Source: Jaminaea rosea (taxonomy: Eukaryota; Basidiomycota; Exobasidiomycetes; Microstromatales). From it: a stretch of 64,000 nucleotides of DNA. Each line of letters opens with the position of its first letter. Within the stretch, counting starts at the first letter, position 1. The DNA is taken from positions 490,076 to 554,075 of the forward strand of contig NW_020289987.1 in the NCBI RefSeq assembly GCF_003144245.1. Reading direction: 5' to 3'. The notes beneath the pieces were generated by a model that was not told where the DNA came from, did not search any database, and saw only the letters and a program-made list of their open reading frames with translations. Of this stretch, positions 1 through 64,000 are shown in pieces. The position numbers and the translations under genes were made by a program.

Positions 1-778
1 GCCGTCTTGGCCCTGGGGGAAATGTGGGGAAACCTGCGCTAGCCTAGGATGAGCTAATGTGCAGGAACATGCCTGTCAACAAGCAATGCATCGCAGCAGC
101 GAAGCCGGGGCAAAGAAGACGAGGACGAGGGCCGACGAGGGCCAGGAAAATGACGACGAGTTGACCCTTCGCTGCTGGCTCGTGACCAACCCTCGAGCCG
201 ATCATTATAGGGCAAGCGTGAGAAGAAGGACTGGAAAAGCAGAGGTTCAGCCGGCGGATGGAGCTCAATGAGAGCCTTGGCGGGCAGAAGTGGTGTCTAT
301 TCGAAAGGCAGAAAGGTACGCTGTGCTGCGGAGGTCCCTCCTTGATCTCCTCGCTCTCGCCGATGAGAAGTCCCGGCAGTGAGGACGTAGCGGGTGAATA
401 TCGAAGCCGGTCTCTGTCTATCGCTTGTGAGGCGGCGCTGGAGGTTGCGCTGGATGTATGCTTGGGCGCCAAGAAGGCCTGCTGCGGGTTTCGCGAGCTC
501 TCAAGGAGAGAAGAAGGTGACACTGAGGTTCGATTCTCCATCGCCCTAGGCTTTGAACTTCGACTCGTGGAAGGCAAGCCGGACCGATGCCAAGGCGATT
601 GTTTCGCATCTCTGTCTGAATGCTATACTGGTATAGAAGGACCCATGCCTGTGTGGGACACAGCAGTCTATGTCGCGTATGCTTCGATGCTGGCTGGCTG
701 AGGTGACGATGAGTGCGCGAGGAGGCTGATCCACTATGTCCAGGTGCTTGCTGCGCCGCCTTCTCACCGCACACCACC
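1..778. other. No gene assigned
   Basis: Several overlapping open frames exist on both strands (the longest is about 177 codons on the minus strand), but none shows a recognisable domain, a convincing splice structure or a composition better than its antisense partner. The stretch lies downstream of the minus-strand PAQR gene and may hold its 3' UTR and the end of a gene lying mostly outside the window. Confidence 0.3.
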
Positions 779-1945
779 TCACACCCCGACGCCGTGCCAA
801 TAGGCCCACGCCCTCCTCAAACAAACATAATGCGCAAACGCTGCCCCGACAATCGCGCAATGAAAGAGTTGGTGACTTGCCCCCACGTAATCGAACCTGC
901 CAGGAGCAAAACGTTCCGGCCCCCTGCAGGCGTAGGTGAGTGCCCCCACCACGTACAAGCTGCCAGATAGGATCAACCAGTCAAGCCCCATGGTGAGGCG
1001 CAAAGTAGCATAGTCGTAGAGTATGTAACCATGCGCCACTGGTACGACGGCGCTGAGTCCCAAGGCGAGGAAGATGGCAGTACGTACAGGCCTGTACTCT
1101 GGTGTAGCGTAATGCGGGGTAAGCACGGCCCAGGCCGCCACCCCTCCCAAGCTCACGATGCCCAATCCGTAGAAGAGCTGCCATTTTGGATGCTCGTGAA
1201 AGCCATAGTGTAGTGCAGGTAGGAAAGAGCCTACGATCATGACTACTATGCCTACGTAGTCGAGAGCGTTGCACCTTTTTGCTAGCTGGCGGGAGTGGCA
1301 GGAGAGGGTATGGAAGGTCGAGGAGAGGGTCAAGCAGGTGACGGCTGCGAGGAGGAAGGTGGTGAAGCCCGCTATGTCCAGCCAGTCGGAGGGGGTTGGA
1401 GTGCGATTGAGGGAGGAGGAAGAGGGGAAGAAGATGCGGGCGTGGGCCAGGGGCAGGAGGAAGGATGGGAGGGATCCGAGATGGTCGAGAAGGTGGGCGC
1501 TGAGGATGAGGAAGGACAAGAGGGCGCCCCAGAGGTGAGAATGAATATTGATGCTGCGAGCGCGGGTTGCGGGGGACAGGTAAGTCCAGCCGGGCATGAT
1601 GGCATTGAAGCGCATGGGACGCTCTCACCTCTCATTGTGAGCATACAACCAAATGCTGGCCCAGCACTTGGCGATGGTATCGTGACGAAAGAGCTCTGCT
1701 CTTGCTGCTCCGTTGATCTTGTTCTTCTTTTCGCCTGCCTTCACCACCCTACGCCTCGTCCTCGTCTCCTTCTCACCCGTCCTCTGCTCATGCAACGGCA
1801 CAGCAATGACCTCGTCGTCTTGGTGCCCGGCATCCCCATCCTCCTCTGCTATACCAGGGCGCCTATATCCCGTGACAATGAATGCATTGTCCTTTGCCCA
1901 GGCAGGCAGCTCTTCGTGAGAGCAGAGGTGGGTGTTGAGGCCCAT
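779..1945 (-). CDS. PAQR / hemolysin III family membrane protein (Izh-like)
   Basis: Two exons (1945-1629 and 1553-779) give 363 residues. The junction completes the family signature HNES-NIHSHL, which is what fixed the splice sites (donor AG|GTGAGA, acceptor GCAG|C). Upstream of it is the typical LPAWAKDN / GYR N-terminal motif; downstream about seven hydrophobic segments follow. The putative zinc ligands are visible: His in STFHTLSCHS and the C-terminal HQLFH pair. Relatives are the adiponectin receptors and yeast Izh proteins, 7-TM proteins tied to sterol/ceramide signalling and zinc homeostasis. The start chosen is the Met of MGLNTHLC; the open frame extends further upstream but would run into the divergent FHA gene. 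Likely localises to plasma membrane or ER. Confidence 0.85.
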
Positions 1946-2172
1946 TGTTGCTCCTGTAGAGGGGCGAGGAGGAGGTGTTTGAGGAGAGGGGGGAAAGGGG
2001 AGAAGGTCTGATCCCCGGATGTCAAGCGACTCCACTTTCGCACACGAGGGAGTTGAATTATCTCGGACGGACAGAGACGGACAGACCAGATCGCGGGCGG
2101 AAACAAGAAACGGGAAGCTCATCTTGTCCTCGAATCCATTCATCCATCCATCCATTCGATATCCCTCGCAGC
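1946..2172. promoter_or_regulatory. Divergent promoter, PAQR gene / FHA gene
   Basis: 227 bp between the two start codons. A CATC-rich tract (around 2139-2160) lies just before the FHA gene start. No specific factor site is claimed. Confidence 0.4.
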
Positions 2173-3176
2173 ATGCCTCGATCAGACTCACCTCCGCGAA
2201 GGAGGTACGAGGATGACAGGCCATCCACTTCAGCGCATCGTGGATACAGGGAAGAGGAAAGGCGCAGACCAAGAGATGACGAGGAGAGGCGTAGGCCTGC
2301 ATATAGGGACGATGGGTACGACCACCGAAGGCGAGAGGATCGCAGCCGAGATCAACACCCGCGGCGTGACGATGGCTATCGGCAACGCCCTCGCTCTCCA
2401 CCAGCATCTTTTTCACGTCGTCGTTCACGCTCTCCAGACTTCTCAGTCGATCGTCGCAGAGAGCGAGAGCGCTACGATCGCTCCACGGGGGGCGGCGCTT
2501 CGCCTGAAGAGGAGGAAGAGGACGAAGAACCCTTCATCGATGAACCGGACTTCACACCATCAGGACTCCTAGCAGCCGAATCCAACCAGATCAATGGAAC
2601 AGCGCTCAAGTATCATGAACCGCCAGAGGCCAAGAAGCCCAAGAGGAAGTGGAGACTCTATGTGTTCAAGGATGGGCAAGAGCTGGGTATGTACCAGCCG
2701 CGAGCGCTCGTTCCCCTCGTCGTTGCCCATGAAGGCGGAGGAAAGAGAGCTGACATGACTTGCCTTTGCATGCCTGTAGATCTCCTACACGTCTCTCGCC
2801 AATCGTGCTACCTCTTTGGCCGTGATAGGGCAGTAGTGGACGTCCCGCTCGACCACACGAGCTGCTCGAAACAGCACGCCGTCCTCCAATATCGTCTAGT
2901 GGTGGAACGCAACGAGTTTGGAGACGAGAAGCGAAATATCAAGTGAGTTGTGCGACACATGATTGATGAAAAAAGGAGACGAAAAGGCTGACACAAGGCT
3001 TGCCCTCCTGTTGCGCACAACGCAGACCTTTCATCCTCGACCTGGAATCAGCAAACGGCACGACGGTCAACAAGAAGGCGGTGCCCGCTTCGAGGTACTA
3101 TGAGCTCAAGAATGGGGATACGCTGCGTTTTGCGGCGAGTGAGAGGGAGTGGGTATTGCTTTGCGAGGATGTTTGA
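2173..3176 (+). CDS. FHA-domain protein, SNIP1/Pml1-like
   Basis: Three exons (2173-2686, 2780-2942, 3026-3176) encode 275 residues. The N-terminal half is Arg/Asp/Glu/Ser-rich (RS-like), followed by the GTALKYHEPPEA linker and a complete forkhead-associated domain: WRLYVFK, SCYLFGRD, the phosphothreonine-binding SKQHAVLQYR strand, then LDLESANGTTVN and YYELKNGD across the third exon. This order is that of human SNIP1 and yeast Pml1, subunits of the pre-mRNA retention and splicing (RES) complex in the nucleus. The first intron is 93 nt, so the frame stays open through it; it is called an intron because removing it restores the conserved spacing between FKDGQEL and the FHA strand. Confidence 0.85.
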
Positions 3177-3371
3177 GTGAAGGATGGAAGGCATCGATAC
3201 CGTGATTTGATTGAGTGTGAGAGCAATGAGGCTGGCCCAAGCGTTGCGTTGCGTCGCTCCGTCGTCCAACACCAAGCCAAAGCCGCGGCCCGCTCGCTGT
3301 CCGTGCGTGCGTCCTTCTTGACTTCCTTCACGTCACTTTATTCTATCATCCTTTTCCCCCCTTGCATAGCC

Positions 3372-6300
3372 ATGAGCAACAGTCGCAATGCTTCATCACT
3401 ACTGCACGACCTCTTCTCACGCTCCGAGCTTCACCTACACGTTCCCCATTACCGCGGCGACTCGCCGACCTCGTCTTCTTCTTCCTCCTCATCACGCGAC
3501 ATAGCATTCTACGACGAACATCTCGAGGCGCGGCTCCGCTTGCGTTTGCCATCCTCCCCCACCCACCTCCCACCACCAACGCGAGGCCACGCGACTTACT
3601 CCATCCCACTCACGCTAGACGACGACGAGTCCGACGATGTAGACTGGGAAGAGCGAACAGAACAGGCTCGCAGCACCCGCCTCGTCTTGCTGGCCGTGCT
3701 CTGCAATCTTGCAATCGAGGCAAGAGGAAGCTATGTATCCCCTCGTCCACCGCTTGGGAACAGAGATCTGGTGATACCGCCTACCACGGCGAGGGCAAGT
3801 GCGGGAAATGCTAGCACGAGCGTCGTCGTCGAGGATCATGCAAGGCCGAGACCAGCGATGAGTGAGCATGAGAGGGAGGGCCAATATCAGAACATTGAAG
3901 CAGGCTTGGGGGATGAGGTTGCCTTTTACTCGATAGCATGGCAGGGCAATAAAGTGCCAACACGACCGGCTGCGAGGCAACAACACCAGCAGAGCAGCAG
4001 CCAGACCGCCACCCCCGCCTCTCAGCCAGAAGGAATGGGCTGCACAGTCACGTACCACCCGCCCACAGCCTCATGGCACATCGAATGGCCGCTCCTCCTC
4101 CCCATCACCTACGCAAGACATCGACACCCCACGCCGTCCCTCCTCTTGACCGCTTCCCTCTCCCTTCGACTCTCTCCTACCTCCCCACTCCTCTCAGCCT
4201 TGACCGCCGACCTGAGCGGACAATCACAGTACCTCGCCATGCTCCCCGCCGAGCTGCGGCCAGCCCTCACCTCCGGCAATGGCGAGGAGGACGAAGACGA
4301 GGAAGAGGGGGCCAGTTGGGCGGATCATGATCTCCTCTCTCCCCTTTCATCGGGCCCCGTCTATCCAGATGAGAGCCCTTCCCAACGAGCAGCAAGAGCA
4401 GCTTCTGCCCTCGCCAAGTTGCCCTTGAGCCGCCTGCCGAGCAAGGTATTGGGCAGCAGGCTCGTCACACCAGGGAGGAGCGCGAGGGATGTGGGGGCGA
4501 AGATGCGACGGGGACGCGGGCTTGTGGGCATGGGGGACGGTGATACAGAGGGAGAGGAGGGGGACTTGACCGACCTGAGCGAGGGGAGCGAAACGAGTGC
4601 TACCACCGCCACTACATCCTCTTCGACCACATCGTCTTCTGCACGATTATCCCTCACTCGCGCTTCGAGTGCCAGCAGCGATATATCGGATCCAGCTCTG
4701 TACGGCCGCTCCTCCGACGCAACGCAAGGCAAGCCCGCCACCTCGCGGGACAAGGACGATGATGCCGACGATATAGATCGGGGCTCTTCGGTCGTCACGC
4801 TGACACGCTCCGTCCGGCGTGGGTTGGATGTACGATCGGCCGTGGGGGTCAGGATGAGGACCACCATGGTGGACGATGTGGAGCTGCCTGTTCTCAAACA
4901 TGAGCAAGTCGGCGAGGGCATGGCAGTCGGACGTGCAGCATCTTCGAGGAGTCGCTGCCTGGTCCTCTCGGTCGAAGTGGACAACCCATCCGACTCTGGG
5001 ATGGTCTTTCAGGTGGACAACTGCGAGGTAGAAGTCGTCCAGCCCACCTCTAACGGGCAGGAAGCCACCGCATCAAGTCCACAGGGATGGCAAGCAGAAG
5101 CGCGCCTCGTCCGTGGCGGGGAGACGGCCTTTGACCTCGAGCAGGGGGAACAGCGAAATCTCGTCTACTTTGTTCGATTCGTCCCCACCTCAACCCGCAC
5201 GAGCAACAGAGGAGCAAGCGAAGCTCTGGCCTCGGGTGGCAGCACTATGCGAAGCATCTCTATCGTCGTACATGGGAAGCCCGTCCTCCTCCCCTCCAGG
5301 AATGGCGAGGAAGACCAGGCAGACCGCCTTCTCACGCCGGCTTTTTCGTCCGTCTGGTCCTGCACGTTGGACTTCCGTTCCCTACTGGAGGACGCAGCAA
5401 GACGTGAAGCGTTGCAACTCAATGAAGCTCAGAGCAGCTCGACTCGGTCTGCCAACACGGCCGTAAGCACAACCATGCCCGGCGCAATGAGCGGCAGTTT
5501 TCGCCATTCAGCCAGCGCCCTTCGCCAAGCGCGCGCGAGGGACGAAGAAGAACGAGTGGCAGCAGCAGCAGCAGCAGCAGCAGCCAGTACCCCTGCCACT
5601 ACGCCGACAACGGCCAGGCCAGGAATGGATCGCACGCCCTCCGGTCTGGCCAACGGTCCGCTCGCTCGCTTCACCTCCGCCGGGAGCGCGAGGAATGTTT
5701 CCACGACTACTTCAGCTTCGAGGGGCTCATCCTTGCAGGTCGCCACTTCCCCATCAACGACGGCCGCTCTACCATTCCCCTCCTCACCTTCACCTGGACC
5801 CTTACCCTCTCCATCGCCCCTCCGACAGGTTTCCACCTCCTCATCCTCAAGCAGTACGAGTACCATCTCCCCCGCCGGGCTAGGCCTGCTCGCCCAAGCC
5901 AAAATGCGCGCAGCAAGTGCAGCGGAACGCTCTGCCTCTTTCTCTGATCAGCAGACCTCTCCGGGAGAGCATCAGCGCGTCTCATCTCTGGCGTCTAATA
6001 GAACGAGGACCAGTTCGACCTCGAGCGGTAGGAGCATGTCGATATCGACGTCCTGGGATCGAGCGCCTAGTGGCAGCTTGAGCGTCGCTGCGAGTGGAAG
6101 CGGGCCGAGGGAGCGTGTGAGGAGGAGCGTTTCGTCTGCCCTAAGCATTGCAGAGGAGGAGGGGCGACGTGCTTCCACAGAGCAGGGGGTGAGGACTGTC
6201 ACTCCCTCTAGCTCGTACGATGGTGTGAAGGTGCAGGAACGGGGTGGTGCAACTAGCCGGACGGTTTTGCCTGTGCGCAAAGTGGGTCGACCGAGCACGG

Positions 6301-6863
6301 ATCTTCCCTTGCTGATCTCGAGTAGGGTGGTCCTCGCCCCGAGCGCAGGTGGTGAGGAGGAGGGCAAGCAGGAAGGTGGGAGGGTAAGCTACGCGTGGGT
6401 CAGCATAGAGGTCTCCCTTCCCGGCCTGGACCAAGCGGGAGGTGAGTTGGCGGGCGAACTCAACATCAACTACGTCCCATCGGGCAAGGAGGGGCAAGAT
6501 GCTGAGTACGACACGGCAGTTTCCTCACTCTCACTGGAGGGGGCTAATTTGAGCCTCGCAGCCGTGCAAAAGGTCGTTGAGCGGCACAGCTCATCTTCGG
6601 CTTCGCTAGGTAGGAAGGGCGGGAGCAGCGTTGTGACGACTGTACTTGCATTGGAGCGGAATGTGCCCCTCAATCTGTTCGCGACTGGGCATGAGGGCGG
6701 AAGACAGGGAAGCGCTGAGGTACCGCTGTTGATTGTTCGAGGCGCGAAGGGTGGGGAAGATGATGAGGGGGATGCACTGCTGCGCTTGATCGAGGCGGGA
6801 TCGCTACAATTGGGATGCGCGGCGATGGACCAGCCCGCATGGACACTCAAGCTCGGCGCTTAA
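3372..6863 (+). CDS. Large Ser/Thr-rich protein, possibly TRAPP II subunit Trs65
   Basis: A single uninterrupted frame of 1163 residues, starting at MSNSRNASSL (an in-frame codon 65 residues upstream would overlap the intergenic stretch and lacks conserved character). N-terminal folded-looking blocks (FYDEHLEARLRLRLP, LVLLAVLCNLAIEAR, WHIEWPLLLPITYARH) are followed by a beta-rich region (LVLSVEVDNPSDSGMVFQVD, NLVYFVRFVP, ISIVVHGKPVLL, SSVWSCTLDFRSLL), a long disordered Ser/Thr/Ala stretch with a polyalanine run near 5560-5584, and a final beta-rich block (LLISSRVVLAP, YAWVSIEVSL). This pattern recalls fungal Trs65 of the Golgi TRAPP II complex, but the identification rests on general resemblance only. 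No catalytic motif is seen. Confidence 0.45.
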   Translation: MSNSRNASSLLHDLFSRSELHLHVPHYRGDSPTSSSSSSSSRDIAFYDEHLEARLRLRLPSSPTHLPPPTRGHATYSIPLTLDDDESDDVDWEERTEQARSTRLVLLAVLCNLAIEARGSYVSPRPPLGNRDLVIPPTTARASAGNASTSVVVEDHARPRPAMSEHEREGQYQNIEAGLGDEVAFYSIAWQGNKVPTRPAARQQHQQSSSQTATPASQPEGMGCTVTYHPPTASWHIEWPLLLPITYARHRHPTPSLLLTASLSLRLSPTSPLLSALTADLSGQSQYLAMLPAELRPALTSGNGEEDEDEEEGASWADHDLLSPLSSGPVYPDESPSQRAARAASALAKLPLSRLPSKVLGSRLVTPGRSARDVGAKMRRGRGLVGMGDGDTEGEEGDLTDLSEGSETSATTATTSSSTTSSSARLSLTRASSASSDISDPALYGRSSDATQGKPATSRDKDDDADDIDRGSSVVTLTRSVRRGLDVRSAVGVRMRTTMVDDVELPVLKHEQVGEGMAVGRAASSRSRCLVLSVEVDNPSDSGMVFQVDNCEVEVVQPTSNGQEATASSPQGWQAEARLVRGGETAFDLEQGEQRNLVYFVRFVPTSTRTSNRGASEALASGGSTMRSISIVVHGKPVLLPSRNGEEDQADRLLTPAFSSVWSCTLDFRSLLEDAARREALQLNEAQSSSTRSANTAVSTTMPGAMSGSFRHSASALRQARARDEEERVAAAAAAAAASTPATTPTTARPGMDRTPSGLANGPLARFTSAGSARNVSTTTSASRGSSLQVATSPSTTAALPFPSSPSPGPLPSPSPLRQVSTSSSSSSTSTISPAGLGLLAQAKMRAASAAERSASFSDQQTSPGEHQRVSSLASNRTRTSSTSSGRSMSISTSWDRAPSGSLSVAASGSGPRERVRRSVSSALSIAEEEGRRASTEQGVRTVTPSSSYDGVKVQERGGATSRTVLPVRKVGRPSTDLPLLISSRVVLAPSAGGEEEGKQEGGRVSYAWVSIEVSLPGLDQAGGELAGELNINYVPSGKEGQDAEYDTAVSSLSLEGANLSLAAVQKVVERHSSSSASLGRKGGSSVVTTVLALERNVPLNLFATGHEGGRQGSAEVPLLIVRGAKGGEDDEGDALLRLIEAGSLQLGCAAMDQPAWTLKLGA

Positions 6864-7016
6864 CCACGTAATGCAATGCCAATGCATCACCCACCCCAGC
6901 CACTCTCCTCCGCGAGTGTGCAACGAGACGAAAGAGTGTGGTATTCCATTGCAAGCCGAATCGAGAATCGAAACGTGAAAAGTGGAGTGTCCGTCGCTTA
7001 GCAAGCGTCGTGTCGA

Positions 7017-9690
7017 TCAAAATGGGCCTCGCAAGTGTGTGGCAGGCCCAAAGTAATAGTCGAGGTGGGTGAAGCATCGGCTCACCGAAGGAAGGCTGTG
7101 GTGGTCAAACGAGGAGATCAACATTCAGCCCTATTCGCCCACCACGCTAGCTTGCTCGCTCGCTCGCTTAACTCACCTCTCGGTAGCATAAGTAGTGATC
7201 TCACCCAAATCATGCGCCTCCTTCAATGGCATGCTGACCGGCAGAATGATATCCATCTCCACCGTCAAATCGTCCCCCGTATGATAAACCTCACAACTAC
7301 TGACGAACTGCACGCTCCTAAATCGCACAACTAAGTAGAGGATGCGCGCCAATTCCTGCGTAGAAGCACGAGCGCCCGAAAGCTTAGTCGTCGTCTCGAC
7401 CAGGGTTCCCAGCCACTCGCTGATAATGTAAAGCGAAAGGACTATCCCACCAATAGGGTCCAGAGCGGGCATCTTGAGCCACGAACCCAGGAAGGGGAAA
7501 GTGAGAGAGAAGATGTTGAACACAACATCATTCTGACTATCCTGGGCAACAGCGCGTACCCCACTCGAGTGGGAGTGACGATACAGCAACCACATGACCG
7601 TCTTGATTCCAATGGTGGCCAGCATGAACCCTACGCCCAACAAGGGTAGACTGGCAGGTTGACCATCCTTCCCTGCCTCAGGGTCGCGACCTGTCTGTAC
7701 GACTGTCCAGAATCTGCCGCAGGACTCTACGAGGACTTGACAGAAGGAGGCGATCATTAGTACCGAGAAGATGACTACGCCTAGGGGTTCGAAGTTCTTC
7801 TTGCCGCGAGGGTACTTGAAGTACGAGGCTGTGCTCTTGAATGCGACGAATTTTGAGGCGGCGAAGATGATGATGGTGGAGAGGAGATCGAGGGCCGAGT
7901 CCACTAGTGAGGCGAGGAGGGAGACGGAGCTGGAGGAGAGGACGGCGACGGCTTTTCCGAGGAGAAGGAGGATGTTGATCAACCTGCGCGCAGGGAGAGA
8001 TGTCAGCTTGACGACCAGTGTTACCTCGAAGGGAGGCGAGGCGCAACCCACAGATTGAGGTTGATCGCAAACTGAACAGAACGCTCCTCCCCTTCTTCCC
8101 GCTCCTCCCACCCAGGTACAGCCTTACGCAATGCTTGGCGATCGCGCTCTCTTCGGCCACCAGGTAGGTCGGCCAGCTGGTCCCGATCCTCGTCGGTATC
8201 CGGTGGCGTCGTGGCTGAAGAGGCATTGTTGGCGCCCACAGTGACGGCGGCTTTGGCTTGATCGCGGGCATCGCGGAGCTGTTGCTGGTCTTTGAGACGT
8301 CGATCGAGGGAGCCCTGCGCGCGCGTGTGTGTGAGCGTGAGGATCGTGTCAGTGGAAGACAATTGCGCGATGCTGCGCGCTCGCTGCTCACCTCCTCGGA
8401 CCCTTCTGGCCCCTCGATGGCAGCGATCTCCCTTCCAGCAGGCGTGGTAGCTCTGACTACGACATGAGTCGGTACACTATTCCCGCCCCCATTCTGCGCC
8501 TGCGTCTGCGTCTGCGTCTGGCCCATCCCTCCATACTGTCCCGTACTCTTGCTCTTCGGCCTGCCCCTTTCCCTCCTCTCCTGACCCTCCAAGAGGCGGC
8601 GTCGCTCCCCCTGATTCTGGCTCTGACGGGGCCGTGGTCCCGCCTCGGACGGCTCCGGTTCAGAGTCCGAGTCGAAGCCACTCTCATCCTCGCTCGCTGT
8701 GCGCTGCGGCTTGAGTGGAGGCGGCTGGGTGATTGTTGTGGACGACTTCTTGCTCAGCGAGGAGGGTGGAAGAGGTGGTGGAGTAGAAGGCGGTGGTGTC
8801 GCTTCACTGTAGCGCAGCCAACCCAGCCCAAAAGCGTTTGCCGCTCGAGTGCCAAAGCTGTTCCTCACATCTCCTTCGGGAAAACGGCGTGTCCCAACTC
8901 CGTGACTCTCTTCATCCCCCAGCACACTAGGGCGATGCGCTCTTCTCCCTCTCCTGGCGCGATGAGGCGCACGAGGAGAATCATCGTCATCGCTGCTCGT
9001 CGCGACATAAGCCGGACTGCGCCCGCCTTCCGGCGTCCCATTTGCAAGGAGATGCATCAATCCTGTATGACTCGTCGTCCTTCCACCCAACATATCGATG
9101 CGCCTACTGACCCCTACTCCCGGATGCTTCTCGTACTTTGCCGCTCTCCCCAATGCCTCCTCTACCTCCTGCATCGTCCCAAAGCGACGTAGCACCTCAG
9201 CAGGGAACTGCGAGTCGAGGATAACGTCTGCGGTTCTCCATCCATCGAGGACGTAATTCAAGTCGGCATAGTAGCTTCTGAGCGCGGCTTTGATCTTGCG
9301 GGGTTTGCCCTTGCATTGCTCCTCGATGGCTTCCTCCGTCATTCGTTTCTCCTCGTACCAGCCCGACCGCGAGTCGACCAAGTCGGTGAGGCCGGCGAGG
9401 GAGAGGTCCGCAACCGAGGACGAGGCGGCGTAGGGGAAGGGATGGTGCTTGTGGGCGCGATGCGGGTTGTGATGTGGGGAGGGAGAGCGGGTCCGATGGC
9501 CGTGATGCGCATGGTGGTGGTGGTAGTGGTGGTGTTGGTGACCATCTGCCGAAAACCGATAGGGGTCGGGCTGTGGATCGTAGAGGCTGCTCGTCACATG
9601 GCTGAGTGGGGTCGCCCTCTTTGGCGCTGTTGCAGGTCCTGATGAAGAGGAGGTCGGAGGCGGTGGATCGCTGGATGGCGATGAGGCCAT
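7017..9690 (-). CDS. Cation diffusion facilitator (Mn/Zn-type) with His-rich N-terminus
   Basis: Four exons (9690-8392, 8314-8052, 7983-7177, 7095-7017) give 815 residues. The first exon encodes a long disordered region with a His-dense stretch, then RSYYADLNYVLDGW. The transporter core follows: LINILLLLGK, DSALDLLST (the D-x-x-x-D metal site of TM2), FEPLGVVIFSVLMI, and SQNDVVFN (second metal site, TM5). The short last exon supplies the cytosolic-domain ending SRCFTHLDYY-x4-H, as in Mn-type CDFs. The donor at 8052 (CT|GTGGGT) was chosen because it yields the unbroken helix FAINLNLLINILLL; a donor 25 nt further on is possible. Function: proton-coupled metal export into the vacuole, Golgi or outside. 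Confidence 0.85.
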
Positions 9691-10027
9691 GACAATGGGC
9701 TGCCCGGGTGGAGATGTCGAGTGACAAGGGAGACGGGGAAAAAGAAACAAGACTCAAACAGATGCAGACGCAGACGCAGACGCAAAGACAACGGCAACTG
9801 CCAAGTGCCATCTGCGACGCCAGCCACCTGCAGCCCAGACGCCGCCCCGCTGGTCCAACTCATCTCGCCTGGCGAGTGACAATTCCTGAGGTCCGTGCTC
9901 ATGCAGACGAGTGACGATTCGGACAAGTCCCAAGGACTCCACGTTTCCCTCAGGACGTCGCTGCTCTGGTTCTCTCCCTCTATCTTTGCTCCTCGACCGC
10001 ATCATCAAACAGCCCCCTCTTCAAAAC
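9691..10027. promoter_or_regulatory. Divergent promoter, CDF / alpha-beta hydrolase
   Basis: 337 bp between opposing starts. It contains a short CAGACG hexamer microsatellite (about 9761-9785). A shared regulatory region is inferred from orientation only. Confidence 0.35.
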
Positions 10028-11261
10028 ATGTCGACAACCAACAGTCTCTACGCCCCCTTCCACGACGTCGGCTTCAAGGCCCACGACGTCAAGATCCCAT
10101 CACCGGCGCACGACCCTACGCTTGACCTGACCATTCATGCATTGGTCTTTGAGCCCGAATCCCCCGCCCAGCACACCCTGCTCCTCCTTCATGGGCACCC
10201 GCAATCCAACCTCATCTGGCTGCGCGCCGCTCCCAAGCTCGTTGCAGAGCTCAAAGGCACTACGCGGATCATCATACCCGATCTGAGGGGACATGGTAAG
10301 AGTACGGCAGTTTCCGTCGAGAGGGACGAGAAGGGGCAGTATAAGGATGAGGTTGCGAGGGGAAGGTACACAAAGAGGGAGATGGCGAGGGATATGGTGG
10401 AGCTGGTCAAGGCGGTGGGTGGGCATGAGAAGTTTTACATCCTGGCACACGACAGAGGAGCTGTGAGTACCGTACATCACAGCCGTTTGAGCAATGCCCG
10501 CGTATGTGTTGAACCAATTCTCGGCCTCCCCCCCACGCTCCCCTTCAGCGCGTCGCCCATCGCCTATCTCTAGACTACCCCGAGAGCGTGCACTCCCTCC
10601 TCATCTTGGACATAGCACCCACGGTCGACGTGTACCTCAACACGGACCTCCGTTTCGCCCTCTACTACTGGCACTGGTTCTTCCTCGTCCAACCCCACCC
10701 GATTCCGGAGCAAATGATCCTCGGAGCTCCTCAAGCCTATATCAAGAAGATGACCGTCATGAATCAGAAGGGCGGGGTGCACGGAGGAGAGGAAGAGGTG
10801 CATCCCAAGGAGATACTGGAGAGTTACACCAAGACGTTGCAAGATCCGGCGTACGTGGAGGCTACGTGCGAGGATTATCGACAGTCCAGCCCTCTTGGTC
10901 TGGACTTTGAACATGACAAGGAGTCACGAGCGAAGGGGCAGAAAGTACAGGCCCCGTTCAGGGTCTTGTGGGGTGCTAATGGGATCGTGGAGAATCTCTA
11001 TGGGAGAGAGAAGCAGTTGGCCTTTTGGAGGGGGTGTTGTGAACGACTGGATGAAGAGGGGAGCAAGGCTGTTCCGAGTGGTCATTATATTCCTGAGGAA
11101 TTGGTGAGTGTCGGTCTTGTTGAGCGAGGTCGTGGTACTGCCATGTCGTGTGCTGCTGTGCTGACGCCAGGCCTCTTTCCGTCCGTGCGTGCCTCGCGCT
11201 CGCTCAGCCCGACACTGTGGTGGAGAGTGCGCTCGACTTCTTCAAGCTCACTTTGAAGTGA
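10028..11261 (+). CDS. Alpha/beta hydrolase, haloacetate dehalogenase / epoxide hydrolase-like
   Basis: Three exons (10028-10462, 10549-11103, 11208-11261) encode 347 residues, both introns in phase 0. The motif order is that of Asp-nucleophile hydrolases: LLLLHGHPQSNLIW (oxyanion HGxP), IIIPDLRGHGKS, AHDRGARVAHRL (Asp of HDRG is the expected nucleophile; the first splice junction restores this motif), FRVLWGANGIV (acid region) and SGHYIPEE (catalytic His). Closest well-known relatives are fluoroacetate/haloacetate dehalogenases and soluble epoxide hydrolases. No signal peptide, so cytosolic. The true substrate cannot be read from sequence. Confidence 0.85.
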
Positions 11262-11681
11262 GACATACGCTCGCTCGCGGCTCGGCACGCACGCACGTCC
11301 AGCAATGACATGCATCTCGTCGTCCGTCAGGTCGAGTTGGGTCGACGCCTGGCTGCTGCTGCTGCTGTTTGCCTTTGCACCACACGCCTCGATCTCGACC
11401 TTGGGCACGCGCCCGCCTGGATGCCAAATCGACCCAGCGATCAACTGAGCTCCTCGCCCCTTTCATCCCCTCCCTCGCCTCCCTCCTCATCTTCTCTGAT
11501 ACCCTTTCCTCGCTCCCACTCGCCACCACCTGCACAATTCGTTCCTGAGCCGCGTCCTTCTGCTGCTCATCAACGGCCACGCACCTCCGTCGCCGCCGCC
11601 GCCGCCGCCGCCGCGCATCCCGCTCCGGGCCTATCACTGAGCGCCACTCTGTTCCTCTTCGGCCTGCCAGTGCGACGCCTC
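11262..11681 (+). other. Gap between hydrolase and BTB-like gene
   Basis: An open frame continuous with the next gene starts at 11310, only 49 bp after the hydrolase stop; its product here is Pro/Ser-rich with an Ala run from a GCC microsatellite (about 11590-11615). I treat this as 5' UTR/promoter, but translation could begin here. Confidence 0.3.
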
Positions 11682-14201
11682 ATGTCTCTGCCTGCTTCTC
11701 CCCCTCATCTCTTGCCTCTTGAGCTAACCGCTCACGGCTTTGTCCCAGCGAGCAAGACGATAGCCAGTACGTCGACGTCTTTCTCGCTGCCCAGGACGCC
11801 TTGGGTTGGTCCCCCGCCTGGAGGAGCGACAACAGCAGCAGCAGCAGCAGCAGCCACGCCTACGCACATACGCTTGTCACTCTCACCAGCAGCACCAGCA
11901 GCAGCAGCCAAGACACGCAACACCATCGTGGCGCGTCGCTCCCATCTTACCATTCCATCGCGCACCACATCTCTCCCCACCAAACGAATCCTCACGGCTG
12001 TGATCCGCAACCACTCTCGCCCCTTTAGCGCTAACGCTACGACGAGCCACAGTCACGCCGCGGCCCTTGCTGCTGCCCAACGCTCCACCAGGCCCAAGAA
12101 CACGGTCCGCCCCTTTTCGGCTCCTTCGCCTACTTTTGTCCGCTCGACTTCCCCTGCCCATTTTATGGGTGCAATCGTGAATGCGAGTACCAAGATCACA
12201 ACGCACCGTAACCAGGGGACAATGACGACCAGTACGACGACGAGGCCCGTCTTCCCCATGCCTGCGCCACCAAGGATGTTTGGAAAACAAGACAGTGCAG
12301 AGAGGCCCAAGTCGAGCAAGCTGGACGCCGTGGGCGATGGGCCCAACGTCAACAGGAGCGCCGAGTCACCCGTTGATACCCCTATTTATCGCAAGCCGCC
12401 GCCTCCCCGCCCTCATTACACTGGCACCAGCACCAGCGTCGATAGCAAGGCGGAGCGAGATCTGCCCACTCCACCTTCTCCACGCTCTCCCTCGCACCAT
12501 CAGCCCATGTTCGACAGCGTATCCCCCTCTGCCCTCTACATAGTGGACAAGACCATGAAGGGGCAAGGCTTGCCTAATCTCAAGTTCATCATCGATGGTC
12601 ATTCCACTTCGAGCACGACGGGCATGGCGGTTTATGCTTGGAGGGAGGTGATTGAGAGGGTGTGCCCGAAGTTGATTGATGGTAAGTCGAGTTGGCTGCA
12701 GGCGAGAGAGATCGGAGGGGCTGGCTGGCTGACTGCGATCCTCTTCCTCCTCGTCGCCCGCACACAGAGATATCAGACGATGGCCTACTCATCCTCGAAG
12801 GGGATCTCACCATCCCGCATCCAGCCCGCGCGCTACAGCACAATCGCTCTACCACGACGACTGCCACTCACAACGCCCGCCGCATGAGTGCCTCGAGCCG
12901 CACGAGCGCGCGCCACCCCATGCCCACGCCAGCAAGCGTGCCCCTCCTCTCCCTCCCCGGCACCGCCAATACCGACAATGACATCCCCAAGCCAGACCCA
13001 ATCCCGCGCACCCAGTCCATCTCCCAAGCCCAAGTAGCCGCACTGGCCGAGCTGGCGCTCAACGTCGAGCTAGAGGCGGAAGCTGCCAAACAGCGTAGTC
13101 CACCCCGCGCCATCTCGCCCTCTTCTACCCCTGGCCGCAAGATTCGCGCACGCCTCCTCTCCCTCCGCAAAGTGGGCGGGGCTGGTCGACATGAGAGTGG
13201 GGGCAGCGATTCGACCGAGCGCAATGACTCTGCTGCAACGAAGGGCGTGAGGCGTGGGTCGGCTTGGTGGGATCAGCTGGCCCACCAACCCATCGTGGCT
13301 CCTCCTCCAGCTCCTCCTCCCCTACCACTGCCGCCGCTGGGCAGAACACATCCCGGCTCAGAGAGGACGCAAAGTGCTCCTAAGCTCAGTGACCCTTCGA
13401 GCTTCTCCGCCAACGGCAGTGGTCACAGCGGCGTTCAAGAGGAGAGAAAGCGATCTCTCTCTTCGCTCAACAGTCTGCGCCCCAAGTCACTCCTCTCTGG
13501 TGCGCCTCGTCCTCGATCGAGCAAGGTCTCTGGTGAGGGTAGTAGGAGTTTGCTCAAGATGAGCTCCTCGAGGAGGGGGAGCAGGAGCATTCATAAGGAA
13601 GGCGAGGAAGGGGAACAAGATGCAGAGGAGATGGAGATGGGATTGATCCCTCGTATGGGGAAAGTACATGGCGAGCTGGTAAGAGTCAGGGGCTGCGACC
13701 TGGAGACATTGAGGGCTTTGATCTTCTACTTGTGGTAAGTCGTCATGCACCCTCCAGCTTTATCGTTGATCCTCCTCATCTCAGGCTGACCCCTCCCCTC
13801 TCCCCGCACACAGCACCAACCAAGTACACTTCCACCCCTCCGCCACCCCGACGGGTCCAACCCCCCCATCACCCCCCCTCTCCCCCCTGCACGGGTACAC
13901 CCTCTCGCTTCAACTCTCCCTCCCCTCCCTCCTGCACCTCTCTCACACTTCCCTCCTCTCCCCCCCCTTCCTCACACCAAGTACGGTCCTCTCCCACCTG
14001 CTCAGCCCTTTTGCTCAACGTTTCCCGGCAATTAGGCGCGAGTGGCTTCGTTATGCTAGGCAGAGCTGGGATGAGGTGAGGGGGTCAGAGGGGAGTAAAG
14101 AGGTGTGGAGGAGGTTGGCCAGGGGTGAGTTGGAGGGAAGTGAGGGAGCGTTGATGGAGTTGATGGGTGGGTTGGGGGTGGGGAAGGGAGTGGGGGTGTG
14201 A
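11682..14201 (+). CDS. Disordered protein with a weak, split BTB/POZ-like resemblance
   Basis: Exons 11682-12681, 12768-13734 and 13814-14201 (donors G|GTAAGT and TG|GTAAGT) give 784 residues; the start could be earlier in the same frame. Most of the chain is Ser/Pro/Ala low-complexity with Ala and Pro runs. Folded-looking parts are LKFIIDGHSTSSTTG-AVYAWREVIERVCPKLI, ISDDGLLILEGD, then after about 270 disordered residues LVRVRGCDLETLRALIFYLWCTNQVHF, and a Leu-rich end with FPAIRREWLRYARQSW. The order (hydrophobic helix, then 'fxxLLxFxYt'-like helix and strand) is reminiscent of a BTB domain interrupted by a long insert. Function unknown; BTB call is tentative. Confidence 0.5.
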
Positions 14202-15192
14202 GACGTTCTCCGCATCTCCACGATGAACATGACGACGAGGTGACGATGTTTATCTTTTGCACACCTTCTTCCCTCCATTCCATCCTGCGAGCTGAATGCT
14301 CGACGCTGCGCTATGGTCTACACTATTTTTATTCGCCTCCACTCACGCACCTGTTATTCAGTATTATCGTCTTGTCCTTCTTCTTCGACTCTGCATAGAT
14401 CTCTTTATACCTCGCTGCTCTTGAAAATTGCGTACCTGCTTATCCCTTACACAGGACCGGTGTGTGCTCTGCGAATTACGAGGTCGAGATCAAGGTCGAC
14501 GTCGACGTCGAGGAGGAAGCCGTAATGGCGATTAAGGTCGCGCCTCGTGCCTCTCCTCGCCTCGTCGCTACGGTACTGTACAACACTCTTCCTTGTCCTC
14601 ACAAGCTCAACCGTCACTCATCGTCAGTACCGACCAGCATCGAGATCAACTCGATTCTGAATTGATGAATGCTCAAGGACCACGCCACAGAAGGGGAAGG
14701 CTGAGTCAAGAAGAGGAAAAGAAAAGAAAGGAACGTAAGGTGGGGCAGGTGGGAACGCGGCCAAGCCTCTACCGGTATGGATGGAGGCTGGTAGGGAAAA
14801 GAGAAGAGAGGAGAGAGGAGAAGGAGCAATAGACTTCTTTTTAAGCTCAAATGGTGCTTTGAAGCAGCCTCGTTGGGGCCTGGTGGTGTGGTGTGGTGTT
14901 GGGAGAGAAGGGAAGGAGTTGGAAGAGGTGGCCCGTTCTACGGCGATGAGAGGTGAGGAGCAAAGCTTGTCAATTTTGGGTGGGTGTCTTGCAGTGGTAG
15001 TTGAGGTCATGCTCATTGTTGAGCTGGTGTGTCTTGTCGAATCGAGTTCGAGGTGATGGCATTGTGCCGTAGGCTGGTATCACGGTGCGGATGAGCTGAG
15101 GTAGGTGGGTACTGTATTGCTGCTGCTGGTCGTGTCTTTGCGGCTGGAGATCGAGTATGATTGGGACTGGTGAGCCTGCTTCTAGGCTTAGT
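14202..15192. other. Convergent intergenic region
   Basis: Lies between the 3' ends of the BTB-like gene and RNase H-like gene A. It holds short purine-rich and GTCGAC-repeat stretches (about 14495-14515) but no supported gene. Confidence 0.4.
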
Positions 15193-16014
15193 TTAGTGAG
15201 CGTTGATGTAAGGGACAGGGACCTGCCTGTCCTGAGCAGCACGGCGGACTGCGTCCTCAGCGAGCCTAGCGAGCGAGCGACGAAGGCATGAGGAGCAGAG
15301 CCAGAGTCAGCTTCCCATTATCTCGACACCATCTGCCTGCTTGGCAGCCACGACAGCGCGCACTCACTTGGCTGCTTTCTTGATCTCCTTGCCCGGCTTC
15401 TCGACGTGGACAAATTCGACGGTGTGGCCAGCAGAGCGACGCTGCTTGACTGCCTTTTTGATGTCAGCCATGAGCTCAAGGGTGGCAGGAGCCTCGTCCT
15501 CGAAGGCGGTGAAGCGCACTGTGCTCGTGACGCTGGGCGGCGAGGGGAGTTGATGTGGTCTGAGTGCGGAGAAAAGAGACAGAGTAGTGGCGCGGCACGC
15601 GGGTGCTCACCACTTGACAGCAAAGTCATTGTCTGACTTGATGACTAGGTTGGCAGAGGGGGCAGCATCGAGGAGACGATTCAGGGCCTGTCCCGCGAGG
15701 AGTGGACCGCTCGACGATGTTCAGCTCGAGCTCAGCTCTATCATCTCCCCGCCGCTCGCACTCACGTAGAGCTCAGCCCAGTGACTATTGTCAGTACGAG
15801 GCGCGAGAACCTGCTCGCTCAGATTGTGGTGTCGGTAATGCCCGTCTTCGTAGTAAATGCCAATACCAGCACGACCATCGGCGGCGATGAGGCGGGAAGG
15901 AGAGGAGCTGTTGCTGTTGTTGTTGCTGGTGGGCGAGGAGCCGCGACGGCGGTTAGGAGTCGTGGTGCCCTTGACCGGCGAGGACGAGCCGTGAGTCCAA
16001 ATGTTAATGGGCAT
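15193..16014 (-). CDS. RNase H-like gene A (divergent, probably inactive)
   Basis: Four exons (16014-15766, 15687-15611, 15532-15368, 15265-15193), 187 residues. The first active-site Asp is His (NIWTHGSS), Glu is kept (WAELY), the third position is Asp (IKSDND), and the GH-x-G and final Asp region is replaced by VEKPGKEIKKAAK. A 25-residue Ser/Asn/Thr insert sits after strand 1. It alone has an extra intron inside the usual second exon. The last exon (LAEDAVRRAAQ) keeps the array's L-A-x-x-A start, which is why it belongs to the family despite low similarity. It marks the left edge of the array and points away from gene B. Likely a non-catalytic relative. Confidence 0.8.
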
Positions 16015-16614
16015 CTTGATGAGAGAGTGTGAGGCAAGGCACGTCTTTGTGAGAGGAGTCTTGAGGGTGATGAGGACGAGAGACAAAGGGAGTGATGAGC
16101 AGGAGGGAAAGAAGAGAAGAGGGATCCAGCGAGCGAGCAGTCGCTGAGCTGGCTGAGTCTCTCACTCCGCCAAGAGACTCCGAGTCAGTGTCGTCACCGC
16201 CACTCAGCGAGGCTCAGCCAAGCTCAGTGGTCGACGAAGCCACCGTCAGCTCTTCCTGTCGAGACCAACAAGGAGAGCAATTTGCTGACGCCCGCTTGAC
16301 ATCAGCTTGCCCGCCCGCCCGCCCGATTCTCGTCCTTTCCGAGCTCGAGTGTTGGTCTCGCATCCAGCCAAAGACGGCCTGTGTCTCCCTCCTACTTCCG
16401 TGTCAGGGTCCGCTTTGAAGCCGCGATGTCAAGTTTAGTCGCACATCGAGTCGCGGCTCTCGCGACGGCACATCAAAGGCGGCTCGTGCGGCACCAGATG
16501 GAAGGTCCATCAGCACCCGTCTCACACACGCTCACCTTCGCCTCCAAGAATGCCGCTTTGGCCCCTTGTTGTATCTTCTGCATCTTTTACTCCTATCCAA
16601 CCCATCCTCTGATC
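16015..16614. promoter_or_regulatory. Divergent region between RNase H-like genes A and B
   Basis: 600 bp. The part nearer B (from about 16283) matches the upstream part of gene D in blocks: GCTGACGCC-GCTTGAC, GTGTTGGTCTCGCATCCA, and a block ending in AGCACCCG. This shows that the promoter was duplicated with the gene. A CCCG repeat occurs at about 16310-16325. Confidence 0.5.
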
Positions 16615-17351
16615 ATGACTCTTCCAACGACCACCTATATCATCTACACCGACGGGGCCTGCCACGGCAACGGCGCCAATCCAGCGCTCCGGCAGGCGGA
16701 AGGTGCCATTGGCATCTATAGCGAAGATCTCGACGTCATGGAGCGACTTCCAGAGCAGATGCGTCCTCATACTGCAGACAAGTCTGAATTTTGGGCGAGT
16801 GGAAGCAGCTCTTTGTCCCATCTCTGTACAGTAGCTGACGATGCCCCTTCTCCCCCTCGCGACCAGGCCATCTACCGAGCGCTGCAGGAGGCTCCGCCCA
16901 TTCGACCGCTTCTGATCAGGACGGACTCAACACAGTGCATCAATACGCTCACCATCTGGTACTACGAATGGGTCGCACACGGCGGGCTCAAAACGAATGG
17001 GCGGAAAGACAAGAACTACAACTTGATCCGTGACATCATGGATGAGATTCTGCTGCGCAGATCACGAGGCCAGATGGTCAGCTTCAAGCACGTTTTGGGC
17101 CACTCGGGAAATGTTGGCAATGAGAGAGCGGACATGTTGGTCATTGGAAAAGAGCCTTCATCGAGACAAAAAAGATAGTGAGCTGACCGCTGCTACCTTC
17201 CTCCCTGCACCGGCCTCCTCGTCCGCTCGCAATCAGGCTTGCTCAATTGGCGCTGCAGTATCCAATCGTTGACGATGTCATTGGTTGGACCTATAGGTAC
17301 CCGGTCAGGAGCAAGGAGCAAGAGCGCGAACTTCCCGATGTCTCTCTCTAA
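16615..17351 (+). CDS. RNase H-like gene B (all catalytic residues present)
   Basis: Exons 16615-16794, 16867-17135 and 17237-17351, 187 residues. Active-site residues: IYTDGAC (Asp), KSEFW (Glu), RTDST (Asp), GHSG-NERAD (His and Asp). The first intron would use a GC donor (TGG|GCGAGT) with a normal CAG acceptor; because it is 72 nt, failure to splice would insert 24 residues after the Glu helix start without breaking the frame. The second donor is weak (AT|GTTGGT); if unused, the frame ends 16 codons later at 17176-17178. When spliced, the tail is LAQLALQYPIVDDVIGWTY, nearly the same as that of gene D. Presumed activity: cleavage of RNA in RNA/DNA hybrids. Confidence 0.8.
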
Positions 17352-17704
17352 CCACACGTTGGACGGCCGATGCTTCAAGCTGCGATACTGTCCAGCGGCA
17401 TGCGCAGCGCAACCCAGCAATGGGCTTGTCTCTCTTCTTGCTTACAGTAGCGTCGCCTATGAGTCCAGTTTAACACCGTGGCATCGGGCAAAATTTTCGT
17501 CTGTCTCCATGTACTGTAAGCGCTGTCACCGTCGTGTCTTGATGCATGGTACCAATCAGCACTTGTGACCCAGCCGCGGCTTGGCCGAGCGTAACGACAG
17601 AGCAAGCCGCTTTCCTGCCTTTCCGTTTGCCCCTGCTGCGCGTTTCTCATCTTGTCCTCACGACCATCACACTCAATTCGCTACCTCAAGAACAACACGC
17701 GCTC

Positions 17705-18330
17705 ATGGCTCCGCTCGTCATATACACCGACGGTTCTTGCCCAGGCAACGGCTATCCATACGCTCGAGGCAGCATCGGTGTCCACTGCCGCTTGTTTGAG
17801 CTCAGCGAGTCGCTGCCTGAGGACATGCGTCCTCACACCAGTCCAATGGCTGAGATGTATGTGGGTAATCAACTTTGCGAGGCAGCCTCCAACTTTACGA
17901 AGGGGAGAAAGCTCACCCCTCACCTCTCTCGCCCAACACACGCAGGCCATCCTTCGCGCCCTCGAAACGGCCCCCTGGACTTCCCTCACGATCCGCACCG
18001 ACTCCGAGCTGAGCGTCGACATTTGCAATGGCCTCGCTGACCGCTGGAAGAACAATGGCGGCAGGACCTCGTCGGGCAAGAGGCCCGCCAATTGGGATCT
18101 CGTCGTTGATGTGATGCAAGAGATTACCAACTACCGCTGCAATGGGCATCTGATCAAGGTCGAGTATGTGCCTGGCCATGCTGGTCATCCGGGAAATGAG
18201 AGGGCTCACAAGTGAGTCTGTAGGGCTATGACCTCGCACATCGAGCAGCATGCTCAATCCTCTTGACCTCCACTATTGGCCTCTTGCACCCAGCCTCGCT
18301 CAGGGGACCGCCCTTCCTCGTAGCCGCTAG
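17705..18330 (+). CDS. RNase H-like gene C
   Basis: Exons 17705-17860, 17946-18211, 18294-18330; 152 residues, essentially a bare RNase H domain. VIYTDGSCPGNG gives the first Asp, AEMY the Glu, IRTDSEL the third Asp, and VPGHAG the catalytic-loop His; the final position is His (NERAH) instead of Asp. The handle (WKNNGGRTSSGKRPANWDL) is close to E. coli RNase HI in layout. The tail is only about ten residues after LAQ. Splice sites are TAT|GTGGGT, CGCAG|GCC, AA|GTGAGT, CCCAG|C. It sits between the duplicated pair B and D, so it was either trapped by or precedes that duplication. Confidence 0.87.
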
Positions 18331-18932
18331 GCTCAGAGCATGCCGCGCACCACGGCAGACGATCGTCCTCCTCCGCAGACTTGTCTTGCGGCCCAAAAGC
18401 TCGACATTTTTGCCCCTTATCCTGTTTTCTCGACAAGATCTTTTCACCTCGCCAACTTGACAAGATCAACAACAGAGGCAACCTAGCATTGAGGTGCCTC
18501 GTCTCTCTCTCTTGCACTCGTGCTCGCCGCGAGTTACAGAGCATCCCATGATTCCTCTTCTTGCGATTCGCTTGTGTTTTCAATGTCAATCATTCAGCCG
18601 CCTGTTGAGCGTTTCTGATTCGACACAGTAAAGTAAGACATTGGCTGACGCCTGCTTGACGCTCGCTCGCCCGCTCAAGCCCGCCCGTGTTGGTCTCGCA
18701 TCCAAAATGCCACCCTTTGCCTGTCCCCCACTTCCCACTTCCAAATCTCACTCCTCTCCTTGACGCTCGTGCGACTCGACGCGGCGACACGGTCAACGAT
18801 GGCGGCCCGTGCGGTGACACATGGAAGCTCGCTCAGCACCCGCTGATCCCATGTTCCACTCAGTGGGTCGGAGGCGACGCTTGGACCTCTTCTCTCTTTC
18901 GATACGACAATCATCTACAACTGCTCTCTGCA

Positions 18933-19634
18933 ATGAGCTGGTACATCATCTACACAGATGGGGCTTGTCGGCGAGGAAAAGACGCTGATCCGCGATACTC
19001 TGAGCTACAATCGGAGGCAGCAATTGGTATCTTCACGGAGGATCACGATGTTCTCGAACGACTGCCAGACACTATGCGTCCTCACTCTGCTATCAAGGCT
19101 GAGTTCTATGTGGGTCAATCGAGGCTTCCAAGCAAAGTTGGTCTGTTCCATGCTAAGTCTCTACAATTCCTCCGCACGACCAGGCAATCTTCCGCGCTCT
19201 CGAAGACGCCCCACCTCTGCGCCCTCTCCTGCTGCGCACCGATTCAATGCAATGCGTCGACTCTCTGAACAAGTGGTACCACCACTGGAGACTCAGCGGC
19301 GGCTTCAAGACGGATGGAAGAAGAGTGGCCGATTGGGGGCTGATTCAGTCGATCATGCAAGAGATCCTTCAACGCCGAGCCCGCTCTCAGGTGGTGAGGG
19401 TCGAACACGTATTGGGGCATTCGGGTGAGAAGGGAAACGAGAGAGCAGACCTGTGAGTCAGTGGAGGTGCAGGCGATTGCTCACCTGGCTCATCACGCTG
19501 CTCCTTGACCCGCTTCATTCCGCAGGCTGGCTAAGCTGGCGCTGCAGCAACCTATCATCGACGATGTCATTGGCTGGACCTATACGTACCCAGTCGCAAA
19601 CAAAGGGGTAGAGCGCGGCGGGCCCCATCTCTAG
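18933..19634 (+). CDS. RNase H-like gene D (all catalytic residues present)
   Basis: Exons 18933-19109, 19184-19452, 19526-19634; 184 residues. Active-site set: IYTDGAC, KAEFY, RTDSM, GHSG-NERAD. It is the closest relative of B: shared elements include the ERLP-MRPH segment, the handle GGFKTDGR, the LAKLALQQPIIDDVIGWTYTYPV tail (differing at few positions) and upstream DNA back to about 18643. Unlike B, both of its introns have normal donors (TAT|GTGGGT and CT|GTGAGT), so D shows the ancestral splicing of the pair. Expected to be a functional cytosolic or nuclear RNase HI. Confidence 0.87.
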
Positions 19635-19985
19635 TTCTCAGTGGTCGCTACATTCACGAGCAATGCTATTGCCAGGCTCATTTCATGCTCATCTCCTCTG
19701 TACTCTTATGATTCACCTCACATTGAGCAGATGACGACGCGGGTTGGCTCTGCTCTTTTTGTCCTTCACTGTATCGCAAGCTGTTGCACACATTGAGCGT
19801 CCCTTTGACAATGTCTGCGCAGCTACGTCAGGTAGACCGTGGCGATGCTGTGACCGAGCAAGGCCAAGTCGGCTTTGCGGTCTCCCCGCCCGGCATCGCA
19901 GCACGAACAAGCAGATACATCTTCTCTCGCCCCTTTCCTTCCCTTCTCTCCACACAACATCGAACGATCACAGACATTGCAAACC

Positions 19986-20670
19986 ATGAGCAACAAGTAC
20001 GTTGTATACACCGACGGAGCTTGCCGCGACAATGGCTCTCGCACCCGTCGCCCCGAAGGCGCCATCGGTATCACCTCTGAGCTCGGCGACGTCTCTGAGC
20101 GCCTGCCTGAGAGCATGAGGCCCCACATCAACAACAAGGCTGAGCTTTGGGTGAGCGACCGAGTGCAGTACTGTGTTTCCTCAAAATCGCCCACTTGACG
20201 ACTGACAGTGCCTCTTTGCCCGTCGTGAACCACCACCAGGCCATCTACAAAGCCCTCCGCGCTGCACCCTACCACAGGCCCATCGAGCTGTGGACCGACT
20301 CTTCGGACTGCGTTAACACCTTCACCGACTGGTTCTGGGGATGGGAGGACAATGGAGGACGCAAGGCGAACGGTCAGCCCGTCGCCAATTGGAATCTGAT
20401 CTGCGACATAATGAAAGTCATTCGCTCTCGCCGCAACCAGACCATCAATTTCGGTCATGTCCCTGGTCACGCTAACGTGGCCGGTAATGAGCGTGCTGAT
20501 CGGTGAGTGGCCGCAGAGACGAAGGAGATTGAGAGCCGCCTTGAGAAGAGTCGACCTGACAATCAGAATACCCCGCCTCTCTTCCATCTTCACTCAGTCT
20601 TGCCCGCCAGGCTCTACCCTCCGAGACGACGCACATCGAGTACGCGGGCTACGCTGCCGCCTACTACTAG
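19986..20670 (+). CDS. RNase H-like gene E (all catalytic residues present)
   Basis: Exons 19986-20150, 20240-20502, 20598-20670; 166 residues. VVYTDGACRDNG, NNKAELW, WTDSSD and GHAN-NERAD supply the four acidic residues and the loop His. The N-N-x-x-E-L spacing is the canonical RNase HI one, making this one of the best candidates for an active enzyme. The third exon is short and aromatic at the end (YAGYAAAYY), a Tyr-rich finish also seen in F, G and I. Splice sites: TGG|GTGAGC, CCAG|GCC, CG|GTGAGT, TCAG|T. Confidence 0.88.
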
Positions 20671-21262
20671 GTAGTGTCGACTGAGCCACAAGCCACTACA
20701 GTCTGAAAGATGACGACTCCGCGTTCTGCTTTTTCCCCTGCAGTCACTCCCTCCAAGACCGCCTATCTGGGTTCCCCCATCGTGGCTAGCAGCGCAGGCA
20801 GTCCAGCGTTGAGTCTTTTCTCTCTCTCATTCAAGCTTCGATGTACTTTTAGCACGACCGTCTCTCCCCTCAACACCAATCCCATGTTTCCCCTCACCAA
20901 TGCAGCGCAACGCCATCTCCCTCTTCCTTCTTCCCCACACGCGCGTCGCGACGAGCTGAGGATCGCCCTCGCTCCCACGGTGTTGCTTTGTTCGCCTCGA
21001 CACGCTCGCTCGCCCCGCTCGATTAGGACGCACCAGCCTGCCTGCCTGCCTGCCGCCCGGCCGCCCGACCCAGATCCGCCCCGCTCCCACTTGACTTCCC
21101 CGCAGGCGCGCTTGCTTGCTTGCTGCACGACGTGCATGACTCCGAGTAGATTAGACGAACAAAGAAAGCTCTCACTAGCGCACGGTGCTCAACATCCAAG
21201 TAGCTGCGCACGAGGACGTCCCGCTTCTTTCCTTTCTATCCTCCCCATCACTCCTGCCTGCC

Positions 21263-21941
21263 ATGCCCCCTGCCTGCATCATCTACACCGACGGCGCCTG
21301 CGTCAACAACGGCTCGAAGAACCCTTACAACCCAGGAGAGAGCGCCTTTGGCGTGTGCGCTCCTTGGGGGGATCGCTCTGGACGTCTGCCAGCCGATTTG
21401 AGGACTCATACCAGCCAGAATGCTGAGCTCTACGTGAGTAGTCGCTGAGCGAGCTCGTCCTGGCATCTGTGCGCTGACCACCTTACGTATCTCTCTACCC
21501 TCTCGGCGCAGGCAATCTACATCGCCCTCCGTCAGGCGCCTTACGATCAGACGCTCCTAATCCGCACCGACTCGAGCTACAGTGTCAACACCCTCAATCA
21601 ATGGTGCTGGAAATGGCGCAACCGCGGCGGGTACAAGTCGGATGGTAATACGCCTGCCAATTGGGGCCTCGTGCAAGCCGTGATGGGCCAACTCGAGGAT
21701 CGACGCGAGAATGGTCAGAGAGTCCATATTGAGCATGTACGCGGGCATGCTGGATTCGCAGGGAATGAGAGGGCGCACGAGTGAGTATCATAGGTGAGGC
21801 TGTGCGCCACTTTCAGCTTCTCCTGCTGACCACCCTTGCCCTCCTCTTCACCCACACAGTCTCGCCCAAAAAGGCCTGCCCCTCCAGCGCAATGACTCGC
21901 CCCAGTCTTCGTACGACTCCGACTCCGACTACTACTACTGA
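21263..21941 (+). CDS. RNase H-like gene F
   Basis: Exons 21263-21433, 21512-21780, 21860-21941; 173 residues. IIYTDGACVNNG, NAELY and IRTDSS keep three acidic residues; the fourth is His (GHAG-NERAH). The handle is intact (WRNRGGYKSDGNTPANWGL). The tail after LAQKGL is Ser/Asp-rich and ends DSDSDYYY, a small version of the long acidic Tyr-ended tail of neighbour G. F and G are convergent, with 416 bp between their stops; that gap shows no further gene. Confidence 0.88.
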
Positions 21942-22357
21942 TAGTCTCGTCGCGAGTCAGATGAGCTCGCTGTTGCGTCCTCATGCCGGGCCTCTGCCGG
22001 TGGATGTCCACAGCAGCTCGTCTGTACCAAACGGCCCTGGCGGCCATGTTCTGTGGCTTCTTCCTTTCCTGTGCCCCTTACCCTGCCTATCTTTCCAGCT
22101 TGACCTCTTTCATCCAATCCGATTTTTGGCCCCTTCCCCGCGAATGGTGTGACGTCGCACCTCACAGCCTACTGTACTTCGAGCTGCCGAATCTTGAACA
22201 TCCCGTTTGTGCAGGGGAGCAGACTGAATGAGCCGGAGGAGTCGTCGTGCACAACAGGGATGGATTGCTGTAAGCCGCACCGCAGTGCGAAACAGGGTTG
22301 AGCGCGAGTATGTGAGTGAGGCGTGGGCCTTGGCGTCATATGAGGAGCTTCCATGGC

Positions 22358-23630
22358 TCAGTAGTAGTCGTCCTCGCTGTAGCTTTCTCCGTCGCTGGAT
22401 CCTCCTCCGTCGCTGGAGCCTCCTCCGTCGCTGGAGCCTCCATCACTGTACCCTGCCCCATCATCATCCCCTCCGTCGTCGTAACCATCATCAGAGCCTG
22501 CAATATCAGAGTCGGACCTGTCAGCAACATCTCCCTCATCGACCACGTAGTCGGAGATGTCGTACCCATCGATGGTGAGGCCTTCGGAGTCCTCACTACC
22601 GCTATCGTTGTCAGCATAGTCAGCGCCACGGTCGCTCCCATCGTCGACGACTGCCTCAGCGTAGCCGCTGCGCCCAACATGGCCGTTGTCGCGAATGTCG
22701 ATCTGAGCAAACCCGCTCAAGGCCACAACTTGATCATTGTGACGAGCCTCGTAGTAGCCGGTGTGCGCTCGGGGGGTCTCCCTGTGGGTGGCGGCCTGAA
22801 TGTAGCCGCTTGTGCCCCTCTCGTGCTCCTCGTAGGGGATGTGCTGAGAGTAGCCGCTGTAAGTAAAGGAGGTGCGATGGCTCTCCTCGAGACTCGAGCT
22901 CGGGCTGACGCTGCGAGGACTGTCCCTCTCGTGCTGATAGATGCTCTCCCGATGGTGTTCGCCGCTACATCCATCAGATGCGTTGCTGGTGCTGAAGTAT
23001 TGATCCTCTTGATCGAAGCCACGTTGAGCGAGACTGCACAGAGGGGAAAACAGTAAAGTGTGAGCAAGCAGGTGCTGGCAAGCCCCTCGATTCTCTCAGC
23101 CGTTTCACTCACTCGTGCGCCTTTTCATTGCCCGCATCCCCGCTATGGCCCCTCACAGGCTCAAAGAGCACCTCCTGGCCATACTCCCTACGACGCTCAA
23201 TCTCCCTCATCGTATCCTGAATCAGATCCCAATTGGCAGGCTCGGTTCCTGCCTTGGTGCGGCCACCCCGTTCAAGCCACTGCCTACCTCGCTGCTTAGG
23301 GCCAAATGTCTTCTCGCGATGGTCCGAGTCGGTGCGGATGACAACGGGTTTGTCGTCGAGAGGGGCAAGCTTGAGACCTCGATTGATTGCCTGTCAGCCA
23401 GCGTAGGGTCACACAAGGACATGAGCGTCGATTGAAGGCAGGATGTATGCACGGGCTACTCAACGGCACCTGCTCACCGCATGCTCAGCCCTATTGCTAG
23501 TCTGCCTCTCAGTCGGAGGAAGACGCTCTGAGATGTCACCGTACTTGGAAGAGACGCCAATAGCCGCACGAGCACCATCTTGGCCATTGCCGCGGCAGGC
23601 GCCATCGACGTCGATGACATGCTTTGACAT
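22358..23630 (-). CDS. RNase H-like gene G with a 226-residue acidic C-terminal tail
   Basis: Exons 23630-23478, 23390-23113, 23033-22358; 368 residues, about twice the others. The domain keeps Asp (IDVDGAC), Glu (RAEHA) and Asp (IRTDSD), has the loop GHSG, and has His at the fourth position (NEKAH). The third exon starts LAQRGF and runs on for 226 residues rich in Ser, Asp, Glu, Gly and Tyr, with recurring SGY/GY/DY motifs and four near-copies of a SSDGGG unit (from a 15-18 bp DNA repeat at about 22375-22445), ending EDDYY. Such a tail is expected to be disordered; its role is unknown. G is inverted and shares a 344-bp promoter region with H. Confidence 0.86.
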
Positions 23631-23974
23631 GTTTGTGAAGGATTGATGGCGAAAGAAAGAACGAAAGCAAAGAAGAAAGAGCGGCAAGGCGGCAAAACGC
23701 GTTTCCCGCTGCTTTCCGCTGTGACCGTAGAGAGAGCCACGGGTGGGCGGGCGGATCGGTCCTGGGCTCATTCAAGTCCGCGGGGGCGGCGACGGCACGA
23801 CACAAGGGCGCACGGCAGCTCAGCACGCTCAGTCACACCTTGCCTTCGCACCACAATCTCCTCCCATCCGCATCTTGTCCGAATCATTGCCCCAGTCTTC
23901 GATACACGCAGACCAGTCTCGCGCATCAAACTCTCTCTTGGCTTCTGCTTGCCTACCTCGAGTCGTTTGCCACC
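23631..23974. promoter_or_regulatory. Divergent promoter of RNase H-like genes G and H
   Basis: 344 bp between the two start codons, the only head-to-head pair inside the array. It contains an A/G-rich block near G (about 23645-23695) and a pyrimidine-rich block before H. No known factor site is assigned. Confidence 0.45.
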
Positions 23975-24605
23975 ATGTTCCGTCTCGCCGAACCCTACAT
24001 CGTCTGGACGGATGGCGCCTGCCACAACAATGGCCGTCATGATGCCGAAGGAGCTTATGGCGTCTATTCGGAGTCTGTGCTCATCTCCAAGCGTCTCTGC
24101 GATGTCTGCATGCGCCCTCACACTAACAACAAGGCCGAACTCGTGGTGCGTACAGTACCGAACCCGAATCTCAATCAAACCAGTGCGCTGACCAACTTCC
24201 ACCCGCACTCGCACCCCCTCTCGCAGGCTATTCAAGCAGCTCTTCACAGCCTGCCCCCACGCATCACAGCCGTCATTGTACGCACCGACTCGGAGCTCTG
24301 CGTCAATATCATCAACCGCTGGCACTTTGACTGGGTCAAGAAGGGTGGAGTCAACGCTCAGGGCAAGGTTCCTGCCAATTGGACCTTGATCTGCGACCTG
24401 ATGGAGAGGATCCACCAGCTACGCAATGATGGTATGTCCGTCGAGGTGGAGCACGTCAGGGGGCATGCGGATGATTTTGGTAACCAGCAGGCGCACATGT
24501 GAGTAGAGAGCGAGAGGGCAGGGAGTGGCAGGGATTGACTGCTAACGCGCTTCTGCTTCACGACGACACCGTACCAGGCTTGCTCAACGAGCACTCAAGG
24601 CTTGA
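23975..24605 (+). CDS. RNase H-like gene H
   Basis: Exons 23975-24145, 24227-24498, 24578-24605; 156 residues. IVWTDGACHNNG, NNKAELV and VRTDSEL keep the first three acidic residues; the fourth position is His (NQQAHM) and the loop reads GHADDFG. The first intron is 81 nt and free of stops in frame, so an unspliced form would add 27 residues at the same place as in B; its donor is GTG|GTGCGT. The tail is the shortest of the array, ending seven residues after the L of LAQ. Confidence 0.87.
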
Positions 24606-25291
24606 ACTGAGCGTGCAAGGCTCAGGTTGCCCTTCAAGATTGCATCGTCCGTACACACTCCCACTGCGCCGCTCACCAAGGCCAAGACACTCAGCCGTGA
24701 ACACGCAGGCCAAGCCCCAGTGGCATCAACCAACCAAGCACAGCGCTTCCCATGCCCCGGTTTGCGCTCTCGTCGTGGCTAACACGAGCCCCGAAATCTC
24801 TACCACGCATCTTCATTCTACCCCTCTGCATGTAATACCGCCTCCTCATCCTCATAGTCTCCATTCTATCCTGTTGTCCTCTGATGTGCCAGCTTCGCTT
24901 TGCGGCAAACAAAGCTAGCAAGTCTGATCTGATTCTTGTTTGCCTATGCCGGCCTGAGAATGTCCCACAGAAATCTGCATCAGTGCTCACAGCTCACCGC
25001 CACGGCTCTGACCCCCTGCTCTACCGTATCCATCTCCGGCCCAGGCAAGGTCGTGGTACAGGAGTGTTGGTTGGCCTCCCCGCCGCTTCTCCGCTTCTCC
25101 GCCTCCCCGCTTCTCTGCTTCTCCGTCTCTGCGCCTCCCGCCCCCACCTCGCTGCCCTGCAAGAGTGAGTCCAACACTTTTGGTCCGATCCGCCCTACAC
25201 CGCCGTCGCGCCGCTGGATGCATCTTGACTTGCTTTCCATCTCACCACCCTCACCCCACCCCACACCGCACCACACCACATCATCGTCACG

Positions 25292-25963
25292 ATGGGCAAG
25301 GAACACGTCATCCACACCGACGGCGCCTGCCGTAACAACGGGCGCGACAACCCTCAAGGCGCAATCGGCGTCCACTCTGAGCGTGGCAGCATCTCTGAGC
25401 GTCTTCCCGCCTCCATGGAACGTCACACCAACAACATGGCTGAGCATGCGGTGCGTCTCCTGCTTTTGTGCTAATCGTAACGATTCACCTCCGACTCAAT
25501 CGGGCCCACCCTCCCATCGCACACAGGCCATCAATCGCGGCCTCAAGTCCGCTCCCTACGACAACAACCCCGTAGTCATCAAAACGGACTCGGAGCTCTG
25601 CCAAAAGACTTTTGGCGGGGGCTGGGCACAGCAGTGGGAGCGCAATGGCGGGCGCACGGCTGGAGGCAGCAAGCCAGCCAACTACGACTTTGTGCAGGAC
25701 ACAATGAAGGAGGTCAACTATCGCAGGTCCCAGGGACAAGATGTGCGCTTCGAGCATGTGAGGGGCCATGCCGGTGACAGCGGAAATCAGAGGGCGCATG
25801 AGTGAGTTCAAGGGCGCGAGGGTTGAGGGAGAGATGAGAAGATACAGTATGCTCACTTCACTTTACTTCACTTCACTTCACTTCACTTCACTTCGCTTTC
25901 AGCCTCGCTCAGCAAGGACTTGGGCAGGGAGCACCTCAGTACAAGTACGGGGGCCGCTACTAG
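25292..25963 (+). CDS. RNase H-like gene I
   Basis: Exons 25292-25450, 25527-25801, 25903-25963; 164 residues. VIHTDGACRNNG, MAEHA and IKTDSEL keep three acidic residues, with GHAG present and His at the fourth position (NQRAHE). It shares ERLPASM, AEHA and AINRGLKSAP with J, and AEHA/AINRGLK with G, so G, I and J form a subfamily. The second intron is dominated by a TTCAC pentamer microsatellite that forms its pyrimidine tract. The tail ends YKYGGRY. Probably catalytic unless the fourth-position His abolishes activity. Confidence 0.88.
25852..25893 (+). repeat. TTCAC pentamer microsatellite inside an intron
   Basis: About seven to eight imperfect ACTTC/TTCAC units in a row immediately before the acceptor of the second intron of gene I. 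Length changes here could affect splicing. Confidence 0.8.
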
Positions 25964-26596
25964 TTTCGCGGCACCCGCACGGGCACAGCTTCAGACTCAA
26001 CCCAAACGTGATCTCGTCTACAATTCCTCGTCTCACGCCGTTTCGTACCCTGTCGCTTGACACACTGTACTTCAGCGGCAGCACAAGCAGCGTTGCGTCG
26101 AGATGATCCATCTGCTCCTTTCTCCTCTCTCTCTGTATATCCAACTCAATGAGCGACCAGGGCTGCCGAAGCGCTCCCTCGCCGCTATTCTTTCTCGCTC
26201 AAGAGCTCTCATCCCAGTCAATCAAAACAGCTTCATTACTTGAACCTTTGGCCGACCGACGCTTCATCATCAACCCTCCCTCTCCCACACAATCTACTGT
26301 ACTGACGGTCGCCCAGCTTCGAGCCAAGATCATCTCGATCTGCCGAGGGCTTCTACACCATGATGGGACTGGTCATAGGCGACGTTGATCAGGCGCTCTA
26401 CAAGCGAGGAAAGCTACCGAGTCTTTCTCATCAACTCAGCTTCGTGGTCATCACTCGCAGCAATATCAGCCCGACGAGAAGCTGACCTGCTTTCTCTCTC
26501 TCGAGATCCATCTCAGGTGGTCTCGCTCGGTACAAAAGCCAATCACCTCCTTTTCCTCCTTTCTCCACGAAGCTAACCAGTCTCTTCTTCACCACC

Positions 26597-27245
26597 ATGG
26601 GCAAGCGCCATGTCGTCCACACTGGTGGAGCCTGCAAGAACAGCGGGGGCAGCAGCCCAAAGGGAGCCATTGGCGTCCATTCTGCTCGCAGCAACATCTC
26701 CGAGCGTCTTCCTGCTTCAATGGGACGCCACACCAGTAGCATGGCCGAGCATGCTGTGAGTCACGCTTCGAAGCCAAGATGCTAAATGGCCTGGGCTGAA
26801 TTGTGATCTCTCACGCGCTTTGACAGGCCATCAACCGCGGCCTCAAGTCTGCACCCCACGACGGCAAGCCCGTGGCGATCAAGACTGACGCGCAGAGCTG
26901 CCAGAAGACCTTGAGCGGCGGGGGACGGGCTCAGCAGTCCGCGTCCAGCGGTGGTGGTAACAAGTCCGGGGGTGGCAAGTCTGCCGAGCAAGCCTTGGTG
27001 AGGGACACGATGCGCGAAGCTGGTCAGGGTAGGTCGGAGGGACAGAATGTCCACTTCGAGCACGTCAAGAGTGGGGGCAGCGCGGGGAATGTTCTTGCTC
27101 ACGAGTGAGTGCAGGACGGTCGCGTGTGAGTGTCGCGCTACGACTCGCTGACGAGTACCTCCCTCTGCTCTCTACGCGCGGCAGACTCGCTCAGCAGGCC
27201 CTTCAGCCCGGGCAGGCCCGGTCTAAGCCGACCAATGGCCATTAG
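26597..27245 (+). CDS. RNase H-like gene J (degenerate active site)
   Basis: Exons 26597-26755, 26827-27104, 27185-27245; 165 residues. Sister of I, but the first Asp is Gly (HTGGAC), the third motif is KTDAQS, the GH-x-G loop has become KSGG, and the fourth position is His (VLAHE). The handle is replaced by a Gly/Ser/Lys run (SASSGGGNKSGGGKSAEQA), so the usual W-x(n)-W scaffold is gone. All splice sites and the reading frame remain intact. This looks like an expressed-capable but catalytically dead paralogue, or a young pseudogene still without stops. Confidence 0.82.
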
Positions 27246-27758
27246 CGCTCGCATCGAGTCACGGTGCTGATCAAACCCAATCTCGTCACACTGAATCCTC
27301 GTACCGCTTCGTCACCGTCCGCTACTCACTTCGACGGCAGCTCAAAGCTGCGTCCAGATTGTGCTCTGTCTTTCATTCATTTCGTATCAATTTGACCATC
27401 ATCGCTGAAGTCTGCCGACTCATCACTTTCCTCAAAGCTTTCCAAAGCTCAGCCTTCATCACGCGACCACTGAGTCGACCCGTCTCATTTGCCGCTAGAA
27501 CCAACCCGAGCTGGTTCGTTCAGCTCACTGGCCAGCCCACTCGCTCGTCGCTTTCATTCCTCGCTCGTGTCGTGGTTCTACAGTACTCCCATCCAGCGAA
27601 AGCTGTTTAATCACTCGTCCCTGCGTGTGCGCTCATCATCTGCGACTCGTGTCTGCAATAGGCAAGTGATATGATCTGCAAATTTCAGAATGTGAGATAT
27701 GAAAAGGCACCACCACCACACATTCGTGAACACCACCTTAAGATCACCCCCTTCAGCG

Positions 27759-28456
27759 ATGAGCTACGCTGCAAACACATTGATCGTCTACGCTAAGGGT
27801 GTTGTCCACTCGCCTCCCAGCACTGGTGGTGCCATCGGCGTGGTATTCGAGGGCACGTACTGTATCAAGAACTTTTCAGAGGAAATATTTGATGCAGCTG
27901 GCGATATGACCGAGACCAGAGCTGCCTACTGGGTGAGTTTGGAGCACAACGATAAGCCTGCATTATTGCTTTGCTGAATCCATAGCGAGCAGGCCATCTT
28001 GCGCGCTTTGGAAAAGTCGCCCTCGTTCGATCTTCGGACGCTCGGCCGCGAGATCCATATCCTCACCGAAAATGAGCTATGCGCTACGACGCTAACGCTG
28101 TGCAAGCTCAAGGGAAACAGTAAGGAGGGAAGCTTCCTAAGCTCCAGGCCCTCGGACGACGACATGATCAGGCGCATCATTCACCTGCTCAATATTCGCT
28201 CATCGGACGTCGTATACTTCGATTACCTGGACTCCAAGCGTCCGCGAGAGGCCAGTCGTGCAACAGAGCGAGTTCTGTGCTATCAATCACGTACAGGAGA
28301 AGACTGACTGAATCGCTCTGTGACAGCCTGGCCAACCAGGCGCTGCAGCAGACCAACGGCAAGGACGTTGAGCAGTCTGGCAAGTCCGAGAGCAGGGTGG
28401 AGCGCCTCAGCATCCAGAGCGAGTCCATCGAAGACGGGCAAGTCGCGCAGAAATAG
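27759..28456 (+). CDS. RNase H-like gene K (pseudoenzyme)
   Basis: Exons 27759-27932, 27993-28276, 28327-28456; 195 residues. The fold outline survives (LIVYAKG, GAIGVVFEG, AAYW, AILRALEKSP, IHILTENELC, IHLLNIRSSDVVYFDYLD), but the four catalytic positions read Lys, Ala, Glu and Leu. The first junction is standard (TGG|GTGAGT). The second donor is an inferred CT|GTGCTA, chosen because it gives the family phase 2 and the L-A-N-Q-A-L start of the last exon. The tail is long and Ser/Glu/Gln-rich. The frame is open throughout, arguing against a simple dead gene. Confidence 0.75.
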
Positions 28457-28803
28457 GCTCTGCTCCAACCTGTGCAAAAGTTACCGCATGGTGACGTTGG
28501 CAAAGTCACATCCGGCTCAGGTAGTTTGCCTTCGTGACATTCAGGTCTCTGCGTCTCCTTTGCCTGTTGATTGCCTTACTTCCTTCCTGTCGATCTGGCC
28601 TCTTGAATAAACGTGCTTCTCACGATGCAAGATGGACGCGTGAGCTCATCATCCGCAGGATCGACTTCGCGCCACCTGCGAGATATGCCGCAAAACGCGG
28701 AAGTGGCGAGACAAGGATCAAAGGGTTGGCTACTCTTTCTCTTGCTTCCCTACCACAACCGCTCAGCTCTACCCTCAAACAAGTCCCCATCTAAAGCAAC
28801 ATC

Positions 28804-29576
28804 ATGGGCGACTCGAGCGAGGAAGACCACCTGCCCCACTTCGATATCTTTACGTACGGCGAGCTCGATTCGGTCTCCTCTCGCGCAGTCATCGCCGTCT
28901 ACTTTGCCGCGCGTCACTATGGCGACCACGACATCTCTGAGCTCGTACCTACGGACATTGGTCCCGTTACTACCGCTGCGGCAGGTTACTGGGTGAGCAT
29001 GCTGAGCAATGTAGCACGTCATTGAGGGGTGCCCCATAGCTTACTGGGCGCTGTGTCTCTCTCCTCGGTGACGCAGGCAATTGCACGCGCCCTAACGCGA
29101 GCCCCTGCTGCCGCCAACATTGTCATCTATTCCCAGATCGAGGCTTGCGTCCAGAATCTCCTCCTTTGCATCAAGACGTGCAGCACCTATCACGACCACT
29201 CGCAGAGAAAGCTTGTTGAGCGCATCTTGAACAATCTTCGGGCGCGCAAGAAGGCGGGAGGTAGTGTCAAATTCAAGTTCGTCGATACAGACTTGACTCC
29301 CAGCCATTCGAACACGAAGCTTGCTAGGCGTCTTGCTTGCCTAGACATTGCTCGTCAGTGAGTCCGCTTGCGGGCGTTGCAGAATTAAAAAGCCACACCG
29401 TTGACCTATAGCTGCTGCTCTACGCTCTTAGACTGGCTCGGATCACTCTACGCGATGCCATCGAGAAGTCCGATAAGGCTCAAGAAGAGAACGCCAGCGA
29501 TAACCAAGGCGAAGAGGACAATGAGGACGGAGCCATTGACCTCTTGAGCTGCGCAAGCACCTCTACCTACACGTGA
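28804..29576 (+). CDS. RNase H-like gene L (pseudoenzyme)
   Basis: Exons 28804-28992, 29077-29357, 29432-29576; 204 residues. Membership rests on the two intron positions and phases, the block AIARALTRAP after the first intron, and LARITL at the start of the third exon. Catalytic positions read Tyr (FTYGEL), Gly (AAGYW) and Gln (YSQIE), with no GH-x-G loop. The N-terminus has an acidic MGDSSEEDH start; the tail is acidic (EENASDN, EEDNED). Splice sites are canonical. Its nearest relative is M. Confidence 0.75.
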
Positions 29577-30134
29577 AGCTGGGCGCCATCCCAACCATCA
29601 AGCCTCCTCAGCACGACTCGGCGAGCTCCTCACAGCGGTGTGGCTTTCAACCTCGTCTCGTGCTTGCGGCAACTGTACGCGAGCAGGCCCACTCGTGCGT
29701 CAACCCCTGTTCTCCATTCTGCTCTTTTCTCCTCCAGGTCCATGTCCAATACAATCACTTCTCTGTCGCAGCGGCGATGCACGGTCGACAGACCCGCTTC
29801 CATCCCAACAGCACTCATGCTTTCACCGGACCGCATCGCCAAAGCTTCACCCTTGATCCGTCTCAGAAGCGCATGCTGCTGCTCCAGCTCGCCATCATCC
29901 CTGCCTCCGCGTGCTAGAGCTCAGCTCAGCGTGATCACGTAGGGAGTGCAGCAATGTCTCGACTGGATACTGAGACACGAAGCAGCTCGCCTGTCTTCGA
30001 CCTTTGACGTCAGACAATGGCCAGTTTGAAGCCGGGCGCAGAACTGCGAGCGAGCTATCCTTGCTTCCCTCATCTGCCGGACCTCGACGCTTTGCTTCTG
30101 CCTCCCCACAGCTTCCTCACCACTCCAGCCCATC

Positions 30135-30707
30135 ATGTCCTGGTCTAGCAAGGATGACGTGCCAATACTCACCGTCTACGCTAGTGGAGCACACGACGAA
30201 GCCAGTGGCCAAGCAGCCATCGCTGTCTTCCTGGCCCAGCGCGAGTACTCAGACTACGACAAAAACGAGCTGATGACTCTCCCTCTTGAACCATTTGACG
30301 TAGTCCTAGCCGGCTACTGGATGAGCTCCTCGACTAAGGACATGGACCGTGAGGTGTTGACTGACGCGCAGCCGGCTCTCCAAGGCTATTGCTCGCGCTC
30401 TGACGCGCATGCCGTCCGTCGCCCGCATCTCCATACGTTCGAGCAACGAACTCTGCGTCAGAGATCCGCTACTCGCCTCTACGTGTCTTTCGCCCTCGTT
30501 TCCACATTATGATGCTCATCTGTCTCTGTCTCTCGTCGCTGCTCAAGAGAGGTACATTTAAATGTTTGGTCGAGAAGCAAGAGAAGAATTGACCGGGGGG
30601 CGCGAGATGCTGATCTGGCCTTGCCTCTTCCTCTCGCACGCACGCACAGCCTGGCAGGCATAGCCTTGGATGATCAGGACGCAGAGCTGGCACGAGGGCA
30701 AGCGTGA
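30135..30707 (+). pseudogene. RNase H-like copy M (broken first donor, shortened second exon)
   Basis: Homologous pieces lie at 30135-30320, 30385-30551 and 30650-30707. The first piece resembles L (IAVFLAQREY, LAGYW); the second begins AIARALTRMP and IRSSNELC; the third begins LAGIAL. The expected donor after TGG is ATGAGC instead of GTGAGC, and the 64-nt intron is not a multiple of three, so unspliced reading shifts frame and stops at about 30512. The second exon is about 110 nt shorter than in other copies, lacking the region after the third active-site position. If the first intron could still be removed, a 136-residue product would result. Catalytic positions read Ser, Gly and Ser. Confidence 0.65.
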
Positions 30708-31187
30708 GCGTGAGCGTGCCTGAATGCGGATGATGAAGCAAAGAAAGAAGGCGCGCTCGCCCGCTGTCGTCTCCCCTCGTGAGGTTGCGAGCTCGTCACC
30801 GGGTGGAGCGAGGGAGCAACTGCCGCTTTCCATCTCCATCGAGCCCGCTCCCCTCGTCACGCCACTTTTGTACCTGCTTAGCTAGCCGCGCTTTCCTTTG
30901 AATTATCTTGTCTCGCCCTGCTCGCGCATGCTGTGGTGGTGGAGAGAAAGGTGAAAGGACAGAGAGAGGGAAAGGCCAAACCTCGGAAACACGCAGCGGG
31001 GGCCTGCGTGCGGGGAAAGGGCGAGAGCTCAAGCCGTCGCCTTCGGTAAAAAGCTCGAGTCGGATCTTTGGGCCGCGCCCATCTGCTCCCTGCCCAGCGC
31101 GCTTCTTGCCTTCCTACCACGACGCATGCATGGCGCACGACATCCAGCCTAATCATCAGCGCCCTCACCACTTCCATCTCCATCGCC
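30708..31187. other. Array right border and upstream region of the Zn2Cys6 gene
   Basis: 480 bp with no supported gene. Purine-rich around 30945-30985 (GAGAGAAAGG-type). The RNase H-like sequence ends here; nothing like a boundary repeat was recognised. Confidence 0.35.
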
Positions 31188-33402
31188 ATGCCACCAGTCG
31201 CATCGTCGAGCTCATCAGCGCACGCACGCGGTCCCTACGCGCGTCTGACCTGCCAACAATGCAGGAAGAAGAAGCAAAAGTGCTCCCTACCAGTGGGCAC
31301 GACGCCTTCCCCGCATCCTTTGCCGGCCGGGCATAGGTGCGATCGTTGTGTAGCAGGTGGTCTGGTTTGTGTACCTTGGCGCGGTCAAGAAAGTGCTGCG
31401 AGTGCGAATGCAGCGGGTGGGAGCGGGACACAGACTCCTCGTCAGATAGCTGATGACTTGGCTCGAATCGCCCCACGGGCATCCAACGGAGCAACGTCTT
31501 CTTCAGCTGCCTCCTCTTCCTCTGCGGCGCTCAACCCTCCTGAGCCTGGCAGACCGCTCAGCTTGATCAACACGCACGTCACCGACTTGCTGCCTGGGAT
31601 GTGCTCCTTTCTACTTCAACACGATAAGTTCGGTAGCGATGCGCTCGGTGTGCCAGAGGGAGAAATGACCTCGCTGCACGACATGGCAGGAGGCGTCTAC
31701 CCTCCAGGCATTGATAAGTCGTGAGTATAGCGCGCGAGCAGCAGCTGCATTCAGCCTCCTCCTGACCATGCTGTGCTCTCATTCTCGCGCACTTCGCCAC
31801 AGCGTGGAGCAATTGCGCCTCTTCCACCCTCACATCTCCAAGTTCACAACCGTCTACGAGGAATGGCAAGACCAAATCCTCTCTCGCGATGCGTACGGGC
31901 GACGCCTCACTTCGAAGCCGCACCTATCCAGCCAACTTCTCCTAGCTACCCTACTCTGGCTAGCCTACCAGCGTATGGGCGGCACGAGTCTCATCTACGA
32001 GGAGTCGCTGATCGCCATCATCAGGGAGACGGCCGAGCAGCTATGCACGGTTCCTTCTCTGGCCGACAAAGGCTATGCCCCGCAGGCTTTCGAGCTGCTC
32101 TTTGCTTACTTTCCCCTCGCACTGCGGCGTTCCCCGCGGGATGAGGCCGGGCTAGCCGGTGAAGCAAGGCGACGCCCCCTTGTGCTCGGCAGCGAGATGC
32201 TCCGCACCGCCTACCGTCTGGCGCCTACAGGGACGGACCCGGACTGTCGGGACTTTTGGTGCACTCTTGCCAGCATCACCCTCCCGTCAAGCATAGACAA
32301 CGTTCCGCGTCAAGTACCGAGCAGCGTGACCCCCTTCCAGGAGCTAGGCTGGGCTTGTATCATCAATCGGACGAATCTGATGCGAAGCGCTATAGATCAG
32401 GAAAAGGAGGCCAAATTTCTCAACGACGACCATGCTGATCAGCCGGAGCGATTCGCCCGCAACTTGCAGGAGTGTTTTGAGACGTTCAAGGATCGGGTGT
32501 GGGATCTGCAAGGGGACCTGACCGACGAGCTCGAGGCGGCGCAGTTAGATTGGAGGGATGGCGCTCCACCGTCGGGGGAGGTGAAGCGCATGTTACACGC
32601 CCAATTCGAGCAGCTCTGTCTGTGCGTGAGCGTTAACTTCGCGACGTACGTGGGCTGTCTAGCTCTGCGGGCCGCGGGCTCCTGGCGTGGGAGGATGACG
32701 GCGGGGACTTTTAGTCGGGAAAGGGCACGTCGAGTCATCGCGGTGGATGATGAAGCGCTCAGTTGGGTCAAGGAGCTTCTCGCCACCCTTTCGTCCCACA
32801 TCGACCAATGGGTGTCACGAGCCCTCACCCTCTCCAACCTCCTCACGGACTGCGCAAATCTGCAATGGTGCATCCCCAAGGTAGAGCGAGCCTTGATGCT
32901 CTCATCCCTCACCAGACTCACCTTGCAGCGCGTCGGAGGGTTGATCCTCTTTGCCTCGGAATCGGACCCGCACTCGGACAGCTCGCAAAGCGCAGAGGAG
33001 ACGCGCGCGTTTCTCGACTCGCTCGTCATCCTCCTCGAGTCGGCCGCAAATGCCACACTCAAAGGCGCGGAGATTGTTGGCGGGGATTTTGCGCAGCAGC
33101 AAAGGGAGGAGTGGATCGAGTGGGCGATTAAGGAGGGGGACGTCCTCGTTACCGCGGGCGTGATGGCGCTGCGTGGTGTCGAGGTGTTGAAGGGGTGGAG
33201 AGCGAAGATGTATGATGCGAGGTGGGGCGAAGGGAGTGGGGAGGGGCTGGAGAAGTGGTGCAGGTTGGACGGGTTTGAGGAGGGGGAGGTGCTGCGTTTG
33301 CTTACTGGTGGGGAGGGAGGTGCCGGGGCCGCTGCGATTGGGAAGGAGGAGCTGAAAGACTTGCTTTTCTTGGCGGCGCAGGGAGGCGTGGAGGCCGAAT
33401 GA
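31188..33402 (+). CDS. Zn(II)2Cys6 fungal transcription factor
   Basis: Exons 31188-31720 and 31803-33402, 710 residues. The binuclear cluster is at residues about 20-60: C-QQ-C-RKKKQK-C, a long loop of about 18 residues, then C-DR-C-VAGGLV-C. A Ser/Ala linker follows, then an all-helical fungal regulatory (middle-homology) region including LLLATLLWLAYQRMG, LLFAYFPLALR and LGWACIINRTNLMR. Nuclear DNA-binding regulator. The start was placed at MPPVASSS, the nearest Met before the cluster; a Met 40 residues upstream is in frame. It is the first gene beyond the RNase H-like array; no evidence links the two. Confidence 0.88.
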
Positions 33403-33497
33403 GCGCGAAGGCGAGCATCTATTAGTACGAGGGAGGGGGGCTGCAAGTGACCTCGAAGGGGGTATCATGCTTCGTCTATGGTAGATCTCCAACTCTA

Positions 33498-34680
33498 TCA
33501 GTGAGGCTCGCGAGCCTCATCCCCACCGCCGTTCATCTCGACCGCATCGTCTTTCTTCCCTGCCTCGCCGGCCATCACCAACCTCTCACCATTCCAGCGA
33601 CAGGGAGCGTCAGGCATCTCTTGGACGCCCAGCAACTCCTTAAAGCCCTCATCAAGATCCGGCTGATCAAAGTACGTCCACTCCAACTCCCCACCATACC
33701 CAACAGGCAGGTCTTCAGGCTCAACCAACTCCTTGAACTTTCCCGCTCGCATCTCCTCACCCGAGAGGATAACAATCTTCTCACGTGTTCCCTTATCGAA
33801 CCACGCCTGTATCCAAGACCAGATCGTCGAAAAGAAGCTCGGAGTATTTACGAGGACGAGGGTGCCTAGCGTCTCGGGGAAATGGGCCGAATTGAGCTTC
33901 GAAGCCGATCCGAGGTGGGAGCGCAATGTCCAGAGTGTACGGAACGAGAGGCCACTGAGGTCTACGATGCTCATCGACTCTGTGACGGGGCCGCCACCTC
34001 GCTGTTGGTTGAGGGTTGAGGCCATGGGGATGTACAGAGAGGTGAGGTGCTCCGTGAGGACGGCTCTGCGTGTGCGTGAGGACGAGAATGGACGCATCAG
34101 TAGGTGCGATTCGGCATGGCATGGCGCGTCGCGGCGTCCTGCTGATGCTGCAAGCCTCACCCGCACCCAACCCGCACTCACATTGTGCTGAATCTCCTCT
34201 CCTCGCTGGCCTCCAACAAGTCTTTATGCTTGGACGGATCAATCGCTCCAGGTTGGAAGACGAACATGGGTCTCCCTCTTCGATCGCACCGCCCGACCAA
34301 ACGCGGGTAGCATTGTCGTGCCCTTCTGAGCCATGCCCCATCCATGTCCTCGAATCGCTGCGCAAGATGAGAGTCGCGACGCCATTTGTCCGTTGTGGAG
34401 AATTGGGACAGGGCCGCAGGGATCGAGTAGGAGCGTGCACGGAGGAAGCGACTGAGCGTGCGGTGCGGTGCGGTGGGGAGACGAGAGGTTGGGCGATCAG
34501 CCACAAGCGTAGGGATTATTGCTCTACACGCCGGGCTCACTCTATCGTCACATCGTCGTACCACGTCTCCCCCTTGACTACGGGGCCGAACTGCTCTTCT
34601 ATCTTTTGCTTCAATTCTTGAAAGGCCTGCGCATGCTGGTCGGTCATGGGAGGGAGCGTCGTTGGGGAGGGGAGCGTCAT
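33498..34680 (-). CDS. Sec14-like CRAL-TRIO lipid-transfer protein
   Basis: Exons 34680-34541, 34451-34182 and 34065-33498, 325 residues. The CRAL-TRIO N domain spans the first junction (TIDRFLRARSYSIPAAL, KWRRD), the lipid-binding core has GRPMFVFQPG, ESMSIVDLSGLS, HFPETLGTLVLVNTPSFFSTIWSWI and LPVGYGGELEW. This is the layout of yeast Sec14/Sfh proteins, which exchange phosphatidylinositol and other lipids between membranes. The ending (EMNGGGDEAREPH) is hydrophilic. An earlier Met choice is not available in frame; a second Met 11 residues in is possible. Confidence 0.88.
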
Positions 34681-35129
34681 GCTTGCGGCTTGGACGAGAT
34701 TGAAATGGAAAAAAGGGGCGAATGATCAAGAAGTCATCTAATCCGCGGAGGAACGTGATGGGAAGAGGCGCAAAGGGGCAAGGAAGAATATGAAAGAGAG
34801 AAGAAGGAGCAACAGAAAGGCGGGAACAGATGCCGCATCGTTGGCCTCGATGTATGCACCTCGACGCCCTCCGCCTGCACCTCGGACTGAGATTTGAGTC
34901 GATTCCGCTCAGCTCAGGCTTCCACGCGACGAAGGGCACGGGCGGGCCTCGTTCCGCTCTTTCTCTGTCCGCCCACTTTTGCCTCGAGACTTGTTGGCTC
35001 CTCAACGCGCCGCGATTTCAAGTAACCTCAGCCAGCACGACCATACGACACACGCAGGGATGGCTTCAATCTATCAATTCTATGCGATTTCTTCTCATGC
35101 AAAGCGCGCAGCCACGGCGGCTCCTCCTC
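34681..35129. other. Gap upstream of Sec14-like gene, downstream of the oxidase
   Basis: 449 bp holding the presumed promoter of the Sec14-like gene and the 3' UTR of the amino-acid oxidase. No gene supported. Confidence 0.35.
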
Positions 35130-37294
35130 TCAAACGCTGATCCACCTGCCCATCCACGTCTTGGTCACCTGCTTGGCCTCATCCACCAAACCCAGCTCAA
35201 GCAACAGCTGCACTGTCCCCCTCACGGCCGACTCCAAAGCCCCCGACACCCATCCATGCGTGACGCTCGTCGAATCACCCACCCAAATGGTCCCATTGTG
35301 CGTCTTGTAGTACTCCGGCAGGTACAGCTTATGCTGCCCAGCCATGGGCGCTGCCCAGCTGGCAGCCTCGAACTCGTCGATACCCCAGCACTTGCGCATC
35401 CCACTGACAAACTCGTCGTACACCACCTCCCCGCCATGCATCTCCGCCACCCCATCCAGCACGTGCTGGACGTGCGCATCCTCCGGCCAAGAGGCCATAC
35501 GGTCCGCATCGTCGTTGCTCACGTACTCTCCGAGGATCACGGCAGGACCTGTGCTGTTGAGCCCATAAGGTGGGTAGCACACGTTGCGGATCCCGGGAAG
35601 GTCAGTCACACTGCATCCGCCGTAGATGGGAGGGGAGAAGGGAGCTCGCTCCCAGAAGCGCGACTTGAAGTGAAGCGCGACCTTGCACGCCGAGGAGTAC
35701 TTGAGCGTCTTGACCGCTCGGGTGAAGGAGGGGGAGATGTTGGGCATACGCCAGAACTTGGCGACTGAGAAAGGCGCAGAGATGACGGCGTAGTCAAAGG
35801 ACTCGCTCTTTGCCTCTCGTACGGAAGCGGCGTTGCTAGGTTTCCAGTGAAGACGGACACGACCGTCCTCCTCGTTGTCGACGCGGTAGATCTTCCTCCC
35901 CATGACCGTCTTGTTCGCAGCAGGAGTCCCCCAAAAGGCATTGGGCAGCTGGCTCATTCCGCGGTCAATCGTCTTCCACTGTACCGTGTTGTTCGAAAAG
36001 TAGGTATTGTCGCCGTACGCTATGTCCCAGAAGTTCTCTGCCAGGTTGTAAGACTGGCCAGTAATCTGGTCGACGGTGTCGAGGGTGAAGTTGTTCTTGT
36101 TGTGGAGATAGGAGAAAGCAGAGAAATCGTCGAGACCATGCGAGATCCACTCCTCGTGCGCCTGCCAGATGTTGGTGGCGATCGAGGCGCGCAGCGCTGC
36201 GGTGCTGGTCATGTTAGCCACGAGCTTCTGAGCGGCCGCGAGATCGTCAGAGGGCTTCGTCGTCGGGATAAGATCCGGGTTCTCCTTGAGCTGCGCATTA
36301 CTCGGGGGCAAACCGTTGGGCATCTTGAAGTTGGATCGATACACCAGGTTACCCGGCGCACTCTGGATCCAAGGGATAAAGTCTACGCTCCTATTCCTGT
36401 TTCCCGCGTTGATCCTGTTCAATTCCTCGCCTAGCTGGAAAACGATCTGACTATCCCTCATGGTAAGGTTCTTGCCCGAGATGGGATCAAAGAGCAAGTC
36501 GGGGAAACGCATGCCTCCAATCTCCTGATAGACGTGCTTGTCCTTGTCCTCGTCAAAGTACTCCGTCTCCAGTCGACCGCCGTAGCGCTGCGAGGCCTCA
36601 ATGAGGGTGTAGTTGTGCAAACCCACCGAGTCGAGGAGGAGGGTCGTCATGAGGCCGGACATGCCTGCGCCTACCACGGCGAGGCGAGATGACTTGGCGT
36701 TCTGCGTGACGAAACCCGGCTTGACGGACGAGACGCCATCGAACCAACTGTGCGTGCGTGCGGGGTGGTGGCAGGTGAGGCGTGGGGTGGGTTTAGTCGG
36801 TGGTCACGCGAAGGGCAGGTGAGGTGAGATAAGTGCGCAACTCACGTTCCGTAATGCTCCAAATCCGCCATCTTCATCTTCTCGCTCCTCTTCCTCCTCC
36901 TCACCTCCCGCTCATTCTCCACCACCTCCACTGGCTCAGAGCGAGCCACGACCTCTCCGTCCACGCGCGCGTACAGGCAGCCAGAAGAAGGCAGGTCTTC
37001 CCTGACGGTCCAGACCGCTCGGGCGGGCAAGGCTTCGCCTTCCCTCAGAGGGGCGGAGGCAATCGTGTCGTGTAGGGTTGCATCGTTGGAGCAGTCGGCG
37101 TAGACGAGGTCGAGGGTGCGCTCCTTTCTGCGGGAGAGGGTGATCTTCTCGTGCTCTTGGGCCGACCAGTCGAGGTGTACGTTACTGATGCCGTGCTCTA
37201 CGGTTGTGGGGGAGCGGATCGAGAGGGGGGAGGAGGGGGTGGGTACGGCTCGTGCTAGGGTGAAGGCTAGGGTTAGCCAGAGAAGGGAGAGCAT
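35130..37294 (-). CDS. Secreted L-amino-acid oxidase / flavin amine oxidase
   Basis: Exons 37294-36846 and 36747-35130, 688 residues. The N-terminus is a signal peptide (MLSLLWLTLAFTLARAV). The FAD-binding GxGxxG is VVGAGMSGLM, followed by EASQRYGGRLET and GGMRFP. The C-terminal flavin motif is WVGDSTSVTHGWVSGALESA. The splice (AC|GTGAGT to CACAG|T) joins HYGT-WFDGVSSVKPG, a segment seen just before the Rossmann motif in fungal L-amino-acid oxidases. Function: extracellular oxidative deamination of amino acids to keto acids, ammonia and hydrogen peroxide, for nitrogen supply or antagonism. Several N-x-S/T glycosylation sites fit secretion. Confidence 0.88.
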
Positions 37295-38948
37295 CGTGGG
37301 CGGTGGACGTGGTTGGGATGCCTCTTCATCTTGGAGTGAGGAGCAACGGGCGAGACTTTATAGTGTAGGGATGGCCGCCAAGATAACGAGGAAGAGAGTG
37401 AGAGAGCCAGTCAGGGAGGGACGATAGGCAGCCATGGTTGCAACTTCTCGCGCCCCCGACTCGCACTAGAGCAACGAAGCACGCACGGCTGTGCTTCATG
37501 TGCGCCCGCCTCCCCTTTCATCTCCAAACTGCTCCCACCTCTCTTAGCCTCGTCTGGTCCATGCAAAGCTTCTCTCGGCGCCTCTCTTTCCCTCTCTGCT
37601 ATCAAGCTTTCGACGCGCCCCTTCTGCGCCCCCACCAGCCATTGCTCGCACTGCACCGCCTATCAGCTTGGTTCACCAGGTAGGTGATCGCGATCCCCGT
37701 CGCGGTGATCCCTATCAGTCTCGAAGAACCCTCGCTCGCTACGAGGGTGCGCTGCTCCCGCCTCGCTGCGCATCTATTGACCGAGGAGGGCCAAGACCCC
37801 GATTTGGTTCTTGGTCTTGGGTATCGCTGTACGACGGGCGGACGGACGCTCGGAGCGTCGAGCGTCTCGCTTCATGAGTGGTGATTATCGCTCATCGCAG
37901 GGACAGACGAGGCGACGCGGTGATTGAACGGGAAGGCAAGACGATGACGGGTGGATTTAAGATGCAGGAGCTCATTGCAGGGTGCAGATTGAATTGGGCG
38001 CCGGCGCGAGGCAATCGGCGACCTACAGTCATGACGACGCGTTCGTGCACGCGCGTAGCTGCAGCCAAGGCTAGTGGATGTAAGCGTACGTACAGCGGGC
38101 CGCGATGCCATTCTTCCGAAGGAGCAACAGGCGCGCAGCGTTGTGTAATCTCTTGGTCTCGAGGTGAGATGTGGCCCTGATATCTCATCATTAATTCGAT
38201 CGCACGTCGACGTCAAACCGATATGATACGACGAAGAAGCGGGGACGAGGCGGGATGGGACCGAGAGGGGGCCGAGGGAGCTCATCACCACGCGATCACG
38301 CTGACCGAAGTGATCTCCGTATCATCGTATCGACGAGGAGTTGCTAAGCAACAACTCAAAGCCTGGGTACGTGATGCGCGCCCACCCGCGTGCTTGCTTG
38401 TCTGCTTGCTCTTTGCTCCTGCACGATCGAACAGCCGCGGCCCCTCGAGCTCGATGGTGGCGGCGCACGGCAATGAAAGTTGCTGGGTCCCACGCCCGCG
38501 CCCGCACCCGCACCCGCACCCGCACCGCCTCTTGCACCTCTATGGTAGTGAGCGATGAGCGGCTCATATCCAATTCTAGGCATCACACTCCCATGCCATC
38601 GCCCGTCGTGACATTCACACCGTAGCCCCGAGCTTCTGCGCTGCACGGCCTTTGCTTGCTCTTTCTCCCCTTTCTTTCCTTCCTTCCTTCTCGGTGAAGT
38701 CGCCGTCTCCGGCCGGGACTCCGCTCGCGCCGAGCCTTTTTTTGTCCGAAGCTGCGCTGCGAGCGAGTCGAGTGAGGGAAGCGACTCGCGGACTCGCGAT
38801 CAGCCCTTTCGTGTTTTGCTACTCGCACTCGATTACTAACACCCAAGTCGTCTCATCGGGGTCCGGCCTTGGCAAGGCAACGAACGTAACCTCGGTCTGC
38901 GCGAGGACGCTCGCCTTCCCCAGCTAGGCAAGGCAAGTCGAGGGGACA
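37295..38948. promoter_or_regulatory. Long divergent intergenic region, amino-acid oxidase / MFS exporter
   Basis: 1.65 kb without a supported gene; the open frames here lack domain signals. It holds a CCGCAC-type hexamer repeat at about 38495-38530 and a CTTT-rich stretch at about 38655-38695. Its length suggests that the two flanking genes are subject to complex regulation. Confidence 0.4.
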
Positions 38949-40732
38949 ATGCTGCCAACGCCAACGCCGACGTCGATGGCACCAGCATGGCACGATGCTC
39001 CACTAGGCCGGCTGCTCAACGCTGTCAGTCACGGACGGTTCTGCCCAGCGGTCGAGGAGCGCGATGGGTGGGAGATGCCCAGCGAGCTGGCTGCGCGACT
39101 TGCTGGTGAGGGAGAGTACGAGGAAAAGGTCGCCGGGGAGCAGACTGGCACGCTCATTCTCGTCGACTGGTACGGTCCCACGGACCCGTCCAATCCGTAC
39201 AATTGGAGTGCAGAGCACAAATGCTACGTCACCGGCCTGGTGTCGCTGCTCACCTTCTGCGTCTACGCCAGCGCCTCGATTGTAGCTCCTGCCAACCTCG
39301 GTCTCGAAGAGCACTTCTCCGTGCCCCCCATAAAGGCCACGTTGAGTCTCTCTATCTTCCTCTTCGGAATGGGAATCGGTCCGCTCATCCTCTCCCCACT
39401 CTCCGATCTGGGTGCGGTCGGCCGCTCTCACCCGCACTGGGCCGCCTCGCTCTGTTTCCTCCTCTTTAGCGTGGGAGCAGCAAGTACGGAGAGTTACCCG
39501 GCGTTGATTGTACTGCGGTTCTTGGCGGGATTTATGGCCAGCCCGGCTCTCGCTGCGGGTGGGGCAGCGTTGGGGGATATGTGGATGGGCAAGGCATTGC
39601 CCAAGGCCATTGCGATTTGGTGAGCGTGGGGTGCGTGGAGGCGGCACGAGTGTACGGCTGACTGACTGACACGATATTCCGTTTCTCGCCCTCGCCGTCG
39701 CCCGCACTCGCAGGGACACGGCGGCCTGTGCAGCGCCCTGCTTCGCACCCGCCATGGCTGGCTGGGCGGCTATGAACGTCTCGTGGCGTCTGCCCTACTG
39801 GCTCGCCGTAGCCTTGGCCGGCATAGCATTCATCGACGTCACGGTGCTGTTGCCCGAGACTCTCGGGGCGAATATTCTGCATCGTCGCGCCTCTCGCCTA
39901 CGAGCCATCACGGGGGATGAGCGGCTACGTGCGCCAGAGGAGCTACGCGAGGGCAAGCTGCTAAGCTTCATGGCTTCACGCATCGTAGGACCCGCGCGCC
40001 TCTCGGTGGAGCCCATCGTCCTGTACTCTGGCGTGCTCATGGGACTCGAATACGGTGAGCAGCGCGCGAGCCGGCACCTTCCATGCTGAACCGCAAGCTG
40101 ACCCTTGCCGTAAACGCGCGCACACAGGCATCTTCTATCTCGCCCTCGAAGCCCTCCCTCTGATCTTCGCCGATATCTACGACTTCAACATCGGCCTGCA
40201 GACCCTCCCCTTCGTCGGACTCGGCGTCAACACCTTCTTCCTCTCCGGCCCGGCATACCTCCTCTGGCTGACCTACTACGTGGATCGGCAGCCCCGCCCG
40301 CTATGTCCGGAGATATGGATCATCCCCTGCCTCGCCTCTGCCCCGCTCGTCATCATCAGCCTCCTCTGGACGGGCTGGTCAGCCAGAGAAGGGGTAAGCT
40401 ACTGGTCCCCACTCCTCGCCCTGTCCCTCTATATTACCCCGGTGTACTTCGTCTTCCTCTCCGTCTTGACATACCTGGCCACCATCTACCCCGGACAAGA
40501 GGCAGCCTCCGCCCTCGCGGCGAATGTCCTTCTTCGCTCATCAATAGCGGGCGTCTTCCCGCTCTTGTCCGGGCCCATCTTTGGCAACCTCGGCTTGGGA
40601 AAGGGATATACGCTTCTAGCCGGCTTGTCACTTGCGCTCCTGCTCCCGCTGTGGGGATTGTACAGGTATGGGCACTGGTTGAGGGCACGATCACCGCGAG
40701 CGGTTGGGGCTAGGCCGAAGAGGGGGGAGTAG
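38949..40732 (+). CDS. MFS transporter, DHA1 (drug:H+ antiporter / polyamine) type
   Basis: Exons 38949-39619, 39714-40054 and 40128-40732, 538 residues. The cytosolic N-terminus ends with the family marker WYGPTDPSNPYNWSAEHK. Twelve hydrophobic segments can be counted, including FLFGMGIGPLILSPLSDLG (a motif-A variant with LSDLGAVGRS), LIVLRFLAGFMASPALAAGG, LLPETLGANILHRRA (cytosolic loop), and PLLSGPIFGNLGLGKGYTLLAG near the end. Related proteins (Tpo, Flu1, Mdr1) export drugs, polyamines or metabolites at the plasma membrane. Both junctions (IW|DTAAC; EYG|IFYLA) are inside conserved helices. It shares an upstream region with the secreted amino-acid oxidase. Confidence 0.88.
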
Positions 40733-41048
40733 TGCGGCGTGGTGAGAAGGGGGAGAGAGGAAGCCGATCTAGCATTGTGTGGGGCATCGCATCGCTAATC
40801 TAAGCATCATCGCAATGTGCAGCCGTGAGGGTTAGGTCGGTATCTTCTTTGCCCACACGAGTGAATCGGGGCGACCAGGAGACGGGGGCTTGTGGGGCTG
40901 ATGTCGAGCGGAGAGCGATACGTGGGCGCGGCAAGGTACGAGGCGGGATGGTGCAAGGCGGCAGACGGGGGATGAGTGAATAGGGTCAAGCAAAAGCGAT
41001 GGGTGTCATTGTCAAGAGACTACAGGGGCTACGACATCGCGGTCTAGC
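40733..41048. other. Convergent gap
   Basis: 316 bp between the stops of the MFS gene and the small four-exon gene; 3' UTRs only as far as can be seen. Confidence 0.4.
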
Positions 41049-41517
41049 CTACTGCTTGTCCTGGATGGGGACGTCCTTGCCCGTGAGCTTCTTGAAGCCT
41101 GCGAGGAGGTGAAAGAGCGGCAGAGGGTCAGCGCTGCGATGAGAGAAAGTGTCGAGAGAGATGAGGGCACGCGGACGTCCTCCTCATCACAACATCATGC
41201 TACACCTCGCTACTCACCTGAACGGATGCCGTCGGAGATCTTCTCGGTAGTCGAGGCGGCTGCGGTGCGTTTGACGAGATTGAGAGGTGAGCTGGGTACG
41301 GCGTGGAGGCGCTGTACGGTCGTTGCGCCAACTCACACTGGCCGTGTCCCGACTTCTGGAGGACCGAGTCGACTCCCTTGTCGAGAGCGTCTTGCTGGGG
41401 GGCACCGCCCTGCTGAGGTTGTTGCTGTGCGAGTGCAAGGGAGGGAGGTGTGAGCTCGACGACGCTTGTGCTGGAGATGACGCGAAGGCCGCGGCTGGGG
41501 ACACTCACGTCTGCCAT
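41049..41517 (-). CDS. Small hydrophilic protein with a TGKDVPI C-terminal motif
   Basis: Four exons (41517-41509, 41424-41337, 41259-41218, 41098-41049) encode only 62 residues. The first exon is three codons (MAD); the others give QQPQQGGAPQQDALDKGVDSV, LQKSGHGQ, EKISDGIRSGFKKL and TGKDVPIQDKQ. All three introns have consensus GTGAGT donors, and the reconstructed ending resembles a family of small fungal stress- or damage-associated proteins that finish in a K-x-TGKDVPI-x-DK motif. No membrane segment or signal. Biochemical role unknown. Confidence 0.72.
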
Positions 41518-42130
41518 TGTGATAGTCTGAGTTTGGTAGCGAAGTTGATTGGTTGTGATGGTTGAGGAAAGAAGGTGTGACTGGCCGCTTCTTGCTCTGC
41601 TATATACGTCCTCTTCGCTCACCTCGTCGCTCGCTCACCACACATCTTCCATGGTCTACTGCCGCTCCACGCCCTCGTGCCCATTCGTACACGAGGAAGA
41701 GCTCTGTTTTCCCTCTCCTCTGCCGCCCGCAACGACGCTATCTCGGTGGGCGAGGTCGGTGGGCGAGCTCGGGCCACATTCTCTTGCGTCACTCGGCGCA
41801 ATAACAGGCCTCCACCCACGCACCAAACGCACCGCCCCGCCGGTCGATGTGCATCGCGATCCTCGTCGCTCCCCCCGAAATGCCTCTCTGCCAGTCGTCG
41901 AGTTTCGGGTCAAAAGGCGCAGCAAAACCGGCGGTCTCGCTGCGATGAGCGGTGCGATGAGTAGGGAGGGATCGATAAGGGGGCGGCGACGTATTAACAT
42001 ATTGCTACAAGAGCCGGACGCAGGAGAACGATGACAACATAGACGAGACGGGGTGCGGCTGCGGGTCCAGAACGAGAGAGTAGAGAGAAAGAGAATATCG
42101 AGAAAAAGTGTCCGTATCGCTATCGCGCCG
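41518..42130. other. Gap upstream of the small gene, downstream of GT31
   Basis: 613 bp; contains the presumed promoter of the small four-exon gene and the GT31 3' end. Open frames here are without domain signals. Confidence 0.35.
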
Positions 42131-44575
42131 CTAAACCCAAACCAACTCAACAACGCTATCCTGCTCCTCATCAGCGATTTCCTCCTCGACGATGCGCCCT
42201 CTCTCCTCTTCGCTCATCGAGTTGCCCAACAAGCGGTCCACCAAGCCACGCAGACTGCCCTTTAGCTCTCGGTGACGACGAGCTTCGGCGCTGACCACAT
42301 CGAGGCCTTCGTCCTCCTCGTCACTCGCGCCCTCCCCATCATACACTCCTGCAGTCACATAGCCCCGCGCTCTCCCGGCCCTCTTGATGTAAATTTCCCG
42401 AATCCCACGCCCATCGTCATCCCAGCTATCCCCTTTGCCCAGCTCCTCACCCTCCCTCACATCCTCGAGTAGCCACGTCTCCTTCCAAGCGCGCGGACCC
42501 GTCCCTGTACCTGTACCGTCGCTGTCGTGGAAGCGGCTGAGAGGCGGTCTCCCCTCGCGAATGCGCGGTCGTGTGGGACCGACGGATTGCGAGAAGTCGG
42601 AGTTGGCCCAGATCTTCCACGTCATCTCGGTGCGGGCAAAGTCCGGGAGTGGCGTGGGGTGCAGAGTGAGGGAGAGGCCGTGCACGAAGTGGTAGGCGAG
42701 CGAGGCGCGCTTCGAGGATGATGAGATATCACCGCCCGCGACCTCGCTTTGCGTGGACGCCGGCGTGGTAGCGTTATTGGGACCTGAGCTCGCGGCGTTT
42801 GAGAGGAAACGCTGTAGCAGGCACTCGCTACCGCACGCTGCTCCAGCTCGCGAAAGGAGGATAGGGTCCAGCCCGGTATTCCAGCTCTTCCAGTGATGCC
42901 ACGTAATGATATCACGCCCACTCTCGAGCATCCCGCGAATATCGTCGTACAGGTCCGTCTGGTGCAACCCCCACTCGATGGTCAATCGCGTATGCGTATG
43001 AGCATAGATGCACGCAGCGAGACGATAGTCGCCGGCCTTCTCCAGCTGGCGGCAAGAGGACCAATGCGGGCTCAACTCGTGAAGCAAGGGCATCGAGAGG
43101 ACAACGCCCGCCCCACCGTAGGCGATCATGCCCGAGCCGGCCTGCCTCCAGTCGTCCGTCAGTGCGCCAATGTAGTGGCTCTCCGTATGGTCGTACCGAT
43201 CCAGCGCCTTGAAGAGCTTGGGCATGCTGAGGAACACCGTATCGTCGTCGGCCACCATCGCCCATCGCGTGAGGCCTGGGTCGGCAAAGTCCAAGAGGAG
43301 GGAGGGGAGCTCCACCCATCGACGCAGGTAGTCCTCTTCTGGGGAGAGGATGATGGTGGCCCGGATGGAACGCGCGCGCAACGTCTTGCGGAGCTCGGGG
43401 ATGCGCGAGTTCTTGGGGAGGTTGAGGACGAGGTGCAGGTTCGAGTGGGCGAAACTGTACGCGAGGATGGGCATCATCTCCAGCAATCGATCGGCGTCGG
43501 ACGCGAGGCCGAGGATGACGTGCTCCGGCTGGGTTTGGGTGCGCGGGATTGGGTAGGTAGGGATGCGGAGCGGTTCGAGGGAGGACGAGCAGGAGGACAG
43601 GCGCGTGAGGCCTTGCGGAGACGACGCCGACGTCGACGCGGACGTGGTATCGAGGGCGCCACGACTGACTCGCATGCGCTGCTCCTTGGCGATGCAGGCG
43701 CCCATCTTGTCGCCTTCCTTGCCCCTGCAGGCTTCGTCGATTGGTACGCCGTGCCAGGCCATCGTTTCCCAGCCCTCGACGATGGGCGCAGAGAGCTCGC
43801 GCGGGTGAGGATCGAAGCCGCTAGGCTTGTCCGGCGCGGGCGGCCGAGGCGCTGCGGTGACGTATCTGCGGGAGTACTTGAATTTGGGGGTGAGGCGGTA
43901 CCGCGAGGCAAAGGCTGACGCGTCGAGCTGACACGGGATATCCAAGGGCGGACGAGTCGCAGCCTCCTCGTAGCCCAAGCTAGCGTGTGTGTTGGAGTGT
44001 GGATTGGCGGCAGACGGCGGCGTCGTATCCCTCATCCCCTCTGCGAGCCCCCACCCCCACCCCTTGCCAGAAGCCATCCGTTCATTACGCCAGTCGTAGC
44101 GCGCAGTCTCCCCGGCGAGTCTGAGCGAGTCGCCGCGATACCACACGCTGAGCGGTGATGTGGCGGGCAGCATGGCAGAGAGGACCAGCAAGCCGGTCAG
44201 GACCGCGAGGACCTTGAGCACCAGTCTCATCCTGGATGGCGTCACCCTGCCCGCGCCTGCTGGAAGATGCTGCTGCAGCCGCTGAGAGAGCAATCGTGGC
44301 ATGTCCGAAATCTTGCGCTTGTGCCGGCGAGATGCTGCCCACTCGTGGTAACATTGTCCCTTTTCTGCTCCCTGCTCCTCGTCCGTGGCTGGCGGTGACG
44401 CAACGCCATAGCTGCTGCTGCCTGGCGATGACGAGATGTCGTAAGAACGCTGCTCCTCAAGACCGCCGGCGTCGCTATTGCAGCATGTGGACGAGCCTGT
44501 GCTTGCAGAGGTTGACGAGGAGGGGAAGAAGGCCGAGGAGCCTGGGAGAGGGGAGGCGCGACGAAGGTGGTCCAT
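42131..44575 (-). CDS. Glycosyltransferase family 31-like (fringe-type), type II membrane protein
   Basis: One exon, 814 residues from MDHLRRASPL (an upstream in-frame Met would add an implausible Phe/Ser-rich leader). A Ser-rich cytosolic stem is followed by one transmembrane helix (LVLKVLAVLTGLLVLSAML, residues about 120-140). The lumenal catalytic region has ILGLASDADRL, LPSLLLDFA, RWAMVADDDTVFLSMPKL (the DDD metal/nucleotide-sugar motif), HYIGALTDDW, MIAYGGAGVVLSMPLL (the GGAG motif) and WGLHQTDLYDDIRG. This arrangement is that of fungal GT31/fringe-like enzymes in the Golgi. Donor sugar and acceptor are not inferable. Confidence 0.78.
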   Translation of the reverse strand: MDHLRRASPLPGSSAFFPSSSTSASTGSSTCCNSDAGGLEEQRSYDISSSPGSSSYGVASPPATDEEQGAEKGQCYHEWAASRRHKRKISDMPRLLSQRLQQHLPAGAGRVTPSRMRLVLKVLAVLTGLLVLSAMLPATSPLSVWYRGDSLRLAGETARYDWRNERMASGKGWGWGLAEGMRDTTPPSAANPHSNTHASLGYEEAATRPPLDIPCQLDASAFASRYRLTPKFKYSRRYVTAAPRPPAPDKPSGFDPHPRELSAPIVEGWETMAWHGVPIDEACRGKEGDKMGACIAKEQRMRVSRGALDTTSASTSASSPQGLTRLSSCSSSLEPLRIPTYPIPRTQTQPEHVILGLASDADRLLEMMPILAYSFAHSNLHLVLNLPKNSRIPELRKTLRARSIRATIILSPEEDYLRRWVELPSLLLDFADPGLTRWAMVADDDTVFLSMPKLFKALDRYDHTESHYIGALTDDWRQAGSGMIAYGGAGVVLSMPLLHELSPHWSSCRQLEKAGDYRLAACIYAHTHTRLTIEWGLHQTDLYDDIRGMLESGRDIITWHHWKSWNTGLDPILLSRAGAACGSECLLQRFLSNAASSGPNNATTPASTQSEVAGGDISSSSKRASLAYHFVHGLSLTLHPTPLPDFARTEMTWKIWANSDFSQSVGPTRPRIREGRPPLSRFHDSDGTGTGTGPRAWKETWLLEDVREGEELGKGDSWDDDGRGIREIYIKRAGRARGYVTAGVYDGEGASDEEDEGLDVVSAEARRHRELKGSLRGLVDRLLGNSMSEEERGRIVEEEIADEEQDSVVELVWV

Positions 44576-45742
44576 CGCGGCGCGACGAGGCGAGGCGAGG
44601 CTAGAGAAGGTGGTCGGATGAATGAATGAATGGATGAAGGAAGGAACGAATGAGAGGAGCGAAGAGAAGAGGAAACGAATACAGAGGGGAGAAGAGGAGG
44701 TGCGACAATCCACCAAGTGCACATCGTCGCCCACTAGCGGCTAACTGCTGCTCGCTGCTCGCTGCTCGATCTCACCATCCCATCCCCGACACCCTGCTCT
44801 GCTCTGCCCTGGCCTGGCCTGGCCCTGCGTTGCGTTCGTCATTTCTTTTCGTAGCTGCACCACACGGTGACCAAATTCGGAGCAGACCCTCTAGCTGCTC
44901 TCTGCATCGATGCGTTTGTAGGCGGGTGGCTGTCTCTGTCTGACGTCGCGAACGGCTCGCTCGCTGCTCGCGTGCCTCACAATTGAGCCGGACCCCACAT
45001 CGTCGTTTTTTCCACGGCCGGCAGCGCAGCGCACAGGGTCTGCCGACGGCAGAGGCGTGGCATAGCCTCAGCCAGCCACGCCGCACACGCGCGCGCATGT
45101 ACGCATCCTGTCAGCACAGAAGGCAAATCTTGGCCTCGCCCAAGTTCATTTCCAGTCGCTAGCTAGCGGCTTCGTTCGTCGTTTGAAAGACAGAGAGAAA
45201 TGAGCATGTCGCAGCCTCGAACAAAAGTGGTCGCCGCACTCGGAGGCCGCGCCCCGCCCAACTCGAGCGAGGGAGGAGCGGCTTTCCCACCCTCGGCCAG
45301 CCACCACGACAATCCCCGCAGATCGGCACGGCAGATGAGTGATGAGGGTCCAACGTACCGTTCGTGCGAGACACGGCAGCAGCAGCAGCAGCAATGTGCG
45401 ACGAGAAGCACGATTTCAACGAGAAGATGACCGCTCGTGGTGCCGCGTGGTGAGACTGAGGCCAGAGACCAGACACAGCGCAGCTATTTGTGGACGTCTC
45501 AGGCTCGTCGTGTTCGCTCATGGTGACTGGGCGTGGATCATCGGGCGATGGTGGATTATCGAGGTGAAGAGAGAAGAGAGACGAAGTGGATACAAGTACA
45601 GGCTAGCTCGGGGGGTCTGTCGAGCGAGGGACGAAGGAGTCGCGCGGGCTGCAATAGCTGGACAGCAACCCGCGAAATCGTCGCCATCATCACCATCACA
45701 GGCGGCTGGGCGTGAAGCCAATTGCTCCCATTCTTACCGCCC
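44576..45742. other. Intergenic region between CSN2 and GT31
   Basis: 1.17 kb holding the GT31 promoter and CSN2 3' end. Includes a GAATGAATG repeat at about 44615-44630 (in the presumed GT31 leader) and a CAG trinucleotide run at about 45375-45395. An open frame at 45339-45914 on + overlaps CSN2 antisense and is not taken as a gene. Confidence 0.4.
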
Positions 45743-47753
45743 TCACATCGACATGCCCATCCCTCCTACCATGGGCATCCCCATAGCCTGTCGCTCAGCA
45801 CCCAGTCCCCTCGCATGTTTCTCCTCGATCGTCCTCCCCAAACGCCCAATCTCCCCACACCACTTATCGAGAGCCGCATACCTCGCCGCAGCCCCCCCTT
45901 TGCCCTTGCCCTGACTCTTAGCCGCACCGCCCGCGTGCAACTCCAATCGCTGATTGACGTGATCGATACTACCCTGCACGACCCCATCGAGGATCAAAGC
46001 CATGAGCAACTCCTCTACCTGCCGCGCAGAGACGTTGAGCTGTCGACTCAAGAATCCCAGGTCTATGCGCGTGTAAGGCCCAATCAAGTCAATGAGGTAC
46101 TGCGTTCGCAACCCCTTTAACAGCTCAGCGATGTGCTGCCTGATAAAGGCGTCCTCCAAGATCGTCTTCGAGTTGTCCCTCAAAATTCGCTCCGCCTCGT
46201 GAACTTCGCGACGCTGGTACGCGCCGACGAGGGAGGTCATGGCCACTATCTCCGGGTCTGACTTGTAGGGTTTCGTCTCCTGAGAGTCAAAGGGGTCGAT
46301 ACTAGAGCCCATGAGCATGTGGGCCAGGACGAGGTACTTGAGAACCGTTATGCGTGAAGGGGAGCCGGCTTCGTCGTATAGGCGGAATGCGGAGAAGAAG
46401 TCGGATTGAGCTGAGGACCAGTTTTCTGGGCGAGGCAGGCGGGGCGTATGGGAGCGAGAGGCAACGATCAGTGTGATGCTCGGGAAAGGGAAGGGATCGT
46501 TCTCGCTGGCTCCCGCGCACGACTCACTTTCGCTCATGTGCATCTTGCCACCACACTCCCTGATCACGCCCATGATGCGCGGATGAGGGATGGCGCTCTT
46601 GACCTGGAGCGTTGCGTCGTACGTCTCCTTGAGCCGTTTGAAGTTGGCTGCGTGGGCGCCACGGAGGACAAGTGCGGAGAGGTAAGGTCAGCTTCGTCTC
46701 TTCTGCTCTCTCGGAGCGGTGTCTGGCATCTACGCACCCGTCTCGCTATACATCTGAATCTCAAGTGCAAAGATCTCAAGCAGGATAGTCCCTTTACTCT
46801 GATCGTCCTCCCCCTCCTTTGTGGTGCAGTACGCTCGGAGTTCACGTAGGCTTTTTGCCAATCTCCCCCACTCAGCGCGCGCCAACCATAGTCGAGCGAG
46901 TTTCAAGTCTGTCTTGACGCTTAGTCTCTCGTTCTTCGCCTCTTCTAGCGCTGTATGCGTGATCTGGTAGAAGCGCTCCATTGTCGCCAAGGGTACGGCG
47001 TTGGCGGATGATGATGAGGAGGAGGTGTTGTGGGAGGAAGGGGTGGAGGAGGAAGAGACATAGTCCAGGATATTGTTAATGGACTTTTCGCTGTAGTTTC
47101 GGGTTACGGCGGATTTGGTGTAGGAGAGGAGGAGGGTGTATGACGCAAGAGCTTCGTCGTGACGTCCACGATGGAAGTTGATCTTCGTTTGTTGCTTGAG
47201 GGCTTTGAAGCCCCTGCGAGGGAGCGAGAGCGGAGGAGAGCGATGAAGATTAGCAGGAGGGAGTGAGTGGCTGTATGCCACCTGCAAGGCGCAACTTACC
47301 AATCCCCCTTTGGCTCCTCCTTGTCCACGACTGCCTGAAGGTCCTTGATGGCGGCATCTGGGTCTTCACTCTTCTTGTCTGCGCGGCGCGAGTTGGCAAG
47401 ATCAGTATATGCATATGCTACCTCAGGGCTGGGGGTGGGGGCAGGCGCGCGCCACTTACTCTTGGCATTGTAGTACATATTCTCGATATCAGCATCCGCT
47501 TCCTGCTCATCGTCGTCCTCTTCGTAGTCGAAGTCGTAGTCCTGCGCGTGGGGCACAGCGACATCAGCTCAGCAACACTCAATATAGCACGTCACCTCGA
47601 TGTGAGCCAGGTGGGTACGCACCTCGTCCGCTACATCGTCCATAAGGAACTGCAGGCGCGAGAAAGGAGGGTAAGGAGCTGAGCACGCTGCTGAGCTCAT
47701 TTCGGCCGTACGACGACCGGCCGTACGGTGACACTCACCTCATCGTCCGACAT
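45743..47753 (-). CDS. CSN2: COP9 signalosome subunit 2
   Basis: Seven exons (47753-47739, 47649-47623, 47541-47460, 47378-47300, 47213-46738, 46647-46528, 46425-45743), 493 residues. The acidic N-terminus (DYDFDYEEDDDEQEADADIE, NMYYNAKS) is diagnostic, followed by KSEDPDAAIKDL, EPKGDWGFKALKQ-KI, helical repeats (YTKSAVTRNYSEKSINNILD), then DFFSAFRLYDEAGSP, LKYLVLAHMLMGSSIDPFDSQE, and the PCI domain ending with IDLGFLSRQLNVSARQVEELL and LDGVVQGSIDHVNQRLEL. CSN2 is a scaffold subunit of the nuclear complex that removes Nedd8 from cullins. The very short first exons (5 and 9 codons) were accepted because they give MSDDE-FLMDDVADE, matching the conserved start. Confidence 0.92.
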
Positions 47754-48185
47754 CTTTGCTGATAAGTTGCAATGCTGGTGTTGGTGCGTAAAATCGAGAC
47801 GCAACTCCAGTCCCGCTCGCTGCCTGCGTCCAGTTCATCAACTTGGAGTGGAATGAACGCGAACGCAGGGGCCACCTCATCAAATCCCACGTGGCGCGGT
47901 GCGTCTACGCCGCGCTTATGCCCGTTCACCTGTCAAGCCAAGGCCGTGCATCCGTCTAGGCCCTCCACACACGCGCACGCACCCCGCCCTCGTCATGATC
48001 CTCGGCTGCCGCTGCCCCGCTGTCAAGCAGCTCACTCAATCCAACCACAGGACGCCGACAAAGGTACAAAATGGCCGAGCGAAGGTCCGTCTTAACTTCT
48101 TCCCTTTCTTCCCACACAACTCGAACCAATTAACTCAAGTCAATCAAAGCCCCAGTAGCGTCACTCCAAGCGTCACTCGCCCAGC
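47754..48185. promoter_or_regulatory. Divergent promoter, CSN2 / MDR oxidoreductase
   Basis: 432 bp between opposing starts; pyrimidine-rich just before the oxidoreductase ATG. No specific sites assigned. Confidence 0.4.
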
Positions 48186-49337
48186 ATGTCCCTCACCCAC
48201 AAAGCCGCCTTTTACAACAAGGTCGACGGCAAGGCCGACATCCAATCGCGTCCCAACCCTCTGCCGGAGAAGGGCCAAGTCTCCGTCGAGATCACAGCCA
48301 CCTCGCTCAACCCTGTGGACTGGAAGATCCGCGCAGGCGCTTTCCCCTTCACGCTCCCCGCCGTAATCGGCGGCGATGCAGCCGGGGTGGTCCACTCGGT
48401 GGGCAAGGGAGTAAAGAACTTTAAGAAGGGGGACCGAGTCTTCTTCCAAGGTTACCTAGGAGAGAACGATGCGAGCACCTTCCAGGGCAAGGCCGTTCTG
48501 GATGAGAAGCACATTTCGCATACTCCGTCCAACGTCAGTGATGCCGAGGCGTCGGGCATCCAGCTGGCCAGTATGGTCGCCGTCGTCGGCCTCTATCACG
48601 AGAGTGGAGCCCTCGCTCTTCGCCCGTGCCCATGGGAGGAAGGAGGAGACAAGGCTGGCGAGGGAAAGGCCATCGTTGTACTGGGGGGAAGCTCCAGCGT
48701 AGGACAATAGTGAGTTGAGCGCGCGCGCGCGAGACGATCGAGCTCCAGCTGACTCATCTGTGCGACTTCCCGTTCGCCGCCTCACCCACGCAGCGTCATC
48801 CAACTGTGCCGCCTCTCCGGCTTCAGCAAGATCATCACCACCTCCTCGTCCACGCACTCCTCTCACCTCCAATCCCTCGGCGCCCACACAGTCCTAGACC
48901 GCAATACGGCCACTCCCGACCAGTTCATCGAAGCCGCAGCCGGTATCCCCTTGGTCGCCGTGTACGACTCCATCGGGTCGGACGAGACGTACAAGCTCGG
49001 TGTAGGTCTTCTCCAAGAAGCCAACAAGGAAGGTCAGGGCCAAGGTGCCAGCCATTACATCTCCGTTATCCCCGGTACGGAGAGTCAAAACTTCACAAAC
49101 CCAGACGTAACGGTACGAGCGGTGATGGGTTTCAATAAACATCCGGACCATGAGGGTATTTGCCCGCCTTTCATTGCTGCGATTAGTGGAGAGGACGGGT
49201 GGGTTGGTAAGGGGCTTTACAAGCCGAATAGGATGGAGAAGATTGAGGGGGGACTGAAGGGGTTGGATGAGGGCTTGGACAGGCTTAAGGAGGGGGTGAG
49301 CGGGGTCAAGCTTTGGTTGGACCCGAGGGAGACGTAG
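48186..49337 (+). CDS. Zinc-less MDR oxidoreductase (quinone reductase / enoyl reductase-like)
   Basis: Exons 48186-48709 and 48794-49337, 355 residues. GroES-like N-terminal domain with SLNPVDWKIRAGAF, VIGGDAAGVVHSVGKGV and KKGDRVFFQG; Rossmann part with IVVLGGSSSVGQ-Y-VIQLCRLSG, whose GxSSxGQ loop is split by the intron. The structural-zinc cysteines of alcohol dehydrogenases are absent. Basidiomycete and yeast relatives are NADPH-dependent oxidoreductases of the 'toxD-like/zeta-crystallin-like' group. Cytosolic; substrate unknown. Confidence 0.85.
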
Positions 49338-49964
49338 GTGGGCGAGAGGCGCGAGTTGAACCGGGAAGGTTGCCAAATATGTAGGAAGAAGCGAGTCGTG
49401 ATATTAGGGCTACAATTCTGGAATGAATCAATGAGTGAAATCGAAGAATCGATGGGCACATTAACCCCGCGCTGCGCTTGCCTTTGAGTGGGTCCCGTCG
49501 TGAGAAGACGCGCTCCCGCCGCCCAGCCTCCTTCCCTCTGACTCGCAGCAATTCGACGCTGCCTTGCACCCACCCGTCCCGCCTCGCCTCGCCTCGCGGC
49601 GTGCCAATCACCGCGAGGAGCACGAATGAACAAGCCCCCTGTCCTGATCCTCCTCAATCAAGACTTGATGACACGGCGGGCTCGGGGATGTGCGATGTTT
49701 GAAGTTAACCGTGCGAGGAATGACTAGGAGCGCGATCCGCTGCGGAAGAGGGAAGCGGGTGCGGTACGGTACGGTACGGCCCGCCACGGCTGTCGGCTTT
49801 GTGCCATTCGGCTTGAGAAACTTCGAGCTGACCTTGAGACTTGCGGATGCATCTCTCCTGTCCTGTATGAGCGCAAGGCTTCATTTCATCCCTCCCATCT
49901 AATCACCATCTCAATCTCCTCGCATCATCTCGCCTGGCCTCGCCTGGCCTCGCCACGCCACATT
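49338..49964. other. Intergenic region
   Basis: 627 bp between two + strand genes. It holds a GGTAC repeat (about 49761-49778) and a CT-rich stretch before the next ATG. No gene supported. Confidence 0.35.
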
Positions 49965-51092
49965 ATGCGACACCTCAGCGTCTTCCCACCTCTCATCTTC
50001 CTCGTCTCTGCCATGATGGCTGTCGCGAGCGCACGACATGTCTCTCTGCCTCGCGGCGCCTCTCTCATCCATCTAAGCCCGTGCGGCTCATCCCCAGGCG
50101 TGGTCCCCGCCTTTGTCAACTCCGGGTGGGCCCACCCAAACCAGACCTCGCACGCCACAACGGCATACATAACGCAGCATGGTACGGGTGCGCACTTCGA
50201 CGTCGACTTTGCCGCGGTGCACAACGTCGTCGGCGACCAAGAGGCAGTCGTGATCGCTCCCGCCTTCCACGTAGCGACGGCTCCGCGGTCGCGCTACTAC
50301 TCGCCGGACAAAACCCTCGCCTGGGCAGACGGCGAGGTCACCTGGGCAGGCGGGTACGACTCTGTCTCCCCTTTTGCCTCGTCGTGCTCCAGCTTCCGCA
50401 CGTACGAAGCAATCCTCGCAGCACTTACGGACCGGTCTCGTTTCCCTGCGCTGCACACCATAGTCTGGGCAGGCCACTCCGCAGGGGCGAGTATGGTGCA
50501 ACGCTGGTCTGTCCTTTCACCCGAGTCGGCAGGGCATAGGACGCGATACATCCTAGCTAATGCTCCGGAGACGACGTATTTTTCTGACGTGAGGCCTCGA
50601 GAGTACGACCGAACTGCCTGCCCTGGGGCAGGGCGCTACCCCTTCCAGTGGACGAGGCAGGGCGGGGGTATGCCGCGCTACGTTGCTGAGCGGGACGGAG
50701 GCGGGGAGGAGGCTGCGTTCAGAGGGTGGGCGGGAAGGGACGTTACGATTTTGATCGGAGATAGGGATACGGAGTCGCGTTTCCCTGGTGGGGATGAGGG
50801 GTGCGCTCCTCGCTCGCAGGGGGGCGTGAATCGAAGGGAGAGAAACTATGCCGCTTGGGCGTACAGCGTTCTTCTGGCTGGAGCGGGTGCGCGAGAGGAT
50901 GTGAGCCGATACACTGGGTACGACTATCTGAAGTCGCGCGTCAGCCCAGTGGGTGGGGTGACGTTCAGGCACAAAGTCTGCGTTATGGGAGGGGTAGGGC
51001 ATGATGCCACAGCGGTGTATGCGAGTCAGTGTGGACGGGATGCTCTCTTCGATCGAGGATTGAAGGCGAGCGTGGGCGCCAGCTACCCTTGA
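49965..51092 (+). CDS. Secreted serine-hydrolase-like protein (GHSAG)
   Basis: Single exon, 375 residues. Signal peptide MRHLSVFPPLIFLVSAMMAVASA. A typical alpha/beta hydrolase core is visible: VVIAPAFHVA, TIVWAGHSAGASMVQRW (G-x-S-x-G nucleophile elbow), DVTILIGDRDTE (candidate acid Asp) and VCVMGGVGHDATAVYAS (candidate His). Related sequences occur in fungi and bacteria as uncharacterised hydrolases; no substrate can be inferred. N-glycosylation sequon at PNQTSHA. Confidence 0.75.
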   Translation: MRHLSVFPPLIFLVSAMMAVASARHVSLPRGASLIHLSPCGSSPGVVPAFVNSGWAHPNQTSHATTAYITQHGTGAHFDVDFAAVHNVVGDQEAVVIAPAFHVATAPRSRYYSPDKTLAWADGEVTWAGGYDSVSPFASSCSSFRTYEAILAALTDRSRFPALHTIVWAGHSAGASMVQRWSVLSPESAGHRTRYILANAPETTYFSDVRPREYDRTACPGAGRYPFQWTRQGGGMPRYVAERDGGGEEAAFRGWAGRDVTILIGDRDTESRFPGGDEGCAPRSQGGVNRRERNYAAWAYSVLLAGAGAREDVSRYTGYDYLKSRVSPVGGVTFRHKVCVMGGVGHDATAVYASQCGRDALFDRGLKASVGASYP

Positions 51093-51403
51093 TAGCGGGC
51101 GATGCGATGTGTGATATCTGGCGCCCGTGTTGCGACTGCCGCTCATCGTCGAATGATTGAACCCTCGTAGCGGCGGCATCTGGTTATTTGAGTTAAGGGC
51201 GTGCCGCCGCCCGAGCTGAGTTTGAGTCGAAGCCGCTCAGTCCGCCTCGAGAGAATCGAGATGGATGGCGTCGTCGTGCGTCTGAGATGCAGGGCGGGCC
51301 GCAATTGCATTACCGCTCGGCGCTCCTTCCCCTTCTCATTCTCATTCCCATTCCATCGATTCCCCTTGATCATCACCGCCTCGCGCGTCTCGCCACCACC
51401 ACC
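51093..51403. other. Gap before the HSL-type hydrolase
   Basis: 311 bp. An upstream start in the same frame as the next gene exists at 51287, but the preceding sequence is pyrimidine- and CATTC-rich and reads as 5' UTR. Confidence 0.3.
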
Positions 51404-54223
51404 ATGTCCTCGTCCGGTCGCGACGGAGAAAGAGTCACTCCTCGCTCCCCCACCTCCCCCTCCACCGGCTCGCAGCACCTCTCCGTCGCCTTCTCCCCTC
51501 AAGAGCGATTACCCCTCGAACGCCTCGAGTCGGTCGTAGTCGCGGGACCCTCGAGCCTTCCTTCCCCACCTCAGCGTGCAGAGGAGGAGGGTTTGACGTC
51601 CACTACCGCCTCGCATCGGCCACATCGCCGGGACACGCCGCATTCCCGCCGGCCAAGCCGCAGATCAACGCGAGGGTCTGACGGCGAGTTTGCGCGCCCC
51701 TCTCGCTCCTCGACGGCGCGATCGCGAACGGGTCTCGTAGATGAGCAGGCAGTAGAGGATGGCGAGGAGGAGTCGCTTCGCTCGCATTCGCACGCTCACG
51801 GTCTGGCCCGGCTGAAGCCTACGCGCCTCATTGATCTGCACGAGCTACGCCCCGACATCAAGAAGTTGTCTATCTTGCCTACGGTGCATTTCCCTGGGCA
51901 GGGGAGTGGGAGGGAGAGCGAATTTCTGCAGGAGGAACCGATTTGGGCTAGGAGGCCGTGGAAGTGGCTCTACATGGTGAGGAGTGGCGGCGGCGGCGGC
52001 GGCGTGTAGATTGAGTGGTAGAGATGATGGGCTGACCGAGCTTCAATCCCGGCCCGCGCTGCGCCAGGTCTACTTTGGGCTTTCAGTCGGTCTGATCTTT
52101 CTGCCTTACTTTGCCATCGCTTCGATCCTGCCGAGATGGAGGGCAAGACCATCGTGGACGTGAGTCCGCGCGACGCATTCAACCCCGCGTATCTGCTCTG
52201 ACATGCTCACGTCTCGCCCCGCGCCCGCAGCTGGAAGCGCTCCACCCTCGTCCGCCTCTATCGTCACGGAACGCGCCTGACCTTTCGCACACACACCAAC
52301 CTCAGCCGCGATCTCTCCAAAGCCGTCCCGCACTCCTCGACGCTGCGCTGCAAGTTCGTCTGGATCTCCCCGCCGCCAGAGGCCGAAGTACGCGGCGAGC
52401 TCAAACGCGCAGCAGAGCAGCAGGGCATCTCAAGCGTGCGAACCTGCGGATTCTGGTACGGCGAGCCTTTACCCGGTGAAAGCTGCGTGCCCGGCGGGCC
52501 AGCTGAGGGTCTTTCCCAAGCTTCCCCGCCGGGTCGAACGACGGTGGGTGTAGGCCGCGCTGCAGGGGTGGATGAGAAGGTCGTATACCACCTGCACGGC
52601 GGGGCGTACTGGATTGGGACGGCGCACGAAAAGGACGTGACTGCTGCGGTGAATACCGAGGTGCTGCGTTACCTCGACGAGCTCTATCGGAGCGGTGAGG
52701 CGAGATCGAAGCCGGAGAATCGATGCACGCGCTCCCTCTCCCTCGACTACAGGCTATCAGTTCCACATCGCCCGCGGCTAGGCTCGTACCCAGCTGCCCT
52801 CCTCGACGCCCTCGCTGGCTACCTCGACCTGGTGCGCACCTGTGGCTTCAAGCCGAGGAACATAGTCGTCGCAGGCGACTCGGCGGGGGGCAATCTCGCG
52901 CTAGCCCTGTGTCGCTACCTACGCGACGAGCGAGTCGAAGAGGTTCCCGGTGCCTGCCTACTCCTCTCCCCTTGGGCGGACATCTCTCGCTCTCATGCCG
53001 GCCCTCTACATCGCCCAAATCCATTCAGTAGCGCCGCTATGAACCGCAAAGTGGACATCATCTCCAACTCGACCGCCTTCCGCAACACGGCCGTCCAAGC
53101 ATTCCTCGGCGCCCTCCCCGCGCGCGAAGCGTATCGCAATCCGTACCTCTCCTCTTGCTCACTCCAGCTCCCTCCTTCGCAAGGCGGAGATGGGCCGGAC
53201 TGGGGGTTTAGGGGCTTTCCCGGGCAGACGTACATTGTTAGCGGGTCGGGAGAGATCAGCTACGATCAGCACCTGACACTCGCGCATCGCATGGCTGCGG
53301 GCACGAGGAGGAGGGTACCGCGCTACGTTGGGGATGCGTTGAGTAGGGGGAGTGATCCGTACGAGTTGGCGGCGCGGTTGAGCTATCCGAGGCCGATGGA
53401 GCATGAGATTTCGTTGTGGCCGAGCGCGGAGCGCGATGCGGGTGAGCCGGGCGCGGAGCCGGGCGCGGAGCCGGGCGCGGAGCAGGAAGAGGGAAGGGCG
53501 AGGGAAGGCGAGGAGCAGAGGAAGAAGGCAGAAGTCGCCCTACCGCAGCGCGACGAGTCCGGGCACATCAATACGGTCGTGGCCCTTCCTGATCCCGCGG
53601 AGGAGGGGGAAAGAGATGTGGCTGCACAGCCGGGAGAGGCGCCTACGACGCCGGGGGCCAAGCATGGCTCGTCTGCGCCGGTCGAGGCGGGCAAGGAGGA
53701 GCGCGAGGAGCGCGAGGAGCGAGAGGAGGGAGCTAATCAGCAGCCACACACGGCGCCCGCCGTATCCAAGGTCCCGACAATGACGGCCCTCTCCGTCCCC
53801 ATGCCCACGCCCAACGGCAAGCCCAAGGCAGGTTCTTCCCTCCTCCGCCCACCCATGGTGCCCCTTTCGAGCGGGGGCGCCTTCATGCGGATGCAGAGTC
53901 GCTCCAACCTGCCCACACCCGGGTCCATCGGTGCGTTCCGTTTTGCAGGGGACGGAGATCACGATGCCGACGCCGATCACGAGCGCGAAGGCGATGACGA
54001 TGCGGGCGCGGGGACTGACGACTACTTTGGGGCAGCGGCAGGAGCGGGCGGAGCGCCGCAGAAGCGTACGGTGTACCTCGACGAGGTGAGGGATGGGGTG
54101 CACGATTTGCTGCTTTTCCCCTGGCATGAGCCGGAGAGGGGGGAATGCTGGCGCCGCATTGTCAGGTGGATCGATGCGGGCGGTGAGGGGCAGGGCGACG
54201 CAGCCGCGACGCCTGCCGTGTAG
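51404..54223 (+). CDS. Membrane-anchored HSL-type alpha/beta hydrolase with a long disordered insert
   Basis: Exons 51404-51976, 52068-52159 and 52231-54223, 885 residues. N-terminal 190 residues are basic and disordered; the second exon encodes a transmembrane helix (YFGLSVGLIFLPYFAIASIL). The lid-proximal YHLHGGAYWIG (HGG oxyanion motif), NIVVAGDSAGGNLALAL (GDSAG nucleophile) and SPWADISR identify the hormone-sensitive-lipase/steryl-acetyl-hydrolase group. Between the core and the catalytic His (RDGVHDLLLFPWHEPERG, near residue 850) is an insert of about 230 low-complexity residues with GAEP and EER repeats. Likely an ER- or droplet-associated lipid/sterol ester hydrolase. Confidence 0.82.
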
Positions 54224-54325
54224 GGTGGGAGGGAGGTGTAGACACGACACGATATCGCGCAAGAGCTAATTGTATCACGCAGCATTACATTGTGGCAAGA
54301 ATCGCTTCACGCCCCCGCTGCCCGC

Positions 54326-55375
54326 CTACTCGAACACGATGACGTTCCTGAACTTCGGGTTGCCCTTGATGACCTCCTCGTACGCCTTGTTGGCGTCATC
54401 CAGCTTATACGTCTGCACCATAGCCTTGACCTTGTTGTCTCCCAGAGCAGCAAAGTTGACGAGCTCCTCGTTGTTGATACTGCATCCGCACGTAAGGCCG
54501 CGCACATTGAGGCGCTGAGTCACCATGGCCAATGGGTCGAACTCGAAGTTCTTGCCGTCCGTAGGCACTCCCACGATGACTAGATCACCGTTGCGCGCAA
54601 GGAGGGGGAGCAAGGGTCCAATGCTCGCCGCAGAAGGGGCAGTAGCGACTGCCAGCTTGGCACCGCCGTATTTCTCCTTAATCTTTGAAGCGTCCTTGGC
54701 CGCGAAGTAGTCGTGCGCGCCCAGCTGAAGGGCGAGGTCGCGCTTGCTCTCACTGCCGCTCACGGCTACGACGTGGAAACCTGCCTTGCGCGCGAACTGC
54801 AATGCAAGGTGGCCAAGACCACCGATGCCCTGGATGAGGACCACGTCGCCCGCCTTGGCCTTGCCGTGGCGGAGAGCGTCGTTGACGGTCAAACCCGCGC
54901 AGAGGAGAGGGGCCATCTCGGGGAGGGAGATGCCGGTGTTCTCTGGCAGTTTGACGACGGCCGTCCAGTGGGCCAGCACATACTCCTGGTGGCCGCCGCC
55001 CGTGTGAGCCGTAACTCCCGTGACTTGGAAGGAGTGGCACGAGTAGAACTCGCCTTTACGGCAGGCCTCGCATTGGTGGCAGTAACCGCCGTTCCAGCCG
55101 AGTCCGACGAGGGAGCCCTCCTTGTATTCGTCAGATACGCCGGAGCCTTTAGAGACGAGGTGACCGACGACTTCGTGACCGGGAGTGTAGGGGAAGGGGG
55201 TGCCCATTACCCCCTCGACGGCAAAGTGGTCCGAGAAGCATACGCCCGAGGCGGAGACCTTGATGAGGACTTGGTGGTCCTTGGGCGTGGGCGTGGGGAC
55301 AGTCTTGACGGTGAGGGGGGCGCCCTTCTTCTCTACGACGGCGGCGCGGTGTTCTTTGGGGATGCTGGAAGACAT
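54326..55375 (-). CDS. Zinc alcohol dehydrogenase (propanol-preferring type)
   Basis: Single exon, 349 residues from MSSSIPKEH. Catalytic-zinc ligands in GVCFSDHF and PGHEVVG; structural-zinc cysteines in the cluster YC-HQ-C-EA-C-RKGEFYS-C; cofactor-binding IQGIGGLGHLALQFARK. Catalyses NAD(P)-dependent alcohol/aldehyde interconversion in the cytosol. The upstream leader carries a long GT/GC-type microsatellite directly before the start. It is divergent from the adenosine kinase gene. Confidence 0.92.
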   Translation of the reverse strand: MSSSIPKEHRAAVVEKKGAPLTVKTVPTPTPKDHQVLIKVSASGVCFSDHFAVEGVMGTPFPYTPGHEVVGHLVSKGSGVSDEYKEGSLVGLGWNGGYCHQCEACRKGEFYSCHSFQVTGVTAHTGGGHQEYVLAHWTAVVKLPENTGISLPEMAPLLCAGLTVNDALRHGKAKAGDVVLIQGIGGLGHLALQFARKAGFHVVAVSGSESKRDLALQLGAHDYFAAKDASKIKEKYGGAKLAVATAPSAASIGPLLPLLARNGDLVIVGVPTDGKNFEFDPLAMVTQRLNVRGLTCGCSINNEELVNFAALGDNKVKAMVQTYKLDDANKAYEEVIKGNPKFRNVIVFE

Positions 55376-56160
55376 GGTGATGTAGTTGAGTGTGTGTGCG
55401 TGTGTGTGCGCGTGTGTGTGCGCGTGTGTGTGTGCGTGTGTGAGAGTGTGCGTGGGTGTGAGAGAGGCTGGGATCGGGGGTGATTCGCCTTTTTGTAGGC
55501 TTCGCTCACGACTTGAGGGCGGGCACAAAATGTCGCACGACAGCAGACGCCGGACCGTCGCTCTGCCGCCTCCTCCACTCTGTGTGCCCGCTGCTACGAC
55601 CGTGGTTTTCGCGGACCAGAGACGCGGGACGGCGGAGCGCGAAGAGAGAGCACACGATGAGGGCACCAAGAGCGAACGCTGCTAGGCAGATAGTGAGCTC
55701 TCCATGGACATGGTAAGATTGTAAGATTGTAAGATTACCGTCGCGGATGAGCATGACGTATCGCCGGGCACTACTCAACGCTTGGCGACCCCCGTCATTC
55801 CCTCTACGAGCGTGCGCCGTCGCCTTCTCTGCGAGCGTGCGCAGCCTCATCTGCTCGACCGTACCATTGCAATCATACTCGCCATCGCTTACCTTGCCGA
55901 TGCCTGCTTGCTTGTTCATCATCCGCCGCCCTTCGTACCAGACGGAGAAGCCATCGTCGACGGGGCGGCGCGGAGTGGAGGTCTGACACGCACGCAAGCT
56001 CCCACGTGGTCTCAGGGCGGGGCGGGCGTGTGTCTGGCCGGGCTCGGCGAGGGGCCGGCGAGAAGAAGTTGGTTGGTTGGGCGTGGGACGCAACACTCGG
56101 CGCGGGACTGACAGCAACGGTTGCTTCTTCACCATCACCAACAACGACTAATTCGCAACC
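55376..56160. promoter_or_regulatory. Divergent region, alcohol dehydrogenase / adenosine kinase
   Basis: 785 bp. Besides the dinucleotide tract it contains a triplicated TAAGATTG (about 55709-55737). The open frames in this span lack domains. Confidence 0.4.
55385..55465. repeat. GT/GC dinucleotide microsatellite
   Basis: An almost uninterrupted GTGTGTGCGTGT-type tract over about 75 bp starting just 10-20 bp upstream of the alcohol dehydrogenase ATG (minus strand reads CA-rich). It probably lies in the 5' leader. Confidence 0.85.
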
Positions 56161-57415
56161 ATGACTGGACAGTACGAGCTCATCGCCATTGGCAACCCTC
56201 TGTGAGCACCGCGAGTGAGCAGGAGCAGGATCTGGCTGCTGACCCACACCACGTCCTCGCACCCGCTCTCACAGCCTCGACATGCAGGCCCGCGACGGCG
56301 GTGAGGAGCTTCTCAAGAAGGTGAGGCGCCGCGTGAACAGACGTCACGCCAACACACCCACTGACGCCTCGCGCCTCTCTCCCTGACCCCTCGCAGTACA
56401 ACCTCAAGGCCAACGACGCCATCCTCGCCGGCCCCGAGCACATGCCCATCTACAAGGACGTTGCCGAGAACCACCAGGTGACCTACATTGCCGGCGGTGC
56501 CTCGCAGAACGCCGCCCGCTGCGCACAGTACGTCCTCCCTGCCAACTCGACGGCCTACTTTGGTGCCGTCGGTGAGGACGACCTCGCTCAGCAACAGCGC
56601 AGCGCCAACGAGCGTGAGGGTCTCAAGAGCGTCTACCAGGTCATCAAGGGCACTCCTACGGGCTCGTGCGCCGTCGTCATTACGGGACACCACAGGTCGC
56701 TCTGCACCAACTTGGGTGCGGCCGAGAAGTTCACAAAGGACCACCTCGAGACGGCCGAGGCTCAGCAGCTCATCAAGGGGGCAAAGTACGCCTACATGGA
56801 GGGTTACTTCCTCACGCACGGCCTCGAGTCGGCCATGATCCTCGCCAAGCACGCCGCGGAGAACAAGCAGGTGCGCACAGGCACTAAAAAGACAGCGTGG
56901 TCGTGATCACTGAGCTGACCCTTACGCTGCCCTCACGGCGCACACAGATCTTCTCCATCAACATCTCGGCCCCCTTCATCGCGCAATTCTTCAGCGCCCA
57001 ACTCGACGAGATCCTCCCCTACTCGTCCCTCGTCTTTGGCAACGAGACCGAAGCCGAAGCCTATGCCGAAGCGCACAAGCTCCCCAACACAAAGGACCTT
57101 GCCGCCATTGCGCAGCACATTGCCGACTCGCCCAACAAGAGCGCCGCAAAGCGCACCGTCATTATCACGCACGGCGCCGAGCCTACGATTCTTGCGCAGG
57201 AGGGCGGTAAGGAGACGAAGACGTTCCCCGTGCAAAAGGTCGAGGACATCGTCGACACCAACGGCGCTGGGGACGCTTTTGCTGGTGGTGTGCTGGGCGC
57301 GAGCGTGGCTGGCAAGAGCATCGAAGAGGCCATTAGCGTGGGGCAGAAGTTGGGCGCCATGTGCATTGGCCAGAATGGGCCTGTGCTCGCTTTCCCCAAG
57401 CAGAAGGTGATGTGA
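56161..57415 (+). CDS. ADO1: Adenosine kinase
   Basis: Exons 56161-56201, 56275-56320, 56397-56870 and 56948-57415, 342 residues. The start MTGQYELIAIGNPLLDMQARD crosses the first junction and carries the substrate-binding NPLLD. Other motifs: YIAGGASQNAARCAQY (small-lid GG), YFGAVGEDD, TGSCAVVITG, FSINISAPFI, VFGNETEAEA and the PfkB signature DTNGAGDAFAGG with the catalytic Asp. The enzyme salvages adenosine to AMP and keeps the S-adenosylmethionine cycle running by removing adenosine. The tiny first exons (41 and 46 nt) are supported by phase and motif continuity. Confidence 0.94.
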
Positions 57416-57555
57416 GCGAGCGCGCGCGATGAGGCAGGCGTAGAGGGTTGCGCGACGTAGAGGGTTTTCAACACCACCCGTGGGACACGACTTGATATAT
57501 AGACATCGAATGAGAGCTAATGTTCAACACAAACCGCCGCGCGCGCCTGCGGTGA

Positions 57556-59722
57556 TCAACGACGCTTGCGCACGTCTACGAGGGCGGCAGGAGGGGCGCT
57601 CTCCTTCTCTACCACGCCGAGCACGCGGGCAGGGAGGAGGGCGAGGTGGAGGACCTGCTCGAGAAGCCAGGCGAGGGCGTTGAGCCAGCCGTAGAAGATC
57701 TGCGTGCGCGCGGGGCGAACGCGATGTCAGTAGGTGGTCGCTGTCGCACCCTCTGCGCGCGCACTCACCATCGGGATCACGCCCATCATCAAGTTTCCAC
57801 CCACTCCACGCCTCACAATCGTATCCCACAGCTCGCGCTCCACCGTCTCCTTGACTCGCGCGTCCTTCCACGGCCCCTCCAATCGATAGAAGACCGTGAA
57901 AGCGGCCCCCAACGCGTAGCACAGCATCGTCTTGACTCCATAATCGCGCCACAGCTCCCACAGTCCCGGATCGCTGTGCATATCCCTCGCCAACTGAGAG
58001 ACGTAAGCCGAATAGTCCACCCCGTACGTAATGCGGGCCTCGGCCGGTTGGAGGAGATTGTAATGCCCTTTCCCCCTCGGCGGGCTCAGCTTCCCAGCGA
58101 GGACCAGCGACCAGAGCTGAGCGCACATCTCCGCTTGAGGAGGGATGGCCCCCACGCCCGGTCGGGTGAAACCGATGAAGGCTACGCTCGGATCGTCCCG
58201 CTTCCACACGCCTCGCACGTCGGCCTCGCGGGGCAGTGGATAGTCGTCGGTAAGAAAGGGAAATGACTGAGAGTACCCGGTAGCATAGACGGCCACGTCT
58301 GGCTTGAAGGGCTCTTCGCGGAGCTTCTCGCGCATGCGCAGATCTTCCTTCCTGCCGTTGCGCGTGAACACCACCTCCCCCTCTGGCGTGACATGCGAGG
58401 GAAAGGGGGCAAGATCGATCCCGACTTCCTCCTCTGTGTAGTCGGGCGGGTTGAGATACTCGGCGAATCGCTCTGCCCACCTGGATCTCTTCTTGTAAGG
58501 CCGATTGATGTACGGCATAGCCTTTGCGCTCTTGTTGAGAAACACGTACGCCCTCCCCTGCTTCTCCGGCGGGAGCTCCCCGACCCACTGGGAACAACCA
58601 GCTTTCGTACCCGTCAAGGCTGGGAGGACTACGTTGCGCAGCCCGAAATCGCTCACGAACCAGCGTAGGCGTGAAGCCCCGATCCAGGGGTGGACGTAGG
58701 CCGTCTCGCAGAGGTTGGAGATGAGACCGTCGATGGGTAGCTTTCCCTCGAAGCGTTGGCCGAGGACGGTGAAGTCGGAGAGGACCGCGGGGAAGGAGAG
58801 GAACCCGCCGCGAGTGCAGAGGACGATTGAGGAGGCGCGAGCTTTGACTGCTAGGTAGGACTGTGCGGGCGCGCGGGGGGAGGGTCAGCGTTTGGGATGG
58901 TGCGAGGCAGCGTGGTCGTACGTACGAGGTCCATTCCCGTCTCCCCTGTCCCCATGATGAGCACGCGCTTGCCCGTGAAGATGGCCGGATCCTTGAACGT
59001 GGCGCTGTGCAGGGTCGTGATACGTGCTTGATCCGGCGTGAGGTTCGGTGGCGTGTACTCCTGCTCCTTCTCACCCCGCTTGCTCCCCTTCGCGCCCGCC
59101 GTACTGACGTGGGGGAGCCCAGGAATCTCCGGCACGCTAGGCTCGACGTGCAGACCCGTGCAGAGCGCCAAAGCATCGAAATGTGCGCTCTCCACCTCGC
59201 CGCCCTGCCAGGTCACAACGTGATTCCCATCCTCCTCCTCCCTCGCCCTGCGCACCTGCACCACCCGCGTACCAAGCGCCCAACGTTTACATCGTTCCGG
59301 GAGGCGAAAATGCTGCGCGTACGCCGAGAGGTAGTCGCAGTACTCTGGTAAAGTCAGGTGGTCATTGTGCGCAAATGGCATGCGAAAGTCCGAAAAGCTC
59401 GTGAGCTGTTTGGATGAGACGAGGGAGGCGTGCGCATAGCTGCGGTACCCTGGTGCGCCGCAAAGGGGAGGGGGGGGCTCTCTGGTCAGCTCTCACGTCT
59501 TCCATCTGCGCGCCGCACATACGCACGAAAAGTCCCGCCTACCTCCTTCTCCTGCTCAAAGAGGCTCACTTCCACCTCGAAGCCTTCCTCTCGCCACCTA
59601 CTCGCCCCGTCCAGGAGAGTCTTGGCCGTCACGAGTCCGGAGGGACCACCCCCGATGATGGCTACGCGGAGAGGCGGCTTCCGCGAAGAAGAAGAAGAAG
59701 AAGAGGCGACTGCGGGCGACAT
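57556..59722 (-). CDS. Flavin-containing monooxygenase (FMO-like)
   Basis: Exons 59722-59527, 59449-58926, 58860-57769 and 57699-57556, 651 residues. First Rossmann motif IIGGGPSGLV (FAD), then EVGGTF-R-YRSYAHASLVSSK formed across the first junction, SDFRMPFAHNDH, LCTGLHVEPSVPEIPG, second Rossmann IMGTGETGMDL-SYLAVKA (NADPH) across the second, and DVAVYATGY near residue 450. The C-terminal part is longer than usual for FMOs and includes hydrophobic helices (YGVKTMLCYALGAAFTVFY; IFYGWLNALAWLLEQVLHLA) that may bind membrane. Role: NADPH-dependent oxygenation of N- or S-containing compounds or a Baeyer-Villiger reaction. Confidence 0.88.
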
Positions 59723-59853
59723 GTTGTCGGTTGGCCGCAAGATCTCTCAAGTTGAGTGAAGGCAGAGGCGACGTTGGTGTTGCTCAGGAACGCGGGAGAG
59801 GCTAAGGTCGACGGAGGGGCCCACGTTACGCTACGCTAGTCCGCCTCAGCTTG

Positions 59854-59885
<32 letters not shown>

Positions 59886-60187
59886 CGTCGGGGCGAGGGG
59901 ATGCAGCTGAGGTAAACAGAGCAGAGCACAAGCAGACCCTGCATCCTGCGACGCCCGCTGAGGCTTTGCTCCGCCTGCTCCGCCCTTCCGCTGCACGCCG
60001 GCCCATCTGTCCGTCCGTGCGTGCCTGGCGATCTGGAGGACCACTCTCGATGCTCGACTCTCGTGTCCAATCATCATCATCCCATCACCCCAATCACACT
60101 CGTATCCATTCACGCAGACCAATCAGCTCCATGACTCGACTCGACGCCGCAGCGACGCCACACCTCCGCATCGGCACGCTGCCAAGC
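59723..60187. other. FMO upstream region with a CCTG repeat
   Basis: Contains about eight tandem CTGC units (about 59852-59886), probably in or near the FMO promoter. No gene supported. Confidence 0.5.
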
Positions 60188-60512
60188 CTCACAGCCAGCG
60201 ACCGAGCCGGCCGCCGTCGTCCGTTGTCCGGTCGTCGAGTCATCGCTCGCGGCAGCAAAGTGCGGAACCAAGAGGGGGTGGGCTGAATGTGATTTGATGG
60301 TGGATGCGGAGGGATGTTGGGCAGGGCTGAAAAGTGCGGAGTCTCGTCGCTGCCTCACAGCCAGCGAGCGAGCCGCTCACGTTCGTCGTCTGCTCGTCGA
60401 GTCGACGCTCGCGGCAGCAAAGTGCGGAGCCAACATGGGTTGGGCTGAATGTGATGTGGTGGTGGGTGCGGAAGGGTGCTGGATGGGGCTGAAAAGTGCG
60501 GAGTCGTCGCTC
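60188..60512. repeat. Imperfect tandem duplication, period about 166 bp
   Basis: Two copies (about 60188-60350 and 60354-60512) share CTCACAGCCAGCGA, CGGCAGCAAAGTGCGGA, GGGCTGAATGTGAT and GGGCTGAAAAGTGCGGAGTC in the same order with about 80-85% apparent identity. Open frames in it are not shared between the units, so it appears non-coding. It borders the unexplained right-hand region. Confidence 0.8.
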
Positions 60513-61360
60513 GAGATTGGTGCGGGCTAATCAGTGTGAGGTGATTCGTCTACCCGCCTAATCACGACGAACCTCTCCGCCCGCCCCTCGTCCCCTTCCC
60601 CCGCCTCTACTCCTCGTCCTCGAAGGGTACTTAAACCCACCTCGCCGACGTCCCCCTCCCCCTTTCTCTCTCCTCATCCCCCCTTTCCCCCTCATCAGCA
60701 GACACCACCACCAACATCGCATCGAGACGCACGACAAGAAGTCAACGTGCAGCCCGCGGTAGCGGGGCGGCCCCCCCTGTCCCCAACACCACCTACACCC
60801 TCCTACCCGCCATCATCCTCATCGCCACCACCACCGTCACCATCACCATCGACGCCAATATCATCCGCCCCCCGCGAGCGACATGCGGTGAGGGCAAAGC
60901 CGTCCTCCACATCACCAGCCGGCTGAAGGGAAGCGAAGAACGTAAGTCTCGAGGCGGAGCACTCTGCTACGGTTTGTGGTAGCATGTACTCACATCCATA
61001 CGCACCCACTCTCTACGCAGTAGGACACCAAGCCCGGGACGCGGCGAGGGTGACTGGTGCGAGGCAGCCAGGACGTAGAAGGAAGGAAGCGAAGAAGGTA
61101 AGTGCACAGACGAGGAGCCCGCTACGGGAGACGCAGCGCTCAGTAGCTCACCACCTTGATCCTCACCGCCACCTCTCCACGACAGGTTGTGAAGCCCAGG
61201 AAGCGGTCAGGTCTAGTGGCACCATGCGAGACGACCCGAGGCGGCTGCGCGGGTAGAAGGAGAGGACGCAGGTGAGTCGCGAGTCCAGCCGGCTACGAGT
61301 GGACGTGATGGCATATACTCATCTCAACCCTCTCCCCTCGCTTGCTCGTGTGCCACGCAG
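60513..61360 (+). other. Possible spliced transcript, not resolved
   Basis: A TACTTAAACC element followed by a CT-rich tract (about 60625-60690) looks promoter-like. Downstream are three intervals with good intron signals: AAC|GTAAGT to TACGCAG (about 60940-61020), AAG|GTAAGT to CGACAG (about 61100-61185) and GCAG|GTGAGT to CACGCAG (about 61271-61360). The presumed exons have stops in several frames, so this may be a 5' UTR, a non-coding RNA or a decayed gene. Confidence 0.3.
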
Positions 61361-62576
61361 GATAAGTCTCTCCCATCCAAGAAAGAGCATGGATACAACG
61401 AGCCTGCCATTCAACAGCAGCAAGCAAGCGATCACGCACAGCTAGCCGCGAGGCACGTCAAGCATCACCTCTGCGAGGACTCACGACTTCACGCCCGTCA
61501 CTTCCAAGACTCGTCGCCCCGGCGCTGCAAAGAGAGAGGACAGCAGCCCCGAGAGGGAGCTGGGCCCCCTGAGGATCCCCTCAAGCTCCTCCGCGTCCTC
61601 AACGCCGGCACAATTAAGCAGCGGCGACATCGGCGCCACCCGCTCGCCCGTCCGCCCGCCCGTCCGCCCGCTCGTCCGCCCCACAGTGCAGCCCAGCCCC
61701 CACCAGCAAGCCCATCACCGCCTCGCACCCTCGCAGGCAGGGCTCCTGGCTGGTCTTCGGTTGTGCGCGGCCCTGCGCCCGCTGCTACTTCTCTTGGGCC
61801 TGCCCGACTGCCTCCTCATGCTCAACGCCCGCAAGCACCATGGGAGCAGGACGCGCTGCGCATCCAAGGCCTGGCCATCTCTCTGGACCAGGCTCGGGAC
61901 AGGGCGAGGGCGGCAGAGGCTGACCTGGTGGGGGCACAGGCGGCCTTCCTCTTCAGCTGGGGAGTTGAGTGCCCACTGAGCCAGCCTGTCCCCGCTGCCG
62001 CCCCCCGACCTCCCACGGGCCCTGCGACGCAGCGCAGCGCCCTCTCAGCCTCGCTGCCCGCCTCGGTCCTCCTCCTCCTCAGGACCCGCCTTGCTCTCGC
62101 CCTGCTCGCGCTCCTCCAGCGCTCCCCTCCGCGCAGCCAACTCGCCCAGCTGCGGCTCGACCGCCCCCTGCCGCCCCTCAAGCTCCTCGGGCAGGGCCTT
62201 CTCTTCCCCGCGCGGCTGCGCCGCCAGCAACTTCGTCGGCCCCGGCTGCTCGTCCTCCCTCCGCCCAGCAAGAGGCAACGCCCGCTGGTCCCTCCTCGCT
62301 CGGCTCGGACGAGCGCATTGCTGCGATCCTGGCGAAGGATGCGCAGAGGAGGGCAAGGAAGAAGGAGGTGGACAAGCTGAGGAGGGTGAAGAAGAGGGAG
62401 GTAATCCGCGCTGAGCGTGAGGTTGCTGGAGAGCTGCGTCGCGGGGAGGCTCTCGTCTTCTTGTCCAGTGATCACCAGGGATCATTCAACGCGCTCACTT
62501 CGATGTCAGCAGCTTGTGCCCAGGGACTAGCAACTGGAGGAATGGTCAAGCCAGTGGCTGAGGCTCGCATACAGCC
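61361..62576 (+). other. GC-rich open frames without clear start (possible broken gene)
   Basis: From the acceptor near 61360 a frame stays open for more than 1 kb on +; its most protein-like part is DALRIQGLAISLDQARDRA and AEADLVGAQAAFLFSW (about 61852-61965). A second frame, offset by one base, carries DERIAAILAKDAQRRARKK and KLRRVKKREVIRAEREVAG (about 62310-62425), a basic coiled-coil-like stretch, and ends at 62694. Between them the minus strand also reads as a Glu/Ala/Leu-rich helix. No ATG opens the first frame. I could not make one consistent gene model. Confidence 0.3.
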
Positions 62577-64000
62577 ATGTACTCCCTTCCCTCCTCACCA
62601 CCAACAACAAGACGAGATACCAAGCAAGAAACAAAAAGTAACTCGTCAAAGCCGCCCTCGACCATGCCAGCACGATGCTGCCATGACGAGATAGGCGGCA
62701 CACTCTACTGCGTACAGATCCCGGCAAACATCGACCCGCCCGCAACAGGGCTCAATCTCCGCCTTCCCGTTCGTCGCTGGCGTAAGGGCACCGTCAAGCC
62801 CAGCCCGTGCGCAACCCGCGCCGGACTGAGCGACGTGACCGGCTCGCTCGTCGACGACGACGACCTCGAGCACTCGTGGTGCAGCCACGGTAGCTTTGAG
62901 GTCTCTTTCCCCCGTCCCACCGGCGAAGTAGAGACTGCCACTGTGCAGACTTATCTGGCCGCGGTGACCATCATTCCCCTGCCTGCTGAGCAAGCAGCGA
63001 GCCCGGCTGACAACGCTACAACAGCGGGTCCAGCAAGCGGCACGACGCAGCTCCCTGCGGCAGCCTCCTCTTCTTCGTCTTCTTCATCTGGCTCGGCGGC
63101 GAAGGCAGCTTCTACTGCACCCACGCCCACGCCCTCAGCCCTCGCTCGCTCCCTAAATATCAACTCTCTTCCTTTTTCGGCGCGAGTGAGTGAAGCGGAG
63201 AAGCTACGGGTGGCGCGCGAGAATGCGGCTCACGTCCAGGCGGCATTTGCCCCTGAGATTGCCGCTGCCGCCACTACGTTTACCTCCCGGGCGGCTCGTC
63301 CCGTCACCCCTGCTGGCTCTTCCGCCACGCTGATGCGGCCCCCAGCGGCCCGAGCATCAAAAAGCGGCGGATCTTCTCTTCCTCTCGGGTCAGCATCATC
63401 ATCATCTTCTGGAACTTCGTCAAGGACGACGCCGCCAGCCGCAACAAATGCGCAGGCAGCAATCGCACAGTCGAAGTCTCTCCAGCAAAAGACGCCTCAG
63501 ATTCCTCCTCAAGATGAGCCAATAGTCATCGAAGACTCAGACGAGGAGATGGACGAGGCAAGGAGCGGGACGCGAGCAACGGTGTCAGCATCAGCGACGG
63601 CGAACGCATCGGCGAATGCGAAGGCGACAGCGACAGCGACACCTGCGGGGCAGCCAAACAACAAGCGAGCGAAGACGACGGCCTCGAAGCCAGCAGCTTC
63701 AAGGCCCAAACGCACCGCTCCGACGACGACTGCTGCCTCTTCTCGACCGAAGCGCTCCACGCGCCCGCCTCGCCGTGCCCAAGCCACGCCGCTCACCCTG
63801 CTCCAGCAGCAACGTAGGGCAGCGAAAGCAGCAGGCTCAGCTGGGCCATCCGCTCCGACCACGGGCAGCTCAACCTCCGCTCGACGCTCAACGCGCAACA
63901 GCAGGAAGGCTCATCTATTTCTGGGCTGGGAAGCCTGTCTGTGTTGGTTGTTGTGTGCGTCCCCTGGTCTGGTGCACCATAGCTCATCTATTTCTGGGCT
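62577..64000 (+). CDS. Unrecognised protein, 3' end outside the window
   Basis: An open frame from ATG at 62577 (MYSLPSSPPT; a second Met at 62664 gives MPARCCHDEIGG) runs to the end of the window, at least 474 codons, with no stop. The first 100-130 residues look folded: IGGTLYCVQIPANIDPPATG, LRLPVRRWRKG, HSWCSHGSFEVSFP, TYLAAVTIIPLP. The rest is Ala/Ser/Thr/Pro-rich with one acidic motif (EPIVIEDSDEEMDE), resembling a SUMO-interaction-type sequence, and later basic runs (NNKRAKTT, RPKRSTRPPRRA) consistent with a nuclear protein. No family recognised. It overlaps the end of another open frame on the same strand. Confidence 0.45.
   Translation, partial: MYSLPSSPPTTRRDTKQETKSNSSKPPSTMPARCCHDEIGGTLYCVQIPANIDPPATGLNLRLPVRRWRKGTVKPSPCATRAGLSDVTGSLVDDDDLEHSWCSHGSFEVSFPRPTGEVETATVQTYLAAVTIIPLPAEQAASPADNATTAGPASGTTQLPAAASSSSSSSSGSAAKAASTAPTPTPSALARSLNINSLPFSARVSEAEKLRVARENAAHVQAAFAPEIAAAATTFTSRAARPVTPAGSSATLMRPPAARASKSGGSSLPLGSASSSSSGTSSRTTPPAATNAQAAIAQSKSLQQKTPQIPPQDEPIVIEDSDEEMDEARSGTRATVSASATANASANAKATATATPAGQPNNKRAKTTASKPAASRPKRTAPTTTAASSRPKRSTRPPRRAQATPLTLLQQQRRAAKAAGSAGPSAPTTGSSTSARRSTRNSRKAHLFLGWEACLCWLLCASPGLVHHSSSISG

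What the first reader, a model, noticed from the sequence alone, without database searches (positions are those of the whole stretch)
15193..30707. A 13-gene array of RNase HI-like genes in a fungal genome
RNase HI is normally a one- or two-copy housekeeping gene in fungi. Here 13 diverged copies sit side by side over 15.5 kb with no other gene between them, regular 1.05-1.3 kb spacing, and the same two intron positions and phases. No reverse transcriptase, integrase or LTR was seen, and the shared introns argue for DNA-level duplication of a host gene, not for retroelement fragments. Possible roles (all inference): removal of RNA/DNA hybrids of retroelements, dosage under replication stress, or a rapidly evolving recognition system. 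I know of no described system of this form.
Basis: partly seen in the sequence, partly recalled or inferred. Interest (0 to 1): 0.92.

Follow-up and report, generated by a model that had tools for sequence, protein, structure and literature searches.

The report
Fungal tandem array of RNase HI genes
A yeast-like fungus carries a row of thirteen old, diverged copies of an enzyme gene that normally cuts RNA out of RNA/DNA hybrids; about eight look like working enzymes and the rest have lost the catalytic site, and why the fungus keeps them is unknown.

Summary
The window is the end of a Jaminaea rosea contig (Ustilaginomycotina). At 15193-30707 I model 12 spliced RNase HI-like genes plus one decayed remnant. 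Ten of 12 pass the Pfam RNase_H cut-off; the other two are caught by an array profile and hhalign. AlphaFold of one copy gives a confident model with RNase H-like order of strands and helices. Three public proteins match my models, two completely. Exons are under purifying selection; introns are near background.

Corrections: eight copies, not 13, keep the core catalytic residues, and five of these have His for the fourth catalytic Asp. Four modelled copies are pseudoenzymes, the 13th is a remnant, and two copies are inverted. A related gene on another contig shares intron 1. The fungus also has a normal RNase H1 and RNase H2.

Best reading: an old birth-and-death tandem array of small RNases HI without the hybrid-binding domain, most of them probably active on RNA/DNA hybrids, with partly specialised roles. 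Activity, expression and cellular role are inference.

The parts
15193..16014 (-). g01, RNase HI-like pseudoenzyme, 187 aa, exons 15766-16014, 15611-15687, 15368-15532, 15193-15265; first Asp, catalytic His and fourth acidic residue lost
   Evidence: (PF00075 27.9 bits, cut-off 25.8); the extra intron is my inference
16615..17351 (+). g02, RNase HI-like, 187 aa, three exons; D-E-D-H-D intact; intron 1 is GC-AG
   Evidence: (8.3e-22); first 142 aa equal NCBI P0003
17705..18330 (+). g03, RNase HI-like, 152 aa; D-E-D-H with His at the fourth acidic position
   Evidence: (4.3e-20)
18933..19634 (+). g04, RNase HI-like, 184 aa; D-E-D-H-D intact; closest to g02
   Evidence: (1.8e-19)
19986..20670 (+). 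g05, RNase HI-like, 166 aa; D-E-D-H-D intact
   Evidence: (4.8e-27)
21263..21941 (+). g06, RNase HI-like, 173 aa; D-E-D-H with His at the fourth position
   Evidence: (5.4e-24); identical to NCBI protein P0001; AlphaFold pLDDT 91.1
22358..23630 (-). g07, RNase HI-like, 368 aa with a tail of 221 aa, 54% of it D, E, S and G; D-E-D-H with His at the fourth position
   Evidence: (3.1e-15)
23975..24605 (+). g08, RNase HI-like, 156 aa; D-E-D-H with His at the fourth position
   Evidence: (1.1e-21); identical to NCBI protein P0002
25292..25963 (+). g09, RNase HI-like, 164 aa; D-E-D-H with His at the fourth position
   Evidence: (3.4e-21)
26597..27245 (+). g10, RNase HI-like pseudoenzyme, 165 aa; first Asp is Gly, catalytic His lost; sister of g09
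   Evidence: (3.2e-8)
27759..28456 (+). g11, diverged RNase H-like pseudoenzyme, 195 aa; acidic catalytic residues and His not kept; weak last donor (GTGCTA)
   Evidence: no Pfam hit
28804..29576 (+). g12, diverged RNase H-like pseudoenzyme, 204 aa; acidic catalytic residues lost
   Evidence: no Pfam hit
   Evidence: g12 matches at E 4.5e-7 and 0.015

Best explanation
This is an old tandem multigene family that has evolved by birth and death. One intron-bearing RNase HI gene without the hybrid-binding domain was duplicated at DNA level, mostly head to tail, with two units inverted. [quoted passage not shown] Three use the D-E-D-H-D site and five a D-E-D-H-H site. The copies differ most in the last exon, so I infer that they share the chemistry but differ in location, partners or expression. 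g01, g10, g11 and g12 have lost the active site; g13 is dead. Shown: homology, predicted fold of one copy, splice pattern, purifying selection, and the presence of a separate canonical RNase H1 and RNase H2. Well supported but not certain: a single origin of all 12. Inferred: enzymatic activity, expression and cellular role.
For: PF00075 over its cut-off in 10 of 12 models. The array profile matches human RNase H1 in the PDB at E 2e-26 over almost the whole domain. AlphaFold of g06: pLDDT 91.1, strands and helices in the order E-E-E-H-E-H-H-E-H. D-E-D and His intact in 8 of 12. In 22 of the 27 printed pairs dN/dS could be computed and lay between 0.16 and 0.54; 5 were saturated. For g02-g04, codon positions 1/2/3 differ at 0.28/0.21/0.56 and dN/dS is 0.16. 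In 7 pairs tested, intron 1 similarity to shuffles is z -0.3 to 2.4 and last-intron similarity 0.6 to 2.9, while exon 1 reaches 4.1 to 16.3 in 6 of the 7. Tree: g02-g12 group at 97/93, and with g01 and the metagenomic protein P0005 they are set off from all other rows at 98/87. Public proteins agree for g06, g08 and part of g02.
Against: No activity or expression data. Five of the eight intact copies carry His where Asp is nearly universal (156 Asp, 6 His, 5 not aligned among 167 relatives). I recall that E. coli RNase HI with His or Asn at this position stays active, but a search for it found no held paper. The conserved handle tryptophan is Gly in all of g02-g10, so substrate affinity may differ. 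dS is above 1 in every pair with an estimate, so the ratios are rough. The branch that sets exactly the 12 models apart from the other 39 rows has support 96/54 only, and g01, g11 and g12 are long branches. g03, g04, g05, g09 and g10 are absent from the 120 proteins listed, so public support for these models is lacking.
Confidence: 0.68

Rival explanations
1. The array is a defence battery: diversified RNases HI that destroy the RNA/DNA intermediates of retroelements or other reverse-transcribing parasites, with inactive copies as regulators or baits.
For: The genome shows little reverse transcriptase: 5 RVT_1 places, one RVT_2 locus and 2 integrase places in 16.6 Mb, lower bounds. The copies are old and diverged. 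Open frames of g11 and g12 persist: only 8 of 20000 base shuffles of each stay open.
Against: Retroelement scarcity can have many causes; no direct link was found. One Argonaute locus is present, so an RNAi component exists. In the 22 printed pairs with an estimate dN/dS is below 1, which gives no sign of an arms race, although whole-gene averages cannot exclude single fast sites.
Confidence: 0.12
2. The copies are domesticated RNase H domains of a retroelement.
For: RNase H domains occur in retroelement polyproteins; g09 and g10 show weak RVT_3 similarity below the cut-off (E 0.059 and 0.0014).
Against: Shared introns in all 12 models. PDB matches favour cellular RNase H1 (E 2e-26) and RNase HI over an HIV RNase H fusion construct (3.4e-17) and other retroviral domains (2e-13 and weaker). 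No RVT_1, RVT_2 or rve match at E 0.001 on this contig. LTRs were not searched for specifically.
Confidence: 0.05
3. Passive tandem duplication: the array is drifting, and only a few copies matter.
For: g01, g10, g11 and g12 have lost the active site and g13 is decayed. From three pairwise values, my arithmetic gives dN/dS about 0.42 on the g10 branch against 0.08 on the g09 branch.
Against: Eight copies keep the site and frame at saturated or near-saturated synonymous divergence, which needs long selection.
Confidence: 0.2
4. Extra dosage of general RNase H1 under replication stress.
For: Intact core catalytic residues in eight copies.
Against: No homogenisation: the 26 closest pairs are 42-61% identical. 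The hybrid-binding domain is missing; canonical RNase H1 and RNase H2 are both present.
Confidence: 0.05

Closest known systems
Eukaryotic RNase H1 (human 2qk9; Jaminaea contig C4 gene)
   Same: RNase H domain, D-E-D plus His, alignment over nearly the full domain
   Different: No hybrid-binding domain, Gly for the handle Trp, extra residues in the loop before the catalytic Glu, frequent His at the fourth acidic site, introns absent from the C4 gene's RNase H domain
Bacterial RNase HI (E. coli)
   Same: Domain-only architecture and catalytic layout
   Different: Introns; array and bacterial rows lie in different parts of the tree
Jaminaea C1 paralogue (P0121)
   Same: Intron 1 at the same place and phase, and a GTGAGT donor-like site where the last intron of the array begins
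   Different: Single, dispersed; first Asp is His and the catalytic-His and fourth positions do not align; by eye they are replaced
Tandem birth-and-death gene families in general (recalled)
   Same: Diverged copies with living and decayed members side by side
   Different: I know of no such family built from RNase HI. Nine literature searches listed none by title or start of abstract; one search showed 8 of 99 papers

Membership tests
RNase HI (Pfam RNase_H, PF00075) | Profile match over the curated cut-off | tested here: met
   10 of 12 models; g11 and g12 not met
RNase HI (Pfam RNase_H, PF00075) | D-E-D-D plus catalytic His | tested here: inconclusive
   Full set in g02, g04, g05; His at the fourth position in g03, g06-g09; lost in g01, g10, g11, g12
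RNase HI (Pfam RNase_H, PF00075) | RNase H fold | tested here: met
RNase HI (Pfam RNase_H, PF00075) | Cleaves RNA in RNA/DNA hybrids | not testable with these tools
   Needs an enzyme assay
Canonical eukaryotic RNase H1 | N-terminal hybrid-binding domain (PF01693) | tested here: not met
   One PF01693 match in the whole genome, on C4; none in the 12 models
Retroelement RNase H | Linked reverse transcriptase or integrase | tested here: not met
   No match at E 0.001 on contig C13
Retroelement RNase H | Flanking LTRs or target-site duplications | not tested
   Only direct repeats of 40 nt or more in 14500-31500 were listed

The most novel reading that the evidence does not exclude
A fungus has built a dedicated, diversified battery of RNases HI lacking the hybrid-binding domain, with a D-E-D-H-H active-site variant and retained pseudoenzymes, that polices RNA/DNA hybrids of reverse-transcribing parasites or of specific R-loops, each member aimed by its own last-exon tail.
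Probability: 0.12. Interest if true: 0.78.

Novelty: new variant of a known kind. Interest (0 to 1): 0.5.

Why it matters
RNase H1 is generally treated as a one- or few-copy housekeeping enzyme (recalled). A genome that keeps about eight extra, apparently catalytic copies under selection, beside a normal RNase H1 and RNase H2, offers a natural test of what specialised hybrid-cutting enzymes can do. The Asp-to-His active-site variant and the retained pseudoenzymes are directly testable in vitro.

Tried and rejected
Retroelement origin was tested through family searches of the genome and set aside for lack of any linked RT or integrase. Loss of RNase H2 or of canonical RNase H1 as the driver was tested and rejected: both are present. 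A viral source was tested: the array profile finds only 29-38% identical relatives among the 80 listed of 381 viral loci, and the metagenomic protein P0005, a neighbour in the tree that also has His at the fourth position, has no confirmed relative there (3 stretches matched a pattern, none confirmed). The other five His-bearing relatives among the 167 are unnamed proteins of about 300-320 aa with what looks like a second RNase H-like half; they do not otherwise resemble the array.

Relatives in other fungi: the profile search scored 8000 candidates, found 4751 hits and listed 120. The top three are Jaminaea itself (257, 243 and 224 bits); the next is at 150 bits. Sympodiomycopsis kandeliae, of the same order, has its canonical RNase H1 in the database but no named array-like protein among those 120. 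Unannotated genomes and strongly diverged copies would be missed. No scan of fungal DNA beyond this genome was possible.

Weak or adverse results: the HCMV_UL116 match of an ORF at 28607-28993 (E 0.0029, below its cut-off) is chance in my view. The first residue table was misnumbered by one and is replaced. In one search Arg179 of human RNase H1 is matched in no copy, but read without the gap g07, g09 and g10 do have Arg two residues before the Thr, as in human. In the tree g01, g11, g12 and C1 are long branches, so their exact places are unsure. The last introns keep slight similarity (z up to 2.9). Of 44 flank ORFs printed I scanned 30, and of the ORFs inside or beside the array ten.
Full report
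WHERE IT IS. The window is bases 490076-554075 of contig C13 (554075 bases) of a 16.6 Mb genome in 21 contigs. Three proteins of the array are in public databases as 'ribonuclease H-like protein [Jaminaea rosea]' on a contig of exactly 554075 bases. Jaminaea rosea is a basidiomycete of the Ustilaginomycotina, Exobasidiomycetes, Microstromatales. The array lies about 33-49 kb from the contig end; no telomeric repeat run was seen in the last 3 kb (TTAGGG 0, CCCTAA 1), so a subtelomeric place is not shown.

OBSERVATION. I read every unit from the sequence and built 12 spliced models (g01 corrected). Intron 1 is always phase 0, 60-89 bases; the last intron is always phase 2, 50-102 bases. Donors are GT except g02 intron 1 (GC). 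g01 needs one extra intron, which is inference. g11 has a weak last donor. Three public proteins agree: P0001 equals g06, P0002 equals g08, and P0003, marked partial, equals the first 142 residues of g02, which spans the GC-AG intron. Whether those models rest on RNA-seq I did not see. The 13th unit is a remnant. Two units, g01 and g07, are on the minus strand. Ten further ORFs overlapping, between or just beside the units gave no Pfam match over a cut-off, so no other gene was recognised there; the remaining ORFs were not scanned.

FAMILY. PF00075 is over its cut-off in 10 of 12. The profile of seven copies finds human RNase H1 in the PDB at E 2e-26, E. coli RNase HI entries from about 6e-22 to 1e-18, an HIV RNase H fusion construct at 3.4e-17 and other retroviral RNase H at 2e-13 or weaker. 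AlphaFold of g06 with 35 sequences gives pLDDT 91.1 and pTM 0.85. g11 and g12 belong too: they beat 1000 shuffles and 197 control ORFs against the array HMM (24.5 and 30.8 bits against 13.3 and 4.3) and hhalign gives 98%.

ACTIVE SITE. In human numbering D145, E186, D210 and H264 are kept in g02-g09 (8 of 12). The fourth acidic residue, D274, is Asp in g02, g04 and g05 and His in g03 and g06-g09. Among 167 relatives it is Asp in 156, His in 6 and unaligned in 5. One structural paper has this Asp act together with the catalytic His in activating the water (PMC13310575, passages seen). A review states that in Sulfolobus tokodaii RNase HI a mutation of Asp125 lowers double-stranded RNA cleavage without a significant loss of normal RNase H activity (PMC9719913, passages seen); that Asp125 is the same position is my recollection. 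That the E. coli His and Asn variants are active is also recalled. g10 has Gly for D145 and lacks the His; g01, g11 and g12 have lost most or all of the site. Of residues that I recall as substrate contacts in human RNase H1, N151 is kept in 7, T181 in 6, W221 in 6 and N240 in 7 of the eight copies g02-g09; the handle Trp230 is Gly throughout g02-g10.

SELECTION. All 66 pairs of 12 models were computed and 27 printed: 26 with identity over 42% and the pair g11-g12. Where dS could be estimated (22 of 27) dN/dS is 0.16-0.54. Pairs with high identity are g02-g04 (0.16), g07-g09 (0.19) and g09-g10 (0.23). All dS values exceed 1, so these are rough. Introns are near background while exon 1 is not, except for g11-g12, whose exon 1 is also near background (z 1.9); last introns keep slight similarity (z 0.6 to 2.9). 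g11, g12 and g01 stay open where base shuffles of their coding sequence do so in 8, 8 and 73 of 20000. For g10 the open frame is weaker evidence: neutral simulations stay open in 423 of 4000 at 80 mutations.

ORIGIN. In a maximum-likelihood tree of 51 rows, g02-g12 group at 97/93. g01 joins them against the other 39 rows at 96/54, and the 12 plus P0005 stand against the remaining 38 rows at 98/87. The canonical RNase H1 of Jaminaea falls with Sympodiomycopsis and Sporisorium RNase H1 (100/98). The dispersed paralogue on contig C1 branches next to the array, has intron 1 at the same place and phase, and has a GTGAGT site where the array's last intron begins. Its search found only itself at E 0.001 among 814 candidates. 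The RNase H domain of the canonical gene on C4 is uninterrupted. The simplest history is duplication of an intron-bearing gene of this family, then tandem growth; whether the family arose from RNase H1 within this lineage or was acquired is open.

SETTING. Thirty of 44 flank ORFs were scanned and 12 had a Pfam match at E 0.001, all ordinary host families: HlyIII, FHA and alpha/beta hydrolase on the left; Zn-cluster, CRAL-TRIO, amine oxidase, Fringe-like, PCI, alcohol dehydrogenase and a second alpha/beta hydrolase on the right. The genome has one canonical RNase H1, RNase H2, one Argonaute locus, and few retroelement genes.

MECHANISM. Shown by sequence: a family of domain-only RNases HI, eight with an intact or near-intact site. 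Inferred: these cleave RNA in RNA/DNA hybrids. The last exon is the most variable part: in the nine copies g02-g10 tails run from 5 to 221 residues and four end in Tyr-rich sequence (g05, g06, g07, g09). I infer that the tails set location or partners. What the hybrids are is not known; retroelement intermediates, R-loops and mitochondrial hybrids are all possible, and no targeting signal was tested.

NOVELTY. Nine literature searches were made. The six papers naming Jaminaea rosea were seen as a search listing only. No title or abstract start in these listings describes an RNase H array; one search showed 8 of 99 papers, and subscription journals are mostly missing from the library. Tandem gene families are common, so I call this a new variant of a known kind.

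On re-reading, the support quoted for the array clade was mended (96/54 for exactly the 12 models). The finding and the odds did not need to change, because g02-g12 group at 97/93 and shared introns hold all 12 together.

Noticed in passing
L001 (contig C4:802999-806445): The canonical RNase H1 (hybrid-binding domain plus RNase H) sits in an 893-aa open frame that continues into a stretch which by eye resembles a RecA/Rad51-type ATPase; Pfam gave no match for it at E 0.01 in the 800 aa scanned.
   Followed up: partly
L009 (contig C10:597500-606500), minus strand ORF 1896-5945: A 1349-aa open frame holds an RNase H-like segment inside long low-complexity sequence.
   Followed up: no
window 22358-23033 (-): The g07 last exon encodes a tail of 221 residues rich in Ser, Gly, Asp and Glu that ends in EDDYY; four array proteins end in Tyr-rich sequence.
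   Followed up: partly
window 15193-30707: Public annotation may lack separate correct proteins for g03, g04, g05, g09 and g10: they are absent from the 120 best hits of a search in which they should lead; merged models over about 290 aa would not have been candidates.
   Followed up: no
window 16471-16519 and 18794-18842; 17234-17343 and 19523-19632: g02 and g04 share similar upstream and 3' sequence (upstream z 8.6), so their duplicated unit is larger than the coding region.
   Followed up: partly
end of window (contig C13 end): The contig ends in non-telomeric sequence with a short repeated motif.
   Followed up: no
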